Below are positions 1 through 56,563 of a stretch of DNA of 56,563 bases, in pieces. The stretch is taken from assembly GCA_040905475.1 (NCBI GenBank), contig JBBDRM010000019.1:1-56563 (forward strand), written 5' to 3'. The DNA is from Actinomycetota bacterium. Its GTDB lineage: Bacteria; Actinomycetota; AC-67. Under the pieces are notes generated by a model that saw nothing but the letters and a program-made list of their open reading frames with translations, ran no database searches and had not been told where the DNA came from. The stretch's first letter is position 1. Every line of letters begins with the position of its first letter. A program made the translations under genes and the position numbers.

Positions 1-1086
1 CTCCGGGACCGACTTCAGGGCTTCCGCGTACACCGCTTCGATCTCCCCGGCGACGACCGGCCAGTCGTAGCGGTAGGCGCGTTCCCGGCCGGCCTCTCCC
101 ATCGCCTTCGCGCGCGCGGGATCGTCCAGAACCTGCGCCAGCGCCTCGGCGCATGCCGTGGGATCGCCGGGAGGAACGAGCAGCCCGTCGACGCCGTCGC
201 GGAGCACGGCCGCGTAGCCGGGGATGTTCGAGGCGACCACGGGCCTCCCGGCGGCCATCCCTTCGAGAAGGACGATCCCGAAGCTCTCCCCACCGAGCGA
301 AGGCACGCACACGACGGCCGCGAGGCCCATCGACTGGGCGAGTTCCCACGGCTCCACGCGGCCGACGAATGTGACGTGCTCGCGCAGGGCCTCGGGCACC
401 GCCTCTTCGCACGCGCGCCGCTCCGATCCTTCCCCCACCATGATGAGCGCCGCTTCAGGGTGGCGATCCTTCAGCGCCGGGAAGGCGTCGATCAGTACGC
501 GTGCGCCTTTCCTCGGCTCGAAGCGGCCTATGAAAAGGACCGTCGAGCCCGCGGGCTCCGGCAGCCCGGCGAATCGCGAGCAGTCCACCCCGTTCGGGAT
601 GACGCGCAGGTCGTTGCCGAGCGCCTCCTCGACGGTCCGGCGAGCCTCCTCGGACACGGCGATGCGGCCGGCGAGCCGCCGGTACAGGGGGCGCAGGGCC
701 GGCGACGCGATCCGGTACGCCCTCGATCGTGGCGCGCTCGCGTGGAACGTCGCAACCACCGGCAGGCGAGTAGCCAGCAGCGCCGCCAGCCCGACGCTCG
801 GCGCGAAGGGCTCGTGAACGTGGACAACGTCGGGCCGGTACCGGCGGATGACCACTCGTATCCGCATCGCGACCCGCGGTCCGAAGGCGAGGCGCGCGAT
901 CGATCCGTTGTAGGGGATCGGGACGCTGCGACCGACCGAGGTGACCCCCGGAGCATCGGCCGCGTCGGGCGCCACGATCCGAACCTCGTGGCCCCGGTCT
1001 CGAAGGGCGGCCGCCAGGCTGGCGACGTGCGCACCTACCCCGCCCGGCGTTGCCCACGAGTACGGGCAGACCACCAGCACCTTCAC
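1..1086 (-). CDS. pimA: phosphatidyl-myo-inositol mannosyltransferase PimA (partial, runs off left edge)
   Basis: GT-B fold, family 4 glycosyltransferase. In actinobacteria this enzyme moves mannose from GDP-mannose to phosphatidyl-myo-inositol at the inner face of the membrane, the first step of PIM synthesis. The N-terminus has the glycine-rich PYSWATPGGVGAH segment typical of PimA, and the C-terminal half has the retaining-GT4 E-x7-E motif in GESFGIVLLE. The GTG start is 18 bp after the patA stop. No stop codon is reached before the window edge, so 362 codons are visible, close to the usual 370-380 residues; only a short tail is missing. It is the last visible gene of pgsA-patA-pimA, a context that strongly supports the call. 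Confidence 0.9.
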   Translation of the reverse strand, partial: MKVLVVCPYSWATPGGVGAHVASLAAALRDRGHEVRIVAPDAADAPGVTSVGRSVPIPYNGSIARLAFGPRVAMRIRVVIRRYRPDVVHVHEPFAPSVGLAALLATRLPVVATFHASAPRSRAYRIASPALRPLYRRLAGRIAVSEEARRTVEEALGNDLRVIPNGVDCSRFAGLPEPAGSTVLFIGRFEPRKGARVLIDAFPALKDRHPEAALIMVGEGSERRACEEAVPEALREHVTFVGRVEPWELAQSMGLAAVVCVPSLGGESFGIVLLEGMAAGRPVVASNIPGYAAVLRDGVDGLLVPPGDPTACAEALAQVLDDPARAKAMGEAGRERAYRYDWPVVAGEIEAVYAEALKSVPE

Positions 1087-1104
1087 GGGAGAATTTTCAA
1101 GGCG

Positions 1105-2013
1105 TCAGGCCGACGCCCCGGCCGGCAGCCACATGGGCGAGAACGCGTGCCACTGCTCGGGTTCGCGGGCGATCAGCTGCTCGTACGCTTTCGCCATCCG
1201 TTGGGTCAGGAGCGCGACGTTCTCCGGCGTTTCACCGGTGACGCCGTCGTCGATCGGATCCATCACCCACGCGTGCCAGTTCCCGTCGGGAAGCTGATAG
1301 ATGCATGCCGGGATCAAGGGGACGCCCGCTCGGAGCGCGAGCACCGCCGGCCCGGGCGGCATCTTGGTCGTGCGCCCGAACATCTTCACCTCGACGCCGG
1401 AGCCGGAGAGGTCGCGGTCCGACACGAGCGCTACGTATCCGCCCTCTTTGATCTTCTCCAGGCATCGTGCGGTGGCGTCGCCACCCCGGACGAGCGGGAT
1501 GATCGTCATCCCGAGCCCGCGGCGGTGCTCGACGAACCGGTCGAACAACAACTTGGGGCGCAGCACTTCGACGACGACCGTCAGCGGCCACCGCTCTGCG
1601 ACCCAGCGACCTCCGGTGTCCCAGTTTCCGAGGTGCGGCGTCGCGAGCACCCCACCCCGGCCCCGGGCGTGGATCTCCGCCAGCGTTTCCAGGCCCTCGC
1701 CGTGCAACCGCTCGGTGAGCTCTTCGCCGGACAAGTCCTGCAGCCGGAACGTCTCCATCCAGTAACGGCCGTAGCTGTTGAAGGCCTCGCGCACCGTCTG
1801 GTCCAGCTGCGGGCCCGAGCCGACGACGGGCTGGAGGTTCTCCCGTACGACCTCACGACGGCGCGTATTGCGCCGATACGAGCGTCCCGACGACCAGTCG
1901 AAGAGCTTCCGTGCGAGCCGTTCGGGGAGCGCGCGCGCCAACCGCCACACGAGGAGATACGCGACCCCGATGAGCTTCAGCCGCACGCCTTCGCGGCGCG
2001 TCTCGCCCGCCAT
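1105..2013 (-). CDS. patA: phosphatidylinositol mannoside acyltransferase PatA-like (LpxL/HtrB superfamily)
   Basis: Lysophospholipid-acyltransferase-fold protein. At this position in actinobacteria PatA acylates the mannose of PIM1/PIM2 using acyl-CoA at the membrane. The catalytic HX4D pair is H127/D132 in TPHLGNWD, and a hydrophobic stretch near residues 13-24 is consistent with peripheral membrane binding. The ATG was chosen because it lies 2 bp past the pgsA stop and gives 302 residues, the family length; the frame stays open further upstream through pgsA, which is an antisense-free high-GC artefact. Translationally coupled with pgsA and followed closely by pimA. Confidence 0.88.
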   Translation of the reverse strand: MAGETRREGVRLKLIGVAYLLVWRLARALPERLARKLFDWSSGRSYRRNTRRREVVRENLQPVVGSGPQLDQTVREAFNSYGRYWMETFRLQDLSGEELTERLHGEGLETLAEIHARGRGGVLATPHLGNWDTGGRWVAERWPLTVVVEVLRPKLLFDRFVEHRRGLGMTIIPLVRGGDATARCLEKIKEGGYVALVSDRDLSGSGVEVKMFGRTTKMPPGPAVLALRAGVPLIPACIYQLPDGNWHAWVMDPIDDGVTGETPENVALLTQRMAKAYEQLIAREPEQWHAFSPMWLPAGASA

Positions 2014-2015
2014 CT

Positions 2016-2630
2016 CTACATGTTCCGTTCGGGGGCGCGCTCCGCGGCGGCCTGCCGGTGAACCATGAGGAGTCGCTGAACGACGGTTGCTGCGGCCAGG
2101 ATCGCGAGCGCCCACATCGCCGGCTCGACGGCGCCGACGATCAGCAGCGCGGTGCCGTAGAGGATGGCTCGCTCGGGGCGTTCCGCCCATCCGCCTTCGC
2201 ACCGGAAACCGAGGCTCTCGGCTCGAGCTTTCACATAGGAGACGAGGTACGAAAACACGAGCGCCGCAAGGACGACCCCGGCCAGGCGCGGCCGCTCGAC
2301 GCGGAAGCGATACGCCAGCGCGATCAGCAGGGAAGCTTCGCCGAACCGGTCGGCGACCGAGTCGATCATCGCGCCCCACCGGCTCGCCGTCCCGCGACGC
2401 CTGGCGATCAGACCGTCGAAGAGGTCGAGGAAGGCCGAAGGGACGAAGAACGCGGCTCCGACGCCGAACTCGCCTTGCGCGACGAAGACGGCGGCGGCAA
2501 GCGTACCGACCAGGCCGAGCATCGTGATCCCGTTGGGGGTTATCGGCGTGGCGTCGATCACTCGGGCGAGTGGCTCGGCGATCTTCGCGACGGCTTGACG
2601 CGCGTTCGACAGCATCGGTGGCGTAAGCAT
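2016..2630 (-). CDS. pgsA: CDP-alcohol phosphatidyltransferase (phosphatidylinositol phosphate synthase PgsA1-like)
   Basis: Integral membrane enzyme that condenses CDP-diacylglycerol with an alcohol phosphate; beside patA and pimA the expected alcohol is inositol-1-phosphate. The complete CDP-alcohol phosphotransferase signature D-x2-DG-x2-AR-x8-G-x3-D-x3-D is present, beginning DLFDGLIAR and ending GAMIDSVAD. Several hydrophobic helices flank it. Length is 204 residues, as usual. The distal ATG was kept; a second ATG five codons in is possible. In mycobacteria the preceding gene is an HIT protein; here that gene lies about 27.5 kb away (see findings). Confidence 0.88.
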   Translation of the reverse strand: MLTPPMLSNARQAVAKIAEPLARVIDATPITPNGITMLGLVGTLAAAVFVAQGEFGVGAAFFVPSAFLDLFDGLIARRRGTASRWGAMIDSVADRFGEASLLIALAYRFRVERPRLAGVVLAALVFSYLVSYVKARAESLGFRCEGGWAERPERAILYGTALLIVGAVEPAMWALAILAAATVVQRLLMVHRQAAAERAPERNM

Positions 2631-2766
2631 AACCCTCGCGCGTCGTAACCCCAGGTCAGCGCGCGTGCGGCGCCTCGGTCGCGCCTGCCGTGGCTCGAAG
2701 CGGCGTGGCTATAATGGCGCCCCGCTCAACCGCTGTGCGTCCATCGGTGAACGAAAGGATCGGCCT

Positions 2767-4845
2767 GTGAAGACGTATCCCAGCGACCGGATCCGGAACG
2801 TCGTGCTCGTCGGCCACGGTGGAGCAGGCAAGACGTCGCTCACCGAGGCACTCCTCCATGTCGCCGGTGCCATCAATCGGCCGGGTCGGGTCGAGGACGG
2901 CAACACGGTGAGCGACTTCGACCCGTACGAGGTGACGAAGGGCATCTCGATCTCCCTTTCGCTCGCGCCCTTCGAGTGGAAGGACCACAAGATCAACCTG
3001 CTCGACGCGCCGGGCTACGCCGACTTCGTCGGCGATGCCGAAGCAGGCATCCGTGCCGCGGACGCCGCGATCATCGTCATCTCCGCGGTCGAAGGCCTCG
3101 AGGTCCAGGCCCGCGTCGCCTGGGATATCGCCGAGCACCTCGGTATCCCTCGCGCGTTCTTCATCAACAAGCTCGACCGTGAGCGCGCTTCCTTCCAGCG
3201 GACGATGGACGAGCTGACCGAGACCTTCGGCAACAAGGTCGCTCCCCTTCATCTGCCGATCGGCGAGGAGCACGACTTCCGCGGCGTGGTAGACCTCCTC
3301 GGGGATCGCGCCTTCACCTACGACGACGGCGCTCGCAGCGAGACGGCGATCCCCGACGACCTTTCGGCCAACGAAGCGTCTTTGCACGAGAAGCTCGTGG
3401 AGTCGGTGGTCGAGACCGACGACGCGTTGATGGAGCGCTACCTCGAAGGCGGCACGATCGACACCAAGGAGATCGTCGCGGCGCTGAGCAAAGCCATCGC
3501 GGCCGGCATCACGGTTCCGGTCTTGTGCGGGAGCGCGACGAAGGGCATCGGCGTCGACCTGCTCGCGGATTTCATCGTCGATGAGGTCCCGTCGCCCCTG
3601 GAGCGGCTCCCAGTCAAGGCGACGACAGGTGGCGCGGAGAGCGAGCTCCCGCCCGACGCGGAAGGCCCGCTGGCAGCTCTCGTTTTCAAGACCCTGTCCG
3701 ATCCGTACGTCGGCAAGCTCACCTTCTTCCGCGTCTACTCGGGCACGTTCCGCCCCGATCAGACGGTCTTGAACGCCACCCGGGACGCGGAGGAGCGGGT
3801 CGGCCAGGTTCATACCCTGCGGGGCAAGCATCAGGAGACGGTCTCCGAGGTGCCGGCCGGCGATATCGGAGCGCTCGCCAAGCTTTCGCACACGATCACC
3901 GGCGACACCCTTGCGACGCGCGGCACACCCCTTGTGCTCCAAGGCGTGGAGTTCCCGGAACCGTTGCTCGCCGTCGCCATCGAGCCGAAGACCAAGGGCG
4001 ACGAGGACAAGCTGTCGATCGCGTTACACAAGCTCGCCGACGAAGACCCGACCTTCCGTCACGAGCGGAACTCCCAGACGCACCAGACGCTGATCATGGG
4101 GATGGGCGAGGCTCATCTCGACGTCATCGTTCACCGGCTGGCGCGCCATCACGTCGAGGTGAACACGCTCCCACCCAAGGTCGCGTATCGCGAGACCATC
4201 AAGCGAACGGCCTCCGCTCAAGGTCGTCACGTCAAGCAATCGGGCGGTCGGGGCCAGTACGCGGTGTGCTCCCTGGAGCTGTCCCCCCTACCGCGTGGGG
4301 CCGGCTTCGAGTTCCAGAACGCGATCGTCGGCGGCGCGATCCCGGGCAACTTCATCCCGTCGGTCGAGAAAGGCGCGCGGAAGGCGCTCGAGGAGGGCGT
4401 GCTCGCCGGCTACCTATTCGTCGACGTCAAGGCGAGGCTCTTCGACGGCAAGTTCCACTCCGTCGACTCCTCGGATATCGCGTTCCAGCTCGCGGGAGGT
4501 CAGGCGTTCAAGGATGCCGCGCGCGAAGCTGGCGTCGTGCTGCTCGAGCCCATCATGGATCTCGACGTCATGACGCCGGACGATACGGTCGGCGACATCA
4601 TGGGCGACCTGTCGTCGAAACGCGCGCGCATCGAAGGTTCGGAGCCCGTCGGACGCGGCTGGACGCACATCAAAGCGAAGGTCCCGCAAGGCGAGGTGCT
4701 CCGGTATTCGATCGACCTGAGGTCGAAGACCGGGGGCCGCGCGACCTTCCGGGTCGCTTTCTCTCACTACGAGGAGGCTCCGTCGCACGTGCAAGAGAAG
4801 GTCGTCGCCGAGGCGCAGAAGGCGAAAGAAGAAGCGCACAAATAG
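2767..4845 (+). CDS. elongation factor G-like GTPase (EF-G2/FusA2 type)
   Basis: Five-domain translational GTPase of EF-G architecture, 692 residues. G1 is GHGGAGKT (16-23), G4 is NKLD (134-137), and the EF-G domains III-V follow to the end. The G3 box reads DAPGYADF (80-87), with tyrosine where canonical EF-G has the catalytic histidine of DTPGHVDF; the switch I segment reads KGISI rather than RGITI. These changes are characteristic of the EF-G2 paralogue of actinobacteria, whose role in translocation is uncertain. GTG start chosen for the GAAAGGA ribosome-binding site 8-9 bp upstream; an upstream in-frame extension lacks one. Convergent with the response regulator downstream. Not likely to be the main translocase gene, since no rpsL/rpsG/tuf is nearby. 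Confidence 0.9.
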   Translation: MKTYPSDRIRNVVLVGHGGAGKTSLTEALLHVAGAINRPGRVEDGNTVSDFDPYEVTKGISISLSLAPFEWKDHKINLLDAPGYADFVGDAEAGIRAADAAIIVISAVEGLEVQARVAWDIAEHLGIPRAFFINKLDRERASFQRTMDELTETFGNKVAPLHLPIGEEHDFRGVVDLLGDRAFTYDDGARSETAIPDDLSANEASLHEKLVESVVETDDALMERYLEGGTIDTKEIVAALSKAIAAGITVPVLCGSATKGIGVDLLADFIVDEVPSPLERLPVKATTGGAESELPPDAEGPLAALVFKTLSDPYVGKLTFFRVYSGTFRPDQTVLNATRDAEERVGQVHTLRGKHQETVSEVPAGDIGALAKLSHTITGDTLATRGTPLVLQGVEFPEPLLAVAIEPKTKGDEDKLSIALHKLADEDPTFRHERNSQTHQTLIMGMGEAHLDVIVHRLARHHVEVNTLPPKVAYRETIKRTASAQGRHVKQSGGRGQYAVCSLELSPLPRGAGFEFQNAIVGGAIPGNFIPSVEKGARKALEEGVLAGYLFVDVKARLFDGKFHSVDSSDIAFQLAGGQAFKDAAREAGVVLLEPIMDLDVMTPDDTVGDIMGDLSSKRARIEGSEPVGRGWTHIKAKVPQGEVLRYSIDLRSKTGGRATFRVAFSHYEEAPSHVQEKVVAEAQKAKEEAHK

Positions 4846-4872
4846 CGGCCTGCTGATTGCGGCAGCCCTGAG

Positions 4873-5535
4873 TTAGACCACGTTTCGCTTGGTGTCGTTC
4901 CCGTTGCGAGGGAGCGGCGCCACGAGACCGTTCCGAACGGCGAACGTGACCGCGGCGAGCTTCGAGTGCACGCCGAGCTTGGTGAGCACGTTCTGGATAT
5001 GCGTGCGCGCAGTGCTGTAGGCCACGCCCATCTCGCGAGCGATCGCGACGGTGCTCTGCCCCTGCACGAGCCGGGTCAACACCTCGCGTTCCCTCGGGGT
5101 CATGAAACGCAACTGCTGACCCTGGGTCGGCTCCGTGCTGCGAGGCGTGGTAACCGGGAGATCCTCCATGCGCTCACGCGCGAGCGCCGTGATCGTGGCG
5201 AGGATCCGATCGACGTCTTCCGACTTCAGGAGATACGCGCCGGCGCCTGCGCTCAGAGCCTTCGCGATGAGGTCCGGCTCACCCGACGCGCTCAATACCG
5301 CAACCTTGGTCGTGGGGGACGCCTCCACGACCCGCCGGATGCCGTCGATCCCGGCGTCCCCAGCGCCCGCGAAGCTCATGTCCATCACGCACACATCGAC
5401 CTGCTCGGTCCGGACGACCTCGACGGCCTCCTCCGGGGTCAACGAAACGCCCACGATCTCGTGGCCGTTCGCCCGGAGCAAGGCCGCAAGGGTTTCGACC
5501 AAGAGACGGTGGTCGTCGCAGAGGAGGATCCTCAC
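4873..5535 (-). CDS. NarL/FixJ-type response regulator
   Basis: Two-domain transcription regulator of 220 residues. The receiver domain has acidic residues D7/D8, the phospho-acceptor D52 (VCVMDMSF) and a conserved K near 105. A LuxR-type helix-turn-helix follows (about 145-205, starting MTPREREVL). The GTG start overlaps the stop of the upstream kinase by 4 bp (GTGA), so the two are co-translated and the kinase is the obvious phosphodonor. It ends 27 bp from the convergent EF-G2-like gene. Target genes are unknown; the neighbouring exopolysaccharide locus is a plausible one, by position only. Confidence 0.9.
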   Translation of the reverse strand: MRILLCDDHRLLVETLAALLRANGHEIVGVSLTPEEAVEVVRTEQVDVCVMDMSFAGAGDAGIDGIRRVVEASPTTKVAVLSASGEPDLIAKALSAGAGAYLLKSEDVDRILATITALARERMEDLPVTTPRSTEPTQGQQLRFMTPREREVLTRLVQGQSTVAIAREMGVAYSTARTHIQNVLTKLGVHSKLAAVTFAVRNGLVAPLPRNGNDTKRNVV

Positions 5536-6221
5536 GGACGGCTCCTTGGAAGTTGGGTCGATCCCGTGCGAGCTGCCGGGAGCCGAAGACGGGCGAGCGT
5601 ACCGCCGAGGTGGCTCTCGAGAAAGCTCAGATCGCCGCCGTGGCTGCCGGCAAGCCACTCGACGATCCCGAGGCCGAGGCCCGCGATGCCTACGGGCCCG
5701 GAGCCGAACCCCGGACCCGAGTCGTTCACGTCGAACTGCACCCACGAATCGTACGTGCCCACGGTGACCAGGACGGTTCCGGTCGCCCCGGCTGCACGGA
5801 TCGCATTATCCAGGAGGTTTCCCAAAGCGCGCCGGAGCACCGAGGCATCGGCCACGACGATCGTCCCGGCCTCGGCAACGACGGTGATCGTACCGGGCGT
5901 TGAAGCGCGGACGGACTCAACGACCTTCGCGGTGCAGTCCCCGGCGTCGAGTGGGCGGAAGGTCATCCCCTCGCCCGCCGCCTGACCGACGATCGTGGAG
6001 ATGTGGCGAGCTTCGGATCCGATCTGCTCGAGCCGACCGCGGATCTCGTCGGGGAGGTCGCTGTGCGCCTCGGCCGCCGCGACGAGCGCGAGTATGGCCG
6101 CTGCAGGCTGGCGAAGGTCGTGACAGACGTCTTGGAGGGAACTGTTGGCGCGGCGGTGGGGCTTCATCGAAACCCGGCCATGCGTCTTCGAAGCCAACTG
6201 CACGACTCCCCCGGCGCCCAC
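5532..6221 (-). CDS. soluble sensor histidine kinase lacking an input domain
   Basis: Histidine kinase core only: H-box at H34 (DVCHDLRQP), N-box around N139 (NLLDNAIRAAG), G1 DSGPGF (167-172) and G2 GLGLGI (181-186). There is no transmembrane segment, PAS or GAF domain, so any signal must come from a partner or from the short N-terminus. At 229 residues it is near the minimum for a kinase. The GTG start gives the longest frame; an ATG 18 codons in is equally possible because neither has a clear ribosome-binding site. It is coupled by a 4-bp overlap to the response regulator downstream. Confidence 0.85.
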   Translation of the reverse strand: MGAGGVVQLASKTHGRVSMKPHRRANSSLQDVCHDLRQPAAAILALVAAAEAHSDLPDEIRGRLEQIGSEARHISTIVGQAAGEGMTFRPLDAGDCTAKVVESVRASTPGTITVVAEAGTIVVADASVLRRALGNLLDNAIRAAGATGTVLVTVGTYDSWVQFDVNDSGPGFGSGPVGIAGLGLGIVEWLAGSHGGDLSFLESHLGGTLARLRLPAARTGSTQLPRSRP

Positions 6222-6499
6222 GCGGACGCAGCCCCCCAGCTACGTAATCTGAATGACGACACTACCACCTGTGGTCAATTGCCGCAAAGAGTTGCAAGTC
6301 CTATCTGAACCGGTCCAAAATCCCAAAATCCTGCTTCCCCTGGTCGATAAGGAAATGAGACCCTCGTGAATGGAGTTCGATCCGATCCGCTCGCTCCGCT
6401 TCCGCCGCCCCGGCGCTTTCGGCCGGGTTCCTTCGCGTGGCGTAGACCCTTTCCCCCATTCGCAGGTCGCCCACGAGCCGTTATCGTTGGAAGGTACGT

Positions 6500-7195
6500 A
6501 TGGTGAAAGTCCTGCGCGTCCTCATCGTCGACGATCATCGAGTCTTCGCCGAAGCGATAGCCTCGCGCCTCCAGGCAGAGGCCGATCTGAGCGTCGTCGG
6601 CCAGGCGAACACGGCTGCCCAAGCGCTCGACGCCGTTGAAACGCTCGATCCCGACGTCGTTCTCATGGACGTCGAGCTGGGGGGGGACGACGGCATCGAT
6701 CTTGCATCGCGCCTGCGGGCCGCCTATCCCGCGCTGGCGATCATCGTCGTGAGCTTCCTGACCGATCCCGTCAGGGTCGGCGAGGCCGTCCGGGCCGGAG
6801 CCGCGGGCTGGGTCACGAAGGACGCGCCGACCGAAGAGCTACTCGGCGCGATCAGAGGCGTCGCCGCCGGCGAGAGCTGGATCCCTCCACGCCTCCTAAC
6901 CGGCGTGTTGCGCGACCTTTTGACGACCCGCCGCATCGTCGACGAGGACGAAGAGCGCCTCGGCCGGCTCACGCCACGCGAGCGCAGCGTCCTGGACATG
7001 ATGGCCGACGGGTTGGACCGGTCGGCCATCGCGGAGCGGATGTTCCTCTCGACGAACACGGTCCGCACACATGTCCAGAACATCTTCGCCAAGCTTCACG
7101 TGCGGTCCAGCCTCGAGGCGGTCGCGCTCGCGCTCCGCGTCCGCTCCACCCGGCCCGTTGCGGCTGCCGGACGCGGCCCGCAACTCGCTCAGTAA
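6500..7195 (+). CDS. NarL/FixJ-type response regulator
   Basis: Receiver domain (D11/D12, phospho-acceptor D57 in VVLMDVEL) plus C-terminal LuxR helix-turn-helix beginning LTPRERSVLD, 231 residues. The ATG is preceded by GGAAGG with good spacing. It is divergent from the kinase/regulator pair across a 278-bp gap and precedes the exopolysaccharide operon on the same strand by about 200 bp. No partner kinase is fused or adjacent on its strand; the soluble kinase upstream could serve both regulators. Confidence 0.9.
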   Translation: MVKVLRVLIVDDHRVFAEAIASRLQAEADLSVVGQANTAAQALDAVETLDPDVVLMDVELGGDDGIDLASRLRAAYPALAIIVVSFLTDPVRVGEAVRAGAAGWVTKDAPTEELLGAIRGVAAGESWIPPRLLTGVLRDLLTTRRIVDEDEERLGRLTPRERSVLDMMADGLDRSAIAERMFLSTNTVRTHVQNIFAKLHVRSSLEAVALALRVRSTRPVAAAGRGPQLAQ

Positions 7196-7208
7196 GCGCC
7201 CTATACAT

Positions 7209-7248
7209 CCCGTTGGGACGAAAAGCGTAGGCAAGTTCATCATGCGGG
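7209..7248 (+). promoter_or_regulatory. shared upstream element, copy 1
   Basis: Contains GGGACGAAAAGCGTAGGC followed by GTTCATCATGCGGG, about 150 nt before the chosen start of the sugar transferase. Closely similar sequences lie in sense orientation upstream of both paralogous exported proteins, and a weaker one precedes the family 2 glycosyltransferase. The outer CCCGT and GCGGG could pair. Whether it acts as DNA operator, promoter or RNA leader cannot be told; it matches no riboswitch I recognise. Confidence 0.5.
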
Positions 7249-7398
7249 TTGAGGGGATCGTCTGTCCCGGTTTGTACGCTCGGTGCTGCTACCAGCGCGT
7301 TCCGAGAAGAAGCGGGGCTCCTGCGGGGGGTACGGATCAAGTTGTTCGCTTCGCGATTCCTCCAACAGCGTAGGCGTCCGCTCCGGAGGTCACTCTTT

Positions 7399-8913
7399 GT
7401 GACTCCGGCGCTCGACGCGGCCGCCCTGATCGGCGCGTTCGCATTGGCCCACTCCCTCGACGCGATCGGCTGGATCACGATCGTGGTCGCGTTCTCTCTC
7501 CTGCGCCTGCACGGCGGCCACGGACGCCGCCTCGATCCGGCCGTCAGCGACGAGCTTCCGATGCTCGTCGCCGCCGTTTGCGCCGCGGGCATCGGCGGCG
7601 CAGCAGCCGAAGGGTTCGGCGAAGGGGCCGGCCGCCTCGCGCAGTCGGCAGCCATCGCGGCGGGGCTCGTGGTCGCCGCGCGTGCGATCGGCTACGAGGT
7701 CGTCCGGCTACTCCGACGACGGGGCTCCGGACTCGAACCGACGATCGTTCTCGGCGGAGGTCCCGTTGCAGCGGAGATCGCCGAGACGCTCCAGGGGAGC
7801 CCCGAGTACGGGTTGCGCCCGGTGGGCTTCGTCGACGAGCGCAACGGTCGCGATCTTCCGCTTCCTTTCCTCGGCTCGATCGGCGAGCTGCCCCACATCG
7901 TCGACGGTCACGCAGCGACGCGATTGGTCGTTGCGTTCGGCCCCGGCAAGGAAGAAGACCTGATCGATGTGCTTCGCACCTGGGACGAGATGCCGCTCGA
8001 CATCTACGTCGTCCCGCGATTGTTCGAGCTCGGCGTCGGCACCGACGGGAACGCCGACGATGTCAACGGGATCCCCCTCGTGAAGCTCCATCGCGTGGCG
8101 ACCCGCGGAGCGACGTGGCGCCTCAAGCGGGTTGTCGACGCCACGGTCGCCGCGACCGCCCTTTTTGTCGCGGCGCCTCTGTTCCTCATCCTCGCGGCGA
8201 TGGTTCGGTTGAGCAGCTCCGGGCCGGTCTTCTTCCGCCAGAAGCGCGTCGGCCATCGCGGCCGCGTCATCGAGATCCTCAAGTTCCGCACGATGCTCGT
8301 CAACGACGATGCGGACACGACGTGGTCGGTGAACGGCGACGCGAGGAAAACGTCGATCGGCCGTCTGCTTCGGGCGACCCACTTGGACGAGCTTCCCCAG
8401 CTGATCAGCGTCCTCAAGGGCGACATGTCTCTCGTCGGGCCCCGCCCCGAGCGACCGTACTACGTGGATCTGTTCGCGGCGGAGATCCCCCGCTACAAGG
8501 ACCGTCATCGCGTTCCCGTCGGCCTGACGGGCTGGGCGCAGATCCACGGGCTCAACGGGGACACGTCGATCCAGGACAGAGCCCGGTTCGACAACCGCTA
8601 CATCGAGCGCTGGTCGCTCTGGCGCGACCTGGTGATCCTGAGCAGGACCGGGAAGGCAATCTTTACGGGTGTCGCGACGGCGCTCCGTGCCGATAAGTCG
8701 GCGCAGATGGTCGACCTCAGCGCGCAAGTCATCGACCTCACCGACACCGAGTCCTCGGCAACCCTCGCCAACATGAACGGCCGCGCGAACGGATCGATGA
8801 ACGGATCGACGACCGGCAACGGACATCCGGACGTGGCCACCGCCCGCATCCATCTGGATCCCATCACGAGAAACGGCCACACGAAAGAGCCGGCGCCGGA
8901 TGGGACGAACTAG
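7399..8913 (+). CDS. polyprenyl-phosphate glycosyl-1-phosphate transferase (exopolysaccharide initiation)
   Basis: Initiates exopolysaccharide repeat-unit assembly by moving a hexose-1-phosphate onto undecaprenyl phosphate. Order: several N-terminal hydrophobic helices (about 1-100), a Rossmann-like middle domain (VLGGGPVAAEIAETL), one long membrane helix, then the bacterial sugar transferase domain with ILKFRTM, LDELPQL, LVGPRPE and GLTGWAQIHG. The last 70 or so residues are a low-complexity Asn/Gly/Met tail not usual for the family. GTG chosen because GGAGG sits 9 bp upstream; the frame continues about 50 codons further without a good site. First gene of a three-gene operon. Confidence 0.9.
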   Translation: MTPALDAAALIGAFALAHSLDAIGWITIVVAFSLLRLHGGHGRRLDPAVSDELPMLVAAVCAAGIGGAAAEGFGEGAGRLAQSAAIAAGLVVAARAIGYEVVRLLRRRGSGLEPTIVLGGGPVAAEIAETLQGSPEYGLRPVGFVDERNGRDLPLPFLGSIGELPHIVDGHAATRLVVAFGPGKEEDLIDVLRTWDEMPLDIYVVPRLFELGVGTDGNADDVNGIPLVKLHRVATRGATWRLKRVVDATVAATALFVAAPLFLILAAMVRLSSSGPVFFRQKRVGHRGRVIEILKFRTMLVNDDADTTWSVNGDARKTSIGRLLRATHLDELPQLISVLKGDMSLVGPRPERPYYVDLFAAEIPRYKDRHRVPVGLTGWAQIHGLNGDTSIQDRARFDNRYIERWSLWRDLVILSRTGKAIFTGVATALRADKSAQMVDLSAQVIDLTDTESSATLANMNGRANGSMNGSTTGNGHPDVATARIHLDPITRNGHTKEPAPDGTN

Positions 8914-8931
8914 CAACGTAGGAGGAATCCC

Positions 8932-9897
8932 GTGACCCAGACCAAGGTATTCGTAACCGGCGTGAGCGGGTTCATCGGCTCCTATCTCGCGGAGCGGCTG
9001 CTCGATGACGGGTTCCACGTCGGTGGGCTGCTTCGCCAGACGAACCGTCTCAACTACCCGGGCGTCCAGCGCCTGATGGGTCGCGTCGACATGCACTACG
9101 GCAGCGTGACGGACTACCACAGCGTCGCGCAGGCTCTCCGCGAGTTCCGCCCCGACATCATCTGTCATCTCGGCGCGGTGACACCGGTCGCGTACTCGTT
9201 CGCGCACCCGCACGAGGTCACCGACACGAACTACATGGGGGTGATCAACCTTTCCGAGGCGGCATTGAAGATCCTGCCCGACCTCAAGCGCATGATCTTC
9301 GCGTCGAGCATGGAGGTCTACGGCCACCAGGCTCCGGACGGCCCGTTCGAGGAGACGCTCGACCCGCACCCGGCCTGCCCGTATGCGGTCGCGAAGTTCG
9401 CCTCCGAGAAGTATCTCCAATACATGAAGTACGCGTACAACTTCCCGGCCGTGATGCTTCGTCAGACGAACTGCTTCGGCCGGAGAGAGAACGACTACTT
9501 CATCGTCGAGCGGATCCTCACCCAGATGCTTAAGGGCGACACGGTGAACCTCGGCGAGAAGGATCCCGTCCGGAACTTCATCTTCATCACCGACCTCCTC
9601 GACCTCTACGTCGAGCTCATCAACTCCGCTGCGGACGACAAGCTGCACGGCGAGGTCTACAACACCGGTCCAGACAACGGCCTGACGATCGGCGAGCTCG
9701 CCGACAACATCGCCGGCCAGCTCGACTGGAAGGGCCGGATCAACTGGAACACCATCCCGAAGCGGCCCGGCGAGATCTTCTACCTGAACTCGAGCCACGA
9801 GAAGGTTTCGAAGGCGACCGGCTGGGAGCCGAAGGTCTCGCTCGACGACGGCATCGCGCGGACGATCCAGATCTGGCGGGATAACCTCAAGGGATGA
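8932..9897 (+). CDS. NAD(P)-dependent sugar-nucleotide epimerase/dehydratase
   Basis: Extended short-chain dehydrogenase, 321 residues. The nucleotide-binding GxxGxxG is GVSGFIG (10-16), the catalytic Ser lies in FASSMEVYG (125/126), and the YxxxK pair is Y151/K155 in YAVAK. The family includes GDP-mannose 4,6-dehydratase, dTDP-glucose 4,6-dehydratase and UDP-sugar epimerases; the exact substrate cannot be assigned by eye. GTG start with AGGAGG 8 bp upstream. It sits between the initiating transferase and a kinase-fold protein, so it most likely makes an activated sugar for the polysaccharide. Confidence 0.88.
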   Translation: MTQTKVFVTGVSGFIGSYLAERLLDDGFHVGGLLRQTNRLNYPGVQRLMGRVDMHYGSVTDYHSVAQALREFRPDIICHLGAVTPVAYSFAHPHEVTDTNYMGVINLSEAALKILPDLKRMIFASSMEVYGHQAPDGPFEETLDPHPACPYAVAKFASEKYLQYMKYAYNFPAVMLRQTNCFGRRENDYFIVERILTQMLKGDTVNLGEKDPVRNFIFITDLLDLYVELINSAADDKLHGEVYNTGPDNGLTIGELADNIAGQLDWKGRINWNTIPKRPGEIFYLNSSHEKVSKATGWEPKVSLDDGIARTIQIWRDNLKG

Positions 9898-11129
9898 GCT
9901 CAAGCCGTTCGTCGCCGGGTGAGCCGGCGACGGGTTCGGCCCCGGACGTCACCTCTCCAGATCCGATCGAGCGGATCGCGTACCTGCTCGGTCCTTCCGA
10001 CGGCACCGGCGTCTTCGCGCCCGCCGGCGACCGCTGGCGTCTGCCCGCCCGGGATACGCCCCGCGCGATCGTCTGGGGGCGCTCGCCGCTCCCGTCGGGG
10101 ACCCGGCGGGCGTCCGCGCTGCGTGCGGTCTTCGCTCGGGAGCGCGCACTCGGAGCTGCCCGGCGTGGACGCGGCGCGCGGGTGCATCGGATCCCTCCGC
10201 AGACCCTGGGCGGCAGTGGGGGCCGGAACGCGCTTCGATCGATGCTGCTCGGCGGTGCGGTGGTCGAGCTTCCCCTCGCCGGTCCCCGGCCTCGCGTGCT
10301 CGACGCGGCCGTCCACGTGGCGGGGGTGCGCCTGTCCGAGGGGCCACTCCACCTCTCCTCGAGCGGCTCGATCCTTGCTCGCGTTCGCGCCGGCGACGGA
10401 GCGGCCGTGCTGCGGGTGGGCGTCGCGGGGGCTCCCGGGGATCCGGCCCGCGGCGCCGCCGCGCTGGCGCACCTGTCGCCGCACAACATCCCCGTCCCCC
10501 GCCTGCTGGCCACGGGCGAAGCAGCCGGCGCTTCGTGGTCGCTCGAGACGGCGCTGCCGGGACGCCGGCCCGGTGGCGGATCCGCGCAGGTTTCCCGTGA
10601 CGCGGCCGCCCTCTGCGCAGCTTTGCCGCCGGGGAACGGCCCGCCGGCCGCCCCACGCAGGGATCTCGAGGCGCTGGCGGCGCTCCTGCCCGAGCGCGCG
10701 GACGCGCTGCGAGCGCTCGCCCATTCGCTGCGCGGCACGCTCCGAGCACTCCCGTCGGTGCTGCGGCACGGCGACCTGTGGGTCGGCAACCTGCTCGTCG
10801 ACGGAGGACGGCTGAGCGGCGTCGTCGACTGGGACGCGTGGGATCCCGGAGCCGTTCCCGGTGCCGATCTCCTGCATCTGCACGCGACCGGACGACGCAT
10901 CGCGGAACGCTGCGAGCTGGGGGAGATCTGGGAGAGCCACCCGTGGCGGGACGAGGCCTACCGGTCGCTGCTCGACGGCGCGTCGGCGACGATCCCCGGC
11001 GACGTTCTCGCGATCGCCTGGTGGGCCGGCGAGCTGCGTGGGACCGTGTCCCGGCACCCGTCGCGAGCCGCCGACGAACGGTGGCTCGCGATCAACGTGG
11101 ACGGGGTTCTGCGGACGCTTCGCCCCTGA
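9894..11129 (+). CDS. aminoglycoside-phosphotransferase-fold kinase, substrate unknown
   Basis: The C-terminal half has the APH/choline-kinase signature: LRHGDLWVGNLL near residue 290 (catalytic D and metal-binding N) and VVDWDAW about 20 residues on (DFG-equivalent D). The N-terminal 150 residues have no motif I recognise. The ATG overlaps the epimerase stop (ATGA), so it belongs to that operon. The 3' end overlaps the convergent nucleotidyltransferase-kinase gene by 38 bp. In a polysaccharide locus such kinases probably phosphorylate a sugar or polyol; antibiotic resistance is unlikely from context. A second APH-fold protein is encoded about 5 kb downstream. Confidence 0.7.
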   Translation: MSSSRSSPGEPATGSAPDVTSPDPIERIAYLLGPSDGTGVFAPAGDRWRLPARDTPRAIVWGRSPLPSGTRRASALRAVFARERALGAARRGRGARVHRIPPQTLGGSGGRNALRSMLLGGAVVELPLAGPRPRVLDAAVHVAGVRLSEGPLHLSSSGSILARVRAGDGAAVLRVGVAGAPGDPARGAAALAHLSPHNIPVPRLLATGEAAGASWSLETALPGRRPGGGSAQVSRDAAALCAALPPGNGPPAAPRRDLEALAALLPERADALRALAHSLRGTLRALPSVLRHGDLWVGNLLVDGGRLSGVVDWDAWDPGAVPGADLLHLHATGRRIAERCELGEIWESHPWRDEAYRSLLDGASATIPGDVLAIAWWAGELRGTVSRHPSRAADERWLAINVDGVLRTLRP

Positions 11130-12414
11130 CGTCCTCCACCCGCCGCGGCTCTCCCGCCCCGAGTACCGCTGCCAGCAGCCGTCGCGCGAGCTCCTCCTCC
11201 GGAAGCGAGGCGTCGAGCACGGCGACATCCGGCATCGCCGCGAGCTCCGCCGCGTATCCCTCGAGCTGGCGCTGCACCGCCGCCGGGCCGATCGCGTCTC
11301 CGGGCTTGCGAGCCACCGCCAGCTCGGCGGCCGCGTCGAGGTAGAAGCATGCGGCCGCCGGCGGCATCCGGCGACGCACGAACCGACGGTGCCGCCGAAG
11401 GTCGACGCCACGGTACGCGAAGGAGAGCGTGACGAGCGCGTCGAGCAGGTGCCGGTCGTAGACGACCACACCTTCGGCTGCTCGCACGCGGCGGCGGACG
11501 TCGCGGACGAACGACGACGTCACCAGCGCGGCCCAGGTCCACCCCAAGAGCCCGCGCCGGGAACGCAGCGTGCTATCCGGCTCGGCCGCGACCCGGAGAA
11601 CGCCGGGCTCCGCGTCCTCGCGCAGCACGCGTTTCGCCGACCGCGCGATCGGCTCCAGCCATGCGATGCGCATCCCCGGCCGCGTCCAGACCGTCGACGC
11701 CGGGATCCCCAAGCGCCCGAGGTCGCGCAGCAAGAGCCGCGCGAGCGTCGACTTCCCCGATCCGTCGACGCCGCTCAGCGCGATCCCGATGGTGGGCGGG
11801 CGCCGGCGCAGCAGCCGCCTCGCCGTCCGCCGCGCGGTCGACCCGGCGAGCCGGACCGGGGGCCGCCGGGCGTTGCCCGTGTGGCGCTCGGCGAGCAGAT
11901 CACCTCCGAGCGACGCTTCCGCGTCGGCGGCCGCCGCGATCACGGGGTCGGCGGGAAGCTGCATGCCGCGGCGTACCAGCTCGCGGAGCTCGAGCACCTC
12001 GCGCAGGCGCACCTCGCGGCGCCGACGGCAGCGCTCGACGATGCCCTGCACTGGATCCGCCGGGGCCGCTGCCGCATGAAGGTCTGCGGTCCCCAGCACC
12101 TCTCCCCGCTCGATGACCGCCCACCGGCCGCTCCCGGGGCTTCCGACGGCCGTCAGGAGGCGGTCCAACGGCATCCAGCCGAGCCCCTCCAGCCGCCCCG
12201 GCTCCGGCTCGCCGATCAGGTGCAGGTCCACGTCGCTCGACCAGCCCGCCCCCAGCGGCGAGGTGCGGACCCCGTCGGGCGCGATCAGATCTGCGAGCGC
12301 TTTCTCGGCGGCTGCGGCCGCGCGCTCACGGCGGCGCATCGTGTCCTCGTCGGGGATCCCGTTGGCCCTGTGCTCCGGCGTCGGGAGCCGCGCGATCAGC
12401 TCCTCGTCGGTCAC
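11092..12414 (-). CDS. nucleotidyltransferase-like / thymidylate-kinase-like fusion protein
   Basis: 440 residues. The N-terminal part carries a nucleotidyltransferase-fold motif, GWSSDVDL (57-64), with the usual two acidic residues. The C-terminal part is a P-loop kinase with Walker A GVDGSGKST (215-223) and a DRH motif in VVYDRHLLDAL, resembling thymidylate kinase. A basic linker joins them. It is the last gene of a long minus-strand series of overlapping genes (GTGA with the ATP-grasp gene). It is not a housekeeping tmk: the lid and nucleoside-specificity motifs are not evident. A second protein of the same architecture is encoded in the same series. Function unknown; activation or transfer of a phosphorylated decoration is a guess. 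Confidence 0.7.
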   Translation of the reverse strand: MTDEELIARLPTPEHRANGIPDEDTMRRRERAAAAAEKALADLIAPDGVRTSPLGAGWSSDVDLHLIGEPEPGRLEGLGWMPLDRLLTAVGSPGSGRWAVIERGEVLGTADLHAAAAPADPVQGIVERCRRRREVRLREVLELRELVRRGMQLPADPVIAAAADAEASLGGDLLAERHTGNARRPPVRLAGSTARRTARRLLRRRPPTIGIALSGVDGSGKSTLARLLLRDLGRLGIPASTVWTRPGMRIAWLEPIARSAKRVLREDAEPGVLRVAAEPDSTLRSRRGLLGWTWAALVTSSFVRDVRRRVRAAEGVVVYDRHLLDALVTLSFAYRGVDLRRHRRFVRRRMPPAAACFYLDAAAELAVARKPGDAIGPAAVQRQLEGYAAELAAMPDVAVLDASLPEEELARRLLAAVLGAGEPRRVEDVRGEASAEPRPR

Positions 12415-13487
12415 CGGCGCCCTCGCATCACGTATCGCAGCCGCAGTAAAGCGGGCCCGGGATCGCGGAGCGACGCGACGCTGTGCGCGCTCCCGCGCCT
12501 GGGGCCCAGCGCGCGCACGGCGGCCGCCGGACCGAGCCGCCGGCCGCGCACGAGGCTGCGGAGCGCGCGCAGATCGCCCTCGATCCACCGGTAGCTCACC
12601 CCGGCGCGCGCGCGGACGGACGGGACGCTCTCGCCCCGCCTGAGGTCGCACAGGATCGCCGGCAGGTTCGCGCCGGCCGCGACCGCGAGCGGCAGCGAGC
12701 CGTACACGCGCGGGTTGAGATCGAGTAGGAACTCGCCGGCGAACTGAGCCTGGAAGATCCCCTCGTACCCGTCGAGCAACCCCACGAGGCGTTCCTCGAT
12801 CGCGGGGTCGGGCTCGGCGGTCACGGCCGCGGATGCCGTTCCGCAATCGACCGGCCAGGTTCGCAGGTACCGCTGGTGGACGGCGCCGACGAGCCGGCCG
12901 TCCCAGATCACGCCGCCGACGGCCCACACCGGGGCGTCGATGAACGGCTGGACCAGGAAGGGACCGGGTACGGCCGCCGCTCCCGCGAGCTCGGCGGCAC
13001 CCGACACCTTGCGCGCCGGGACGCGCGAGATCGGAAGCTTCACGACGACCGGGTAGGTCAGCCGGCCGGCCGACGCGATGAGGTCCTCGGCGGTTTCGTG
13101 GATGTGCGTCTCGGGCATGGGGATCCCGGCACGCTTCGCGGCTTCGATGAGCCGCGCCTTATCGAGGAGATGGCCGACGGGCTCGCCCAGCGCGAGCAGC
13201 GATGTGTCGCTCGACGGGAAGATCGCATGCGCGCCGATCTCGCGGGCCGCGCGGCCGACCGAGTCGGCGAATCCCGGCGCGGAAACCGGCCCGACCTCGA
13301 ACGTCCGCACGCAGGCGCGGGACGCGGCGGCGAGCGACCATCGGCCGGATCGTGCGACGGCCGGGCGGTACCCGGCGGTCGCGAGCGCGCGCACGGCCGC
13401 GAGCGCCGAGCGGCCGTGGCCGTCACCGTCGTCGGTGACCACCACGTCGGCGGCCTCGACCCGTCGTTCGGCCTCGACGCGACTCAC
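12411..13487 (-). CDS. ATP-grasp superfamily ligase, substrate unknown
   Basis: 358 residues with carbamoyl-phosphate-synthetase-like ATP-grasp layout: an N-terminal Rossmann-like pre-domain (about 10-110), the lid region with YPVVVKLP near 170, and the Mg-binding segment EFLLDLNPRVYGS towards the C-terminus, where the D/N pair is expected. Such ligases join a carboxylate to an amine or thiol via an acyl phosphate. The GTG overlaps the preceding glycosyltransferase stop by 4 bp, and its own stop overlaps the next gene by 4 bp. Probable role: amino-acid or similar substituent on the polysaccharide, inferred from context only. Confidence 0.75.
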   Translation of the reverse strand: MSRVEAERRVEAADVVVTDDGDGHGRSALAAVRALATAGYRPAVARSGRWSLAAASRACVRTFEVGPVSAPGFADSVGRAAREIGAHAIFPSSDTSLLALGEPVGHLLDKARLIEAAKRAGIPMPETHIHETAEDLIASAGRLTYPVVVKLPISRVPARKVSGAAELAGAAAVPGPFLVQPFIDAPVWAVGGVIWDGRLVGAVHQRYLRTWPVDCGTASAAVTAEPDPAIEERLVGLLDGYEGIFQAQFAGEFLLDLNPRVYGSLPLAVAAGANLPAILCDLRRGESVPSVRARAGVSYRWIEGDLRALRSLVRGRRLGPAAAVRALGPRRGSAHSVASLRDPGPALLRLRYVMRGRR

Positions 13488-14680
13488 GCGCGCTCCCTCT
13501 GAACGGCGGCCGTCTCGGTCGTGATCTCTCGATAGAGCCGTTCGTGCATGCGAGCGACCGAACTCCAGTCGTGCCCGGACTCGACGAACGCGCGCGCCGC
13601 AGCGCCCAGCCTGCCGGCGAGGTCGTCGTCGTCGAGCACCTGCACGAGCGCATCCGCGAAGTCTTCCTCGGTGGACGCTTCGATCAGATGCACGCCCGGC
13701 GTCGCACCGATGCCGCGAGCGGCGAGTGGGGAGACGACGCACGGCAAGCCGGACGCCATCGCCTCGAGCACCTTGGTCTTCGCCCCGGTGGCGCTGCGCA
13801 TCGGACACGCGAACACACGGCTCCCCGCGAGCCACGGACGGATGTCGGGGACGGACCCGGTGACCTCGACGCCGGGACCGGCGAGTGCTCGCACGTCGGG
13901 CGAGGGATCGCGACCGACGATCGCGACGTGCGCGTCGGCGCGCGCCGCCTTCACCCGCGGCAGGACCGACCGGACGAGGAACTCGACCGCGGTTACGTTC
14001 GGCGCGTAGTCCATCACGCCGTGGAACACGATGCGCCGGTCGTCTCGCTTCTCGTCGGGGCGTCCGGCGAATGATCCGACGTGGATCCCGAGCGGCATGA
14101 CGACCACGCGGAGGCGAGGATCCATGGCGGTCAGCGTCGCGCGGTCCTCCTCGCTCGACACGGTCACGCGTGTGAAGCGGTGCCAGTCGGTTCGTTCGTA
14201 GCGCTTCCAGCGACGCACCTCGCCTCGCAGCAGCATCGCCTTGATGCCCGAGGCGCGTTCCGCTCTCGCCTCGACGTTGTGGTGCGCGGCGTCGAATGCC
14301 CCCAGGACCGACGGCACGTCGAGGAGCATGCCCCCGAGCGCGGCCACGCGGCCCGAGGACAGGTGGACGACGTCGGGGCGGAAGCTCGCCAGCTCTTCGG
14401 CGAGCGCGGGACGCAACGCGTCGGCGTAGGCGTCCACCCGGAGCGGCCTGCGCATCGCCAGCGCGCGCGCGAGCCTCGCCGCGTCCGTGATCGTCCCGGC
14501 CGGCCGCCAGTCGACCAGCCGCGTCCCCTCGGGGGCGGGATCGTTCTGACCGGGAACCCGCAGTGCGAGCACCCGTACGTCGTTCGCGTCGCGCAGACGC
14601 TCCACGAGCGACTCGACGGCGATCCGGAAGCCGGTGGCCGGCGGCAGCAGCGCCTCTTCCGCGCAGACGAGGATCCGCAT
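13484..14680 (-). CDS. family 4 glycosyltransferase
   Basis: GT-B glycosyltransferase, 398 residues. It shows the N-terminal donor/acceptor domain and the C-terminal nucleotide-sugar site with TGAKTKVLEAMASGLP, where the E of VLEAM is the conserved glutamate. HHNVEARAE around residue 130 is typical of one GT4 subgroup found in polysaccharide loci. Begins with ATG 3 bp after the upstream gene and overlaps the ATP-grasp gene by 4 bp. Likely adds one sugar of the repeat unit on the cytoplasmic face. Confidence 0.85.
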   Translation of the reverse strand: MRILVCAEEALLPPATGFRIAVESLVERLRDANDVRVLALRVPGQNDPAPEGTRLVDWRPAGTITDAARLARALAMRRPLRVDAYADALRPALAEELASFRPDVVHLSSGRVAALGGMLLDVPSVLGAFDAAHHNVEARAERASGIKAMLLRGEVRRWKRYERTDWHRFTRVTVSSEEDRATLTAMDPRLRVVVMPLGIHVGSFAGRPDEKRDDRRIVFHGVMDYAPNVTAVEFLVRSVLPRVKAARADAHVAIVGRDPSPDVRALAGPGVEVTGSVPDIRPWLAGSRVFACPMRSATGAKTKVLEAMASGLPCVVSPLAARGIGATPGVHLIEASTEEDFADALVQVLDDDDLAGRLGAAARAFVESGHDWSSVARMHERLYREITTETAAVQRERA

Positions 14681-14683
14681 CGA

Positions 14684-16282
14684 CTAACCCTCTCCCCCGC
14701 CGAGCAACCGGCGAACGCCCGCGGTGTCTCGAAGGTCGATGCCGCGGCGCAGCAGCGCGAGGTAGTGGCCGCCCTCGAGGCGCTCCTTCGGCAAGCGCGT
14801 CGCCTCCTTGAGCGCGCGATGCATCCACGACGTATGGAACAGCGGCTCGATCAGCTCGGTCGGAACGCCGACGCGATCGCGATACCGACCGATCGCATCC
14901 GCGACCATCCGGTTGATCGGGGTCGGCGCGAACAGGATGGTCTCGATGGCACGCATGATGTTCGTCTCTCCGCCGGTCCGACCGGCGGCGACGGCGAAGC
15001 TGCGCGCCAGGTGGAACACGTCCCACAGCGGGACGCCGCGGTGCTCCGCGGCCTCCCAATCCAGGAACGCGACGGTCCCGTCCTCGGCGACGAGGAGGTT
15101 CCAGACGCCGGGGTCGCCGTGCTGGAGGACCGACGGGAAGCTCGACGCCGAATCCTCTATGACGCGGATCTGCGCCTCGAGCATCGATCGGTAGGCCGCC
15201 CCCACGGGGTACAGGCCGAGGAACCGGTCGAGGATGTCGCCGAGATGCGCGGCGAGCTCGGCTCCGGACGCGGGGGTCGCCGTCGCGGCGCCGAGGTCGA
15301 CGAGCCATCCGAACGCGCGAGCGGCATGGGGACAGTCGGCCGTAGCTCGGGTCGCCGCCGTGAACGGCCTCCCGTCGACGGCCGTGAGCCCGAGCACGGC
15401 GCGCCCGGCTTCCACGCCGGAGAACGCGACGCGCGGGATCGTGGACGGATCGACGACGCGAGCGGCGCGGAGATGATCCAGCGCCCCCCGCTCGATCTCG
15501 AGGCGTCCGTTGAGATCGGGATCGCGGGTCGCTTTGACGACCAGCTTCGGCTCGGCGGATCCGGGCTCGAAGAGGAAGAACGAGATCTTGTTCGACCGAT
15601 ACCGTCCCGGCGCCGACATCGCCCAGTCCCACGCGTCGATGTCGATGCCGGCACCGGCGGCGATGCGTCGCAGGTACGCGGGCGGCCCTGAAGCGCCGAC
15701 AACGAGCCTGCGCTCGCGGAGCGCGCGCAGCCACGGCCCGCCGACTTCGCGCGAGCGGCCGAACGCACGGATCACCACCGAGCCGGACCACAGGCCGCGC
15801 CGCTCCAGTGCGCGCCGCGCGTTGGGAGAGGATTCCGGGACGGCGGCGGTGATCTCGCCGACGGCCGGCCGCAAGGCGATCCGCGTGGCGTTCGTGGCGC
15901 CGTGGCCGCGCCGAGGAGCGCCGGACTCCTCCACGACGACGGTCGCGTCACCTGCGAGCGCTCCATCGAACGAGCGAGCCTCGGAACGGGCGACCACGAC
16001 GAGGTCGAAGCGTCCTTGGGGGATCTCTCCGACGATCTGCGCGGCGGAGCCGGCCAGGATCACCCGGGCACGGCGCGCTTCGCGTCCCGTCCGGCAGCGA
16101 ACCGTCACGGCACCGGCGGCGCGGGCGAGTGCCGCCAGGACCGGCTTGCCCGGAACCCCGAGGACGAGCACGCTGCCGAACTCCTGCCGGGGAAGCAGCG
16201 CCAGCCAGGCGGCCCCGGACGCGCCGTCGAGACGGTTGCTCCCGGCGACGAAGGTTCCCGCGCGCGTCGTGTCCAGCATCAC
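14684..16282 (-). CDS. two-domain protein with C-terminal APH-fold kinase domain
   Basis: 532 residues. The first 180 or so look like a Rossmann-type fold (VLVLGVPGKPVLAALARAAG resembles a SAM- or nucleotide-binding loop), but no methyltransferase motif is complete. The rest is an aminoglycoside-phosphotransferase fold with LQHGDPGVWNLL near 387 and VAFLDWEAAE near 407. Compared with the other APH-fold protein of the locus, the residue after HGD differs (P instead of L) while the catalytic D and N are kept. GTG start overlaps the flippase stop (GTGA). Probable sugar or lipid-intermediate kinase; substrate unknown. Confidence 0.65.
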   Translation of the reverse strand: MMLDTTRAGTFVAGSNRLDGASGAAWLALLPRQEFGSVLVLGVPGKPVLAALARAAGAVTVRCRTGREARRARVILAGSAAQIVGEIPQGRFDLVVVARSEARSFDGALAGDATVVVEESGAPRRGHGATNATRIALRPAVGEITAAVPESSPNARRALERRGLWSGSVVIRAFGRSREVGGPWLRALRERRLVVGASGPPAYLRRIAAGAGIDIDAWDWAMSAPGRYRSNKISFFLFEPGSAEPKLVVKATRDPDLNGRLEIERGALDHLRAARVVDPSTIPRVAFSGVEAGRAVLGLTAVDGRPFTAATRATADCPHAARAFGWLVDLGAATATPASGAELAAHLGDILDRFLGLYPVGAAYRSMLEAQIRVIEDSASSFPSVLQHGDPGVWNLLVAEDGTVAFLDWEAAEHRGVPLWDVFHLARSFAVAAGRTGGETNIMRAIETILFAPTPINRMVADAIGRYRDRVGVPTELIEPLFHTSWMHRALKEATRLPKERLEGGHYLALLRRGIDLRDTAGVRRLLGGGEG

Positions 16283-17856
16283 TTGCCCCCGCCCCCGACC
16301 ATCATCCGAACCAGCCGGTAGCGCATCAGTTCCGGGAACGTGTCGTCAACGCGCAGCGACCCCCGGCCGACGGCCAGGACGGCGAGCGAGCCCAGCCCCG
16401 CGAACAGGAGCCCCGCGAGCAGCGGCGGATCCAGCGCATACTGGAGGAGGATGAGCGCCGCCGCCGTGAGCACGATCGTCAGGTAGAGGTTCCGGTGCTT
16501 GCGCTCGAACAGCGATACCCCCGTCGCCAGCCCGAGCGCTCCCTGCTTGAGCAGGTTGTGCACGACGAGCGTCGCCGCCGTTCCGACGGCCGCCCCGACC
16601 GGCCCGTACGCGCGGATGAGCACGACGTTGAGCACGAGGTTGACCACCAGCGCGATCGCATTGATCGCGACGACCGCCCGGAGCTTCCCGACGACCTTGA
16701 GCATGAGGCCGTTGAACCCAAGCACGACGTTGAAGTAGTAGCCGAAGGACAGCAGCGACATGATGATCGCCGAGTCGGCGTACCGCACGCCGTACATCGT
16801 CTCGGTGACGGGTCGCGCCAGCGCGAACGTCACGGCGAACATCGGGAACGCCAGGACGGCCATCCACACCGCGGTTTGCCAGTACAGGTGGCCCATCTCC
16901 TTCGTGCTGCGTCGCGCGAACATGCGTGCGGCGACGGTGGTGAACAGCAACGCGAAGCTGGTCAGGACGAGCTGGTTCAGCCGCGCGGCCGGCTGGACGA
17001 CGCGGAAGGCGGCGATATCCTCGGCGCCTCGCCATCGGGCGAGCATGATCGCGTCCGAGGTCGTCATCACCGAATAGAGGAGGTCGGAGGTGAGAAGCGG
17101 GATCGTGAACGAGAGGACCTCACGGGCGGGGATCTCGAGGTGCGTCTGGAAGAACCGCTTCATGATCCCCGACCGGCGGAGCATGCGGAACAGTACCCAA
17201 ACGTAGAGCAAGGTCCCGGCGATGCCGGCCGCCACGTAACCGGCGGCGAGCGCGCGCGGCGTGCTGTTGGACCACACGAGCGCACCGACCGCCATCAGCT
17301 TGAGGCCGGGCTCGAGAAGATACTTCCGGAAGAAGATCGCCGTCGGCTTTGAGAAGACGGCGAACACTCCGGTCGCCACGGTGTCGATCGCCTGGAGCGG
17401 CGCCAGGACGATCATGATCGACAGGAGGCCGACGGCCTCCGCGTCCCCGAGCAACGCTCCCCCGGAGAAGGCGCGGAGCCCGAGCGTGATCACGATGAGC
17501 GCGAGCCCGAGCGAAAGAACGGTGCCACCGACGAGCACGAGCGTGCCGAGCATCTTGCCCGGCTTCCCTTCCTCGTCGTAGATCGGCAAGAACCGGGTGA
17601 TCGCGCGGTCGAGGCCGGCGGTGACGATGGCCTCGCCGAGCGCGACGAGCGACAGGGCGTACGCGAAAGCGCCGAACTGCTCCTTCGACAGATAGCGAAC
17701 GATGATCACCTGGATCACGACGTTGACGGCGGTAGAGATGATCCGGCCGAAAAGCAGCAGGCTCGAGCCGCGGATCTGGGAGGCGGTCGCCTCCGAGGAG
17801 AGGTCGCCGGTTACCGGGAGGGACGCGTCCCCCGCTGTGGCCGAGATCGTGTCCAC
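16279..17856 (-). CDS. polysaccharide flippase (Wzx-like, MOP superfamily)
   Basis: 525-residue protein with about 12-14 hydrophobic helices in the pattern of polysaccharide-biosynthesis flippases, which move undecaprenyl-linked repeat units across the membrane. The first helices follow a soluble N-terminus of about 30 residues. The GTG was chosen because it lies 1 bp after the upstream stop; the open frame upstream runs through the neighbouring gene. Together with the initiating transferase and the polymerase-like protein it defines a Wzx/Wzy-type pathway. Confidence 0.88.
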   Translation of the reverse strand: MDTISATAGDASLPVTGDLSSEATASQIRGSSLLLFGRIISTAVNVVIQVIIVRYLSKEQFGAFAYALSLVALGEAIVTAGLDRAITRFLPIYDEEGKPGKMLGTLVLVGGTVLSLGLALIVITLGLRAFSGGALLGDAEAVGLLSIMIVLAPLQAIDTVATGVFAVFSKPTAIFFRKYLLEPGLKLMAVGALVWSNSTPRALAAGYVAAGIAGTLLYVWVLFRMLRRSGIMKRFFQTHLEIPAREVLSFTIPLLTSDLLYSVMTTSDAIMLARWRGAEDIAAFRVVQPAARLNQLVLTSFALLFTTVAARMFARRSTKEMGHLYWQTAVWMAVLAFPMFAVTFALARPVTETMYGVRYADSAIIMSLLSFGYYFNVVLGFNGLMLKVVGKLRAVVAINAIALVVNLVLNVVLIRAYGPVGAAVGTAATLVVHNLLKQGALGLATGVSLFERKHRNLYLTIVLTAAALILLQYALDPPLLAGLLFAGLGSLAVLAVGRGSLRVDDTFPELMRYRLVRMMVGGGGK

Positions 17857-17857
17857 G

Positions 17858-19090
17858 TCACGACCTCGCCGCGAGGGCGGCCCAGATCCGCGCCGACGCG
17901 GCTCGGGCAACGTCCTCGGGTCGACGGGTCGCGTCGAGCACGGCCGCGCGAGGCGATGCCTGGGCGACGGCGAGGTAGTGACGCCGATCGCGCTCGAGCC
18001 GCTCCAGGTCGTGCTCCCCCTTGCGTCGGAGCAGCTCCTCGGCCGGTGCGTCCAGAACCAGGATCAGGTCCGGGCGCGGCAGTGCCCCGGCGAGCACGCG
18101 GCGACGGATCCGGTCCTTGCGGCCGGCCCTCGTGGTGGTGGGGAGCGCGGCGTCGTCGGTGTACCGATCGAACACGACGACCCGGCCGCGGGCTCGGTGG
18201 TACGCAGCCCGCGCGTATCGGGTCCATTGGAGGCCGACCCGCGCTCCAAGTCCGATGCCCGGCGGGAGCTTGCGCCGCGGGTCCTTGTAGAGCCCCATGT
18301 AGATCGGCCGGACCGGGATCGGGAAGCCTCGCACAAGGAGATCGACGATCGTGGACTTGCCGGCGCCGTCGGGAGCAAGCATCGCCACGGTGACGCCCGG
18401 GCGACCGAGCGGCGGGAGTCGCCACCCCACCCGGCGGGCGATCGAGCGAGCGATACCGTTCCGGGACGGCGCCGACACCTGCGCAGTCACCCACGCAGCC
18501 GCCTCCTCCCAGCGCTCGGCCTGGACGGCGTCGATGATCGCGGCGGCGTCCGTGATCCCACCGGTCATGGGCACGTCGCGAGCGGCCGGCGCGAGCCGCC
18601 GGAGCGCGACTCGGTGCCGCTCCTCGACCGCCGGCTTGTCGAGCAACGCGTGCATCAGCAGTGCCCAGAACTCATCCGCCGGCGCGAGGCGGTAGAGCGA
18701 ACCCTCTCGCCTCCTGCGCTCCAACGCCCCGTCGAGCGCAGGGAAGCGGGCACCGGCGTCCCGGCCGAACCGAAGCTCGTCGACGAGATCGAGCTTGGTC
18801 CAGCCGTCCTCGCCGGCACGAAGGAAGAACCGGTGAGGGTCGTAGCCCCAGGCGCGGTGCTCGATGAACCCGATCGACTCGAGCGCCCCGGCCGCGCGCC
18901 CTATGCCGGACGGCCCCACGAGGAGATCCACGTCTCCGTCCGGATCGTCGAGCCGGTCCGCGCCGCGCAGCAGGCACCACGCGACCTCCGCTGCGTCGAG
19001 CGCATCGAACGCCTCAAGCAAGGACCCGGGGACGATCACCTCGTCGGAGGGTCGGCGAGTTGCTCCGGGGGTTCCTCGGCTACGGGACAC
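17858..19090 (-). CDS. nucleotidyltransferase-like / thymidylate-kinase-like fusion protein (second copy of the architecture)
   Basis: 410 residues. The N-terminal domain has CLLRGADRL and GDVDLLV (52-58), the paired acidic motif of nucleotidyltransferase-fold proteins, with a third acidic candidate in WTKLDLVDEL. The C-terminal P-loop kinase domain has Walker A APDGAGKST (239-247) and the thymidylate-kinase DRY motif (308-310). Domain order matches the 440-residue protein in the same gene series, but overall similarity is low, so they diverged long ago. GTG start; the 5' end overlaps the preceding exported-protein gene by 11 bp and it is followed 1 bp later by the flippase gene. Substrate unknown. 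Confidence 0.7.
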   Translation of the reverse strand: MSRSRGTPGATRRPSDEVIVPGSLLEAFDALDAAEVAWCLLRGADRLDDPDGDVDLLVGPSGIGRAAGALESIGFIEHRAWGYDPHRFFLRAGEDGWTKLDLVDELRFGRDAGARFPALDGALERRRREGSLYRLAPADEFWALLMHALLDKPAVEERHRVALRRLAPAARDVPMTGGITDAAAIIDAVQAERWEEAAAWVTAQVSAPSRNGIARSIARRVGWRLPPLGRPGVTVAMLAPDGAGKSTIVDLLVRGFPIPVRPIYMGLYKDPRRKLPPGIGLGARVGLQWTRYARAAYHRARGRVVVFDRYTDDAALPTTTRAGRKDRIRRRVLAGALPRPDLILVLDAPAEELLRRKGEHDLERLERDRRHYLAVAQASPRAAVLDATRRPEDVARAASARIWAALAARS

Positions 19091-21275
19091 GACGCCTCAG
19101 CGCGACCAGCTGACCGATGTTCCAACCCCGGCGGGCGGAAACGGCCGTCTTGTTCCCGGTCGGCCCGGCGATCGGTTGCTGGACATCGGCCGAGGAAGAC
19201 ACGACGGGGGAAGGTCCCGCGTTGGACACCACATCGAAGCGCTCGGTCATCCCGCTCGGCGGCGTCACCGAGGTTTTGCTCGCGACGCCGAAGATGCCCA
19301 GGATCATCGCGCCCTCAGCGGTCGTGGTGATCGTCGGGGCGACGATCGAGTTGGTGTTTTTCGACGCGCTGATCTGGCCGCTGTGCGCCATGATCGGCGC
19401 AGCGGTGTCCACGCCCGCGTACGCCGAGATCCCGCCGGCAGCGGACTGCGCGTTGGAAAGGGTCCAGGTGAAGCTCGACGGCGGGTTCGTGCCAGCCACG
19501 CGGACCCAGACGCCCTGACGCATCACGTTGCCGCTGATGTCGAGCCGGACGAGGGTCCAGCCGGCGGGGGCCGTGAGGGTCGGGTTACCTCGCGCGTCGA
19601 CGACGGCCACCAGGACGTCGTCGGCCGCGATGTTCGCCGGCGTCGGGATGGTGAGCGACGTGGATGGTGTGTTCGCGGCGCTCGACGCGGAACGGAAGGT
19701 GATCCCCGACGACGGGGAGCTGATCGCGAGCGACACGAGCCCGTTAGCCGACGCGCCGCCGCCGTCGGTCACCGAAAAGGTGAACGAGTCCGGCCCGACG
19801 TATCCGGCGTGCGGCGTGAAGGTCACGCCGACCCGGTCGGTGTTCGGCGCGCCGTACGTGCAGCTCTGGGCGCCCAGTGATCCGAGCGTCCCGTGCGCCG
19901 GCTGCTGCACGACCGAGAACGAAAGCTCGCAGGTCTCCGCGTCGGTGGCGGTGAGGGTGATCCCGACCGGCGTTCCCGTCGTCGTGGCGGCCGATCCCGC
20001 GTGCGCGGTGGGCGGCGTGTTCGGCGGCGCTCCTCCTCCGATCCGGTTCCACCAGTAGTTCACGCCGTCCGACGCCAAGATGACGACGCCGGAGGCTTGA
20101 TCGGCGTTCTGCTTGGACGTGGTCGCGTTGTTGATCTTCTCGGCGTTGGCCCCCTGGATGAGGATCGTCGGCTGCGACGGGAAGGTGATCGACTGGGTCG
20201 ACGAAACCTTGTAGGAGATGCCGTTCGCCGTGTCGCCTTCGCCGATGGTCATGAACACGTACACGAGCTGCTGCACCGGATCGATGTAGAGGCTCGTGAT
20301 CGGGCGCGTGTTGGCTTGCGCCACGACCGCGACCTGATGGCGGCCCCAGGTGCCGGTCTCCGAACGGACCAGCAGCCGGATGCGCGCGTTCGTGGATCCG
20401 GACTGCTCCGTCTTGACGGCGGCGTAGACTCGCCCGCCCGACGTCTTGAGGTTGATGTGGTCGTCGGCCTCGTTGCTTCCGCTCAACGCGACTTCGACGG
20501 TCCATGTGCTTGTCGGTGCGTTGTCGCGATGGATCGCGAAGTAATCGGCGTCGCTGCTCTGGTTGGACCACAGCACGCCGATCGCCGGGCCGGTCGCGTC
20601 GGTGAACGCGATCACCGACGCGATGTCGTCGCTGCTCGTGCCCGTGGCCCCGGCGACCGGGATGACGAACGGGGCGCTCCACGACGTGTCCGATCCCAGC
20701 GTGTGCGCGACGCGGATGCTCGAACCGGACTCGTACGTCACCCAGAGCCGTCCGGTTGTGTCCCGATCGAGGGTCAGCGTCTCCTCGCCGGCGCCCGGCA
20801 GGGTCACGGGGAAGCCGCCGTCCAGCTGGTACGAGCTACCCGTGTACGTGAACCGCCGGAGCTTGTTGCCGCCGAGCGCGCTCGAAGCGCGCGAGACGAC
20901 GTAGAGCGTCCCGCCGACACTGAGGGTGTCCTCCTTCGATGCCGGACGCGTGTCGATCACGACGCCGGTGTCGGTCCAGCTGCTCTGCCCCAGGCGCCAG
21001 ATCGTGTGCGCGCCCGCGGCGGCCGGGCTGAGCATCGCGCCCCACCACTGGTTGTCGTGGAACCACAGCTTCGACTCGGGCTTCTCACCCGTGATCGCAC
21101 CGCCGGAGCTTTCCGCGTTGAATCCTGAGAACGAGTGGGCTTTGAACCCCACCTGGGTGGCGGCCTGCGCCGGCGCCGCCATGGACGAAGCCAGCACCGC
21201 CGCAAGCGTCACCAAGGCGAGCCGCCCTGCGGGCCGGCGAGCCCGTCGCGTGTTCCGCAGATCCATCGGTGACAT
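19080..21275 (-). CDS. exported propeller-like protein with one cadherin/Ig-like repeat (paralogue A)
   Basis: 731 residues beginning with a clear signal peptide (basic start, LALVTLAAVLASSMAAPAQA, cleavage near 38). Residues about 40-420 are Trp/Asp/Gly-rich, with spaced strands such as RLWVTYESGS and IGVLWSNQSSDADYFA, suggesting a beta-propeller. One cadherin/Ig-like repeat of about 90 residues follows (GTPVGITLTATDAE to DSFTFSVTDGG), then a conserved C-terminal domain of about 200 residues ending WNIGQLVAL. No anchor motif or catalytic signature was recognised. A paralogue with two Ig-like repeats is encoded 20 kb away. Probably an extracellular surface or matrix protein tied to the exopolysaccharide. 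Confidence 0.75.
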   Translation of the reverse strand: MSPMDLRNTRRARRPAGRLALVTLAAVLASSMAAPAQAATQVGFKAHSFSGFNAESSGGAITGEKPESKLWFHDNQWWGAMLSPAAAGAHTIWRLGQSSWTDTGVVIDTRPASKEDTLSVGGTLYVVSRASSALGGNKLRRFTYTGSSYQLDGGFPVTLPGAGEETLTLDRDTTGRLWVTYESGSSIRVAHTLGSDTSWSAPFVIPVAGATGTSSDDIASVIAFTDATGPAIGVLWSNQSSDADYFAIHRDNAPTSTWTVEVALSGSNEADDHINLKTSGGRVYAAVKTEQSGSTNARIRLLVRSETGTWGRHQVAVVAQANTRPITSLYIDPVQQLVYVFMTIGEGDTANGISYKVSSTQSITFPSQPTILIQGANAEKINNATTSKQNADQASGVVILASDGVNYWWNRIGGGAPPNTPPTAHAGSAATTTGTPVGITLTATDAETCELSFSVVQQPAHGTLGSLGAQSCTYGAPNTDRVGVTFTPHAGYVGPDSFTFSVTDGGGASANGLVSLAISSPSSGITFRSASSAANTPSTSLTIPTPANIAADDVLVAVVDARGNPTLTAPAGWTLVRLDISGNVMRQGVWVRVAGTNPPSSFTWTLSNAQSAAGGISAYAGVDTAAPIMAHSGQISASKNTNSIVAPTITTTAEGAMILGIFGVASKTSVTPPSGMTERFDVVSNAGPSPVVSSSADVQQPIAGPTGNKTAVSARRGWNIGQLVALRRRVP

Positions 21276-21373
21276 GCGTGGAGGACGTGGCGCAACCGTC
21301 TCCCGTCCCTCGGAAGACGCGGGCGCCGACGCCTGGCTCGACAGTAGTCGCCGGGCCCCCCGCCAGGCTCGTT

Positions 21374-21412
21374 CCCGCAGGTGATACGGGCTACGCTTTT
21401 TGTCCTACGGGG
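21374..21412 (-). promoter_or_regulatory. shared upstream element, copy 2
   Basis: Read on the minus strand it contains GGACAAAAAGCGTAGCC then TATCACCTGCGGG, ending about 100 nt before the exported propeller-like gene. It lies in the gap after the preceding gene's stop. Similarity with copy 3 continues about 20 nt further (GGAxCGAxxCTGGCGG). Confidence 0.55.
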
Positions 21413-21427
21413 TCCCAAACGCCAGCT

Positions 21428-22600
21428 TCAGCAGGCCTTGAGCTTCAAGACGCGCATCTTGCTCCACGGGAGGTCCGAGATGTTGGCCCCCTCGGGAACA
21501 CCGTACTTCGCCCAGGTGCCGGGCCGGTTGATGTCCGCCTCGCCGCGGATGGCGAGCGTGCCCCCGGTGTCGGAAACATAAGCCCCGTAGACCTGGAGCG
21601 TTCTCGCGATCACCTTCTTCCAATGCGGCCAGGACTGGGCCGAGACGTTGAAGCTTGGGTCGAGCTGGATCCGGGCCCCTTCCGGGATCGCGCTCGCGCT
21701 GCTCTCCTCACCGTCGGAGTGCGTCGCCGGACACGCGATGAAGTTGTCGCGTGTGAACGGCGACGTTACGGTCAAGGCGTGTGGGATCAGCTCGCCTTTG
21801 AAATCCTCCGGCCGGGGGATGCCTCCGAAGGCCGCGAACCCGGCGGCCACGGCGCCGTTGCAATGCTGACCGAGCCCGCAGATCGCTCCCCATCCGTACG
21901 CGTTGGTGATGTAGCGAGATCCGGCGGTCCATCTGTCCGTCGCTGGGTTGTACTCGGCGCGCCACATGTCGAGCTCCTTGGTCCCGTCGATGACCACGAG
22001 ATGCTGGTCCGATCCGGTCGTCGGCTTCGCGCCGGCCGGGATGCGGAACGACACCGGGGTATCGCAGTCGAAGTGTGTGCACCCGATCGAATAGGTCTTC
22101 GAGCCCGATCCCGCTTTCACGATCGCGATGCCCCACGCGTCGGTGTTGGCGAAGTTGGCGTTCGACTTGAAGGCGGTCAGCGAAGCCTGGACGATCGCCG
22201 CGGAATCGGCATCGATCGCGGGAGAGGAGGGGATCTTCGTGTTCCAGAAGGAGGTCGAGGCGTAGAACTTGCCGGTGCTCGGCGCGGGAGCCGACGGCGG
22301 TTTCGGAGCCGGTTTCGGCTTCGTGGCGTGCGCAGCGGGCCCGCTCGAAGCGACGGCTTTCGGCTTCGCTTTCGGTGACGTCGCCGGCGGCGCTGCAGCG
22401 ATCGCGTGCGTCGGTTTCGGGACGGTGTCCGCGAACAAGATCGCTCCCGCGGCGACGCCGGTTCGCCGGGTCCCCGGATCGGGCGCTCCGCTCCCCAGCG
22501 CGACCACGAGGACCGCGAACGTGACGGACGCGGAACCGAAGCGACCAAGCCGTGTGCGGATGGAGGTCGTGCCGTCGGGAACGATCGGTCGGACGCTCAT
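21428..22600 (-). CDS. exported protein of unknown function with Pro/Ala/Lys-rich linker
   Basis: 390 residues. A hydrophobic segment at about 25-38 is a signal peptide or membrane anchor. Residues about 55-105 form a Pro/Ala/Lys-rich linker, followed by a globular domain of about 280 residues starting FYASTSFWNTKIP. Conserved-looking pieces are QHLVVIDG, AIPEGARIQLDP and IARTLQVYG. The last three recur in the 367-residue lipoprotein 2.3 kb away, so both belong to one unrecognised family. GGGGGAG precedes the chosen ATG by 4-5 bp; the longer frame upstream is not needed. Divergent from the family 2 glycosyltransferase gene. Confidence 0.65.
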   Translation of the reverse strand: MSVRPIVPDGTTSIRTRLGRFGSASVTFAVLVVALGSGAPDPGTRRTGVAAGAILFADTVPKPTHAIAAAPPATSPKAKPKAVASSGPAAHATKPKPAPKPPSAPAPSTGKFYASTSFWNTKIPSSPAIDADSAAIVQASLTAFKSNANFANTDAWGIAIVKAGSGSKTYSIGCTHFDCDTPVSFRIPAGAKPTTGSDQHLVVIDGTKELDMWRAEYNPATDRWTAGSRYITNAYGWGAICGLGQHCNGAVAAGFAAFGGIPRPEDFKGELIPHALTVTSPFTRDNFIACPATHSDGEESSASAIPEGARIQLDPSFNVSAQSWPHWKKVIARTLQVYGAYVSDTGGTLAIRGEADINRPGTWAKYGVPEGANISDLPWSKMRVLKLKAC

Positions 22601-22729
22601 GGCTCCCCCTTCAGCGGCCGAACGAGGACATCGGGGGGATGCCGGGCATGCCGGACCCCCAGGCCGGGCATCAACCGCTACGCGACGTATCGGCCCGCGA
22701 TCCGACGCCCTTGAGCGGTCGCCCGGACG

Positions 22730-22770
22730 CCCGAGGCCGCGAAAGTCGTAGCCCATCTCGTCCCCGCGCA
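22730..22770 (+). promoter_or_regulatory. shared upstream element, weak copy 4
   Basis: CGAAAGTCGTAGCCCATCTC resembles the core of the other copies (AAAAGCGTAGCCCGTATC) and lies about 40 nt before the family 2 glycosyltransferase start, a spacing like that of copy 3. Several core positions differ, so this assignment is tentative. Confidence 0.3.
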
Positions 22771-22808
22771 GGATTCGGGGCCGGAGACGCCCCCGATACG
22801 CTTGTCGG

Positions 22809-23879
22809 GTGACCATGCCCGATGATCCCCCGGTTTCGATCGTCATCCCCGCGTTCAACGCCGGCCGGACGATCGGCCGCACACTTGCTTCGATCGCGGC
22901 TCAGCCGGACGCGCGCGACCGAGAGGTCATCGTGGTCGACGACGGATCGACGGACAACACGGCGGCCGTCGCGGAGTTGTTCGAGGGCGTGCGGGTGCTC
23001 CGGCAGCCCAACGCCGGCCCTGCGGTGGCTCGCAACGTCGGAGCCCAGGCAGCGCGGGGAAGGCTCCTGGTCTTCATCGACGCGGACTGCGAGGCTCAGC
23101 CCGGGTGGCTCGCGCACATGCTCGCCCGATTCGCCGATCCGGAGGTGATCGCCGTCAAGGGCGCCTATCGGACGCGCCAGCCCGAGCTCATCGCGCGCTT
23201 CGTTCAGATCGAGTACGAGGATAAGTACGATCGACTGGCGCGGAGCCGCGACATCGACTTCATCGACACGTACTCCGCCGCGTTCCGCCGCCTCGTGTTC
23301 CTCGGGCACGGTGGGTTCAGTGCAGAGTTCCCGACCGCGTGTGCGGAGGACGTAGACCTATCGTTCCGGATGTCACGCGCCGGCGGACGCATGGTGTTCG
23401 AGCCGGAAGCCATCGTGTTCCACCTCCACCCGAACCGCCTAGTCGCCTACGCGAAGAAGAAGTTCAAGTTCGCGTATTGGCGCCTGCTCGCGGTCAAACG
23501 CAATCCGGAGAAGCTCGTTTCGGACTCGCACACGCCCCAGCTGATGAAGGCTCAGGCCGTCGTCGCACCGTTGCTTCCTATCCTGGCGGCGGCGGCGATC
23601 GTCGTGCCGGCGCTTGTGTGGCCGGCGGTAGCGCTCGCAGCGTTGTTCGCGGTCTCCACCGTGCCGTTCACGATCAAGGCTCTCCGAAAGGATCGCGCCG
23701 TCGGCGCGGCGAGCCCGGCGTTGCTCTTCGTCCGAGGCATCGCGCAAGGCGTTGGACTCGGTTTCGGCACGCTGCACGTGATCCGCCTCACCGTCGCAGG
23801 CTCGCGGCGACGACTCGAGAGCACTCCGGTTCCCGCGACCACCGCGCCTCCTGGACCCGGCGGCGACGGCTCCATGTGA
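22809..23879 (+). CDS. family 2 glycosyltransferase with C-terminal membrane helices
   Basis: GT-A glycosyltransferase, 356 residues. VSIVIPAFNAG opens the domain; VVDDGSTDN holds the first conserved acidic pair (44-45) and FIDADCE the metal-binding DxD (91-93). A C-terminal acidic motif CAEDVDLSFRM matches the ED..L pattern of inverting GT2 enzymes. Two or three hydrophobic helices occupy about 250-320. GTG start, with an in-frame ATG two codons later. Its stop overlaps the next gene (GTGA). Likely extends the lipid-linked repeat unit at the membrane. Confidence 0.87.
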   Translation: MTMPDDPPVSIVIPAFNAGRTIGRTLASIAAQPDARDREVIVVDDGSTDNTAAVAELFEGVRVLRQPNAGPAVARNVGAQAARGRLLVFIDADCEAQPGWLAHMLARFADPEVIAVKGAYRTRQPELIARFVQIEYEDKYDRLARSRDIDFIDTYSAAFRRLVFLGHGGFSAEFPTACAEDVDLSFRMSRAGGRMVFEPEAIVFHLHPNRLVAYAKKKFKFAYWRLLAVKRNPEKLVSDSHTPQLMKAQAVVAPLLPILAAAAIVVPALVWPAVALAALFAVSTVPFTIKALRKDRAVGAASPALLFVRGIAQGVGLGFGTLHVIRLTVAGSRRRLESTPVPATTAPPGPGGDGSM

Positions 23880-24949
23880 GCCGCGTCCTCCTCGTCGGCA
23901 AGGGTCCGCCCGACCGCGGAGGCATCGCCGCCTTCCTCCATATCCTGCTCGCGAGCGACCTCGGTAGCAGACACGAGATCCGCCTCCTCAACCTAACGCG
24001 CGACGAGGTGCCGAGGGCCGGCCGCCTGACTTCCGCGAACGTTCGGCGGACGCTGTCCGACACCGTGCGCGTCGGGAAGGAGGCCGGACGGGCCGAGGTC
24101 GTCCACATCCACACGGCGCTCGTTCCGGCCGTGACGCTCGTCCGCGCGGGGATGCTGTGCCTCGCCGCCCGGATCCGGGGTGCGAAGGTCGCGCTCCACG
24201 TACACAGCGGCCTCGTCGAGCTCTGGCTCACGACTCGGGCACGGCGCGCGCTCGCCCGAGTGCTCCTGTCCTCCGCTCACCGCATACTGACGATGTCGAA
24301 CCCGACCCGCGACGCTTTGGCCGCGGCGCTCGGCGAGCGCAGGATCTCCGTGGTCGACAACGGGGTAGACCTCGATCGGTTCCACCCCGGGGATGCCGCG
24401 AACGTTGCTCCGCGGATCCTCTACGCGGGACTGCTCACGCCGCGCAAGGGGGTCGTCGATCTGATGCGGGCGAGCGAGGAGCTCGGCCGTCGCGGGGTCG
24501 CGCACGAGCTCGTACTGGCCGGCGGCATGCCCGACGAAGGCCCGGACGACGAGGCCGCCGTCCGCGCGGCCGCGCCCGCCACCGCGCACCTGCTCGGTGC
24601 GCAGTCCCACGATCGGATGCCGTCGCTGTATCGAGATTCCGATCTCTTCTGCCTCCCGTCGTGGTTCGAGGCGATGCCGCTGTCGATCCTCGAAGCGATG
24701 GCCAGCGGACTTCCGGTCGTGGCGACCGACGTCGGGGACGTGCGACGCATCGTGGAGCACGGAGTGACCGGCCTCGTCGTCCCGCCGAAACGGCCGGATC
24801 TCCTCGCCGACGCGCTGGGCGAGCTGCTCGCCGATGGTGACCGGCGCCGCTCGATGGGCCAAGCGGGAAGGCACGCCGTCGCCGACCGTTTCGCGACGGG
24901 GCGGATGATCGATGAGATCGACGCGATCTACGGGCAATTGGTGCCGTGA
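23876..24949 (+). CDS. family 4 glycosyltransferase
   Basis: GT-B enzyme of 357 residues starting VSRVLLVGKGPPDRGGIAAF, the glycine-rich acceptor-domain loop. The C-terminal domain has ILYAGLLTPRKG (sugar-nucleotide binding Arg/Lys) and the E-x7-E motif in FEAMPLSILEAMASG. Start overlaps the GT2 stop by 4 bp, so the two are coupled. The 3' end overlaps the convergent lipoprotein gene by 22 bp. Donor sugar not assignable. Confidence 0.87.
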   Translation: MSRVLLVGKGPPDRGGIAAFLHILLASDLGSRHEIRLLNLTRDEVPRAGRLTSANVRRTLSDTVRVGKEAGRAEVVHIHTALVPAVTLVRAGMLCLAARIRGAKVALHVHSGLVELWLTTRARRALARVLLSSAHRILTMSNPTRDALAAALGERRISVVDNGVDLDRFHPGDAANVAPRILYAGLLTPRKGVVDLMRASEELGRRGVAHELVLAGGMPDEGPDDEAAVRAAAPATAHLLGAQSHDRMPSLYRDSDLFCLPSWFEAMPLSILEAMASGLPVVATDVGDVRRIVEHGVTGLVVPPKRPDLLADALGELLADGDRRRSMGQAGRHAVADRFATGRMIDEIDAIYGQLVP

Positions 24950-26031
24950 GCTTGCGAGGCGGGCCACGCAAGGACATGGAAATGCTCGGAGCGCAGTGCT
25001 CTCAGCGACTCGTTCCCGATGCCGAGCCGCTTCCATGTGCCCGACCGGCCGGGCTCGGCGCCGTCCTCGACAGAGACGTTCTCGACGTCGACCGTGAACG
25101 CGCCGGTATCGTCCCGGATCACCATGCCGTAGACCTGAAGCGTCCGTGCGATGACACGGGCGCCCGGCGTCAGGTCCAGCGCATCGAGGTCCAGATCGGG
25201 ATCGAGCTGCAGGATAGCCCCTTCCGGGATCGCCCAGCGACGACCGTCGTCGGCGTCGGTCGTCTTCACGAGCGGCGAGATGTAGCAGTCCTTGCGGGGC
25301 GAGTCGTAGCCTCCGGAGAGCACGTGCGGGATGACGCCCGTGCCGTCGCGCAGGGCCTCGCGCACCTCCTCGGGACGCACGATCGTGCCCAGCAGAGGCG
25401 TGCCCCCACCGACGGCCGTTCCGGGCTCGTGCGCCCCGTCGGTACCCGGGCCGTTGAGATCCCAGCGGATCCCACCCTCTGCCTCCCAGGCGTCGTCCGT
25501 GGTCGAGTAGGTCGCACGGAAGAACTCCCACGCTGCCGATTTCAGCGGGTCGTAGACGACGAGGTGACCGTCGTCGGAGGGATCCGGCAGAGCGCCGCTC
25601 GGCATGGGCACGTTGTAGAGCGCCCGGGTGTCCTCGCCGGTGACACCCTGCACGCCGCACGGGAAACGGTTGCAGATCACCGTTCGCAGGCGGTCCGTGG
25701 CGCGTGCCACGTACACGGGCGTTCCGAACTGACTGAAGAAGCGGCCCTCCTCCGGCGCGCCTGCGAGACGTGGATACTTGCACGGGCCATCTGGGTCGGA
25801 GCCGCATGCCGCGACGAGATCACCGATCATGCTGCGTGACTGCGGATGCACCGCCGCCTCCGCCGGCAACGGTCTCCGGAGCGGCGAATCGACGGAGAAC
25901 GGCTGGTATGCTGCGCGCCACGTCAGGGGCGCTTCCGGCTTTCGCCCGGAGGAACAACCCGCAAGGAGCGAAGCGAACACCAGGGCGATCGCCCAGCGGG
26001 GGGAAGCCCGTCTGAAGCCCCGAAGGATCAC
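24928..26031 (-). CDS. lipoprotein of unknown function, related to the 390-residue exported protein
   Basis: 367 residues with a lipoprotein signal: basic N-terminus, hydrophobic core and lipobox LAGC (23-26). The mature domain has several Cys pairs (CGSDPDGPC, CNRFPC) that may form disulfides outside the cell. HLVVYDPLK, AIPEGAILQLDP and IARTLQVYG match the exported protein upstream, marking a common family I cannot name. Its GTG start codon lies immediately next to the ATG of the divergent deacetylase, and AAAGGA sits 7-8 bp upstream of it inside that gene. A shorter start at a later GTG would lose part of the signal peptide. Confidence 0.65.
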   Translation of the reverse strand: MILRGFRRASPRWAIALVFASLLAGCSSGRKPEAPLTWRAAYQPFSVDSPLRRPLPAEAAVHPQSRSMIGDLVAACGSDPDGPCKYPRLAGAPEEGRFFSQFGTPVYVARATDRLRTVICNRFPCGVQGVTGEDTRALYNVPMPSGALPDPSDDGHLVVYDPLKSAAWEFFRATYSTTDDAWEAEGGIRWDLNGPGTDGAHEPGTAVGGGTPLLGTIVRPEEVREALRDGTGVIPHVLSGGYDSPRKDCYISPLVKTTDADDGRRWAIPEGAILQLDPDLDLDALDLTPGARVIARTLQVYGMVIRDDTGAFTVDVENVSVEDGAEPGRSGTWKRLGIGNESLRALRSEHFHVLAWPASQAHGTNCP

Positions 26032-26796
26032 ATGAGCATCCTTTGTTATCACTCCGTCGACCCGGCCTGGCGATCGCCTCTGGCGGTCACGCCGTCCGAG
26101 TTCGACCGCCAGTGCGCGTGGCTCGCCGCCAACCGGCGCGTCGTCGGTTTGGAGCGCGCCGTCGGCATGCTGGACCGGCGTTGCCGGCTTCCCGCCGGGA
26201 CGGTCGCCGTCACCTTCGACGACGGCTTCGCCGGGCTGGCCGAGCACGCGGCCCCGGTGCTGCGCACGCACGGGCTCCCTGCCACGATCTTCCTCGTCGC
26301 GTCCACGCTCACCGGCGCCCCGTTGCGCTACGAGTGGGTCGAGGGCGAGCCGCCGCCCGAACCGCGCACGCTGACCCTCGAGCAGGTCCTCGAGATGCAG
26401 GACGCCGGCGTGACGTTCGGCTCGCATACGGTCAACCACCGCGACCTCACCCACCTTTCGGACGCCGAGTGCGCCGACGAGCTTTCGGATAGCAAGCAGA
26501 TCCTCGGCGACCTCTTGGGCCGCCCCGCGACGCTCCTCGCGTATCCGGGAGGTCGGCACGACGAGCGCGTTCGACGCATCGCCGCGCATACCGGGTACGA
26601 GGCTGCATTCACCCTGCCGGAAGGGCGCGAGGCGGTCGGACGTTACGCGATCCCGCGCGTCGGCATCTACCCCGGCAACAACGAGTGGACGTTGCGCGTC
26701 AAGGATTCGCGCTGGTACCTCCCCGCGCGCACATCGTCCGTGTTCCCGGCGTTGCGACGCGCGGCTCGCGTGGTCACTCGGGGTCGCGTGGGGTGA
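26032..26796 (+). CDS. polysaccharide deacetylase (NodB/CE4 family)
   Basis: 254-residue NodB-fold metal-dependent deacetylase. Motif 1 TFDDG (61-65) gives the catalytic base and metal Asp; motif 2 SHTVNH (131-136) gives the two metal-binding His; AYPGGRHDE corresponds to motif 3. No signal peptide is visible, so it may act on cytoplasmic lipid-linked intermediates, or be exported by an unrecognised route. GAAGGA lies 4-5 bp before the ATG. Its 3' end overlaps the Wzz-like gene by 23 bp in convergent orientation. Expected to remove N-acetyl groups from the exopolysaccharide. Confidence 0.88.
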   Translation: MSILCYHSVDPAWRSPLAVTPSEFDRQCAWLAANRRVVGLERAVGMLDRRCRLPAGTVAVTFDDGFAGLAEHAAPVLRTHGLPATIFLVASTLTGAPLRYEWVEGEPPPEPRTLTLEQVLEMQDAGVTFGSHTVNHRDLTHLSDAECADELSDSKQILGDLLGRPATLLAYPGGRHDERVRRIAAHTGYEAAFTLPEGREAVGRYAIPRVGIYPGNNEWTLRVKDSRWYLPARTSSVFPALRRAARVVTRGRVG

Positions 26797-28453
26797 CCGA
26801 CCCGCCGTCACGCGGCGCGGACTGAGCTTCATCCCCGGCGTCCTTCCCGTTGCTCAAGTCGGGCGCCACGTCGTCGAGGTCGTCGAGGTTGATCTGTCGT
26901 GGCGGCCGGGGGTCTCGTGCCGGCTGCCAGAGGAGCGGCTGCTCCGGCTGCGCGCGCGGGGGCATCATCGATCGCAACCGCCGCTCTTCGCGCTCGAGCG
27001 CAGACGCGGGCGTCCACCCCGGCCGTTCGACCTGGGTGGACGCCTTGGAGCCCGCCGGCTTCGGGCCCTCGATCGTCGGTCCTCCAGGACGGAGGCCGCT
27101 CCGATCTTGCGGGACAGGACTCGCCGACGGCGGGCTCGCCGGCTGCTGGGTCGGCGGGGCCGGCCGGTGCGCAGTTGGTGCCTCCTGTGCAGGCTGTGCC
27201 GGTCGTGGGGCCGGGCGGGCTAGGACGGCCGGACGCGGTGGGATCGTCGGCCCGGGCGCCGATGGGGTCACCCGCGCATCGTGCGTCGTCGCGGCCGGCA
27301 ACGGCGTGGTTCGTGGGCTCACCAGCCAAGGCCAGGCGTGACCGCGCCGGACGAACACGACAGCCGCGATCTCGCCGGGCAGAAACTGCGAAGCCACGTC
27401 GAGGATCCGGCTCCTCGGAGCGCCCTGACGCACAACCAGGATGATCTGGGCCGTCTCGGGGACCATCTGCGGGGCATCACTGCCCTTCGCGGATGGTCCG
27501 TCGATAACCATCGCGGTTCGGGCCCACGCCGAAGGATCGGGAAGTTCCTTGCTGACGATCACACGTGCGTCGCTCTCAACGTGCTCGTACAGACGCCGCA
27601 CACCTTCGTCCTTCGACGGGACGAGATACGTCCGGGTCTCGCGCCCGTGGGTAGCAGCGATCAGCTGGGCAAGGACCGTCCGAACCTCTTCGTCGCCTGG
27701 CGCGCTGATGAGCACGATCGTCCCTATAGGTTTCGGGAACAGGCGCTTCACCGTGGCCGCAAGTCCGGGAACGCGCGAGCCCTCGGCCGGCACCCCCCGC
27801 ATCGAAGGCAGCGTCGGCGTACCGGCGAGCGGGGCGCCGGTGAGCGCCGCAGCCTCATCAGCACCGAGCACCGGCCGCCGGATCGTCAGGAACATGCCGA
27901 CGACGGCGACCCCAACCAGAAGGCCGAGCGCGATGCCGAGCACGCCCAACACGGGCACGGTGGCGATCGCATCGGACGCGGCAGAGGGGACGCGTGCGAT
28001 GTCCTGAACCGCGAATTCTCCAACCCCTTCTCCCGGTCTGTTGAGCTCTGCGACGAAGGCAGTCGCGACCGCATTGGCGATGTCGGCGGCCACGTTGCGG
28101 TTGGCGTGCGTGCCGATCACGCGATAGATGATGTTCTCCTGGACCGGGTCGAGCCGGGCGTACTCAGGGATGAGGCTCGACGGCTTGATCGACAAGCGGC
28201 CGTCGTTGACCGCCTTCTCCGCGACCGCTCCGCCGGAGAAGATGTTCTCGCCGAGCTTCGCGTAGGCGTCGATCGGAAGCGGCTGCTTCGTCGCGATGAC
28301 GAGCGCGGTGGCTTCATACTCGCGCCCGAACCCACTCGCGCCGGCCGAGATGAAGATGGCCGCGGCCGCCGGAACCGTGATGATGAACACCCAGAGGAAC
28401 CGGCGCACCCCCCACCACAGCCTCGACGCTGTGTCCTCGAATACGTCGGCCAT
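26774..28453 (-). CDS. Wzz/chain-length-determinant-like membrane protein with degenerate kinase-like domain and Pro-rich tail
   Basis: 559 residues. Two membrane helices (about 18-40 and 180-205) flank an extracytoplasmic segment, as in polysaccharide co-polymerases. The cytoplasmic part up to about 360 resembles the BY-kinase fold (IGTIVLISAPGDEEVRTVLA, AMVIDGPS), but SAPGDEEVR stands where a Walker A lysine should be and no tyrosine cluster ends the protein. Instead a Pro/Ala-rich region of about 130 residues and an acidic tail follow. Start overlaps the polymerase-like gene's stop by one base (TGATG). Predicted role: control of chain length and export together with the polymerase, without phosphotransfer. 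Confidence 0.78.
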   Translation of the reverse strand: MADVFEDTASRLWWGVRRFLWVFIITVPAAAAIFISAGASGFGREYEATALVIATKQPLPIDAYAKLGENIFSGGAVAEKAVNDGRLSIKPSSLIPEYARLDPVQENIIYRVIGTHANRNVAADIANAVATAFVAELNRPGEGVGEFAVQDIARVPSAASDAIATVPVLGVLGIALGLLVGVAVVGMFLTIRRPVLGADEAAALTGAPLAGTPTLPSMRGVPAEGSRVPGLAATVKRLFPKPIGTIVLISAPGDEEVRTVLAQLIAATHGRETRTYLVPSKDEGVRRLYEHVESDARVIVSKELPDPSAWARTAMVIDGPSAKGSDAPQMVPETAQIILVVRQGAPRSRILDVASQFLPGEIAAVVFVRRGHAWPWLVSPRTTPLPAATTHDARVTPSAPGPTIPPRPAVLARPAPRPAQPAQEAPTAHRPAPPTQQPASPPSASPVPQDRSGLRPGGPTIEGPKPAGSKASTQVERPGWTPASALEREERRLRSMMPPRAQPEQPLLWQPARDPRPPRQINLDDLDDVAPDLSNGKDAGDEAQSAPRDGGSVTPRDPE

Positions 28454-29763
28454 CAGGCCTCCCCTAATTCCAGGCGTTGCAACGGTGAGAACCGCGCCGT
28501 GGCCGGTGCAGCAGCGCGGCGCCCCTCATGCGCAAGCGACGTCAATCCCGCATACATCAGACCCATCCAGAAGTACTTGAACCCTAAGGTCGACAGGAAC
28601 GTGCTCGCCACAAGCAGCCCCACGAAGCCGGCCAGCGGGGACCCTCGGATCTCCGGCGGCAAGCGAAGCAGATCCTTCGCCACGAGTGCCAGCGCCGCGA
28701 CCAAGAGCAAGAGCCCGGCGATCCCGGTCTCGATCAGCGAACCGATCCAGATGCTGTGCGCGACGAATGGGCGGTCGAGCCCGCGCGCGCTGGGCTCGGA
28801 GTGCAGCGTGTCTTGGTACACCGTGGGGAACGTCCCGAAACCACTTCCCGCCCAGCAGTACCGATCGCAACGCGTCAGGGCCGTTCGCCAGATGTCCGTC
28901 CGTCCGGAGGATCCCGGACGGGAGATCCGGCGCTGCAACTGGTCGGGCGCCAGCGATATGGTCAGGCCGGCAACCAACACCAGTCCGAGTCCGACGGCCG
29001 CCATAACGCGGCGGCGCTGATGCGAGAACGCGTGGATCACGAGCACCGTCACCGCCGCGAGGATCCCTCCCCGCGAGCCGGTAAGCATGATCGCTGCACC
29101 GATGAGGGCGCTCGCGCTCCAAAACAGAAGACGAGCCGCCGTGTTCGTGGCCCGGACCGCGCGGCCGATCGCGATCGCGAGTGGAAGGATCAACGTCGCT
29201 GCAGTGATGTTCGGGTCGATCCCCTTGCCCACGCCGCCCGCCGTAGCGAATCTCTGCCCCGTGCCGCCCGCCTGCCCGAGCCCCGACTGCAGCAGCAGGA
29301 TGATGCCGTAGATGCCGGCGATGGCGCCGCCGAGCACGAGCGCTTCCTCGACGCGTACCACGTCGCGCTCCTCCACGGGCATCAAGCAAACGAGCAGGTA
29401 CAAGGCGACCAGGCCGAGCAGGATGGTGAACTCGCTCAAGCTGGCCGACGGGTTGACGGACCACGCGAAGCTCAATCCGGCGAAGGCCGCGAAAAGGAGC
29501 CACGCAGGGACGGCGGAGAGGAGCATCGGCGCGCTTCTCGGTACGAGCATGAGGTGGCCGATCAGGCCGGCGATCACCACGAGCCCGAGGACGCTCGAAG
29601 GGGTATCGAACGGCGGGGGCAGCCCGAGCGGCAGGCTCACCGCAGAACCGAATGGCAACACGAGCGCATAGGCCGTGAGCAGGACCCGGATCGGCGCTCG
29701 GAGGCCCGCGACCAGCGCCACGACGGCGACCGGCAACAGCGCAAACGCCAGGATCAGGATCAT
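28453..29763 (-). CDS. O-antigen ligase/polymerase-like membrane protein (Wzy-like)
   Basis: 436 residues with about 10-12 hydrophobic helices. The largest loop, in the C-terminal half, contains RTDIWRTAL, GSGFGTFPTVY and an H in FVAHSIWIG, the pattern of the O-antigen ligase/Wzy family. It is expected to polymerise lipid-linked repeat units on the outer face. The ATG is preceded by a 351-bp gap and it is the first gene of a two-gene unit with the Wzz-like protein. Polymerase versus ligase cannot be separated by sequence, but the neighbouring co-polymerase favours polymerase. Confidence 0.82.
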   Translation of the reverse strand: MILILAFALLPVAVVALVAGLRAPIRVLLTAYALVLPFGSAVSLPLGLPPPFDTPSSVLGLVVIAGLIGHLMLVPRSAPMLLSAVPAWLLFAAFAGLSFAWSVNPSASLSEFTILLGLVALYLLVCLMPVEERDVVRVEEALVLGGAIAGIYGIILLLQSGLGQAGGTGQRFATAGGVGKGIDPNITAATLILPLAIAIGRAVRATNTAARLLFWSASALIGAAIMLTGSRGGILAAVTVLVIHAFSHQRRRVMAAVGLGLVLVAGLTISLAPDQLQRRISRPGSSGRTDIWRTALTRCDRYCWAGSGFGTFPTVYQDTLHSEPSARGLDRPFVAHSIWIGSLIETGIAGLLLLVAALALVAKDLLRLPPEIRGSPLAGFVGLLVASTFLSTLGFKYFWMGLMYAGLTSLAHEGRRAAAPATARFSPLQRLELGEA

Positions 29764-30114
29764 CCAGGTAACGATAGGGTCAAGCCCCCACGACCGCGTT
29801 CTGCATTCACGTGGGCACCGCTACGACATCTGCTGTAGGGGTGCGCTCGAAAAAGGAGAAAGGGCTGGCCGAGGTCGCACCCGCCAGCCCTCACTCGTAT
29901 GGAACTGTGGCTCCCTCTCCGCAATCGAGCCCGGGCCCGGGACGGAGGGTCACCCTAGCCGGTTCGTCCTACGCGGCAGCCCTACTGGGCATCCCACGGG
30001 GCGCGGATTCCGGCCCCGACGTTAAGCCACGTTTGAGGAACCACCGGCACCCCGATTCTCTAACGCCGGGCGAGCCGTGTCTAGAGGCGAAAACGGGCGA
30101 CTTCGAAAGACGCC
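29764..30114. other. 351-bp gap between HIT gene and polymerase-like gene
   Basis: No protein-coding frame here looks real. It holds a strong stem-loop (listed separately) and, nearer the HIT stop, further pairing-prone GC-rich sequence, including TCTAGAGGCG against CGCCCTAGAG at 30080-30119. It would be the 5' leader of the polymerase operon and the 3' trailer of thrS-HIT. I compared it by eye with cobalamin, c-di-GMP and ydaO-type riboswitch cores and saw no match. Confidence 0.5.
29861..29891 (-). terminator. probable intrinsic terminator after the thrS-HIT operon
   Basis: Perfect 9-bp stem AGGGCTGGC/GCCAGCCCT with a 13-nt loop. Read on the minus strand it is followed by a T-rich tract (TTTCTCCTTTTT), which the plus strand lacks. 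It lies about 220 nt past the HIT stop and about 100 nt before the polymerase-like gene, so it could also act as an attenuator for that gene. Confidence 0.6.
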
Positions 30115-30597
30115 CTAGAGGTGCGGTTTGAGCCGGGAGTAGGTGTCCTCGAGCGCTTCGGGGATGACCTTGGACTCCCCCACCGTGGTCATGAAGTTCG
30201 TGTCCCCACCCCAGCGCGGGACGACGTGCAGATGGACGTGGTCGGTGATCCCGGCGCCGGCGATGACGCCTTGGTTCACCCCCACGTTGAAACCTTGCGG
30301 GCCGAGCGTCGCCTTGAGCGCGTTGATGCAACGCTGCGACCATTCGCCGATCTCCGCCAGCTCCTCGGCCGACAGCGACTCCCATTCTCCGACGTGCCGG
30401 TATGGCGTGACCATGAGGTGGCCGGTGTTGTACGGGAACTTGTTCAGGATGACGAAGGAGCGCTCCCCACGCGCCAGGATCAGGTTCGTTTCGTCGTTGG
30501 GCTCTGCCTGCGACGGGAAGTCGCAGAAGATGCACGCGTTGTGACGCTCCTCGCCTTTGATGTACGCCATCCGCCAGGGAGTCCAGAGACGTTCCAC
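30115..30597 (-). CDS. HIT-family nucleotide hydrolase/transferase
   Basis: 160 residues with the histidine triad HVHLHVVP (H120, H122, H124) and an N-terminal C-x2-C (22, 25), the usual form of actinobacterial HIT proteins near thrS. Family members hydrolyse or transfer AMP from dinucleoside polyphosphates or adenylylated substrates. The GTG start shares one base with the thrS stop (TAGTG), so it is translationally coupled. In mycobacteria the next gene is pgsA; here the exopolysaccharide block intervenes. Confidence 0.9.
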   Translation of the reverse strand: MERLWTPWRMAYIKGEERHNACIFCDFPSQAEPNDETNLILARGERSFVILNKFPYNTGHLMVTPYRHVGEWESLSAEELAEIGEWSQRCINALKATLGPQGFNVGVNQGVIAGAGITDHVHLHVVPRWGGDTNFMTTVGESKVIPEALEDTYSRLKPHL

Positions 30598-32387
30598 TAC
30601 GCGTGCGCCCGCGCGCGGATCTCCTCGACGACCTTCTCGGTGAACTCGGCGAGCGGGACGCCGCGCTGCCCGTCACCATCACGCGGGTTGACGCCCGCGG
30701 TGCCGCCCTCGATGTCGCTGTCGCCGATGACGAGGATGTAGGGAACCTTCTGCAGCTTCGCGTCCCGGATCTTGCGGCCGACCTTCTCGTGGCGGTCGTC
30801 GACCTCGACCCGGATCCGCCGCGCGCGCATGTCGGCCGCAACCTGCCGACAATGGTCGACGTTGCGGTCGTTGACCGCGCAGATCACAACCTGCACGGGG
30901 GCGAGCCAGGTCGGGAACGCGCCGGCGTAATGCTCGAGCAGCACACCGGTGACGCGCTCGACCGAGCCGAGGATCGCACGATGGATCATCACCGGGCGCT
31001 CCAGCTTGTTGTCCTCACCCGCCGCGTACTGCAGATCGAAAGCCTCGGGCAGCGCGAAGTCGACCTGGATCGTGGTCAGCTGCCAGTATCGTCCGATCGC
31101 ATCGGAGAAGTGGAAATCGATCTTCGGGCCGTAGAACGCGCCCTCGCCCTCGGCAACGGTATAGGGCTTCCCCCACTTGTCGAGCGCGCTCTTCAGCGCG
31201 TCGGTCGCCTCGGCCCACATCTCTTCGTTGCCGATCGCCTTGCCGGGCTTGGTGGAGAGCTCGATGCGCGGCTCGCCGAACCCGAGGGCGTCGTGGATCT
31301 CCAAGGTCAGATCCATCACGCCGATGATCTCGTCCACGAGCTGGTCGCGCCGGCAGAAGATGTGCGAATCGTCTTGGGTCAGCCCACGCACGCGCATCAG
31401 TCCATGGAGAACGCCCGAGCGCTCGTGCCGGTAGACGGTGCCGAGCTCGAACATGCGGATGGGCAGGTCTCGGTACGATCGGGTCTTAGACTTGTACACC
31501 AGCACGTGGAACGGGCAGTTCATCGGTTTGACGTAGTACTCCGCGCCCTCGAGCTCCATCGCCGGATACATGTTGTCCTTGTACTGGGCGAGGTGGCCGC
31601 TGGTTTCCCACAGCACGGACCGGGCGACGTGCGGCGAGTACACCGGCTCGTAGCCCCTTGACAGGTTGATCTCGCGCGAGAAGTCCTCCAGGGTTTTGCG
31701 GAGCGCGCCGCCCTTCGGGTGCCACACGAGCAGCCCGCCGCCGAGCTCCTCCGGGAACGAGAAGAGGTCGAGCTCGCGACCGAGCTTCCGGTGATCCCGC
31801 TTGGCGGCTTCCTCCAGCCGCACGAGGTACTCGTCGAGCGCCTCCTGCGACTCCCAAGCGGTGCCGTAGATCCGCTGGAGCATCGGGTTGCGTTCGTCGC
31901 CCCGCCAGTACGCGCCGGCGATCCGCAGGAGCTTGAACGCCGGGATGAGCGCGGTGTCCGAGACGTGCGGCCCGCGGCAGAGATCCGCCCACCCGTTGTT
32001 GCGGTAGACGGTGATGGCTCGGCCACCGGCGCCTTCGGCCTCGTCGACGCCTTCGATGATCTCGACCTTGAACGGCTGGTCGGCGAAGCGCTTCATCGCC
32101 TCGTCCCGCGAAAGCTCCTCGCGCTTGAACGACTGCGCCGCGGCCACGATCTCGCGCATGCGCGCCTCGATCCGCTCCAGGTCCTCGGGTGTGAACGGAC
32201 GCCCGACGTCGAAGTCGTAGTAGAAGCCGTCGGCGATCGCCGGCCCGATGGCGTACTTGGCGCCGGGGAACAGGTCGCACACGGCCTGTGCCATCACGTG
32301 CGCGGTCGAATGGCGGAGCACCTCACGACCTTCCTCCGAGGAGGGGTCGACGGCTGCCCCGTCGGTCAGCTTCACGGTTGCGGTCAC
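30597..32387 (-). CDS. thrS: threonyl-tRNA synthetase lacking an N-terminal TGS domain
   Basis: Class II aminoacyl-tRNA synthetase, 596 residues. The editing domain begins almost at once with HSTAH (26-30) and IADGFYYDFD. The catalytic core has the zinc ligands in MNCPFH and the later H, motif 2 with YRHERSGVLHGLMRVR, and motif 3 around MIHRAILGSVER. The anticodon-binding domain ends the protein. The E. coli enzyme has HSCAH at about 73-77, so the N-terminal TGS domain of about 60 residues is absent. GTG was chosen for its 4-bp overlap (GTGA) with the upstream gene; the frame extends upstream, but that stretch does not read as TGS. Confidence 0.93.
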   Translation of the reverse strand: MTATVKLTDGAAVDPSSEEGREVLRHSTAHVMAQAVCDLFPGAKYAIGPAIADGFYYDFDVGRPFTPEDLERIEARMREIVAAAQSFKREELSRDEAMKRFADQPFKVEIIEGVDEAEGAGGRAITVYRNNGWADLCRGPHVSDTALIPAFKLLRIAGAYWRGDERNPMLQRIYGTAWESQEALDEYLVRLEEAAKRDHRKLGRELDLFSFPEELGGGLLVWHPKGGALRKTLEDFSREINLSRGYEPVYSPHVARSVLWETSGHLAQYKDNMYPAMELEGAEYYVKPMNCPFHVLVYKSKTRSYRDLPIRMFELGTVYRHERSGVLHGLMRVRGLTQDDSHIFCRRDQLVDEIIGVMDLTLEIHDALGFGEPRIELSTKPGKAIGNEEMWAEATDALKSALDKWGKPYTVAEGEGAFYGPKIDFHFSDAIGRYWQLTTIQVDFALPEAFDLQYAAGEDNKLERPVMIHRAILGSVERVTGVLLEHYAGAFPTWLAPVQVVICAVNDRNVDHCRQVAADMRARRIRVEVDDRHEKVGRKIRDAKLQKVPYILVIGDSDIEGGTAGVNPRDGDGQRGVPLAEFTEKVVEEIRARAHA

Positions 32388-33664
32388 GACAGCTCCTGCA
32401 CCACGCGGCGCGCCCAATCTCGTTCCAGCGTCGCGAACGGCAAGCCGAGCGCGGAACGGCAGGCGCGGTCCAGATGATATCGCCAGGTCCCCGGCGCGAT
32501 CGCGCTTTCCGCCCCGAAGTCCCGATACAGCCGGGCTCCCGCGTTCCGGCCGAAGCGGTTCCCGATATAGGCGATGAAATGGTTCGCCTGCTCGTAGGAG
32601 GCGTAGATCTCGTTCGGCGTGCCTGCTGTGAAGACGAAGTCCTCCACGAGGTGGTCGTCGAACCGGCCGCCTCGCACCATCGCGCGCAGCTGCGGGGTCG
32701 GCGGGCTGTAGGCCGCCTCGCCGTAGTACTGCGCAACCCCCTCGTCCATGATCGACGTCACGTAGGGTCCGCTCAGCTCGCGCGCGGCGAGGTGCAGGAA
32801 CTCGTGCTGCAGGATCGATCGCTGGAATGACTCGCCGTAGCCACGGAAGTTCGGCCAATGGAGGTAAGCGCGGGGCCCGACCAGATCCCACCCCTTCGTC
32901 CGCTCGATGCTCGAGGCGGCGAACGCCACGAAGGTCGACAGGTCGAACGTCGTCTGGAGGATGCGGGCCAGCTCGTTGACCGTGCTCGGGATGTTCAAGA
33001 TTATGCGGTCCTCACGCCACCGGTTCGGCCACTGCCGCTTGACCGTTGCGCGAGCCTGCTTGGAGAGCGCAAGCATGCGCGACGCGGCGGTACGCTCGGC
33101 GGGGTGGAAGACGACCATGATCCCGTCGTCCTCGATGTGATCGACCGGGCCGAAGTCCCACAGGTTGCGGTTCGACTGGAGCGCGAGACCCTCGGCGTCG
33201 TCGTCGGCTACGACCGCCCAACCGTCCTTCCCTTTCACGACGGTGAGGTAGAGGTCTTCGGCCGACGGAGCAACGTCGTACCCCTTGAACCCGATCCGCT
33301 CCTTGACCTGAACGATGTGCACCTCGACCCCCGCGTGATCCCGCCGGTCGGCCTCACGGGTCAGCTCCGAATACTCGGCTTGCGTGAAGTCGAGCGAGTA
33401 GGCGCCGAGCGGCAAGGTGCGGATGCGGCGGAACCAGGTGAGCCGGTCCGAGCGGAAGCTCCCCGGCGCGCCGACCATCGTCCCGAGGAACGCCTGCTCG
33501 TCACCCGAGAGCACCGCCTGCGCACGGGTCGCGAGCATCTGACGCACTTCCTCCTGCCAGGTACCCGTCGACGAAGTCGGGGTGGGAGATTGAGCCCGGC
33601 TCGCAAGCGGAGCGAGAAGCGTCAAGACGATGAGGCAAACGGGAAGGGTGCGGGCTCGCTTCAT
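32384..33664 (-). CDS. exported zinc metallopeptidase-like protein (peptidase MA-like)
   Basis: 426 residues with a signal peptide (LPVCLIVLTLLAPLASRAQS, cleavage near 25). The N-terminal 160 residues resemble an NTF2-like fold. The C-terminal part has HEFLH (287-291) with a third-ligand glutamate candidate at E308 in MDEGVAQYYGE, the HExxH...E gluzincin arrangement of MA-like peptidases. Its stop overlaps the thrS start (GTGA), an odd coupling of an exported protein to a synthetase. ATG start at the last codon position before an AT-richer gap. Substrate unknown. Confidence 0.75.
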   Translation of the reverse strand: MKRARTLPVCLIVLTLLAPLASRAQSPTPTSSTGTWQEEVRQMLATRAQAVLSGDEQAFLGTMVGAPGSFRSDRLTWFRRIRTLPLGAYSLDFTQAEYSELTREADRRDHAGVEVHIVQVKERIGFKGYDVAPSAEDLYLTVVKGKDGWAVVADDDAEGLALQSNRNLWDFGPVDHIEDDGIMVVFHPAERTAASRMLALSKQARATVKRQWPNRWREDRIILNIPSTVNELARILQTTFDLSTFVAFAASSIERTKGWDLVGPRAYLHWPNFRGYGESFQRSILQHEFLHLAARELSGPYVTSIMDEGVAQYYGEAAYSPPTPQLRAMVRGGRFDDHLVEDFVFTAGTPNEIYASYEQANHFIAYIGNRFGRNAGARLYRDFGAESAIAPGTWRYHLDRACRSALGLPFATLERDWARRVVQELS

Positions 33665-33719
33665 TTGCTCAACCGTACCGTGTCGCCGCCCACCTCAGAG
33701 GCGGGCTCGGCGAACATCG

Positions 33720-34151
33720 CTAGATCCTCCCTGCAAAGTCATCCGAGACTCTACGCAACGAGTCGGCCAAGTCGGCCAGTTGGGCGTCCAAGTCGCCTTG
33801 GCCGAAGCGTGGAAGTGGGGCGTCGATCTCCATAAGTAGATCCCATATGTCGTCCACCTCGATGCTCGCGCTCAAGACTTGCCTGCCATCACCAAGGTTG
33901 ATCCTAAGGTCGATGCAGGCCACGTCACCCTCGAAACGGCGCCGCAACGCAGGGTATCGTGAAGCATAATCTTCAGGGTCCGCCTCATATAAGACCTGGT
34001 GTCGCACCGATCCATCGGGCGCGAGCACGAATCCCGGTTGTGGCGCAAGGCCGAACCCGCGAGGCTGCAGGATGTCATCGAGGTGGCCGGCAACGCGCGC
34101 CTCAGCGGCAAGCTGCGCCGCGAGTGCCCGCTGAATGTCCGACTCTTCCAT
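33720..34151 (-). CDS. hypothetical protein immediately downstream of tRNA-Val
   Basis: 143 residues, acidic, no signal peptide or membrane segment and no motif I recognise. The start codon lies 7 nt past the encoded CCA of tRNA-Val on the same strand, leaving no room for a separate ribosome-binding site; 3' processing of the tRNA would leave an almost leaderless message. Base composition and codon use look less GC-rich than the neighbours, suggesting recent arrival beside the tRNA. No integrase or repeat of the tRNA end was seen here. Confidence 0.5.
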   Translation of the reverse strand: MEESDIQRALAAQLAAEARVAGHLDDILQPRGFGLAPQPGFVLAPDGSVRHQVLYEADPEDYASRYPALRRRFEGDVACIDLRINLGDGRQVLSASIEVDDIWDLLMEIDAPLPRFGQGDLDAQLADLADSLRRVSDDFAGRI

Positions 34152-34158
34152 AGCCAGG

Positions 34159-34233
34159 TGGTGGGCACGAGTGGTTTCGAACCACCGACCTCCGCTGTGT
34201 GAGAGCGGCGCTCTCCCGCTGAGCTACGCGCCC
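34159..34233 (-). tRNA. tRNA-Val (CAC)
   Basis: Folds as a complete cloverleaf: acceptor GGGCGCG/CGTGCCC with one G-U pair, D-arm GCTC/GAGC, anticodon stem CCGCT/AGCGG with loop CTCACAC (anticodon CAC), T-arm GGTGG/CCACT with loop TTCGAAA. The CCA end is encoded. Confidence 0.93.
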
Positions 34234-34280
34234 GTTCTCGGGACCGTCAGGGTAACAACCGGCGCTACCCCCGGCAACGA

Positions 34281-34946
34281 TCAGCCGGGCAGCTCGACCC
34301 GGAACGTGCTGCCCGTTCCCGGCTCGCTCGTGGCGGTGAGCGTTCCGCCCATCACCTCGACGAGACGCCGGGCGATGTAGAGCCCCAAGCCGAGACCGGG
34401 CCCGCGCTCTCCCTTCGCGTTCGCGCCTGCCGAGAGCGGCTCGAAGACCCTCGCGAGACCCTCCTCCGTGAAGCCGATACCGCGATCGGCCACCTCGATC
34501 CAGGCCATGCCGCCGGTGACCACCACCTCGTCCGCGGAGTGCTCGAGCGCGTTCTCGATGAGCCTGCGGATCACGTCGCCGAGCAGGATCGGATCCGCAT
34601 CGATCAGGACGTCCGGCGGGATCTCGACGCGGACCCGGTCGCCGGCAAGCTCCCCGACGAGTTCGGACAGCAACACGCTTTGCGCGGCGATGCCGGGGTC
34701 GCGGCGAAGGAGCCGCGTGGCTCTCACTAGGTCCCGGATGGCCGCCTCGAGGCGCGCCGCCTGCCGGGCGATCGACTCGCCGAATTGGCGGAGTGTTCCG
34801 TCGTCGAGCTGCGACCCTCGCGAACGGATGGTGTCCCCGAGGCCGAGGATCGAAGCCACCGGGTTCAGCAGGTCGTGGGTCGCCTGTTCGAGCAGGCTTC
34901 CGTCGTCTTCGTCGGCCGGTCGGCTCACCGCGGCCCAGTCAAGCAC
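34281..34946 (-). CDS. sensor histidine kinase core protein
   Basis: 221 residues with an H-box at H24 (QATHDLLNPVASI), N-box RLIENALEHS, G1 DRGIGF and G2 GLGLGLYIA. No membrane helix or named sensor domain, so like the kinase near 6 kb it is a cytosolic kinase core. It lies 28 bp after the LPKTG-protein gene on the same strand, so they may be co-transcribed. No response regulator is adjacent; the nearest are about 4 kb upstream on both strands. Confidence 0.83.
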   Translation of the reverse strand: MLDWAAVSRPADEDDGSLLEQATHDLLNPVASILGLGDTIRSRGSQLDDGTLRQFGESIARQAARLEAAIRDLVRATRLLRRDPGIAAQSVLLSELVGELAGDRVRVEIPPDVLIDADPILLGDVIRRLIENALEHSADEVVVTGGMAWIEVADRGIGFTEEGLARVFEPLSAGANAKGERGPGLGLGLYIARRLVEVMGGTLTATSEPGTGSTFRVELPG

Positions 34947-34974
34947 GGGCCGCGGTGAGCCGCCAGGAAGTGCC

Positions 34975-37900
34975 CTACGCCGCCTCGTCCGGCGAGTAGG
35001 TCACCAAGTACCGGAGCCCGAGCCCTGCGAGCACCAGGGCGATACCGAGCGCCATGAACAGTCCGACATCGGTCCCGGTCTTCGGCAGGATCTTGTTGCC
35101 CAAGACCTGGACGAGCCCGAGCGAGTGCGAATCGCTGTCGGTGATGTCGTTCGGGAACCCGTCCGGGTGATACAGAACGCTCACCGTGTTCTCGAGCGGA
35201 GACGGGCTCGCCGGAGCGGTGATCGTCACCTGGAACTGGCACGACCCTCCCGGATCGAGCGAGCCGCAGTCGGCCGCGACCGCCTCGTCGGTGAGGTCCC
35301 CAAGTCCCGCCCAGCCGTTGCCCACGTCGGTCATGCTCGCGAGCTCGAGCGCCGGGCTGTCCTCGGACGAGGTGTTGTTGATCGTGAACGTGTAGGTCAG
35401 CGGCTGGCCGACCGTCACGGTCGCCGGTCCGGCCTTGTCCACGGTGACGCTCGGCTGGAAGAGGTTCACCGCATGATCATCGGTAGCCATGATGTCGGTG
35501 ACGAATCCCTCCGGGTGGAAGTGGACGGTCACCGTGTTGGGCAGCGGGTCGGGATCCCCCGCCTGCACGACCCGATCGGCCGTGAAGTTGCACTTGTCTC
35601 CCGGGGAAAGCGTGTCACACCCGGCAGCAACGGCCGCGGCCTCGAGATCGCCGAGCAACGAGTCGCTGATCGAGTCGAGCACCAGGTCCGGTGAATTGTC
35701 GGACGAGGTGTTCTCGATCTCGAACGTGTAATGCGCGTTGTCGGTGACCTTCCCAAGCGTGTCCCCACCCTTAGTGATCGTCACGCTCGGCCCGAACAGA
35801 TCCACCGAATGATCATCCGTATCACTGATGTCGTTCGGGAACCCCTCGGGATGGAACAGGACGGTCACGGTGTTGGGCAGCGGATTCGGGTCGTCACCCT
35901 GGACCACCCGGTCGGCCGCGAACTCGCACGAGTCACCGGGAGCCAACGTGCCGCAATCGGCCGCTTCCGCCACCGCGGTCAGATCGCCGAGGAGCGAGTC
36001 GGTCACCGATTCGAGATCGAGGTCCGGCGAATCGTCCGAGGAGGTGTTCGTGATCGCGAAGGTGTAGTGGACGTTCTCGCCGGCCGTGGAGATGCCGTCT
36101 CCATCCTTTTCGACCACCACGGACGGCTGGAACAGGTTCACCGAGTGGTCGTCCGTGGCGCTGATGTCGTTCGGGAACCCTTCCGGATGGTAATGAACGG
36201 TGACCGTGTTGGGCAGCGGGTCGGGATCCCCCGCCTGAACGACCCGATCGGCCGTGAAGTTGCACGTATCGCCGGGGGAAAGCGTGTCACACCCGGCAGC
36301 AACAGCCGCGGCCTCGAGATCGCCGAGCAACGAGTCGCTGATCGAGTCGAGGATCAGGTCCGGCGAATTGTCGGACGAGGTGTTCTCGATCTCGAACGTG
36401 TAATGCGCGTTGTCGGTGACCTTCCCAAGCGTGTCCCCACCCTTAGTGATCGTCACGCTCGGCCCGAACAGATCCACCGAATGATCATCCGTATCACTGA
36501 TGTCGTTCGGGAAGCCCTCCGGGTGATAGTGAACCGTCACCGTGTTCGGCAGCGGATTCGGGTCGTCGGCTTGCACGACGCGGTCTGCCGTGAAGGAACA
36601 GCTGTCACCGGAGGCGATCTGGTCGCATGCCGCCGGCGCGTCGTCGGCCAGGTTCCCGAGCAGCGAGTCGCTGATCGAGTCCATGATCAGATCCGGCGCG
36701 TCGCTCGAAGACGTGTTCGTGATCTCGAATGTGTAGTGGACGTTGTCCCCGACCTTGGATTGCGGGTCGCCGCCTTTGACGACCCGGATCGACGGCTGGA
36801 ACAGCTGCGTTGAGTGGCCGTCCGAGTCGGACACGTTCGAGCCGGTCAGGTTCGCCTTGTTGTCGTAGACGATGTCGACCGTGTTCACGAGCGGATCGGG
36901 GTCGTCAGCCTGCACCGTGTAGGTCAGCTGGATCGTGCAGGAAGCCCCCGGAACCAAGGAGGCGCCGCACGTCGAGGACGTGATGTTCGCGTCGGAACCG
37001 TCGGTGAGGTTTCCGAGCACGTCGTCGATAATGCTCTCCTTGTAGAGCGTGATCGCTCCCGTGTTCTCGATCTCGACCGTGTAGTGCGCCTGGTCGCCGA
37101 CCTTGGACTGGGCGTCGCCCGTCTTGGTCACGGAGATGCCGCACAGAGGGAAGCCGCCTATCGCGACGTCCTTGAGGCGGGCGTCGGTGGACTGTGAGGT
37201 GCGGGACTCGGCGATGAACGTGGTGATGCAGCCCTGGTCGATCCCGAGCTCGGTTAGGTTGACGCCGCCCTCGTAGAACTCGCCGGGCAGGAAATCAGTG
37301 CTCTTGCTCTTGTCGAGGAACGGCCACGGAGCGTCCTCGATGTCGGCGTTGATGAGCGCACAGAGGTCGTCGCCGGGATCGGCAGCGTTGCAGTCCGGGT
37401 CGCCCGACGTCGTGACCTCATCGATCGGACCATCCGAGCCGCCCGAGCCCACCCACTTGAAGACGCGGATGTCCGGGACCGATCCGCCGTTGACGAAATC
37501 GCTCAGCACGAGGATGTCGCCGACCTGATGGTCGCCGACGACGCTGGACCCCACTATGCTGACGTTGCTCTGGGCGAACCAGAAGCCGACCTGAGCGTCG
37601 CCGCTCGCGTCGAAGCGGTCGAGCCCGAAGTAAACGATCAGATCGCCGTCTGCGTTGTTGTAGCCCGCGGCGAACGCGTGAAGGATCTCGTCCTTGTCGG
37701 GTGCCTCATCGGTGGTCGTCGGAACCCACTCGTCGAAGTCCTTGATGTCCTTTGAGTCGCCGGTGTGGAGATAGGTTTCGTCCTCCGGCGCCTGGCCGTC
37801 CGTTACGAACGCCGTCGCGATCGCGCTGCCCGTGTTGCTCCAATCCGCACCGGGTGCTCCGCTCGCCGTCGCGTCGCCGTCGAGCTCGAACAGCCCTTCG

Positions 37901-38040
37901 TCGTGCACGGCGAACGCCGTCGGCCCCACGATGAAGAGCGCCAGCAAGATCGCCAGCAGCATCGCCCCGAGCCGTTGCGGCGCCATCGGCGCGTGCGAAC
38001 GAGGGACACCTCGGGTATTGCGGATACGGAGGATTCCCAT
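34975..38040 (-). CDS. LPKTG-anchored surface protein with tandem DUF11-like repeats
   Basis: 1021 residues. An N-terminal signal region (about 10-45) leads to a 250-residue domain with Asp-rich strands. About six DUF11-like repeats of roughly 112 residues follow, each with the pattern VHYTFEITNTS...PLPNTVTVHYHPEGFPNDI. The C-terminus has LPKTG (985-989), a membrane helix and the tail YSPDEAA, which is acidic where sortase substrates usually end basic. ATG chosen because GGGGAG lies about 9 bp upstream; a TTG start would add 8 residues. No sortase gene is in the window. Probably a rod-like cell-wall adhesin or matrix protein. Confidence 0.82.
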   Translation of the reverse strand: MGILRIRNTRGVPRSHAPMAPQRLGAMLLAILLALFIVGPTAFAVHDEGLFELDGDATASGAPGADWSNTGSAIATAFVTDGQAPEDETYLHTGDSKDIKDFDEWVPTTTDEAPDKDEILHAFAAGYNNADGDLIVYFGLDRFDASGDAQVGFWFAQSNVSIVGSSVVGDHQVGDILVLSDFVNGGSVPDIRVFKWVGSGGSDGPIDEVTTSGDPDCNAADPGDDLCALINADIEDAPWPFLDKSKSTDFLPGEFYEGGVNLTELGIDQGCITTFIAESRTSQSTDARLKDVAIGGFPLCGISVTKTGDAQSKVGDQAHYTVEIENTGAITLYKESIIDDVLGNLTDGSDANITSSTCGASLVPGASCTIQLTYTVQADDPDPLVNTVDIVYDNKANLTGSNVSDSDGHSTQLFQPSIRVVKGGDPQSKVGDNVHYTFEITNTSSSDAPDLIMDSISDSLLGNLADDAPAACDQIASGDSCSFTADRVVQADDPNPLPNTVTVHYHPEGFPNDISDTDDHSVDLFGPSVTITKGGDTLGKVTDNAHYTFEIENTSSDNSPDLILDSISDSLLGDLEAAAVAAGCDTLSPGDTCNFTADRVVQAGDPDPLPNTVTVHYHPEGFPNDISATDDHSVNLFQPSVVVEKDGDGISTAGENVHYTFAITNTSSDDSPDLDLESVTDSLLGDLTAVAEAADCGTLAPGDSCEFAADRVVQGDDPNPLPNTVTVLFHPEGFPNDISDTDDHSVDLFGPSVTITKGGDTLGKVTDNAHYTFEIENTSSDNSPDLVLDSISDSLLGDLEAAAVAAGCDTLSPGDKCNFTADRVVQAGDPDPLPNTVTVHFHPEGFVTDIMATDDHAVNLFQPSVTVDKAGPATVTVGQPLTYTFTINNTSSEDSPALELASMTDVGNGWAGLGDLTDEAVAADCGSLDPGGSCQFQVTITAPASPSPLENTVSVLYHPDGFPNDITDSDSHSLGLVQVLGNKILPKTGTDVGLFMALGIALVLAGLGLRYLVTYSPDEAA
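35534..35841 (-). repeat. near-identical intragenic repeat, unit 1
   Basis: This 308-bp block recurs at 36206-36513, exactly 672 bp away (224 codons, two DUF11-like units), with only about a dozen differences by eye. Neighbouring repeat units are far more diverged, so this pair looks recently duplicated or homogenised by gene conversion. Confidence 0.85.
36206..36513 (-). repeat. near-identical intragenic repeat, unit 2
   Basis: Partner of the block at 35534-35841, in the same orientation and reading frame within the LPKTG surface-protein gene. The last roughly 110 bp are fully identical between the copies. Such a pair is also a likely site of assembly collapse or phase-preserving length change. 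Confidence 0.85.
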
Positions 38041-38070
38041 CTCTGCGACTCCCCTCTCCCCCAACAGGAT

Positions 38071-38787
38071 TCAGTTCGGATTCGTGATCTGCGCCAGCAC
38101 CTCGACGACCGTCGAGTTGAGCCGCCCGGCCGTCGCTTCCCGACGGAGCTTGTCGATCGCTTCACTGGTTTCCACGGCCGGCCGATGCGGACGAACGTGC
38201 GTCATGGCCTCGAACGTCTCGGCGACGGCGAGGATCTGCGCGCCTAGCGGTACGCGTTCGCCGGTCAGCTTGTCCGGGTACCCGGTTCCGTCGAGCCGTT
38301 CGTGATGTGCGCCGACCATCCGGCACGTTTCCGCATCGAGCCCGACCGTGGGCAGGAGCCGTTCACCGATCGTCGGATGACGGCGAAGCGGCCGGCGCTG
38401 CGCTTGCGGAAGCGCCTGCGGCTTTGCCAGCCGCTCCCAGTCGAGCATGAGCTCGCCGACGTCGTGCAGCCGAGCCGCTTCTTCGAGCCGCTCGGTCTCG
38501 ACGTCGCCCAGTCCCATCCGAGCGGCGATCGCTCGGGCCCTCAGGGCAACCCGGCGCGAGTGTCCCTCGCGTCCGGTCTCGACCTCGACCATGCCGAGCA
38601 GCGATTCCAGGATCATCCGAGCGGCGTGGCGAACCTCTACACGCACGCGGTCGATCTCGCTTCTGCTGTCCGGCGCGGTGCGCTCCGCGCGACTCAGCCC
38701 GCGAAGCGCCTCATCTGTCGCGCGTACGGCCTCCAGAAGGACACCGCGAACGCCGATCTCGTCGGCCTCTCCAAGCCCGAGTTCCAC
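38071..38787 (-). CDS. HD-GYP-type phosphohydrolase domain protein (possible c-di-GMP phosphodiesterase)
   Basis: 238 residues. The N-terminal 65 are helical without a known domain. The HD-GYP core has HSRRV, HD (108-109) in LHDVGE, RHPTIGERLL, HHERLDGTGYP (161-171) and AETFEAMTHVRPHR. These match the metal-binding and GYP signature, except that the HDIGK lysine is glutamate and DAYDAM reads AETFEAM. Both changes are in positions that affect metal binding and catalysis in studied members, so reduced activity is possible. GTG start. It is followed 30 bp later by the LPKTG-protein gene. Confidence 0.8.
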   Translation of the reverse strand: MELGLGEADEIGVRGVLLEAVRATDEALRGLSRAERTAPDSRSEIDRVRVEVRHAARMILESLLGMVEVETGREGHSRRVALRARAIAARMGLGDVETERLEEAARLHDVGELMLDWERLAKPQALPQAQRRPLRRHPTIGERLLPTVGLDAETCRMVGAHHERLDGTGYPDKLTGERVPLGAQILAVAETFEAMTHVRPHRPAVETSEAIDKLRREATAGRLNSTVVEVLAQITNPN

Positions 38788-38911
38788 ACTCCGAACCGTA
38801 GGACCTGCGCCGCATAGGCGACAGCAGAGGAATGCCGAAAGGGCCTAGGTAGTTGTGCAGAGTCGACTCGCCCGGCTCCGGCGGATATGAGAGGGAACTT
38901 CCCGCGAACGG

Positions 38912-39601
38912 CTAGCGGGGCGGCTCGATCAATCGGATGCGGATCGCTTCGTGCACTGCCTCGACGCGGTTGTTCACCTGAAGCTTGCGATAGGTGTTCC
39001 CGATGTGCGTGTTCACCGTACGCTCGCTGATCCCGAGCTTGCTCGAGATCTGCCGCGCCGACGAGCCGTTCGATAGTTCGATCAGGACCTCTCGCTCGCG
39101 CGGCGTCAGCAGGTAGTACACGTCGGCGGCGGCGCGTGCTTCCTCCGCGTATCGCGTGAACTGATCGAGCACTTTGCGGGCCAGACCGGCCTCGAGGAAC
39201 GACCCGCCCTGAGACACGACCTTGACCGCATGCTGGATCCGGTCGAGCGGAGCGGACTTGGGCAGGTAGCCGCTGGCGCCGGCCTTGATCGCCTCGAAGA
39301 TGACCTCGCGATCCTCGTGAACGGTGAGGATGATCACTGCGGTGTTCGGCTGCTCCGCCTTGATCTGACGCGTCGCCTCTATCCCGTCCATGGTGCCCGG
39401 CATCTCCACGTCCATCAGGACGACTTCGGGAGCGTGCAGACGAGCGAGCTCGAGCGCATCCTCGCCGGTGGACGCCTCGCCGATGACCTGGGCACCCGGG
39501 ATGAGGGAGCAAAGCTGCACGACGCCGCTGCGGGAGATCGCGTGGTCGTCGACGACCAAGATCCCGATGGGGCCGTCCGCTTCGCCTTCGACGTTGGCCA
39601 T
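38912..39601 (-). CDS. NarL/FixJ-type response regulator
   Basis: 229 residues: receiver with D18/D19, phospho-acceptor D64 (VVLMDVEMPG), the conserved K in GYLPKSAPL, then a LuxR-type helix-turn-helix starting LTPREREVL. The start chosen is the ATG before ANVEGEADG; the frame runs further up without a site. The gene lies upstream of the HD-GYP and LPKTG genes on the same strand, which are plausible targets or co-regulated partners. No kinase is fused. Confidence 0.88.
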   Translation of the reverse strand: MANVEGEADGPIGILVVDDHAISRSGVVQLCSLIPGAQVIGEASTGEDALELARLHAPEVVLMDVEMPGTMDGIEATRQIKAEQPNTAVIILTVHEDREVIFEAIKAGASGYLPKSAPLDRIQHAVKVVSQGGSFLEAGLARKVLDQFTRYAEEARAAADVYYLLTPREREVLIELSNGSSARQISSKLGISERTVNTHIGNTYRKLQVNNRVEAVHEAIRIRLIEPPR

Positions 39602-39828
39602 GTCGGTGAGAAAGTACCACCGTTCGCCGGCAGTCCCCCTGTTCCGGGAGTCCTGCCTTGTCCTGCTGCTCACAAGAACCCCCATCCCGGACACGACCGT
39701 CGATTCCCACCCCAGCCAGGCGGTCCGGTCTCCCACCGAGCCGTCCCCGGCCGATCTCCCACCTACAGTCGGCCTCCCGATCCGCCGAAAATGGGAGCGC
39801 GGGGACCGAATGAAATGAAGGGAGCGGC

Positions 39829-40338
39829 GTGGGCAAGATTCTGATCGTCGACGATGAGGCGCCGATCCGGGCTCTCATGCGAGCCACCCTCACCATGGCC
39901 GGTCATCAAGTGATCGAAGCTTCTGGGGGCGAGGAAGCGCTCGAAAAGATCAAGAAGACTGAGTTCGACCTCGTCGTGCTCGACATCATGATGCCGGTTA
40001 CCGACGGCTACGAGGTTCTCGAGCGGGTCAAAGCCATGCCTTCGAGAGCCAACCTGCCGGTGATCGTCGTTACCGCGAGGCCTTATGAGTCCGAAGGGAT
40101 CATGCGCGAGATGACGGGCGGCGCGATCGATCACATCTCCAAGCCGTTCGACCCGGCAGACCTCGAGGTAGCGGTCTCGAAGGCCTTGAGCGCCTCGGAA
40201 TCTCAGCTCGAGCTGAAGCGCGGCATGATGACGCGCGGTGCGAATCTCTACGGGGCCGTCGACAAGATGCGCCAGTTGGGCGGCGAAGTCGAGGCCTCAG
40301 GCCGACGAGGACGCAGCCTGCTCCGTCGCGACGACTGA
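39829..40338 (+). CDS. CheY-like single-domain response regulator
   Basis: 169 residues. The receiver has D8/D9, phospho-acceptor D52 (LVVLDIMMPV), T near 82 and K near 105 (HISKPFD). About 45 residues after the receiver form a basic, probably helical tail with no output domain recognised. GTG start with GAAGGGAG about 5 bp upstream. Divergent from the NarL-type regulator. A stem-loop terminator follows about 20 bp after the stop. Likely works by protein-protein contact. Confidence 0.88.
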   Translation: MGKILIVDDEAPIRALMRATLTMAGHQVIEASGGEEALEKIKKTEFDLVVLDIMMPVTDGYEVLERVKAMPSRANLPVIVVTARPYESEGIMREMTGGAIDHISKPFDPADLEVAVSKALSASESQLELKRGMMTRGANLYGAVDKMRQLGGEVEASGRRGRSLLRRDD

Positions 40339-40696
40339 AGTCGGGATCTCAACGCGCCGGGCCCCGCCTCGAGCGGGGCTCTTCGCCGTCCGCGTTCTTG
40401 TTGCCGAAGCGTGCGCGAATCCGGCTTCTGATCCCCCGGCTTGCGAACGACGCCGGAACGTTGGACAACGCGGAGCCGGCCGCGAGAACATCGCATGCAC
40501 CAACGATCATCTTCCAGACGGCCGCCGCACCACAAACATTTCGCACCCACAGTGCTCGCCCCCTGACGGTCGTGTTTTTCGTTCCCGCGTCCGTACACGA
40601 GGAAACCGAAGCAACCTGGCCACGCGTTCCTTGTTCCGGTGTGGTCTCCGGCCGCTTGGGTAGGTCGACAGAGGGATCATGGGAGGAGTGAGGACG
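40339..40696. other. gap between CheY-like gene and small basic protein gene
   Basis: Apart from the stem-loop just after the CheY-like stop, no gene is convincing here. Short frames on both strands are Arg/Ala-rich shadows without ribosome-binding sites. The stretch 40500-40620 is visibly less GC-rich than its surroundings and probably holds the promoter of the downstream gene. Confidence 0.5.
40361..40384 (+). terminator. intrinsic terminator-like hairpin after the CheY-like gene
   Basis: GCCCCGC and GCGGGGC form a perfect 7-bp stem with a CTCGA loop, followed by TCTTC. It is weak in T-tract, as is common in high-GC actinobacteria. Confidence 0.55.
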
Positions 40697-41023
40697 ATGC
40701 CGCAGCGCTCATGGACCGCGAAGCGAGAGCGTCAGTACAAGCACATCAAAGAGGGGTTGCTCGATCGGGGCGAGCCCGAGACCGTAGCCGAGGAGGTTGC
40801 GGCGCGGACCGTCAACAAAGAGCGAGCGCGTTCGGGCGAAGCCCGGCGGAAGAGCCGCACGTCCGTCATGGACATCTCATCGGGGCGCCGCGGCGGGCTC
40901 CGCTCCCGCCGCGGGTCGGGCGGCCGGACCTACGATCAGCTCTACAACGAGGCCAAGCACAAAGGCATCGAAGGCCGTTCCAAGATGAGCAAGAAGGAGT
41001 TGGAGCGCGCGGTCGGACGCTAG
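40697..41023 (+). CDS. small basic protein of the 'plasmid stabilization protein'-like family
   Basis: 108 residues starting MPQRSWTAKRERQYKHIKEG, the recognisable start of a family often annotated as plasmid stabilization protein in actinobacteria. It continues with ERGEPE..AEEVAARTVNKERA and ends with a SAP/Rho-N-like helical motif, GIEGRSKMSKKELERAV, that may bind nucleic acid. The second ATG was chosen because GGAG/GAGG lies upstream of it; an ATG six codons earlier lacks a site. The 3' end overlaps the convergent exported-protein gene by 4 bp. The plasmid role is only the family label. Confidence 0.72.
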   Translation: MPQRSWTAKRERQYKHIKEGLLDRGEPETVAEEVAARTVNKERARSGEARRKSRTSVMDISSGRRGGLRSRRGSGGRTYDQLYNEAKHKGIEGRSKMSKKELERAVGR

Positions 41024-43536
41024 CCTCTCGGAGGCTTCGTAGGGCTCGGAGATGGCGACGGTGACGGCGACGGGTCTGCACCCGCCGGCCGCAACGCGAC
41101 GAGCTGGCCGATGTTCCAACCCTTCACGGGAGCGGTCGCTACCTTCGATCCGCTCGCTCCGGCCGTGGGCTGTAGCGCGTCCGCGCCTTCCTGCGTCATG
41201 AAGAAGGCGCCCGCGTTGGATGCCACGTCCCACCGCTCGGTCATGCCGGAGGGCGGGGCGATCGTAACGTTGTCGGCCATCCCGAAGAAGCCGACCAGCA
41301 TGGCGCCGTTCTGCGTGGTCGTCACCGACGGCGCGGTTATCGTTGCGAAGCGCAGGAAGTTCGAGACCTGGCCGCTGTGAGCGTCGATCGGGTTGGCCGT
41401 GTTGACCCCCGAGTACGCCGCGATCCCCCCGGCCGCGGCCTGGTTCGAGTTGAAGGTAAAGGAGTAGCTCGCGGGCTCTGACCCCGCGACCTTGAAGTAA
41501 ACGGCTTGCCGGAAGATGAACTCGCTCGTGGCATCGAGGCGTACGAACGTCCACCCTGCCGGCGGCGCGATCGTCGTGTTTCCCCGGACCGAGATGCCGG
41601 CGAGCATGACGTCGCCGGGCGCCAGTCCGGCGGGCGCCGAGATGGTTAGCGACGTCGCGGTCGGGTTGGCAGCGCTCGACGCGGAGCGGAGCGTGATCCC
41701 AGCCGACGCGGCTCCGATGGTGATCGAGATCGTCGCCGCCGGCGATGTGAGGCTGCCGTCGTTGACGGTGAACTTGAAGCTATCGGAACCGGTGTAACCC
41801 GCCGCAGGCGTGTAGGTCAGGGTCGCCCGGTCGGCGTTCGGGCTCCCGGCGACGCATGCCTGATTCGTGATCGCGCCCAGAGATCCGTGGCCGGGCTGCT
41901 GGCTGATCGCGAAGGTCAAAGAGCAGCTCTCTGGGTCGGTGCCGTTGAGCGTCACCGTCACCGGCGTGTCGGTCGTCGTACTGGTCGAGCCGGAAAGCGC
42001 GGTCGGGACGTCGTTGACCGCGTTCACCGTCAAGGAGATCGTGGCGGGAGACGAAGCGGACGTTCCGTCGTGGACGGTGAACGTGAAGGAGTCGGAGCCG
42101 GCGTAGTCGGTCGCCGGCGTGTATGTCACGGTCGCCTTATCGGTGTTCGGGGACCCGTTGGTGCATGCCTGGTTGGCGATCGCCCCGAGCGAGCCATGCG
42201 ACGGCGCCGAGGCGACGGAGAAGATCAGATCGCACGTGTCCGCGTCGTTGCCGTTGAGCGTGACCTGAACCGGCGTGTCCTCGGTGGTGCTCGCGGAGCC
42301 CGCGACGGCGTTCGGGGATGCTCCCGGCGTCCCCCCACCGATCCGGTTCCACCAATAGCTGTCCCCGTCCGAGGCGAGCACCACCAGACCGCTCGTCGCG
42401 TCGGTGTTCTGTTTCGTCGAGGTCGCGTCGTTGATCGTCTCCCCGTTGGGTCCCTGGATGAACGGCGTGGCGGTCGACGGGAAGCCGATCGCGTCGACCC
42501 CGGTCACCTTGTAGAAGATCCCTACCGCCGCGGCGCCTTCACCCTTGGTCATGAAGATGTAGATCTTTCGCTGGGTCGGATCGACGTTCAATACGGCGAT
42601 CGGCCGGGTGTCGCCCTCGGCGAACGTCGCCACATTGTGGGAGGCCCACGAGCCGCCGGGCGATCGGACGAGCAGCTTGATGAGGATCTGCGCGCCCTTC
42701 TTGACCTCGGTCTTGGCGGCCGCGTAGACGCGCCCCTCGAACGTCTTGAGGTTGAAATGGTCCTCGGCCTGGTTGGAGCCACTCAGTGCAGTCTCGACCG
42801 TCCAGCTCGAGTCGGCGTCGCCGTCCCGATGGACGGCGAAGTAGTCGGCGTCCGTGGACTGGTTGGACCACATCACCCCGATCGCGGGACCGATGTTATC
42901 GGTGAAGGAGATGATGGTAGATATGTCGTCGTCGAGGACCCCGCTCGCCCCGGGCACAGGGATGACGAACGGCGCGCCCCAGGACGTGTCGAGCCCCCCC
43001 TGAGAGCGTTTGACGTAGATGTTCAGATCTTGTTCGTACGTGACCCAGAGCGTGCCAAGGGAGTCGCGGGCGATCGTCAGCGTCTCTGGCTTCGTGATCC
43101 CCAGATCCGCCGGGAATCCGCTATCGAGCGTGTAGGTCGTTCCGGTCCAGGTGAAGCGGCGCAGCAGGTTCGAAGACCCGGCAGACCGGGACGTGACGTA
43201 CAGCTTGGACCCCGTCCACAGCACGTCCTCTTTCGTCGCCGCCCGGCCGTCGACAACTACGTTCGTATTCACCCAGCCGCCGTCGTCCAGACGCCAGATC
43301 GTGTGCGCGCCGTTGTTCGGGGGGCTCAGCATCACGGCCCACCACTTGCCGGCGTTGAACCACAGCTTCGACTCCGGCTTCTGACCGGTGATGGCTCCTG
43401 CGCTGGTCTCGGCGTCGAACCCGGCGTAGGAATGCGCCTTGAAACCGACCTGGGTCGCCGCGCTCGCCGCCGGACCGAAGCCCAGCAAAGCGACCGCGAC
43501 GACCGTGAGCGTAGAGACCCTGGCACGCCAAATCAT
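41020..43536 (-). CDS. exported propeller-like protein with two cadherin/Ig-like repeats (paralogue B)
   Basis: 838 residues with a signal peptide (cleavage near 28, ASAATQVGF). It matches paralogue A along most of its length: the Trp/Asp-rich, probably beta-propeller region, then two Ig-like repeats of about 95 residues joined by VNAVNDVPTA (A has one), then the same C-terminal domain of about 200 residues ending WNIGQLVALR. A Ser/Pro repeat tail (SPSPSPSPSPTKPPRG) is added. No catalytic motif or cell-wall anchor was seen. The shared upstream element ends 44 nt before the ATG. It stands alone on its strand, away from the exopolysaccharide genes. Confidence 0.75.
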   Translation of the reverse strand: MIWRARVSTLTVVAVALLGFGPAASAATQVGFKAHSYAGFDAETSAGAITGQKPESKLWFNAGKWWAVMLSPPNNGAHTIWRLDDGGWVNTNVVVDGRAATKEDVLWTGSKLYVTSRSAGSSNLLRRFTWTGTTYTLDSGFPADLGITKPETLTIARDSLGTLWVTYEQDLNIYVKRSQGGLDTSWGAPFVIPVPGASGVLDDDISTIISFTDNIGPAIGVMWSNQSTDADYFAVHRDGDADSSWTVETALSGSNQAEDHFNLKTFEGRVYAAAKTEVKKGAQILIKLLVRSPGGSWASHNVATFAEGDTRPIAVLNVDPTQRKIYIFMTKGEGAAAVGIFYKVTGVDAIGFPSTATPFIQGPNGETINDATSTKQNTDATSGLVVLASDGDSYWWNRIGGGTPGASPNAVAGSASTTEDTPVQVTLNGNDADTCDLIFSVASAPSHGSLGAIANQACTNGSPNTDKATVTYTPATDYAGSDSFTFTVHDGTSASSPATISLTVNAVNDVPTALSGSTSTTTDTPVTVTLNGTDPESCSLTFAISQQPGHGSLGAITNQACVAGSPNADRATLTYTPAAGYTGSDSFKFTVNDGSLTSPAATISITIGAASAGITLRSASSAANPTATSLTISAPAGLAPGDVMLAGISVRGNTTIAPPAGWTFVRLDATSEFIFRQAVYFKVAGSEPASYSFTFNSNQAAAGGIAAYSGVNTANPIDAHSGQVSNFLRFATITAPSVTTTQNGAMLVGFFGMADNVTIAPPSGMTERWDVASNAGAFFMTQEGADALQPTAGASGSKVATAPVKGWNIGQLVALRPAGADPSPSPSPSPSPTKPPRG

Positions 43537-43579
43537 CGTTGAGACGAGCCTAGTGGCGGCGCGCGCCGCCAGAATCGCT

Positions 43580-43618
43580 CCTGCAGGTGAAACCGCCTAC
43601 GCCTTTTGTCGGACGGGC
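43580..43618 (-). promoter_or_regulatory. shared upstream element, copy 3
   Basis: On the minus strand: CGTCCGACAAAAGGCGTAGG then GGTTTCACCTGCAGG, 44 nt before paralogue B. It agrees best with copy 2, including downstream bases. About 25 nt further upstream the text GCCGATAATT resembles a sigma-28-type -10 box, but no partner -35 at proper spacing was found. Confidence 0.55.
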
Positions 43619-43866
43619 GCTTTGGCATCAGGGCTGACCTGGAATTATCGGCAGAAAACGGGCGCCTGGAAGCTTCTATGGCGGCGGCAGTTCGCGACAT
43701 CACACGGCGGGCGCGGCGGGTGGTCACGTCAGCCGTCGGCGAACGTGCGGCTGGAAGTGACACGGGATGTCGCCTGTCGCCGCAGGAACGCTAGGCCGGT
43801 GGCTGAAGGGGTCTGATCTGGGTTCGGTGTCTCAGGGGCGGCGGGCGCAGCGGTGCCCCGAGCCGG

Positions 43867-43941
43867 TGGGCGCGGCGGGACTTGAACCTGCGACCTCCTG
43901 CGTGTCGAGCAGGCGCTCTAACCAGGCTGAGCTACGCGCCC
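43867..43941 (-). tRNA. tRNA-Val (GAC)
   Basis: Cloverleaf with acceptor GGGCGCG/CGCGCCC, D-arm GCTC/GAGC, anticodon stem CCTGC/GCAGG and loop TCGACAC, T-arm GCAGG/CCCGC with loop TTCAAGT. With a 7-nt loop the anticodon is GAC (Val) and position 33 is C instead of the almost universal U. CCA is not fully encoded (CC then GG). Confidence 0.85.
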
Positions 43942-43983
43942 CAGTTGGGAGCCGGATAATACCAGCCTCGTGAGACAGGCAGG

Positions 43984-44379
43984 TCATCCCCGGGTTGTCT
44001 CGTGGTACGAGAGCACCTCCACGACCGGCGTCCCGGTGCTCCCGCTTGGAAAGATGACGGTCGCGCTCTCGTCGTCGCCCTTCGAGATCGACAGCAGCTC
44101 AATCTCGCGTGTCTCTTCCCCGAGCGTGATCTCGATCACGACGTTCTCGGCCGTTTCGCCGCCGACGTTCCGGATGGTCAGCTCGTAGACCTCACCGCCG
44201 CTCGCCACCTGGCCGGTCGCACGAATCGAGGCCCGCAGGTCGGCCTCGCGTTTGCTGCCGGAAACCCTGGCAACGACGAGCCCGAGCACGATCGACGACA
44301 CGGCCGCGAGCGAAACGACGAGAACGACCGTCTCGAACGGGCTTCGCGACCGGCGGGCGCCTCGCTTCGCCGCGCTCAT
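43984..44379 (-). CDS. TIGR02588-like single-pass membrane protein
   Basis: 131 residues: basic N-terminus, one membrane helix (about 15-38), then an extracytoplasmic beta-rich domain with LTIRNVGGETAENVVIEITL, the CARDB-like pattern seen in TIGR02588 proteins. These are small partners encoded next to TIGR02587 membrane proteins, as here. The ATG overlaps the upstream stop (ATGA). Function of the pair is not known to me. Confidence 0.6.
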   Translation of the reverse strand: MSAAKRGARRSRSPFETVVLVVSLAAVSSIVLGLVVARVSGSKREADLRASIRATGQVASGGEVYELTIRNVGGETAENVVIEITLGEETREIELLSISKGDDESATVIFPSGSTGTPVVEVLSYHETTRG

Positions 44380-45188
44380 ACGAGCATCCGTCCGAGCGCC
44401 GCGCCGAGCGAGGCCGGGAACGCCAGCACGACGACCGCGGCAAGCGCGGGGCCGTTGATCCCGTCGATGCGGCCGAAAGTCCACAACATCCCGGCCGCCA
44501 ACACGAACGCGACGAGGTACGCGAGGAGCGTCTCGGTTGAAGGATGCTGCGTCGCGCCCGCGTGTCCCCGGCGGTTGTGCCGGCCGCCGAACTCCGCCTC
44601 GAAGACGATGAGATACGGCAACAGCAGGGACATGCCGACGAGCAGCGCCAGCCGCACCCAGCCGAGTTCCTGCGCCAGCCGTACCGGCTCCTCGGTCGGA
44701 GCGATGTTGAGCGCCAAGACGACGGCGCCTCCGGCAGCGGCGAGCAGATCGCCCTGTCCCCCACTCATCCGCTCCGAGCCCTCCTCACCGCCTTGAGGCG
44801 CCAGTGCGTTCCCGATCGCGAAGCCGATGCCGATCGGGATCGTCGTGAGCGCGAGCACGCCGAAGACGTTCGCGGCCGGCATGTCGAAATGGATGCGCGC
44901 CAGCAGGAACAGCAGCACCAACGCGATGAGGACCGACAGGCCTTGCCCGACGACCGCATCCTCGAAAGGACGCTGCGTCCGGCCCGAGCGGAACCCGACG
45001 TAGTACGAGAGCGCCACGCTCAAGCCAAAGCCGGTAACGAAGAGCGCCAGGATCACGCTTGGGTCCAACGTCTTTCCGTGATCCCAGACTTCCTGGGTAT
45101 AGAGCAGCGGTACGCCGAGCAGCGCGCCCCCGGCGACGCCGCGCATGAGATCTTGAGGCGTCGTTCCTCGGGTTGCCTTGGCAGCCAT
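44376..45188 (-). CDS. TIGR02587-like integral membrane protein
   Basis: 270 residues with about seven or eight hydrophobic helices separated by a short hydrophilic loop (APQGGEEGSERMSGGQ). The starting segment LMRGVAGGALLGVPLLYTQEVW fits the TIGR02587 family of putative integral membrane proteins (quoted from memory; no search was run). ATG start 44 bp from the leftmost tRNA-Cys fragment, so its promoter lies in or beyond the integration hotspot. Coupled with the small partner protein. No transport or enzymatic motif seen. Confidence 0.6.
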   Translation of the reverse strand: MAAKATRGTTPQDLMRGVAGGALLGVPLLYTQEVWDHGKTLDPSVILALFVTGFGLSVALSYYVGFRSGRTQRPFEDAVVGQGLSVLIALVLLFLLARIHFDMPAANVFGVLALTTIPIGIGFAIGNALAPQGGEEGSERMSGGQGDLLAAAGGAVVLALNIAPTEEPVRLAQELGWVRLALLVGMSLLLPYLIVFEAEFGGRHNRRGHAGATQHPSTETLLAYLVAFVLAAGMLWTFGRIDGINGPALAAVVVLAFPASLGAALGRMLV

Positions 45189-45232
45189 CCGGATGAGATT
45201 GCCCTGCTGGATACGCCGTCAAACGGACCCTT

Positions 45233-45275
45233 TGGAGGCGGCGCCCGGAATTGAACCGGGGTGGAGGGATTTGCA
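45233..45275 (-). repeat. tRNA-Cys 3'-half fragment (attachment-site copy 1)
   Basis: 43 bp identical to the 3' part of the intact tRNA-Cys (54993-55035), including the encoded CCA and reaching into the anticodon loop. The 5' half of a tRNA does not follow, so it is not a functional gene. Left boundary of the older element. Confidence 0.85.
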
Positions 45276-45372
45276 TTCCACCGCTCCCGGTCGCGTCCGG
45301 TTGCTTTCCGCTGCTTAGGGAGGGTGAGCGTCCGAGTCCCTCTTGTCGCAGAAGGTCCCGTCGCTGGCGTTT

Positions 45373-45389
45373 TTTGCCACCAGTTTGCC
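45373..45389. repeat. paired TTTGCC motif, left end of older element
   Basis: Two TTTGCC hexamers 11 bp apart, about 100 bp inside the first attachment-site copy. The same pairing occurs at three other element ends, as expected for arm-type binding sites of a tyrosine integrase. Confidence 0.45.
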
Positions 45390-45426
45390 GCCAGGCGGCT
45401 CGTCACTCCGATCCACGTCGCCGTAG

Positions 45427-46341
45427 CTACCGCTTCGTCAGCTCCCTCAGCCGCTTTGCCAGTTCCACCGACGCATCGATCTCCGCCTTGCGGATCGAGA
45501 CGCTTTCCACGTTTACGCCGACCGGGACCCCCTTGGCGCGAGCGTAGTCCCAGATCTCCGCGAATAGCTCCTCGCAGAGCTTCATGGAGGTAGCGAGCGG
45601 GTCCGGCGCATGGCGGAGCTCGTTCTCGAGCCACCGCGGGAAAGCAATGCCGAGCCACTTCATGAACTCGAGGGTCTTCTCCGAGCCGCAGGGCGCGAAC
45701 GTCAGGATGATGGAAACCGGAGCATCGCGGAGGGCGAGCGAGTAGTCGGAGATGAGCGACTTCGTCGAGGTCACGTCGTACACGGATTGCGTCACGAAGA
45801 ACCGGCATCCCATCTCGGTCTTTGCAAGGATCCGCTCGTGCTCGTCGAACCGGTGCGTGTGCCGCTCGGCGATCGCAATTCCGCCGAGGACGAGGTCGGG
45901 GGCGTGCTTCTTCACGAGCGCGTAGGCGTCGGACAGAGGGAGGCTGAGATCGGCGCGCCGGGTGGGTGCGCCGACGAGCACGGAGATATCGGGCCGCCCG
46001 TCACCGGTCAGCCATTCGACAAAGCTGTCGGGCGTGTCCCGGTTCACACGCCGGTAGACGATCTTCGCCGGGCGAAGACGGCCGAGGTGCTCGTTCGCAT
46101 AAGCATCGGGAAGAACGACGGGGAGGAAGGGGAAAGGGCGAGGCTCCGGCGTTCGATCGGACTCATCGCCGATGTCGTAGACGATGACGCCGTCGAGGTC
46201 CATACGCTCGATGCGTTCGGCCTGATGCGCGGCGATCGCTCTCAGCTCGTCAGTCGGGGTGGCGAGCTTCGGCGGAACGAGGCCGTAGAGACAGATCCCC
46301 GGCGCCCGGGCTTCGATCTTTTCGAGGAATGCCGCGTTCAC
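45427..46341 (-). CDS. methylenetetrahydrofolate reductase-family protein
   Basis: 304 residues reading as a TIM-barrel MTHFR-type protein: ICLYGLVPPKLAT near the start, DGVIVYDIGDES, GGIAIAERHTHR, RFFVTQSVYDV and GVPVGVNVESVSIRKAEID. The flavin- and folate-site patterns of canonical MetF are only partly recognisable, so it may be one of the divergent MTHFR-like proteins of actinobacteria. The gene is enclosed between two tRNA-Cys fragments and may be cargo of a decayed element, or host DNA caught between two insertions. ATG start; no partner gene adjacent. Confidence 0.72.
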   Translation of the reverse strand: MNAAFLEKIEARAPGICLYGLVPPKLATPTDELRAIAAHQAERIERMDLDGVIVYDIGDESDRTPEPRPFPFLPVVLPDAYANEHLGRLRPAKIVYRRVNRDTPDSFVEWLTGDGRPDISVLVGAPTRRADLSLPLSDAYALVKKHAPDLVLGGIAIAERHTHRFDEHERILAKTEMGCRFFVTQSVYDVTSTKSLISDYSLALRDAPVSIILTFAPCGSEKTLEFMKWLGIAFPRWLENELRHAPDPLATSMKLCEELFAEIWDYARAKGVPVGVNVESVSIRKAEIDASVELAKRLRELTKR

Positions 46342-46430
46342 GACGTCAGTCTATTGAGGCGCTCGATCGACCTCGCAAGGTTCGCCTTGCCCTGCGTTCG
46401 AAACGCTCGCGGAAGTGATCGGTCGTGTAG

Positions 46431-46610
46431 ATCGTCGGGCGCGCGGGAGCCGCCGCCGTCGCCAAGCGGCTCGGACACGCCCGGCCGAGCTTCACGCAGG
46501 ACCGGTACATCAAGCGGGCCCACGGTGCCGACGCGGACGTTGCGGCGGCGCTGGAGAACTCGTTCGCGGGTTTGCCACTTGGTTTGCCATCTGCAGCCGA
46601 CACTGCCTGA
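46431..46610 (+). pseudogene. tyrosine integrase, C-terminal remnant
   Basis: A 59-codon open frame, bounded upstream by a stop, encodes KRLGHARPSFTQDRYIKRAH and then a short tail. This is the last conserved block of tyrosine recombinases (LGH...T...Y), where the Y of DRYIKRAH is the nucleophile. The R and HxxR blocks are missing. It is oriented toward the second tRNA-Cys fragment exactly as the intact integrase is oriented toward the tRNA, so it is what remains of the integrase of an earlier element at the same site. Confidence 0.82.
46571..46588. repeat. paired TTTGCC motif, right end of older element
   Basis: TTTGCC twice, 12 bp apart, inside the last codons of the integrase remnant and about 80 bp before the second attachment-site copy. 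Mirrors the left-end pair. Confidence 0.45.
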
Positions 46611-46632
46611 TCAAGACGAAAGCACCAACGCG

Positions 46633-46658
46633 AAACGCCCTGCGTGTGCAGGGCGTTT
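46633..46658 (+). terminator. hairpin between integrase remnant and attachment site
   Basis: Perfect 11-bp stem AAACGCCCTGC/GCAGGGCGTTT with GTGT loop, ending in TTT. It follows the integrase remnant by about 20 bp and is a good intrinsic terminator for it; an equivalent hairpin lies before the intact tRNA-Cys. Confidence 0.7.
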
Positions 46659-46663
46659 CCGTT

Positions 46664-46709
46664 GAGGCGGCGCCCGGAATTGAACCGGGGTGGAGGGATT
46701 TGCAGTCCC
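46664..46709 (-). repeat. tRNA-Cys 3'-half fragment (attachment-site copy 2)
   Basis: 46 bp identical to 54995-55040 in the intact tRNA-Cys, ending at the same base of the anticodon stem. Two bases of the CCA end differ. It is the shared boundary of the older element and the satellite-like element. Confidence 0.9.
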
Positions 46710-46825
46710 GTCCGGAGCCTGACGCCCACTTCCGGATGGTGTCGTCCATCGCCGCTGACCTGCGGCTCCGAACGAGCGTTCTGCCGCGCGCTGACGCCCG
46801 GTGACGACCGCTGACGGATAGGATG

Positions 46826-46842
46826 TTTCGCAGATGTTTGCA
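46826..46842. repeat. paired TTTCGC/TTTGCA motif, left end of satellite-like element
   Basis: ATGTTTCGCAG and ATGTTTGCAG in tandem, 11 bp apart, about 115 bp inside the left attachment site; the second copy includes the HEPN gene's start codon. Matches the pair at the right end (54917-54933). Confidence 0.5.
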
Positions 46843-47535
46843 GATCGGTCGTCTCCGGATGACTTCGATGCGCGGTTCATGGAGTGGCGCGATTGGCTCG
46901 AAGATGGCCCGATCTACAAAGACGTCGTGAACGGCATCTTGGTCATTCGGCAAGTTTGGAACGGTTACAGGCACGTACTGAAAAGCGCACCTCCGGAAGC
47001 CAAGCAGGTCGCGACCTTCCATGAATGGCTGAACCACAACTACGGCCAGGCAATCGCTGCCGCAGTTCGCCGCCAGAATGAGTTGAGGGAAAACGTGCAC
47101 TCGCTTGCACGTCTATTAGACCTGGCATCTCGATTCCCTCGTGTTCTGTCCCGTGAGCGATTCATCAGACTGCGGCCGTCTGGAAGTGAACAGGCGGAGG
47201 GTGAGCGTTTCGATGAGATCAACGGCGTGGGGTACGACTTTCTAGACCCAACAATTCCGGCCACAGACCTTGAACACATGCGGGCGCGCACGGAAAAGGT
47301 GCGTACATGGTTTAACAAATCCGTCGCGCACTATGATCGTAAGCGCGACCGCTTCGTTGACGACATGACCTTCGATGAGCTTCACGCGGCAGCCGACACA
47401 GTCGTGGACACCTATGTTCGATGGCGCGAGATCCTTTGTTGCTCCACCATGGCCACACAGCTAGGGTTGAATCCCTGGGAGACGATCTTCCGCGTCCCTT
47501 GGGCGGCCCTCAAGCTGACCACTCCCGGGTCATGA
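46834..47535 (+). CDS. HEPN-domain protein resembling AbiU2 (possible abortive-infection cargo)
   Basis: 233 residues, largely helical. The middle reads AVRRQNELRENVHSLARLL and FPRVLSRERFIRL, and the later part has WFNKSVAHYDRKRDR, where the basic-x-AH segment fits the R/K-x-H catalytic region of HEPN ribonucleases of the AbiU2 type. Such proteins are linked to abortive infection. The match is by pattern only. It is the first gene inside the element, on the opposite strand to the capsid gene, and their 3' ends overlap by 6 bp. Less GC-rich than the host genes. ATG is inside a TTTGC repeat and lacks a clear ribosome-binding site. Confidence 0.5.
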   Translation: MFADRSSPDDFDARFMEWRDWLEDGPIYKDVVNGILVIRQVWNGYRHVLKSAPPEAKQVATFHEWLNHNYGQAIAAAVRRQNELRENVHSLARLLDLASRFPRVLSRERFIRLRPSGSEQAEGERFDEINGVGYDFLDPTIPATDLEHMRARTEKVRTWFNKSVAHYDRKRDRFVDDMTFDELHAAADTVVDTYVRWREILCCSTMATQLGLNPWETIFRVPWAALKLTTPGS

Positions 47536-49086
47536 TGCGCTGAGGCACACATCCGGCATATCCACGAATCCGGCAGCCAACCCCGACGCGCAAACATCGA
47601 GCGTCAGAGCGTAAGACTCGACACCGACGAACGCGACCGTCTCGAAAATCTCGCCGAAGATTTGAAGATCGTTCGTCAGGTTGATCGTCGAGTCCCGGAT
47701 GATGCCGAGGTCGAGTTCTCCTCCGTCAACGTGGATGAATGAGCCCTCGGGATAGAGGAGCGTGTCTACCGTGTCAGGCCATCCGATGAGCGGACCGACA
47801 CCCTGCGTATCGGTGAACGATTGCCCGCCGGCATCAAGCGACCAGATCGGCCGGATGCTTCGCGCGGTGAGCCATGCTTCGATGTCCGCCCGCGAGATCC
47901 CCATGGTGGAATCGCCCGGCGCCTGCCTTCCCATGTCGGCCTGCATCAAGTCGATGAGCCACGCGGGAGCAGCCCATCGCATCGTGAAGTCTTGCGGCAT
48001 CCGGTGACGAGAACGGAGTTGCGCGGCGGCACGTCCCACCGCCGCTAAAACGTCCCGGGTTGCACTCAGATTCTCGCCCGCGGTGACGGCCGTTGACGCG
48101 GTTAGCATCCTCGTCCAAAGCGAATCCTCGGCGGCACGCGCGACGGCCGAGATGGTCAGGTCGATGTAGTGCTCGACGGCTTCGGGATGGGTTCGAGCGT
48201 TGAAGTTCGAGAATTGCAGACACCGATGGACGGCTTGAACGTGGAGTTCGGTGGGTTCATCGCACGTCACCTGAAGGCACGGCTTCGGATAGTTCTCGCC
48301 CGAGGCGTCCTGGGCTTCGGTCGTGATTCCAACGGCTGACCCAACATCGACCAGCCGCGGAGTAGGCAGATAGACGATTCCACCCCGGTCGGCATCGAAC
48401 CGCGGCAACCCATCGCGCAACGGCCGTGAACCCGTCGAGCTAGATGGAAAGTCATATCGCGTATTGGGAGGGGCGCAGATCCCGCCCGAGGCGACTAGTG
48501 CGGGCGGCGACACTACCGCGTCGAGGGCAGAACGATTGGCGGTGAAGTCTCGACCCAGCCGCCGCTCCGGAGGTAGCTCCCAGCTCGCGCGAGCGATGCT
48601 GAAACGACCCTCCCGGCCCAGCGAGAGCAAACGGGACCGGAGTTCGTCTGCAATCTCGGCGACGGTTCCGAGTTCTCGACCCGCTGGAGTTGTCCAGCGA
48701 GAGGTTTCCGCTGGCGGTCGCGGCGACGAGCGAAGGTGCCGGGACCGATGGCGCTGAAGGTCGGCGATGGTCGGCTTGGCCGCTGCCAGGATCGCCCCCG
48801 CTGGTTCGGGTTCCGGTTCTGGTTCCGGTGGATCGGCGAGCCCGGCTCGGGTGAGGAGCTGTCGGAGTTCGTGTTCCGTCTCGGCCTTGACGCGCTTACG
48901 TCGCGTGATTTCGGTCTTGGTCCTGCCGTGCAGTTCCGAGATGGCGCGGGCCTTGTCGAGATCCCTCTCGTCGGCGGCGCTAGAGAGTTCGAGGGTGAGG
49001 AGTTCCCCGATCTCGCCGAGCTGAACGTCGTCAACCTCTTTGAAGCGACCGACCAATTCGGCAAGTTTGGCTGTACGTGAATCCAT
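47530..49086 (-). CDS. phage major capsid-like protein with N-terminal scaffold-like region
   Basis: 518 residues. The first 75 are charged and helical (coiled-coil-like, as in fused scaffolding delta domains), then a Pro/Glu linker (PEPEPEPEPAG), a basic region, and a roughly 300-residue domain with the look of HK97-type major capsid proteins of actinophages: VDVGSAVGITTEAQDASGE, then SATRDVLAAVGRA, WLIDLMQADMGR and LIGWPDTVDTLLYPEGSF near the C-terminus. ATG chosen for GGAGGG 6-8 bp upstream; the frame extends upstream without support. Encoded downstream of the small terminase. No prohead protease is present. An encapsulin was considered but lacks context. Confidence 0.72.
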   Translation of the reverse strand: MDSRTAKLAELVGRFKEVDDVQLGEIGELLTLELSSAADERDLDKARAISELHGRTKTEITRRKRVKAETEHELRQLLTRAGLADPPEPEPEPEPAGAILAAAKPTIADLQRHRSRHLRSSPRPPAETSRWTTPAGRELGTVAEIADELRSRLLSLGREGRFSIARASWELPPERRLGRDFTANRSALDAVVSPPALVASGGICAPPNTRYDFPSSSTGSRPLRDGLPRFDADRGGIVYLPTPRLVDVGSAVGITTEAQDASGENYPKPCLQVTCDEPTELHVQAVHRCLQFSNFNARTHPEAVEHYIDLTISAVARAAEDSLWTRMLTASTAVTAGENLSATRDVLAAVGRAAAQLRSRHRMPQDFTMRWAAPAWLIDLMQADMGRQAPGDSTMGISRADIEAWLTARSIRPIWSLDAGGQSFTDTQGVGPLIGWPDTVDTLLYPEGSFIHVDGGELDLGIIRDSTINLTNDLQIFGEIFETVAFVGVESYALTLDVCASGLAAGFVDMPDVCLSAS

Positions 49087-49260
49087 GACGGACCCTCCAA
49101 AGGTTCTTGGTTGGCCCGCATGGCGGCGATGTGCCGCGGCGCTACCGTTCGACCTTAGGAGGCCCGCATGACCCACAGTGGGCGGCGCTTCCTCCGAGAC
49201 GACTCGCTCGCATGGCCCTTCGGCGGCGCTGCGACTCGACCGGCCTGCGCCCAATGTAGT

Positions 49261-49704
49261 TCAGTTCCGCAGTCCCGTCCAGCGCCTCGCAAATGTCCCT
49301 TCCTCGTTCGAGAGATGCAGGAGATGGAGTTCGCATAGCCCGATTCGAGCGTCAACCGTCGTCGCCTCGAAGCAATCCGCGCAGTTCTCAGTGCGCACGA
49401 TGATCGGCGGCGTCGCGTCAGCCTTCCAGGAGAGCGTCTCTTTCACCGGGTTCGATAGCAGGCGCGGACAGAGGGCGCAGATCTCTTCGTTCCCGTTGCG
49501 ATGGAGCGCGTGACCCATGTGTTCTTCGTAGCAACCTCTGCAACTGACGCTCACTTCTTCAACGTGAAATAGGCACAGAAATAGTCCATCCTGTGCTTCG
49601 TCAACGTGCCCGCATGTGATCGGATCGCTTCTAAGCATCGTCAAAGCCGCTTCAACCAATCTGTTGAGTCTTGGTAGTACCGTCAGTCCGGCAAGCTCAT
49701 CCAT
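49261..49704 (-). CDS. Cys/His-rich protein, probably zinc-binding
   Basis: 147 residues with many C-x2-C or C-x2-H pairs spread along the chain: CLFH, CRGC followed by HMGH, CALC, CADC and CELH, enough for two or three zinc sites. It is not a clear HNH endonuclease and I cannot name the family. GGAGGG precedes the ATG by 8 bp, and the start overlaps the small-terminase stop by 8 bp. Lying between terminase and capsid genes, it may take part in packaging or late-gene control. Confidence 0.55.
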   Translation of the reverse strand: MDELAGLTVLPRLNRLVEAALTMLRSDPITCGHVDEAQDGLFLCLFHVEEVSVSCRGCYEEHMGHALHRNGNEEICALCPRLLSNPVKETLSWKADATPPIIVRTENCADCFEATTVDARIGLCELHLLHLSNEEGTFARRWTGLRN

Positions 49705-50176
49705 CGTTATCCCTCCGATTCAATGCTGCGTACCTTTTTTCTGCCGCTTCGATCAGCTCTAATCTTCTCGCTTCCCGTGTCGTTTCATCGAGCCATAGTC
49801 GCGATTGACTTGTAGGCGTGAGCCCTAGTCTTTGCCGATGCTCAACGGTTTTGGAAGCCCAAAGACGAAGTTGTTTCGACAAGCTGGCTCGTGGTTCGTC
49901 GTTCTCATCCATGACGCCAAGACGGTCGATGCCTTCCGCGTACAAGCTCCAGACGGATAGTGCGACTGCGTAAGCCATCGTCTCATCGGCGAAATCTGCA
50001 AGCTGCGGATGCTCCCCGATGAGCCGTTCGTATTCCTGTTTGGCACGCGCGAGGACGATGCGTTCAGATCGCGCGCCGTGCGTCACCGATTTCGTATTGG
50101 CCGCGCGAAAAAGCCATGGTCGATCCGATTCCGGTATCTCTACCGCGGTTTCGCGCATGGGTTCCTCATCATTCAT
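49697..50176 (-). CDS. phage terminase small subunit, P27-like
   Basis: 159 residues. The helical core includes LADFADETMAYAVALSVWSL and the C-terminal part has LGLTPTSQSRL, closely matching the LGLTPSSRARL signature of P27-type small terminases. Small terminases recognise cos/pac DNA and recruit the large subunit, which is not encoded here, so it would have to borrow one from a helper phage. ATG with a G-rich ribosome-binding site. First gene of the three-gene late-type unit, transcribed from a 350-bp G/C-tract-rich gap. Confidence 0.7.
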   Translation of the reverse strand: MNDEEPMRETAVEIPESDRPWLFRAANTKSVTHGARSERIVLARAKQEYERLIGEHPQLADFADETMAYAVALSVWSLYAEGIDRLGVMDENDEPRASLSKQLRLWASKTVEHRQRLGLTPTSQSRLWLDETTREARRLELIEAAEKRYAALNRRDNDG

Positions 50177-50534
50177 CGACTACCCCCCGTTTCGGTTCGA
50201 GTGTGGAAACGTCGGAGGGGGATACTCTGTGCGCCGCTCGCCCCCGCGACGAGTCGCGGATGGCATCCCCCTCGAACTGCGGATTGCATATCCCCCGACC
50301 CATCCATCGCCGCAGGTCAGAGGGCGCGAAAGCGACCACGCGAAACAGCCGCGAAACGGTGCGGTGGATCGGTTGGATCCGAGCCACGCGCCCGCGCGAG
50401 AACCCGTCTGACGGCCTGAGAGACCCGATCACCGGAGCCTCGCGCGCATCGTTTGGGCCAGTAGGGGGGGAGGCCGAATGTGGGCGAGCGCGGGGATCGT
50501 TGACCTCAGTTAGGCCATCCGCTTGAGTATCGGC
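50177..50534. promoter_or_regulatory. divergent control region of the satellite-like element with GGGGGAT motifs
   Basis: No gene is convincing. Heptamer GGGGGAT occurs on the plus strand at 50217 and as ATCCCCC at 50265 and 50290; further C- and G-runs flank it (near 50181 and 50463). The region separates the small-terminase gene from a divergent gene and may hold late promoters, an operator or a packaging site. Confidence 0.4.
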
Positions 50535-50999
50535 ATGGGCCTTCTTCATCGGCTCCTCAAGAAGCGTGGAGAGGCCGTCCAGGAACGCTACGTGGCGCCG
50601 TTTCGCCCCTTGCTGCGCGAGGACGAACACGTCATACAGGTAGCGGTGGCGCGTGACCCCAATGGCGATCCTCGCGAGCTGATTCACCTTGGGCCGACGA
50701 ACCAGAAGCGTTTGCTCTGGTACTACAAAGATGAGCCGTCCCGCATGGGCGAGATCAATCTTGCTTGGTTGGAGGCGGCGGGAATGAACTCGGAGAGCTT
50801 GCTCGTGGCCCTGGTCGAAGCGCCCATGCATTCGTCGCAACTCGCCCTGGGCGAACAGGGGTACACAAAAGTCCTGTTTGAGCTTCTTCCGTCGGCGCTC
50901 TCGGCTCAGGTAATGGTCGCGATCGTGGAGCAGATCGGCGGCCCCGAAAAGATGCAGCGTCTCTCGCGTGCGTTCATGGAGCGTTACGGCGGTGACTAG
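50535..50999 (+). CDS. hypothetical protein of the satellite-like element
   Basis: 154 residues beginning MGLLHRLLKKRGEAVQERY. It looks globular and mixed alpha/beta with no membrane segment and no motif I recognise. ATG preferred over an upstream TTG in the same frame; neither has a strong ribosome-binding site. It is transcribed alone on the plus strand between the terminase unit and the regulator unit. Confidence 0.5.
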   Translation: MGLLHRLLKKRGEAVQERYVAPFRPLLREDEHVIQVAVARDPNGDPRELIHLGPTNQKRLLWYYKDEPSRMGEINLAWLEAAGMNSESLLVALVEAPMHSSQLALGEQGYTKVLFELLPSALSAQVMVAIVEQIGGPEKMQRLSRAFMERYGGD

Positions 51000-51159
51000 G
51001 GGCGCGTGGACCGCGCAGCGGGCCGCGCGGCGCGACCAGCGCGACAATCCCGCGCCGCAGGCCCATTCCACGCTGCGGGAACTAACGGTTCGTTGATAGG
51101 TACTTTCTGTACTCAACGGAGCGTTAGTTCGCGCCGGATGAACCGTTAGAAATGCCTGC

Positions 51160-51807
51160 TCAGGGCTCATCCTTACCGCCGTTCTTCTCTTGACGGATCG
51201 CATCGCCCCACAGACGCAGCCATGCCTTCCGTGGAATCCCTTTCGGCAGCGGTTCGTTCTCGACGATCTCGACGCCCCATCGCTGTTTCGCCTCGTCTAC
51301 GGCCAGCTCCCACGCGCGCTCCCAGTCGTCTTTTCGGTCACGCTCCATCCCTGTATCGGCGACGTCGAAACGCCTTTCTTCGTCGGGAGGCCGCCAGCCA
51401 TCCGACCATGACACGCGCTCTGCGCCTTTTCGCAACACAAGATCGAGGAGCCGCAACGCAAGATCGCTTCGCCAAGGCTGCGACCGTGCGATCCTGCAAT
51501 CAGTGAACGACCAACCGTTGCCGTCGAGCGTCCGCACAGTCACGCCCTCTGCTCCTGCCGCGTGGCGAGCCTGCCGGAGACGATTGGTGCTACCGGCAAA
51601 TCGCCGCACGTAGACAAAATCATGCGGGAACCTGCCCGCTGCGTTCCGATAGTCGCGGCGCCCGAGCATCTCGCGACACGCGGCGCATAGTCCACGGCGC
51701 CGGCACGGTCGCCTCCACGTGAACGACCGCCCGTCCTGAAGGCTGACGAGCGGCAAGAGCCATCCGCGGCATGGCGCATCAAAATCGAACCCGTTACTAT
51801 GACCCAC
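51160..51807 (-). CDS. hypothetical protein with CxxC-type zinc motif, possible replication function
   Basis: 215 residues. The N-terminal part has CRRRGLCAAC, spaced like a zinc knuckle, followed by HDFVYVRRFAG; the C-terminal third is helical and charged (WERAWELAVDEAKQRWG). The protein follows the AlpA-like gene on the same strand, the slot where PICI-type satellites carry replication genes, but no primase, helicase or HUH motif was seen. GTG start; an alternative lies further in. Function left open. Confidence 0.45.
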   Translation of the reverse strand: MGHSNGFDFDAPCRGWLLPLVSLQDGRSFTWRRPCRRRGLCAACREMLGRRDYRNAAGRFPHDFVYVRRFAGSTNRLRQARHAAGAEGVTVRTLDGNGWSFTDCRIARSQPWRSDLALRLLDLVLRKGAERVSWSDGWRPPDEERRFDVADTGMERDRKDDWERAWELAVDEAKQRWGVEIVENEPLPKGIPRKAWLRLWGDAIRQEKNGGKDEP

Positions 51808-51843
51808 GGTTGTTCCATCCGCTTCGTTGAGTCCGGCGCCGCG

Positions 51844-52071
51844 TCAGGTACCGGACTCATCTTTTTGATCTGTCGTTGTCGTGGTGTCGCTGTTCAAGCC
51901 CAACGCGGCTAGGACAGCCGCGGTCGGGATGATGTGCCTAGACCCGAGCTTGAACGCACCAGGGACCTCGCCCCGGCGCAGAGCCTCGTACGCAAGGCCG
52001 CGACTGACACCCGCGCAACGCGCGAACTCTTCGACGCTCATCGTCGGCTGCTCGCGCGGATCGGGAATCAC
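51844..52071 (-). CDS. AlpA/excisionase-like helix-turn-helix protein
   Basis: 75 residues dominated by a MerR-like winged helix: MSVEEFARCAGVSRGLAYEA, then LRRGEVPGAFKLGSRHIIP, the usual helix-turn-helix plus wing of AlpA/Xis proteins. Such proteins direct excision or activate integrase and replication genes in satellites and integrative elements. The GTG overlaps the upstream regulator's stop by 4 bp; an ATG 10 codons later is possible. Confidence 0.75.
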   Translation of the reverse strand: MIPDPREQPTMSVEEFARCAGVSRGLAYEALRRGEVPGAFKLGSRHIIPTAAVLAALGLNSDTTTTTDQKDESGT

Positions 52072-52307
52072 GGTTGCCCCCGCAGAGCCGCCAGGAGATC
52101 GGCGTATCGGACCGCCGCCTTACCCGAGGGACGCTTGTCACCCAGCTCCCAGCGCCGAACCGTGACGTGCGTCACGCCCACGACGGCGGCGATCTGGTTG
52201 AGAGATAGTTCAGCCTCGGCGCGGATGCGTTGCGCTTCGCCACTTCGCGCCAGGCGGCGCGCCAGGCTGACCTTGAGTGCTTCCGTCTTCGTCATCGTGC
52301 GTGCCAC
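52068..52307 (-). CDS. XRE-family transcriptional regulator
   Basis: 79 residues with a single helix-turn-helix, LSLNQIAAVVGVTHVTVRRW followed by E.GDKRP, a standard Cro/C1-type DNA-binding fold. Divergent from the gene upstream of the integrase across about 100 bp containing a palindrome and direct repeats, so it is the likely master repressor or activator of the element. Coupled with the AlpA-like gene by a 4-bp overlap. Confidence 0.8.
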   Translation of the reverse strand: MARTMTKTEALKVSLARRLARSGEAQRIRAEAELSLNQIAAVVGVTHVTVRRWELGDKRPSGKAAVRYADLLAALRGQP

Positions 52308-52331
52308 TCAAACACATCCTGATAGTGCCCG

Positions 52332-52408
52332 GTACCCTTTGGATAGCTCATTGCAGAATTGAGCCTCGGGGATTGGGCTAGCCCATTCTGTTCATCTGTT
52401 GTACCCTT
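52332..52408. promoter_or_regulatory. operator-like repeats between divergent regulator and integrase units
   Basis: GTACCCTT occurs twice in the same orientation (52332-52339 and 52401-52408), 69 bp apart, and a 12-bp palindrome TGGGCTAGCCCA lies between them (52374-52385). The placement between divergent starts suits binding sites for the XRE-like or AlpA-like protein. Confidence 0.45.
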
Positions 52409-52413
52409 GTGTC

Positions 52414-53037
52414 ATGGCCAAGCAGCGACGGAAGGACCCGTTCCCCATCCGGCACATCCGAGCCTTCGGCGACCTGTCGGTTGATTCTGTTTCGCTCGGC
52501 GATCGCCGCTGGTTGCCAACGTCGTTCGGGCTGACCTTCGATGACCCCAAACGGCCAGTCGTCGCGACACTGTGGGTCACGGTCGGCAAGGATGCGGTCC
52601 CCAGGGTCGCCAGGATCAGTGTCGAAGCCCGGGACGCAGCGAAGGGCATCAGTTCCGTGGCCCTGCGACTACCGCTGCCGGAGATTCTTCGCGAGGGGGC
52701 CGCCGTGGTCGTGCAGATCGGCCAGGAGGAGACACGAGGGACGCTGAAGAGCGAAGTCCGCCAGTGGCGCGAGGCGTTCATCCCGATGACGAATCCCACC
52801 GGCCCGACAGCGCAGCGTACCCGGCGTGCGTATCGCAGCGTCGATCAAGAACGGCTGCGCCGGGTTGCTACCGTCGTCCGTCGCGCCGTTGAGGAAGGGA
52901 AGCCCTTCATCAAGGCGGTCATGGAGGTGGAGCACGTCGGGCAGAGCCATGCGAAAAGGTTGATCGACGGGGCACGGGCAGCGGGATACCTGGAAGAGAC
53001 GAAGCCGCGAGGGCGGCGGAAGGGGAAGGGCCGATGA
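52414..53037 (+). CDS. hypothetical protein encoded directly upstream of the integrase
   Basis: 207 residues. The N-terminal 130 look beta-rich (FGLTFDDPKRPVVATLWVTV); the C-terminal part is basic and helical, with VGQSHAKRLIDGARAAGYL resembling a helix-turn-helix, and ends in a Lys/Arg-rich tail. ATG chosen; a TTG five codons earlier would overlap the GTACCCTT repeat. The stop overlaps the integrase start (ATGA), so it is co-expressed with integrase. Similar proteins precede integrases in other actinobacterial integrative elements; the role is not known. Confidence 0.6.
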   Translation: MAKQRRKDPFPIRHIRAFGDLSVDSVSLGDRRWLPTSFGLTFDDPKRPVVATLWVTVGKDAVPRVARISVEARDAAKGISSVALRLPLPEILREGAAVVVQIGQEETRGTLKSEVRQWREAFIPMTNPTGPTAQRTRRAYRSVDQERLRRVATVVRRAVEEGKPFIKAVMEVEHVGQSHAKRLIDGARAAGYLEETKPRGRRKGKGR

Positions 53038-54257
53038 GAGGAAGCGTCGTTCGGCGCGGGCGGTCCTGGTCCATCGTGGTCGATCAAGGAATGCAACCGG
53101 CACGGATGTGCGCGGCGGGATGCCGTGCCGGTGGCGGTCGAGGGCGGGGTCGCAGCGTTGTGGTCTGGAGTGATGACAAGATCGACCGTTGCCCGCGGTG
53201 CGGCGGCAAATTGTCAGAGCCAGTCAAGCTGCGCAGGCAGAGATGGAGCGGCGGCCATGCGACGAAGCGCGAGGCCGAAGCGGCGCTCCGTAAGGCGTTA
53301 GGCGAAGTCGAAAAGGGCGAGGACCCGTTCCCCGAGGACGTGTTGTTCTCCGAATACGCGCTCAGGTGGATTGAGCAGCGCGACATCCGAGCCTCAACCC
53401 GAGTCCGTTACCGGAGCCTGCTCCGCCATCACCTGCTCCCCGCACTCGGCCAGATTCCGCTCCGGCGGATCAAGCCCGCGCACCTTCGCGACCTCATGGA
53501 GCAGATGCGCGGCAAGGGACTCAAGCCCCGCTCGATCATCCAATGCCGTGCCCTCTGTTCCTCGATCATGGAGACGGCCTTGGGTGATGGTCTCGTCATG
53601 AACAATCCCGCTCGGGCGGCCAAGCCCCCCACGGCGGAGCGGCCGACTTTGGAGGTACCCAATGCTGCGGGCGTCCGGGCCATCATCGCGGCATCCGAGG
53701 GCACTCGGTGGGAGGCGCCGGTTCTGCTCGCCTGCGCTGCGGGCTTGAGGCGCAGCGAAACGCTCGGACTCACCTGGGCAGCTGTGGACCTCGATAAGGC
53801 GACAATCTCGGTCGCGCGCGGCCTCCATCGCGTCGAGGGCACATTCTCGATGCTCGACCCGAAGACCAAGCGAGCCGCCCGGACGCTGGAGATCCCCCCA
53901 TTTGCGGTCGAACACCTCCGACGTTGGAAGGTCGCCCAGGCTCAGCGGCGGCTCGCCATTGGCGAAGGGTGGGCCGCAGGCGACTTGGTGTGCGACGACG
54001 GCAAGGGCCAGCCGGTCAAGCCGGACGTGTTCACGCGCTCGTTCCGAAGACTGGCGAAGCGGGTGGGCTACCCCAATACCCGGCTACATGACGCGCGCCA
54101 CGGGTTCGCGACCTTGCTTCTGGAGGCCGACGTTCACCCTGCCATCGCCTCGGCAGCGCTCGGGCACTCCCGCGAGGCGTTCACGATGGAGCGTTACCAG
54201 CACGTTCGGACGACGGCCGCGGCGGCCAAGGCAATCGAGGACGCACTCGGCGGCTGA
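53034..54257 (+). CDS. tyrosine site-specific integrase
   Basis: 407 residues. An N-terminal Cys-rich segment (CAAGC and CPRCGG) is followed by an AP2-like/arm-binding stretch, the SAM-like core-binding domain (YALRWIEQRDIRASTRVRYR) and the catalytic domain. The catalytic residues are R near 240 (GLRRSETLGLTW), HxxR near 351 (HDARHG) and the nucleophile Y near 387 (TMERYQHV), with LGHS before it. ATG overlaps the previous stop. It lies next to tRNA-Cys and points toward it, as do integrases that recombine into a tRNA 3' end. Confidence 0.93.
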   Translation: MRGSVVRRGRSWSIVVDQGMQPARMCAAGCRAGGGRGRGRSVVVWSDDKIDRCPRCGGKLSEPVKLRRQRWSGGHATKREAEAALRKALGEVEKGEDPFPEDVLFSEYALRWIEQRDIRASTRVRYRSLLRHHLLPALGQIPLRRIKPAHLRDLMEQMRGKGLKPRSIIQCRALCSSIMETALGDGLVMNNPARAAKPPTAERPTLEVPNAAGVRAIIAASEGTRWEAPVLLACAAGLRRSETLGLTWAAVDLDKATISVARGLHRVEGTFSMLDPKTKRAARTLEIPPFAVEHLRRWKVAQAQRRLAIGEGWAAGDLVCDDGKGQPVKPDVFTRSFRRLAKRVGYPNTRLHDARHGFATLLLEADVHPAIASAALGHSREAFTMERYQHVRTTAAAAKAIEDALGG

Positions 54258-54270
54258 CGATCCATCCGGA

Positions 54271-54822
54271 TCATCGCCTCACTGTCGATCGTCTCGCGAC
54301 AGTGTCCTTCGCCGCGCAGACGATGCGGTCCCAACCGTGTTCTCCGTCGTTCCCGTGCTCGCAGTAGGAAGCCTCAACTTGTTCCTGTCTCGACCAGGAA
54401 ACGATGACTGAAGCAAAAAGCCGCTTCTTCACGAGATGCACCGCATCAGCGTCCTCGATGAAACCAGCCTTCCATTCCGCTAGTCTCTTGGACGCATCCT
54501 CATTCATGGGCCCGCTCGTTGATGCTCGAACTTCAGTTGCCTTAATTTGGTTGTAGAGGTTCGCAAGGTAGGTCCACTGCTGAGAGAACCGCGCGTACAG
54601 AGCCGTGTACGAAGCGGCGAATACGACCCCAAGAAATTTGAGCGCGTCGGTGATCCGTTCGCCGATACCCGAATCACCGAACAGATTTATCTCCCGTATT
54701 CCGATGGTCGGCCCAGCGATCAAGATGCTGATGAACAGCGCCCGACCCAGGACGACCGGACCGCCGTTGGCGTTCCTAACCATCCACTCGGCCGTCAGGA
54801 AGTCAACGAGTTTGCGCCACAT
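54271..54822 (-). CDS. two-helix membrane protein, probable cargo
   Basis: 183 residues. Two hydrophobic helices near the N-terminus (about 25-42 and 60-80, VVLGRALFISILIAGPTIGI and FLGVVFAASYTALYARFS) precede a soluble, charged C-terminal region with WKAGFIEDADAVHLVKKRL. No known family was recognised. It sits between integrase and attachment site, converging on the integrase 14 bp from its stop, a common cargo slot for defence or immunity genes. AT-richer than the host. No clear ribosome-binding site before the ATG. Confidence 0.55.
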   Translation of the reverse strand: MWRKLVDFLTAEWMVRNANGGPVVLGRALFISILIAGPTIGIREINLFGDSGIGERITDALKFLGVVFAASYTALYARFSQQWTYLANLYNQIKATEVRASTSGPMNEDASKRLAEWKAGFIEDADAVHLVKKRLFASVIVSWSRQEQVEASYCEHGNDGEHGWDRIVCAAKDTVARRSTVRR

Positions 54823-54916
54823 GCCGTACCGATGGTAGCCCCGGCGCCCGCTCAGGAGGCCTAACCTGGAGCGGCCAACGGATACCGGGATCCCGACGGT
54901 GCTAGCGAACTTGATG

Positions 54917-54933
54917 TTTGCAGCTTGTTTGCA
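54917..54933. repeat. paired TTTGCA motif, right end of satellite-like element
   Basis: ATGTTTGCAG and TGTTTGCA in tandem, 11 bp apart, about 60 bp inside the right attachment site. Same spacing as the left-end pair. Confidence 0.5.
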
Positions 54934-54958
54934 AGAAGCCCCCCCACGGGGGCTTCTT
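54933..54958. terminator. strong bidirectional hairpin before tRNA-Cys
   Basis: Perfect 11-bp stem AAGAAGCCCCC/GGGGGCTTCTT with CCAC loop. It lies between the element's right-end genes and the tRNA 3' end and can terminate transcription of either. Confidence 0.7.
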
Positions 54959-54992
54959 CACGATCGGGCTAACCGTTTGCCCTGGTCACTAC

Positions 54993-55066
54993 TGGAGGCG
55001 GCGCCCGGAATTGAACCGGGGTGGAGGGATTTGCAGTCCCTTGCCTAACCACTCGGCCACACCGCC
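54993..55066 (-). tRNA. tRNA-Cys (GCA), integration target
   Basis: Complete cloverleaf: acceptor GGCGGTG/CGCCGCC, D-arm GCC/GGC type, anticodon stem AGGGA/TCCCT with loop CTGCAAA (anticodon GCA), T-arm CCCGG/CCGGG with loop TTCAATT, CCA encoded. Its 3' half is the direct repeat that bounds the mobile elements to its left, so integration restores the gene. Confidence 0.93.
54995..55040 (-). repeat. attachment-site copy 3 (inside intact tRNA-Cys)
   Basis: 46 bp shared exactly with 46664-46709. The next base to the right differs, so the crossover lies within this block, between the T-arm and the anticodon stem. Confidence 0.9.
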
Positions 55067-55180
55067 AGAGCGGGGGGATTCTACCGTCCCCGACGAGCGT
55101 CGGCCCCGTCTAGCGGCCCGTCGATAGAATCCCTCGAAACCTAGCCACGCAGACCTTCTCCCACGCCCGAAAAGGAAGCC

Positions 55181-56470
55181 GTGACCGACCACCAACTACT
55201 CCTCGTGCTCGCCGAGATCCTGGTCCTCGTGGCCGCGGCCCGCGTCGGCGGAGAGATCGCCGCCCGGCTCGGCATCCCCATAGTCGTCGGCGAGATCGTG
55301 TTCGGGATCATGCTCGGCCCGTCGCTGTTCGGTCAGGTTTGGCCCGGCGGCTTCCGCGCCCTTTTCCCTCCCGATCCCGGCCAGCGAGACCTGCTCGAGC
55401 TCGTCGGGTGGATCGGCGTGCTGTTCCTCGTGGTGTCGGCCGGGCTCGAGACGCGGCTGGGCGTCCTTCGCGCGCACGGAAGAGCGGTGATGTTCGGGTG
55501 GCTCGGAGCCTTCCTCGTCCCGTTCGCGGCCGGCTGGGGATTCGGTCTCTTGGCGCCCGACATCCTGGTGGGGCCGGAGGCCGATCGCACCACTTTCGCG
55601 CTCTTCATCGGCGTCGCCATGTCGATCTCTGCGATCCCGGTGATCGCTCGAATCCTCATGGATCTAAACCTGATCAGAACGCGTCTGGGCGTGCTGATCA
55701 TGTCCACCGCGGTCGCCGACGACACGATCGGCTGGCTCGTGCTCGGCGTCGTCGCCGGGCTCGCTCGAGGAGAGGGGTTAGCGCTCGGAAACCTCGCGTG
55801 GACCCTGACGGTCACGGGGGCGTTCGTGGTCTTCGCTTTCACGGCCGGCCGTGATCTCCTCCGGTGGGCGCTCCGCTCGTCCCGGAGCCTGCGGATCGCA
55901 CACGCAGAAGTGACGGTCGTCCTCGGCTTCGTGTTGCTGGGCGCCCTTGCGACACAGGCGATCGGCGTGCATCTCGCTTTGGGGGCTTTCATCGTTGCGA
56001 TCCAGCTTCGCCGTACGGGCCTCAGCCTGAAGCGTTCGGAGAACGTCGTTACTCAGATCGGTTCGGGGTTCTTCACGCCGTTCTTCTTCGCGTTCACCGG
56101 TATCAACGTCGATCTGACGACCATGCGGGGATCGACGCTCGTCGCGACGATCGTCGCGGTAGCCATCGCATGTATCGCGAAGTTCGTGGGTGGAGCGTTC
56201 GGAGCTCGCGCCGGCGGACTGCCGAAGTGGGAGGCGATCGCGACCGGCATCGGGCTCAACGCCCGAGGCGCCATCGGCCTTGTCATCGCGGCCATCGGCC
56301 TGAGCATCGGCGTCATCACCGAGGAGGCCTACACGATGCTCGTGATGGTATCGGTCGTCACGACGTTGATGACGGCGCCGTTGCTACGGCTCTGCGTGAA
56401 GCGCATCAGCTTCGCCGACGCGCCGCCGAGCGCCGCTTCAACGGCCGACCTGGATCCGGCGACGCCCTGA
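55181..56470 (+). CDS. cation/proton antiporter (CPA2 family)
   Basis: 429 residues with about 12 membrane helices and no C-terminal TrkA domain. Helix signatures include LGIPIVVGEIVFGIMLGPSL, LVVSAGLE and STAVADDTIGWLVLG, where the Asp pair in helix 5 is the usual ion-binding site of CPA2 exchangers, and GLNARGAIGLVIAAIGL near the C-terminus. It exchanges Na+ or K+ for H+ across the membrane. GTG start with AAAGGAAG 5 bp upstream. Followed by a perfect palindrome and then a tRNA. Confidence 0.9.
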   Translation: MTDHQLLLVLAEILVLVAAARVGGEIAARLGIPIVVGEIVFGIMLGPSLFGQVWPGGFRALFPPDPGQRDLLELVGWIGVLFLVVSAGLETRLGVLRAHGRAVMFGWLGAFLVPFAAGWGFGLLAPDILVGPEADRTTFALFIGVAMSISAIPVIARILMDLNLIRTRLGVLIMSTAVADDTIGWLVLGVVAGLARGEGLALGNLAWTLTVTGAFVVFAFTAGRDLLRWALRSSRSLRIAHAEVTVVLGFVLLGALATQAIGVHLALGAFIVAIQLRRTGLSLKRSENVVTQIGSGFFTPFFFAFTGINVDLTTMRGSTLVATIVAVAIACIAKFVGGAFGARAGGLPKWEAIATGIGLNARGAIGLVIAAIGLSIGVITEEAYTMLVMVSVVTTLMTAPLLRLCVKRISFADAPPSAASTADLDPATP

Positions 56471-56477
56471 GACTTCA

Positions 56478-56503
56478 GGTGGGCCGGCACGTGCCGGCCC
56501 ACC
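56478..56503. terminator. 26-bp perfect palindrome, bidirectional terminator
   Basis: GGTGGGCCGGCAC and its exact reverse complement abut with no loop. It lies between the convergent antiporter gene and tRNA-Gly and can terminate both. Confidence 0.7.
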
Positions 56504-56509
56504 GATGAC

Positions 56510-56563
56510 TGGAGCGGGCGACCAGATTCGAACTGGCGACCCTCACCTTGGCAAGGTGATGCT
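56510..56563 (-). tRNA. tRNA-Gly (GCC), partial
   Basis: The 3' 54 nt are present: anticodon stem TCACC/GGTGA with loop TTGCCAA (GCC), T-arm CCAG-type with loop TTCGAAT, acceptor 3' strand CGCCCGC and encoded CCA. The 5' end lies beyond the window. Confidence 0.9.

Follow-up and report, generated by a model that had tools for sequence, protein, structure and literature searches.

A putative PICI-like satellite encoding its own small terminase and hexamer-type capsid protein at a tRNA-Cys gene of an Actinomycetota bacterium

An element of 8,331 bp (~8.3 kb) lies between 46-bp att repeats at a tRNA-Cys gene on contig JBBDRM010000019.1 of an Actinomycetota bacterium, within the 56,563-nucleotide stretch of DNA that was analysed (the window). 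Judged from its genes, it is probably (at a probability of roughly 0.6) an integrative PICI-like satellite, whose own small terminase subunit (TerS) would select the DNA to be packaged and whose hexamer-type major capsid protein (MCP) would build a small shell with parts taken from a helper phage. The original prediction had described a PICI-type satellite with an integrase, regulators, terS and its own capsid gene, and this is supported, as the capsid folds match and no relative carries the locus within a full prophage. The element is bounded by att sites, encodes its own integrase and is without the genes to make a virion alone, as is the case for integrative satellites. PICIs are recognized by a conserved arrangement of an integrase, an stl/alpA-type regulator, replication genes and terS (PMC6092414); of these, int, XRE, HTH_17 and TerS genes are present and in order, and the 215-aa protein at the replication position has no family. 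By gene content it is not a capsid-forming PICI (cf-PICI): the capsid gene is not accompanied by a portal, head protease, connectors or TerL of the element's own.

The proposed boundaries, a 46-bp direct repeat enclosing about 8.4 kb at tRNA-Cys, were borne out (Table 1), and an exact repeat of this length within 12.6 kb is far above chance. There is also a third copy, identical over 41 bp, which was overlooked in the original prediction and lies outside the satellite; the remnant that it borders represents an earlier use of the tRNA-Cys site, separate from the satellite. The degraded second integrase in this remnant uses the same tRNA-Cys as the satellite, and it has been given as a criterion for PICIs that their attachment sites are never used by prophages (PMC6092414). 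In sister genomes, the relatives of the flanking transporter are not close enough for an orthologous locus or an empty site to be defined.

Table 1. Features of the tRNA-Cys satellite and its flank (positions in the window)
Feature	Position	Strand	Remarks
Flanking remnant	45235..46663	.	third tRNA-Cys-derived repeat (45235), metF-like ORF, degraded integrase C-terminus
attL	46664..46709	.	46-bp direct repeat, truncated copy of tRNA-Cys 3' end; identical to 54995-55040 over 46 bp
Cargo protein, 233 aa	46834..47535	+	weak HEPN_AbiU2 similarity (PF18734 E=0.0011, below cut-off)
Major capsid (hexamer-type) protein, 518 aa	47530..49086	-	HK97 fold, N-terminal helical scaffold arm
Cys-rich protein, 147 aa	49261..49704	-	start overlaps TerS stop; holds TerL's place in G226
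TerS, P27/Terminase_4 type, 159 aa	49697..50176	-	weak profile match, backed by G226 homologue
ORF, 158 aa	50523..50999	+	strand opposite to neighbours; no match found
Protein, 215 aa	51160..51807	-	no Pfam, PHROG or PADLOC match
HTH_17 / AlpA- or excisionase-like regulator, 75 aa	51844..52071	-	HTH_17 E=1.5e-5; PHROG_66
XRE-type repressor, 79 aa	52068..52307	-	HTH_3 E=7.6e-9
12-bp perfect palindrome TGGGCTAGCCCA	52374..52385	.	divergent promoter region, XRE / 212-aa gene
Protein, 212 aa	52399..53037	+	DUF6214-like C-terminal region; overlaps integrase start
Tyrosine integrase, 407 aa	53034..54257	+	Phage_integrase E=4.7e-18; PHROG_1 E=1.3e-58
Cargo protein, 183 aa	54271..54822	-	between integrase and attR; no family match
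tRNA-Cys (gca)	54993..55066	-	ARAGORN; integration leaves tRNA gene intact
attR	54995..55040	.	same 46 bp within intact tRNA-Cys gene

The identity of the 518-aa protein as a major capsid protein, as originally proposed, is firm on profile and model comparison. In the HMM search, it matched PHROG_777 (major head protein; E=2.9e-63) over residues 190-504, which correspond to the HK97 core, and a Foldseek search with its AlphaFold2 model, itself of low confidence (mean pLDDT 56), returned HK97-fold phage capsids (E about 1e-9), with encapsulins, which have the same fold, among the matches too. The protein is 49-53% identical to that of phage L043, and a sequence search of solved structures gave nothing but low-complexity PEPEPE matches. 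Just upstream, on the same strand, is the gene for the predicted P27-like TerS. The assignment is weak when taken alone (PF05119, P27-type, E=0.015; 16.1 bits against a curated cut-off of 24.7) but is backed by a 31%-identical homologue in genome G226, which overlaps a large-terminase (TerL) gene, matches the PHROG_83 small terminase and scores 22.0 bits with the P27/Terminase_4 profile. The single-sequence model of TerS was poor (pLDDT 56), and searches of viral contigs with TerS and with the 212-aa protein gave no match. The 147-aa Cys-rich protein has no family match in Pfam, PHROG or PADLOC.

The G226 homologue belongs to a small tRNA-bounded element of 10.2 kb at tRNA-Leu, and a further such element, of 6.2 kb, is found at tRNA-Ser in G053. 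Related genomes thus show small elements of similar build, and in none of them does the same locus lie within a full prophage. The G226 element shares, besides TerS, the integrase (31% identity), the 212-aa gene adjoining it (31%), the XRE gene (57% over 68 aa) and MCP (39%) in equal order and orientation, whilst G053 shares the integrase (31%) and MCP (36%) and carries an HTH_17 gene. The packaging sets differ: TerS and MCP in the tRNA-Cys element, TerS-TerL-MCP together in G226, where TerL is thus added, and MCP only in G053, where TerS was not detected. The hosts of the G053 and G226 types look like finished isolate genomes. A distant profile match to the 212-aa protein was also obtained in G258 (E=4.2e-9), so that on sequence comparison it is a backbone gene common to G226 and, distantly, G258. 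Both the integrase and the XRE-like regulator of the original prediction matched their families (Table 1), and the palindrome in the divergent promoter region is a possible operator. The claim of an AlpA-like regulator stood only in part: the 75-aa protein is an HTH_17-type regulator (its match being just under the cut-off) with similarity to PHROG_66 (excisionase and regulator; E=0.003), but ‘AlpA-like’ is a loose label because Pfam Phage_AlpA itself gives only E=0.26. The 215-aa gene occupies the position of a DnaB-type helicase in G226 and of a DnaD-like loader in G053, and a replication role may be suggested for it from gene position.

That the element has no large terminase, portal, protease, tail or lysis gene was upheld, and not even a trace of these was seen. 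None of them was matched in Pfam or PHROG among the 11 proteins scanned, and when proteins from 13 related phage or satellite loci were compared with the element by tblastn, only MCP, the integrase, the 212-aa gene and a few short matches at chance level were recovered. Likewise, no resident helper prophage was recognized in the genome; there is no PF04860 portal, so the helper, if any, is probably exogenous. The only PHROG_2-type TerL found in the genome sits on another small element, on contig C101.

Of the other MCP relatives that were found, nearly all adjoin MuF/protease and usually portal genes in full phages, including a locus in an Acidimicrobiales MAG that holds a complete set of phage head and tail genes (by profile scan of the genome contigs). 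The gene neighbourhood in these phages (portal, MuF/protease, pentamer protein) is unlike that of the satellites. In the phage relatives, the MCP gene is usually followed by a PHROG_779 gene, which four phage records annotate as ‘major capsid pentamer protein’; this is a database annotation, and PHROGs lists the function as unknown. A sequence search returned no solved structure for the pentamer protein, which is not named in the available part of the Rosebush capsid paper. The PHROG_779 profile matched 15 of the 17 other MCP loci and none of the three satellites, all of which, on their gene content, keep the hexamer protein only and have no separate pentamer gene. In the enlarged MCP tree, the tRNA-Cys satellite groups with phages L043 and L061 (100/99) and G053 and G226 pair separately, placing the origin of the satellite capsid genes in at least two phage lineages. 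A single satellite clade, seen in an 18-row tree (88/92), was dropped once 31 rows were added. The N-terminal scaffold arms of the three satellite proteins are the shortest among 57 proteins, at 197, 200 and 213 residues vs 228-351 in the remaining 54, with the sister phages at 243-244, a comparison of three elements and two capsid lineages in which arm lengths depend partly on the choice of start codon.

It is unlikely that the element is the inert remnant of an ordinary prophage whose other genes were deleted. The phage genes left are a subset only, the neighbouring degraded integrase and third att copy show decay at the tRNA-Cys site, and the satellite MCP sits on a long branch (0.89 changes per column vs 0.19-0.39 in sister phages) and shows modest codon bias (GC3 0.70, GC2 0.52). 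Yet both att sites and the integrase, regulator, TerS and MCP ORFs are intact, and TerL, portal, protease and tail genes left no trace by tblastn. The losses recur alike in separate capsid lineages, and the similarly built elements at tRNA-Ser and tRNA-Leu argue against a one-off decayed prophage.

Under the satellite reading, a helper phage belonging to the PHROG_777/PHROG_779 lineage would infect the host and lift the repression by XRE; the integrase, together with the AlpA/Xis-like protein, would excise the satellite as a circle, which would then replicate. The satellite TerS would point the helper large terminase at satellite DNA, whilst short-armed satellite hexamers, joined by the pentamer protein, portal and protease of the helper, would form a shell fitting about 8 kb (about T=3, scaled from HK97), which would receive a helper tail; small-shell building would also lower helper yield. 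It is tentatively suggested, by analogy, that the satellite hijacks two-capsid-protein phages, supplying its own short-armed hexamer and using helper pentamers, portal and protease as a mirror image of SaPIbov5 Ccm, and that the related satellites took up their hexamer proteins from distinct phage lineages, perhaps so as to match different helpers. It is rather improbable that the satellite MCP alone closes a small shell, forming pentamers and hexamers, with the helper giving portal, protease, TerL and tail, even though the MCP is full-length, with a scaffold arm and whole HK97 core, and cf-PICIs build their own heads (PMC10690885). Phages with a related MCP usually have a separate annotated pentamer gene, suggesting that this MCP leaves the pentamer position unfilled, and of the portal, protease, connectors and both terminase subunits of cf-PICIs only TerS is here. 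Satellite proteins can act as interference factors. It is nevertheless very improbable that the capsid gene is kept for a use other than packaging, either to poison helper assembly or as a domesticated shell, while the DNA travels by conjugation or inside helper-sized particles, for although encapsulins were among the Foldseek matches and an interference role was tested for a PICI capsid homologue (PMC6092414), TerS lies a short way upstream of MCP on the same strand, the two stand together with TerL in G226, and neither a cargo gene nor a conjugation gene was recognized by Pfam or PHROG.

Satellites with capsid genes are known from several hosts. SaPIbov5 Ccm is a capsid homologue with a delta domain of 87 vs 128 residues that redirects capsid size with no satellite protease (PMC8569155); the tRNA-Cys satellite likewise has an HK97-fold capsid homologue, with a shorter N-terminal region than the phage's, and lacks a protease. 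However, Ccm forms pentamers and the helper hexamers, whereas the satellite described here, from another phylum, has the hexamer type without a pentamer gene. Gammaproteobacterial PICIs PmCI172, which makes small heads, and EcCICFT073 also carry a capsid-protein homologue (PMC6092414), but differ in hosts and sequences from the tRNA-Cys satellite. The cf-PICIs carry MCP, protease, portal, connectors, TerS, TerL and HNH (PMC10690885) and share with it their own capsid and terminase gene(s), of which it has TerS and MCP only. Mulch and Flayer, Streptomyces satellites, are likewise capsid-encoding satellites of actinobacterial phages but, unlike it, encode portal, scaffold, adaptor and both terminase subunits (PMC10690885). 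The original claim of a little-described lineage held in that the lineage is new, but the kind is known: Mycobacterium candidate PICIs, including phiRv1 and phiRv2, are small integrase and major capsid elements, some with terminase genes, that are likewise found in Actinomycetota with tyrosine integrases at tRNA genes (PMC10654092). They differ in that their hosts are Mycobacteriaceae and that the available text of that paper describes no hexamer-without-pentamer pattern; the likeness is one of general build. Capsid-gene satellites would now extend to deep Actinomycetota, in which most hosts are uncultured, the present bacterium being a rarely sampled one. Both phiRv1 and phiRv2 reportedly also carry a prohead protease, to which the tRNA-Cys satellite has no counterpart. 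The partial morphogenesis gene sets of the three elements fall between classical PICIs and cf-PICIs, and the hexamer-only pattern, if functional, would offer testable size control via hexamer rather than pentamer supply where the genes are separate, with the function of the PHROG_779 gene becoming directly testable.

Among the remaining ORFs, the 233-aa cargo protein, which has no PADLOC match, is a possible defence gene candidate. The GC3 of the 158-aa ORF (0.75) suggests that it is coding, and the 183-aa protein is, by inspection, probably a membrane protein.

The direct repeat originally predicted to bound an insertion at tRNA-Cys was found to be an exact 46-bp repeat delimiting a discrete insertion, with a satellite unit of 8,331 bp and with the right repeat copy sitting within the intact tRNA-Cys gene. 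The insertion is taken to be a helper-dependent satellite. Its G+C content is ~57-67% per kb, below that of much of the window; lowered G+C is usual in mobile DNA. The ORF beside attL is possible anti-phage cargo. A third repeat copy, a degraded integrase C-terminus and a metF-like ORF lie to the left of attL, from which it follows that an older element used the same tRNA-Cys site.

Features of the insertion and its left flank, with genes counted from attR inward, and the two related elements
Feature	Position	Size	Description
Left flank	45235-46663		third tRNA-Cys-derived repeat copy, 41 bp identical
ORF between third repeat and attL	45427-46341		metF-like
Remnant between third repeat and attL	~46450-46610		degraded integrase C-terminus
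attL	46664-46709	46 bp	left repeat copy
Opposite-strand ORF beside attL	46834-47535	233 aa	weak HEPN_AbiU2 similarity
Opposite-strand ORF		158 aa	at 50523-50999, between TerS and the 215-aa gene	
Gene 9			capsid protein; divergent side
Gene 8		147 aa	Cys-rich protein; divergent side
Gene 7			TerS; divergent side
Gene 6		215 aa	divergent side
Gene 5			HTH_17/AlpA-like regulator; divergent side, after XRE
Gene 4			XRE; divergent from integrase and 212-aa genes
Gene 3		212 aa	DUF6214-like protein; overlaps integrase
Gene 2			tyrosine integrase
Gene 1		183 aa	probable membrane protein
attR	54995-55040	46 bp	right repeat copy
G053 element	tRNA-Ser	~6.2 kb	integrase, HTH_17, DnaD-like, 172-aa protein, MCP
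G226 element	tRNA-Leu	~10.2 kb	integrase, 208-aa homologue of 212-aa gene, XRE, second HTH-like ORF, DnaB-type helicase, TerS, TerL, 143 aa, MCP

The 518-aa protein, previously proposed to be major capsid-like, matches PHROG_777 'major head protein' (E=2.9e-63) and 834 phage records by tblastn, every one at <60% identity; its predicted structure resembles HK97-fold capsids (Foldseek E ~1e-9), despite the model's low confidence. The 159-aa protein, the proposed P27-like small terminase, has a weak match of its own; support comes from a G226 homologue (31% identity over 106 aa), which matches PHROG_83, a small-terminase family, and whose gene overlaps one for a large terminase (PHROG_9, E=4.7e-27).

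One copy of the capsid gene is present in the host genome, whose class is represented by only five genomes in the collection, and among 397 genomes sampled from the phylum close relatives were found in two, G053 and G226, which belong to one family of another class. The five genes common to the window and G226 keep order and orientation (identity: integrase 31%, 212-aa gene 31%, XRE 57%, TerS 31%, MCP 39%). A tree of 49 proteins places the MCP of the window with those of phages L043/L061 (support 100/99), and the G053 and G226 proteins form a separate pair (100/100). A single origin of the satellite MCPs was rejected in 200 of 200 bootstrap trees, and thus satellites with a common backbone carry capsid genes from at least two phage origins. 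In all loci L043-L070, retrieved from IMG/VR with an alignment of satellite MCPs, a MuF/protease relative lies close to the MCP, and a portal relative is present in most; MCP loci of Actinomycetes genomes and one Acidimicrobiales MAG resemble full or partial prophages or phages. The MAG locus (L032 1805-9233) has unusually long portal (1045 aa) and MuF/protease (1454 aa) ORFs, with intein-like Hint sequences seen by eye. Locus L040 (G456 C1 2924600-2944500) combines MCP, protease and a PHROG_779 gene in a 7.5-Mb chromosome; no portal was recognised within this interval, and the locus may be a partial prophage or another reduced element.

In annotated phages with this MCP family the MCP is named 'major capsid hexamer protein', and a 'major capsid pentamer protein' gene follows it in four of eight phage records sampled later. 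The downstream gene belongs to PHROG_779 in 10/10 phages tested (E 8e-122 to 3e-21), 'pentamer' being the depositors' annotation for a family to which PHROGs gives no function. A profile of the downstream gene has matches in 15 of 17 other MCP loci, weak ones in GMA2 and Phendrix and none in L062 or L070, and no match was found among ORFs >=40 aa of the three satellites. The satellite MCPs also have short N-terminal scaffold arms, measured as residues ahead of the conserved [VT]A[AS]GG motif: 197, 200 and 213, compared with 228-351 in 54 other members (243 and 244 in the window's sister phages). For unannotated phage ORFs the first start codon was used, which can lengthen the arm; annotated phages (230-351) agree. 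The SaPIbov5 capsid homologue Ccm is likewise shorter than the phage protein in its delta domain (87 versus 128 residues; PMC8569155). As the shortening is seen in two capsid lineages, it suggests a common constraint, for example a smaller shell.

The sequence shows the element's anatomy, family memberships, relatives and missing genes; from it we infer that the satellite is induced, excised and packaged, with control of particle size, as follows. Its own TerS would pick satellite DNA and its hexamer protein would give the shell its shape, and a helper would supply TerL, portal, protease, pentamer protein and tail to complete the particle. HK97 packages ~40 kb in a T=7 shell; scaled by volume, a shell for 8.3 kb would be about T=3. 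As the host genome yielded no PF04860 portal, an infecting phage is the probable helper. That the element is instead a decayed prophage appears unlikely. None of the three sites (window, G053, G226) holds a full prophage.

Capsid homologues are known from PICIs of Staphylococcus (PMC8569155) and of gammaproteobacteria (PMC6092414), and int-plus-capsid elements at Mycobacterium tRNA genes, phiRv1/phiRv2 included, have already been proposed as candidate PICIs (PMC10654092). Capsid-forming PICIs (cf-PICIs) require portal, protease, connectors and TerL (PMC10690885); these are absent from the window's satellite, which is therefore not a cf-PICI. What is new is the lineage, the graded packaging gene sets, the pattern of a hexamer protein alone, and capsid genes of separate origin, in a comparison of three satellites and two capsid lineages known from sequence.

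The window's own genome holds a second small element of ~10.1 kb (L030, contig C101 1-10150), bounded by a 53-bp direct repeat that resembles a tRNA-Tyr 3' end. It encodes an integrase, an excisionase-like protein, a replication initiator, TerL (PHROG_9, E=1.6e-75), a prohead protease (PF04586, E=1.8e-27) and a LamG/tail-like protein; capsid and TerS were not found within 1-10150, and its gene set is nearly the complement of the satellite's. In a further genome, G258, a ~17-kb element ending at tRNA-Pro (contig C65 ~14612-31561; L089-L091) has the satellite backbone (integrase 39% identical to G226, a distant homologue of the 212-aa protein, XRE 47%), with a tape-measure-like protein in place of the capsid and terminase genes.
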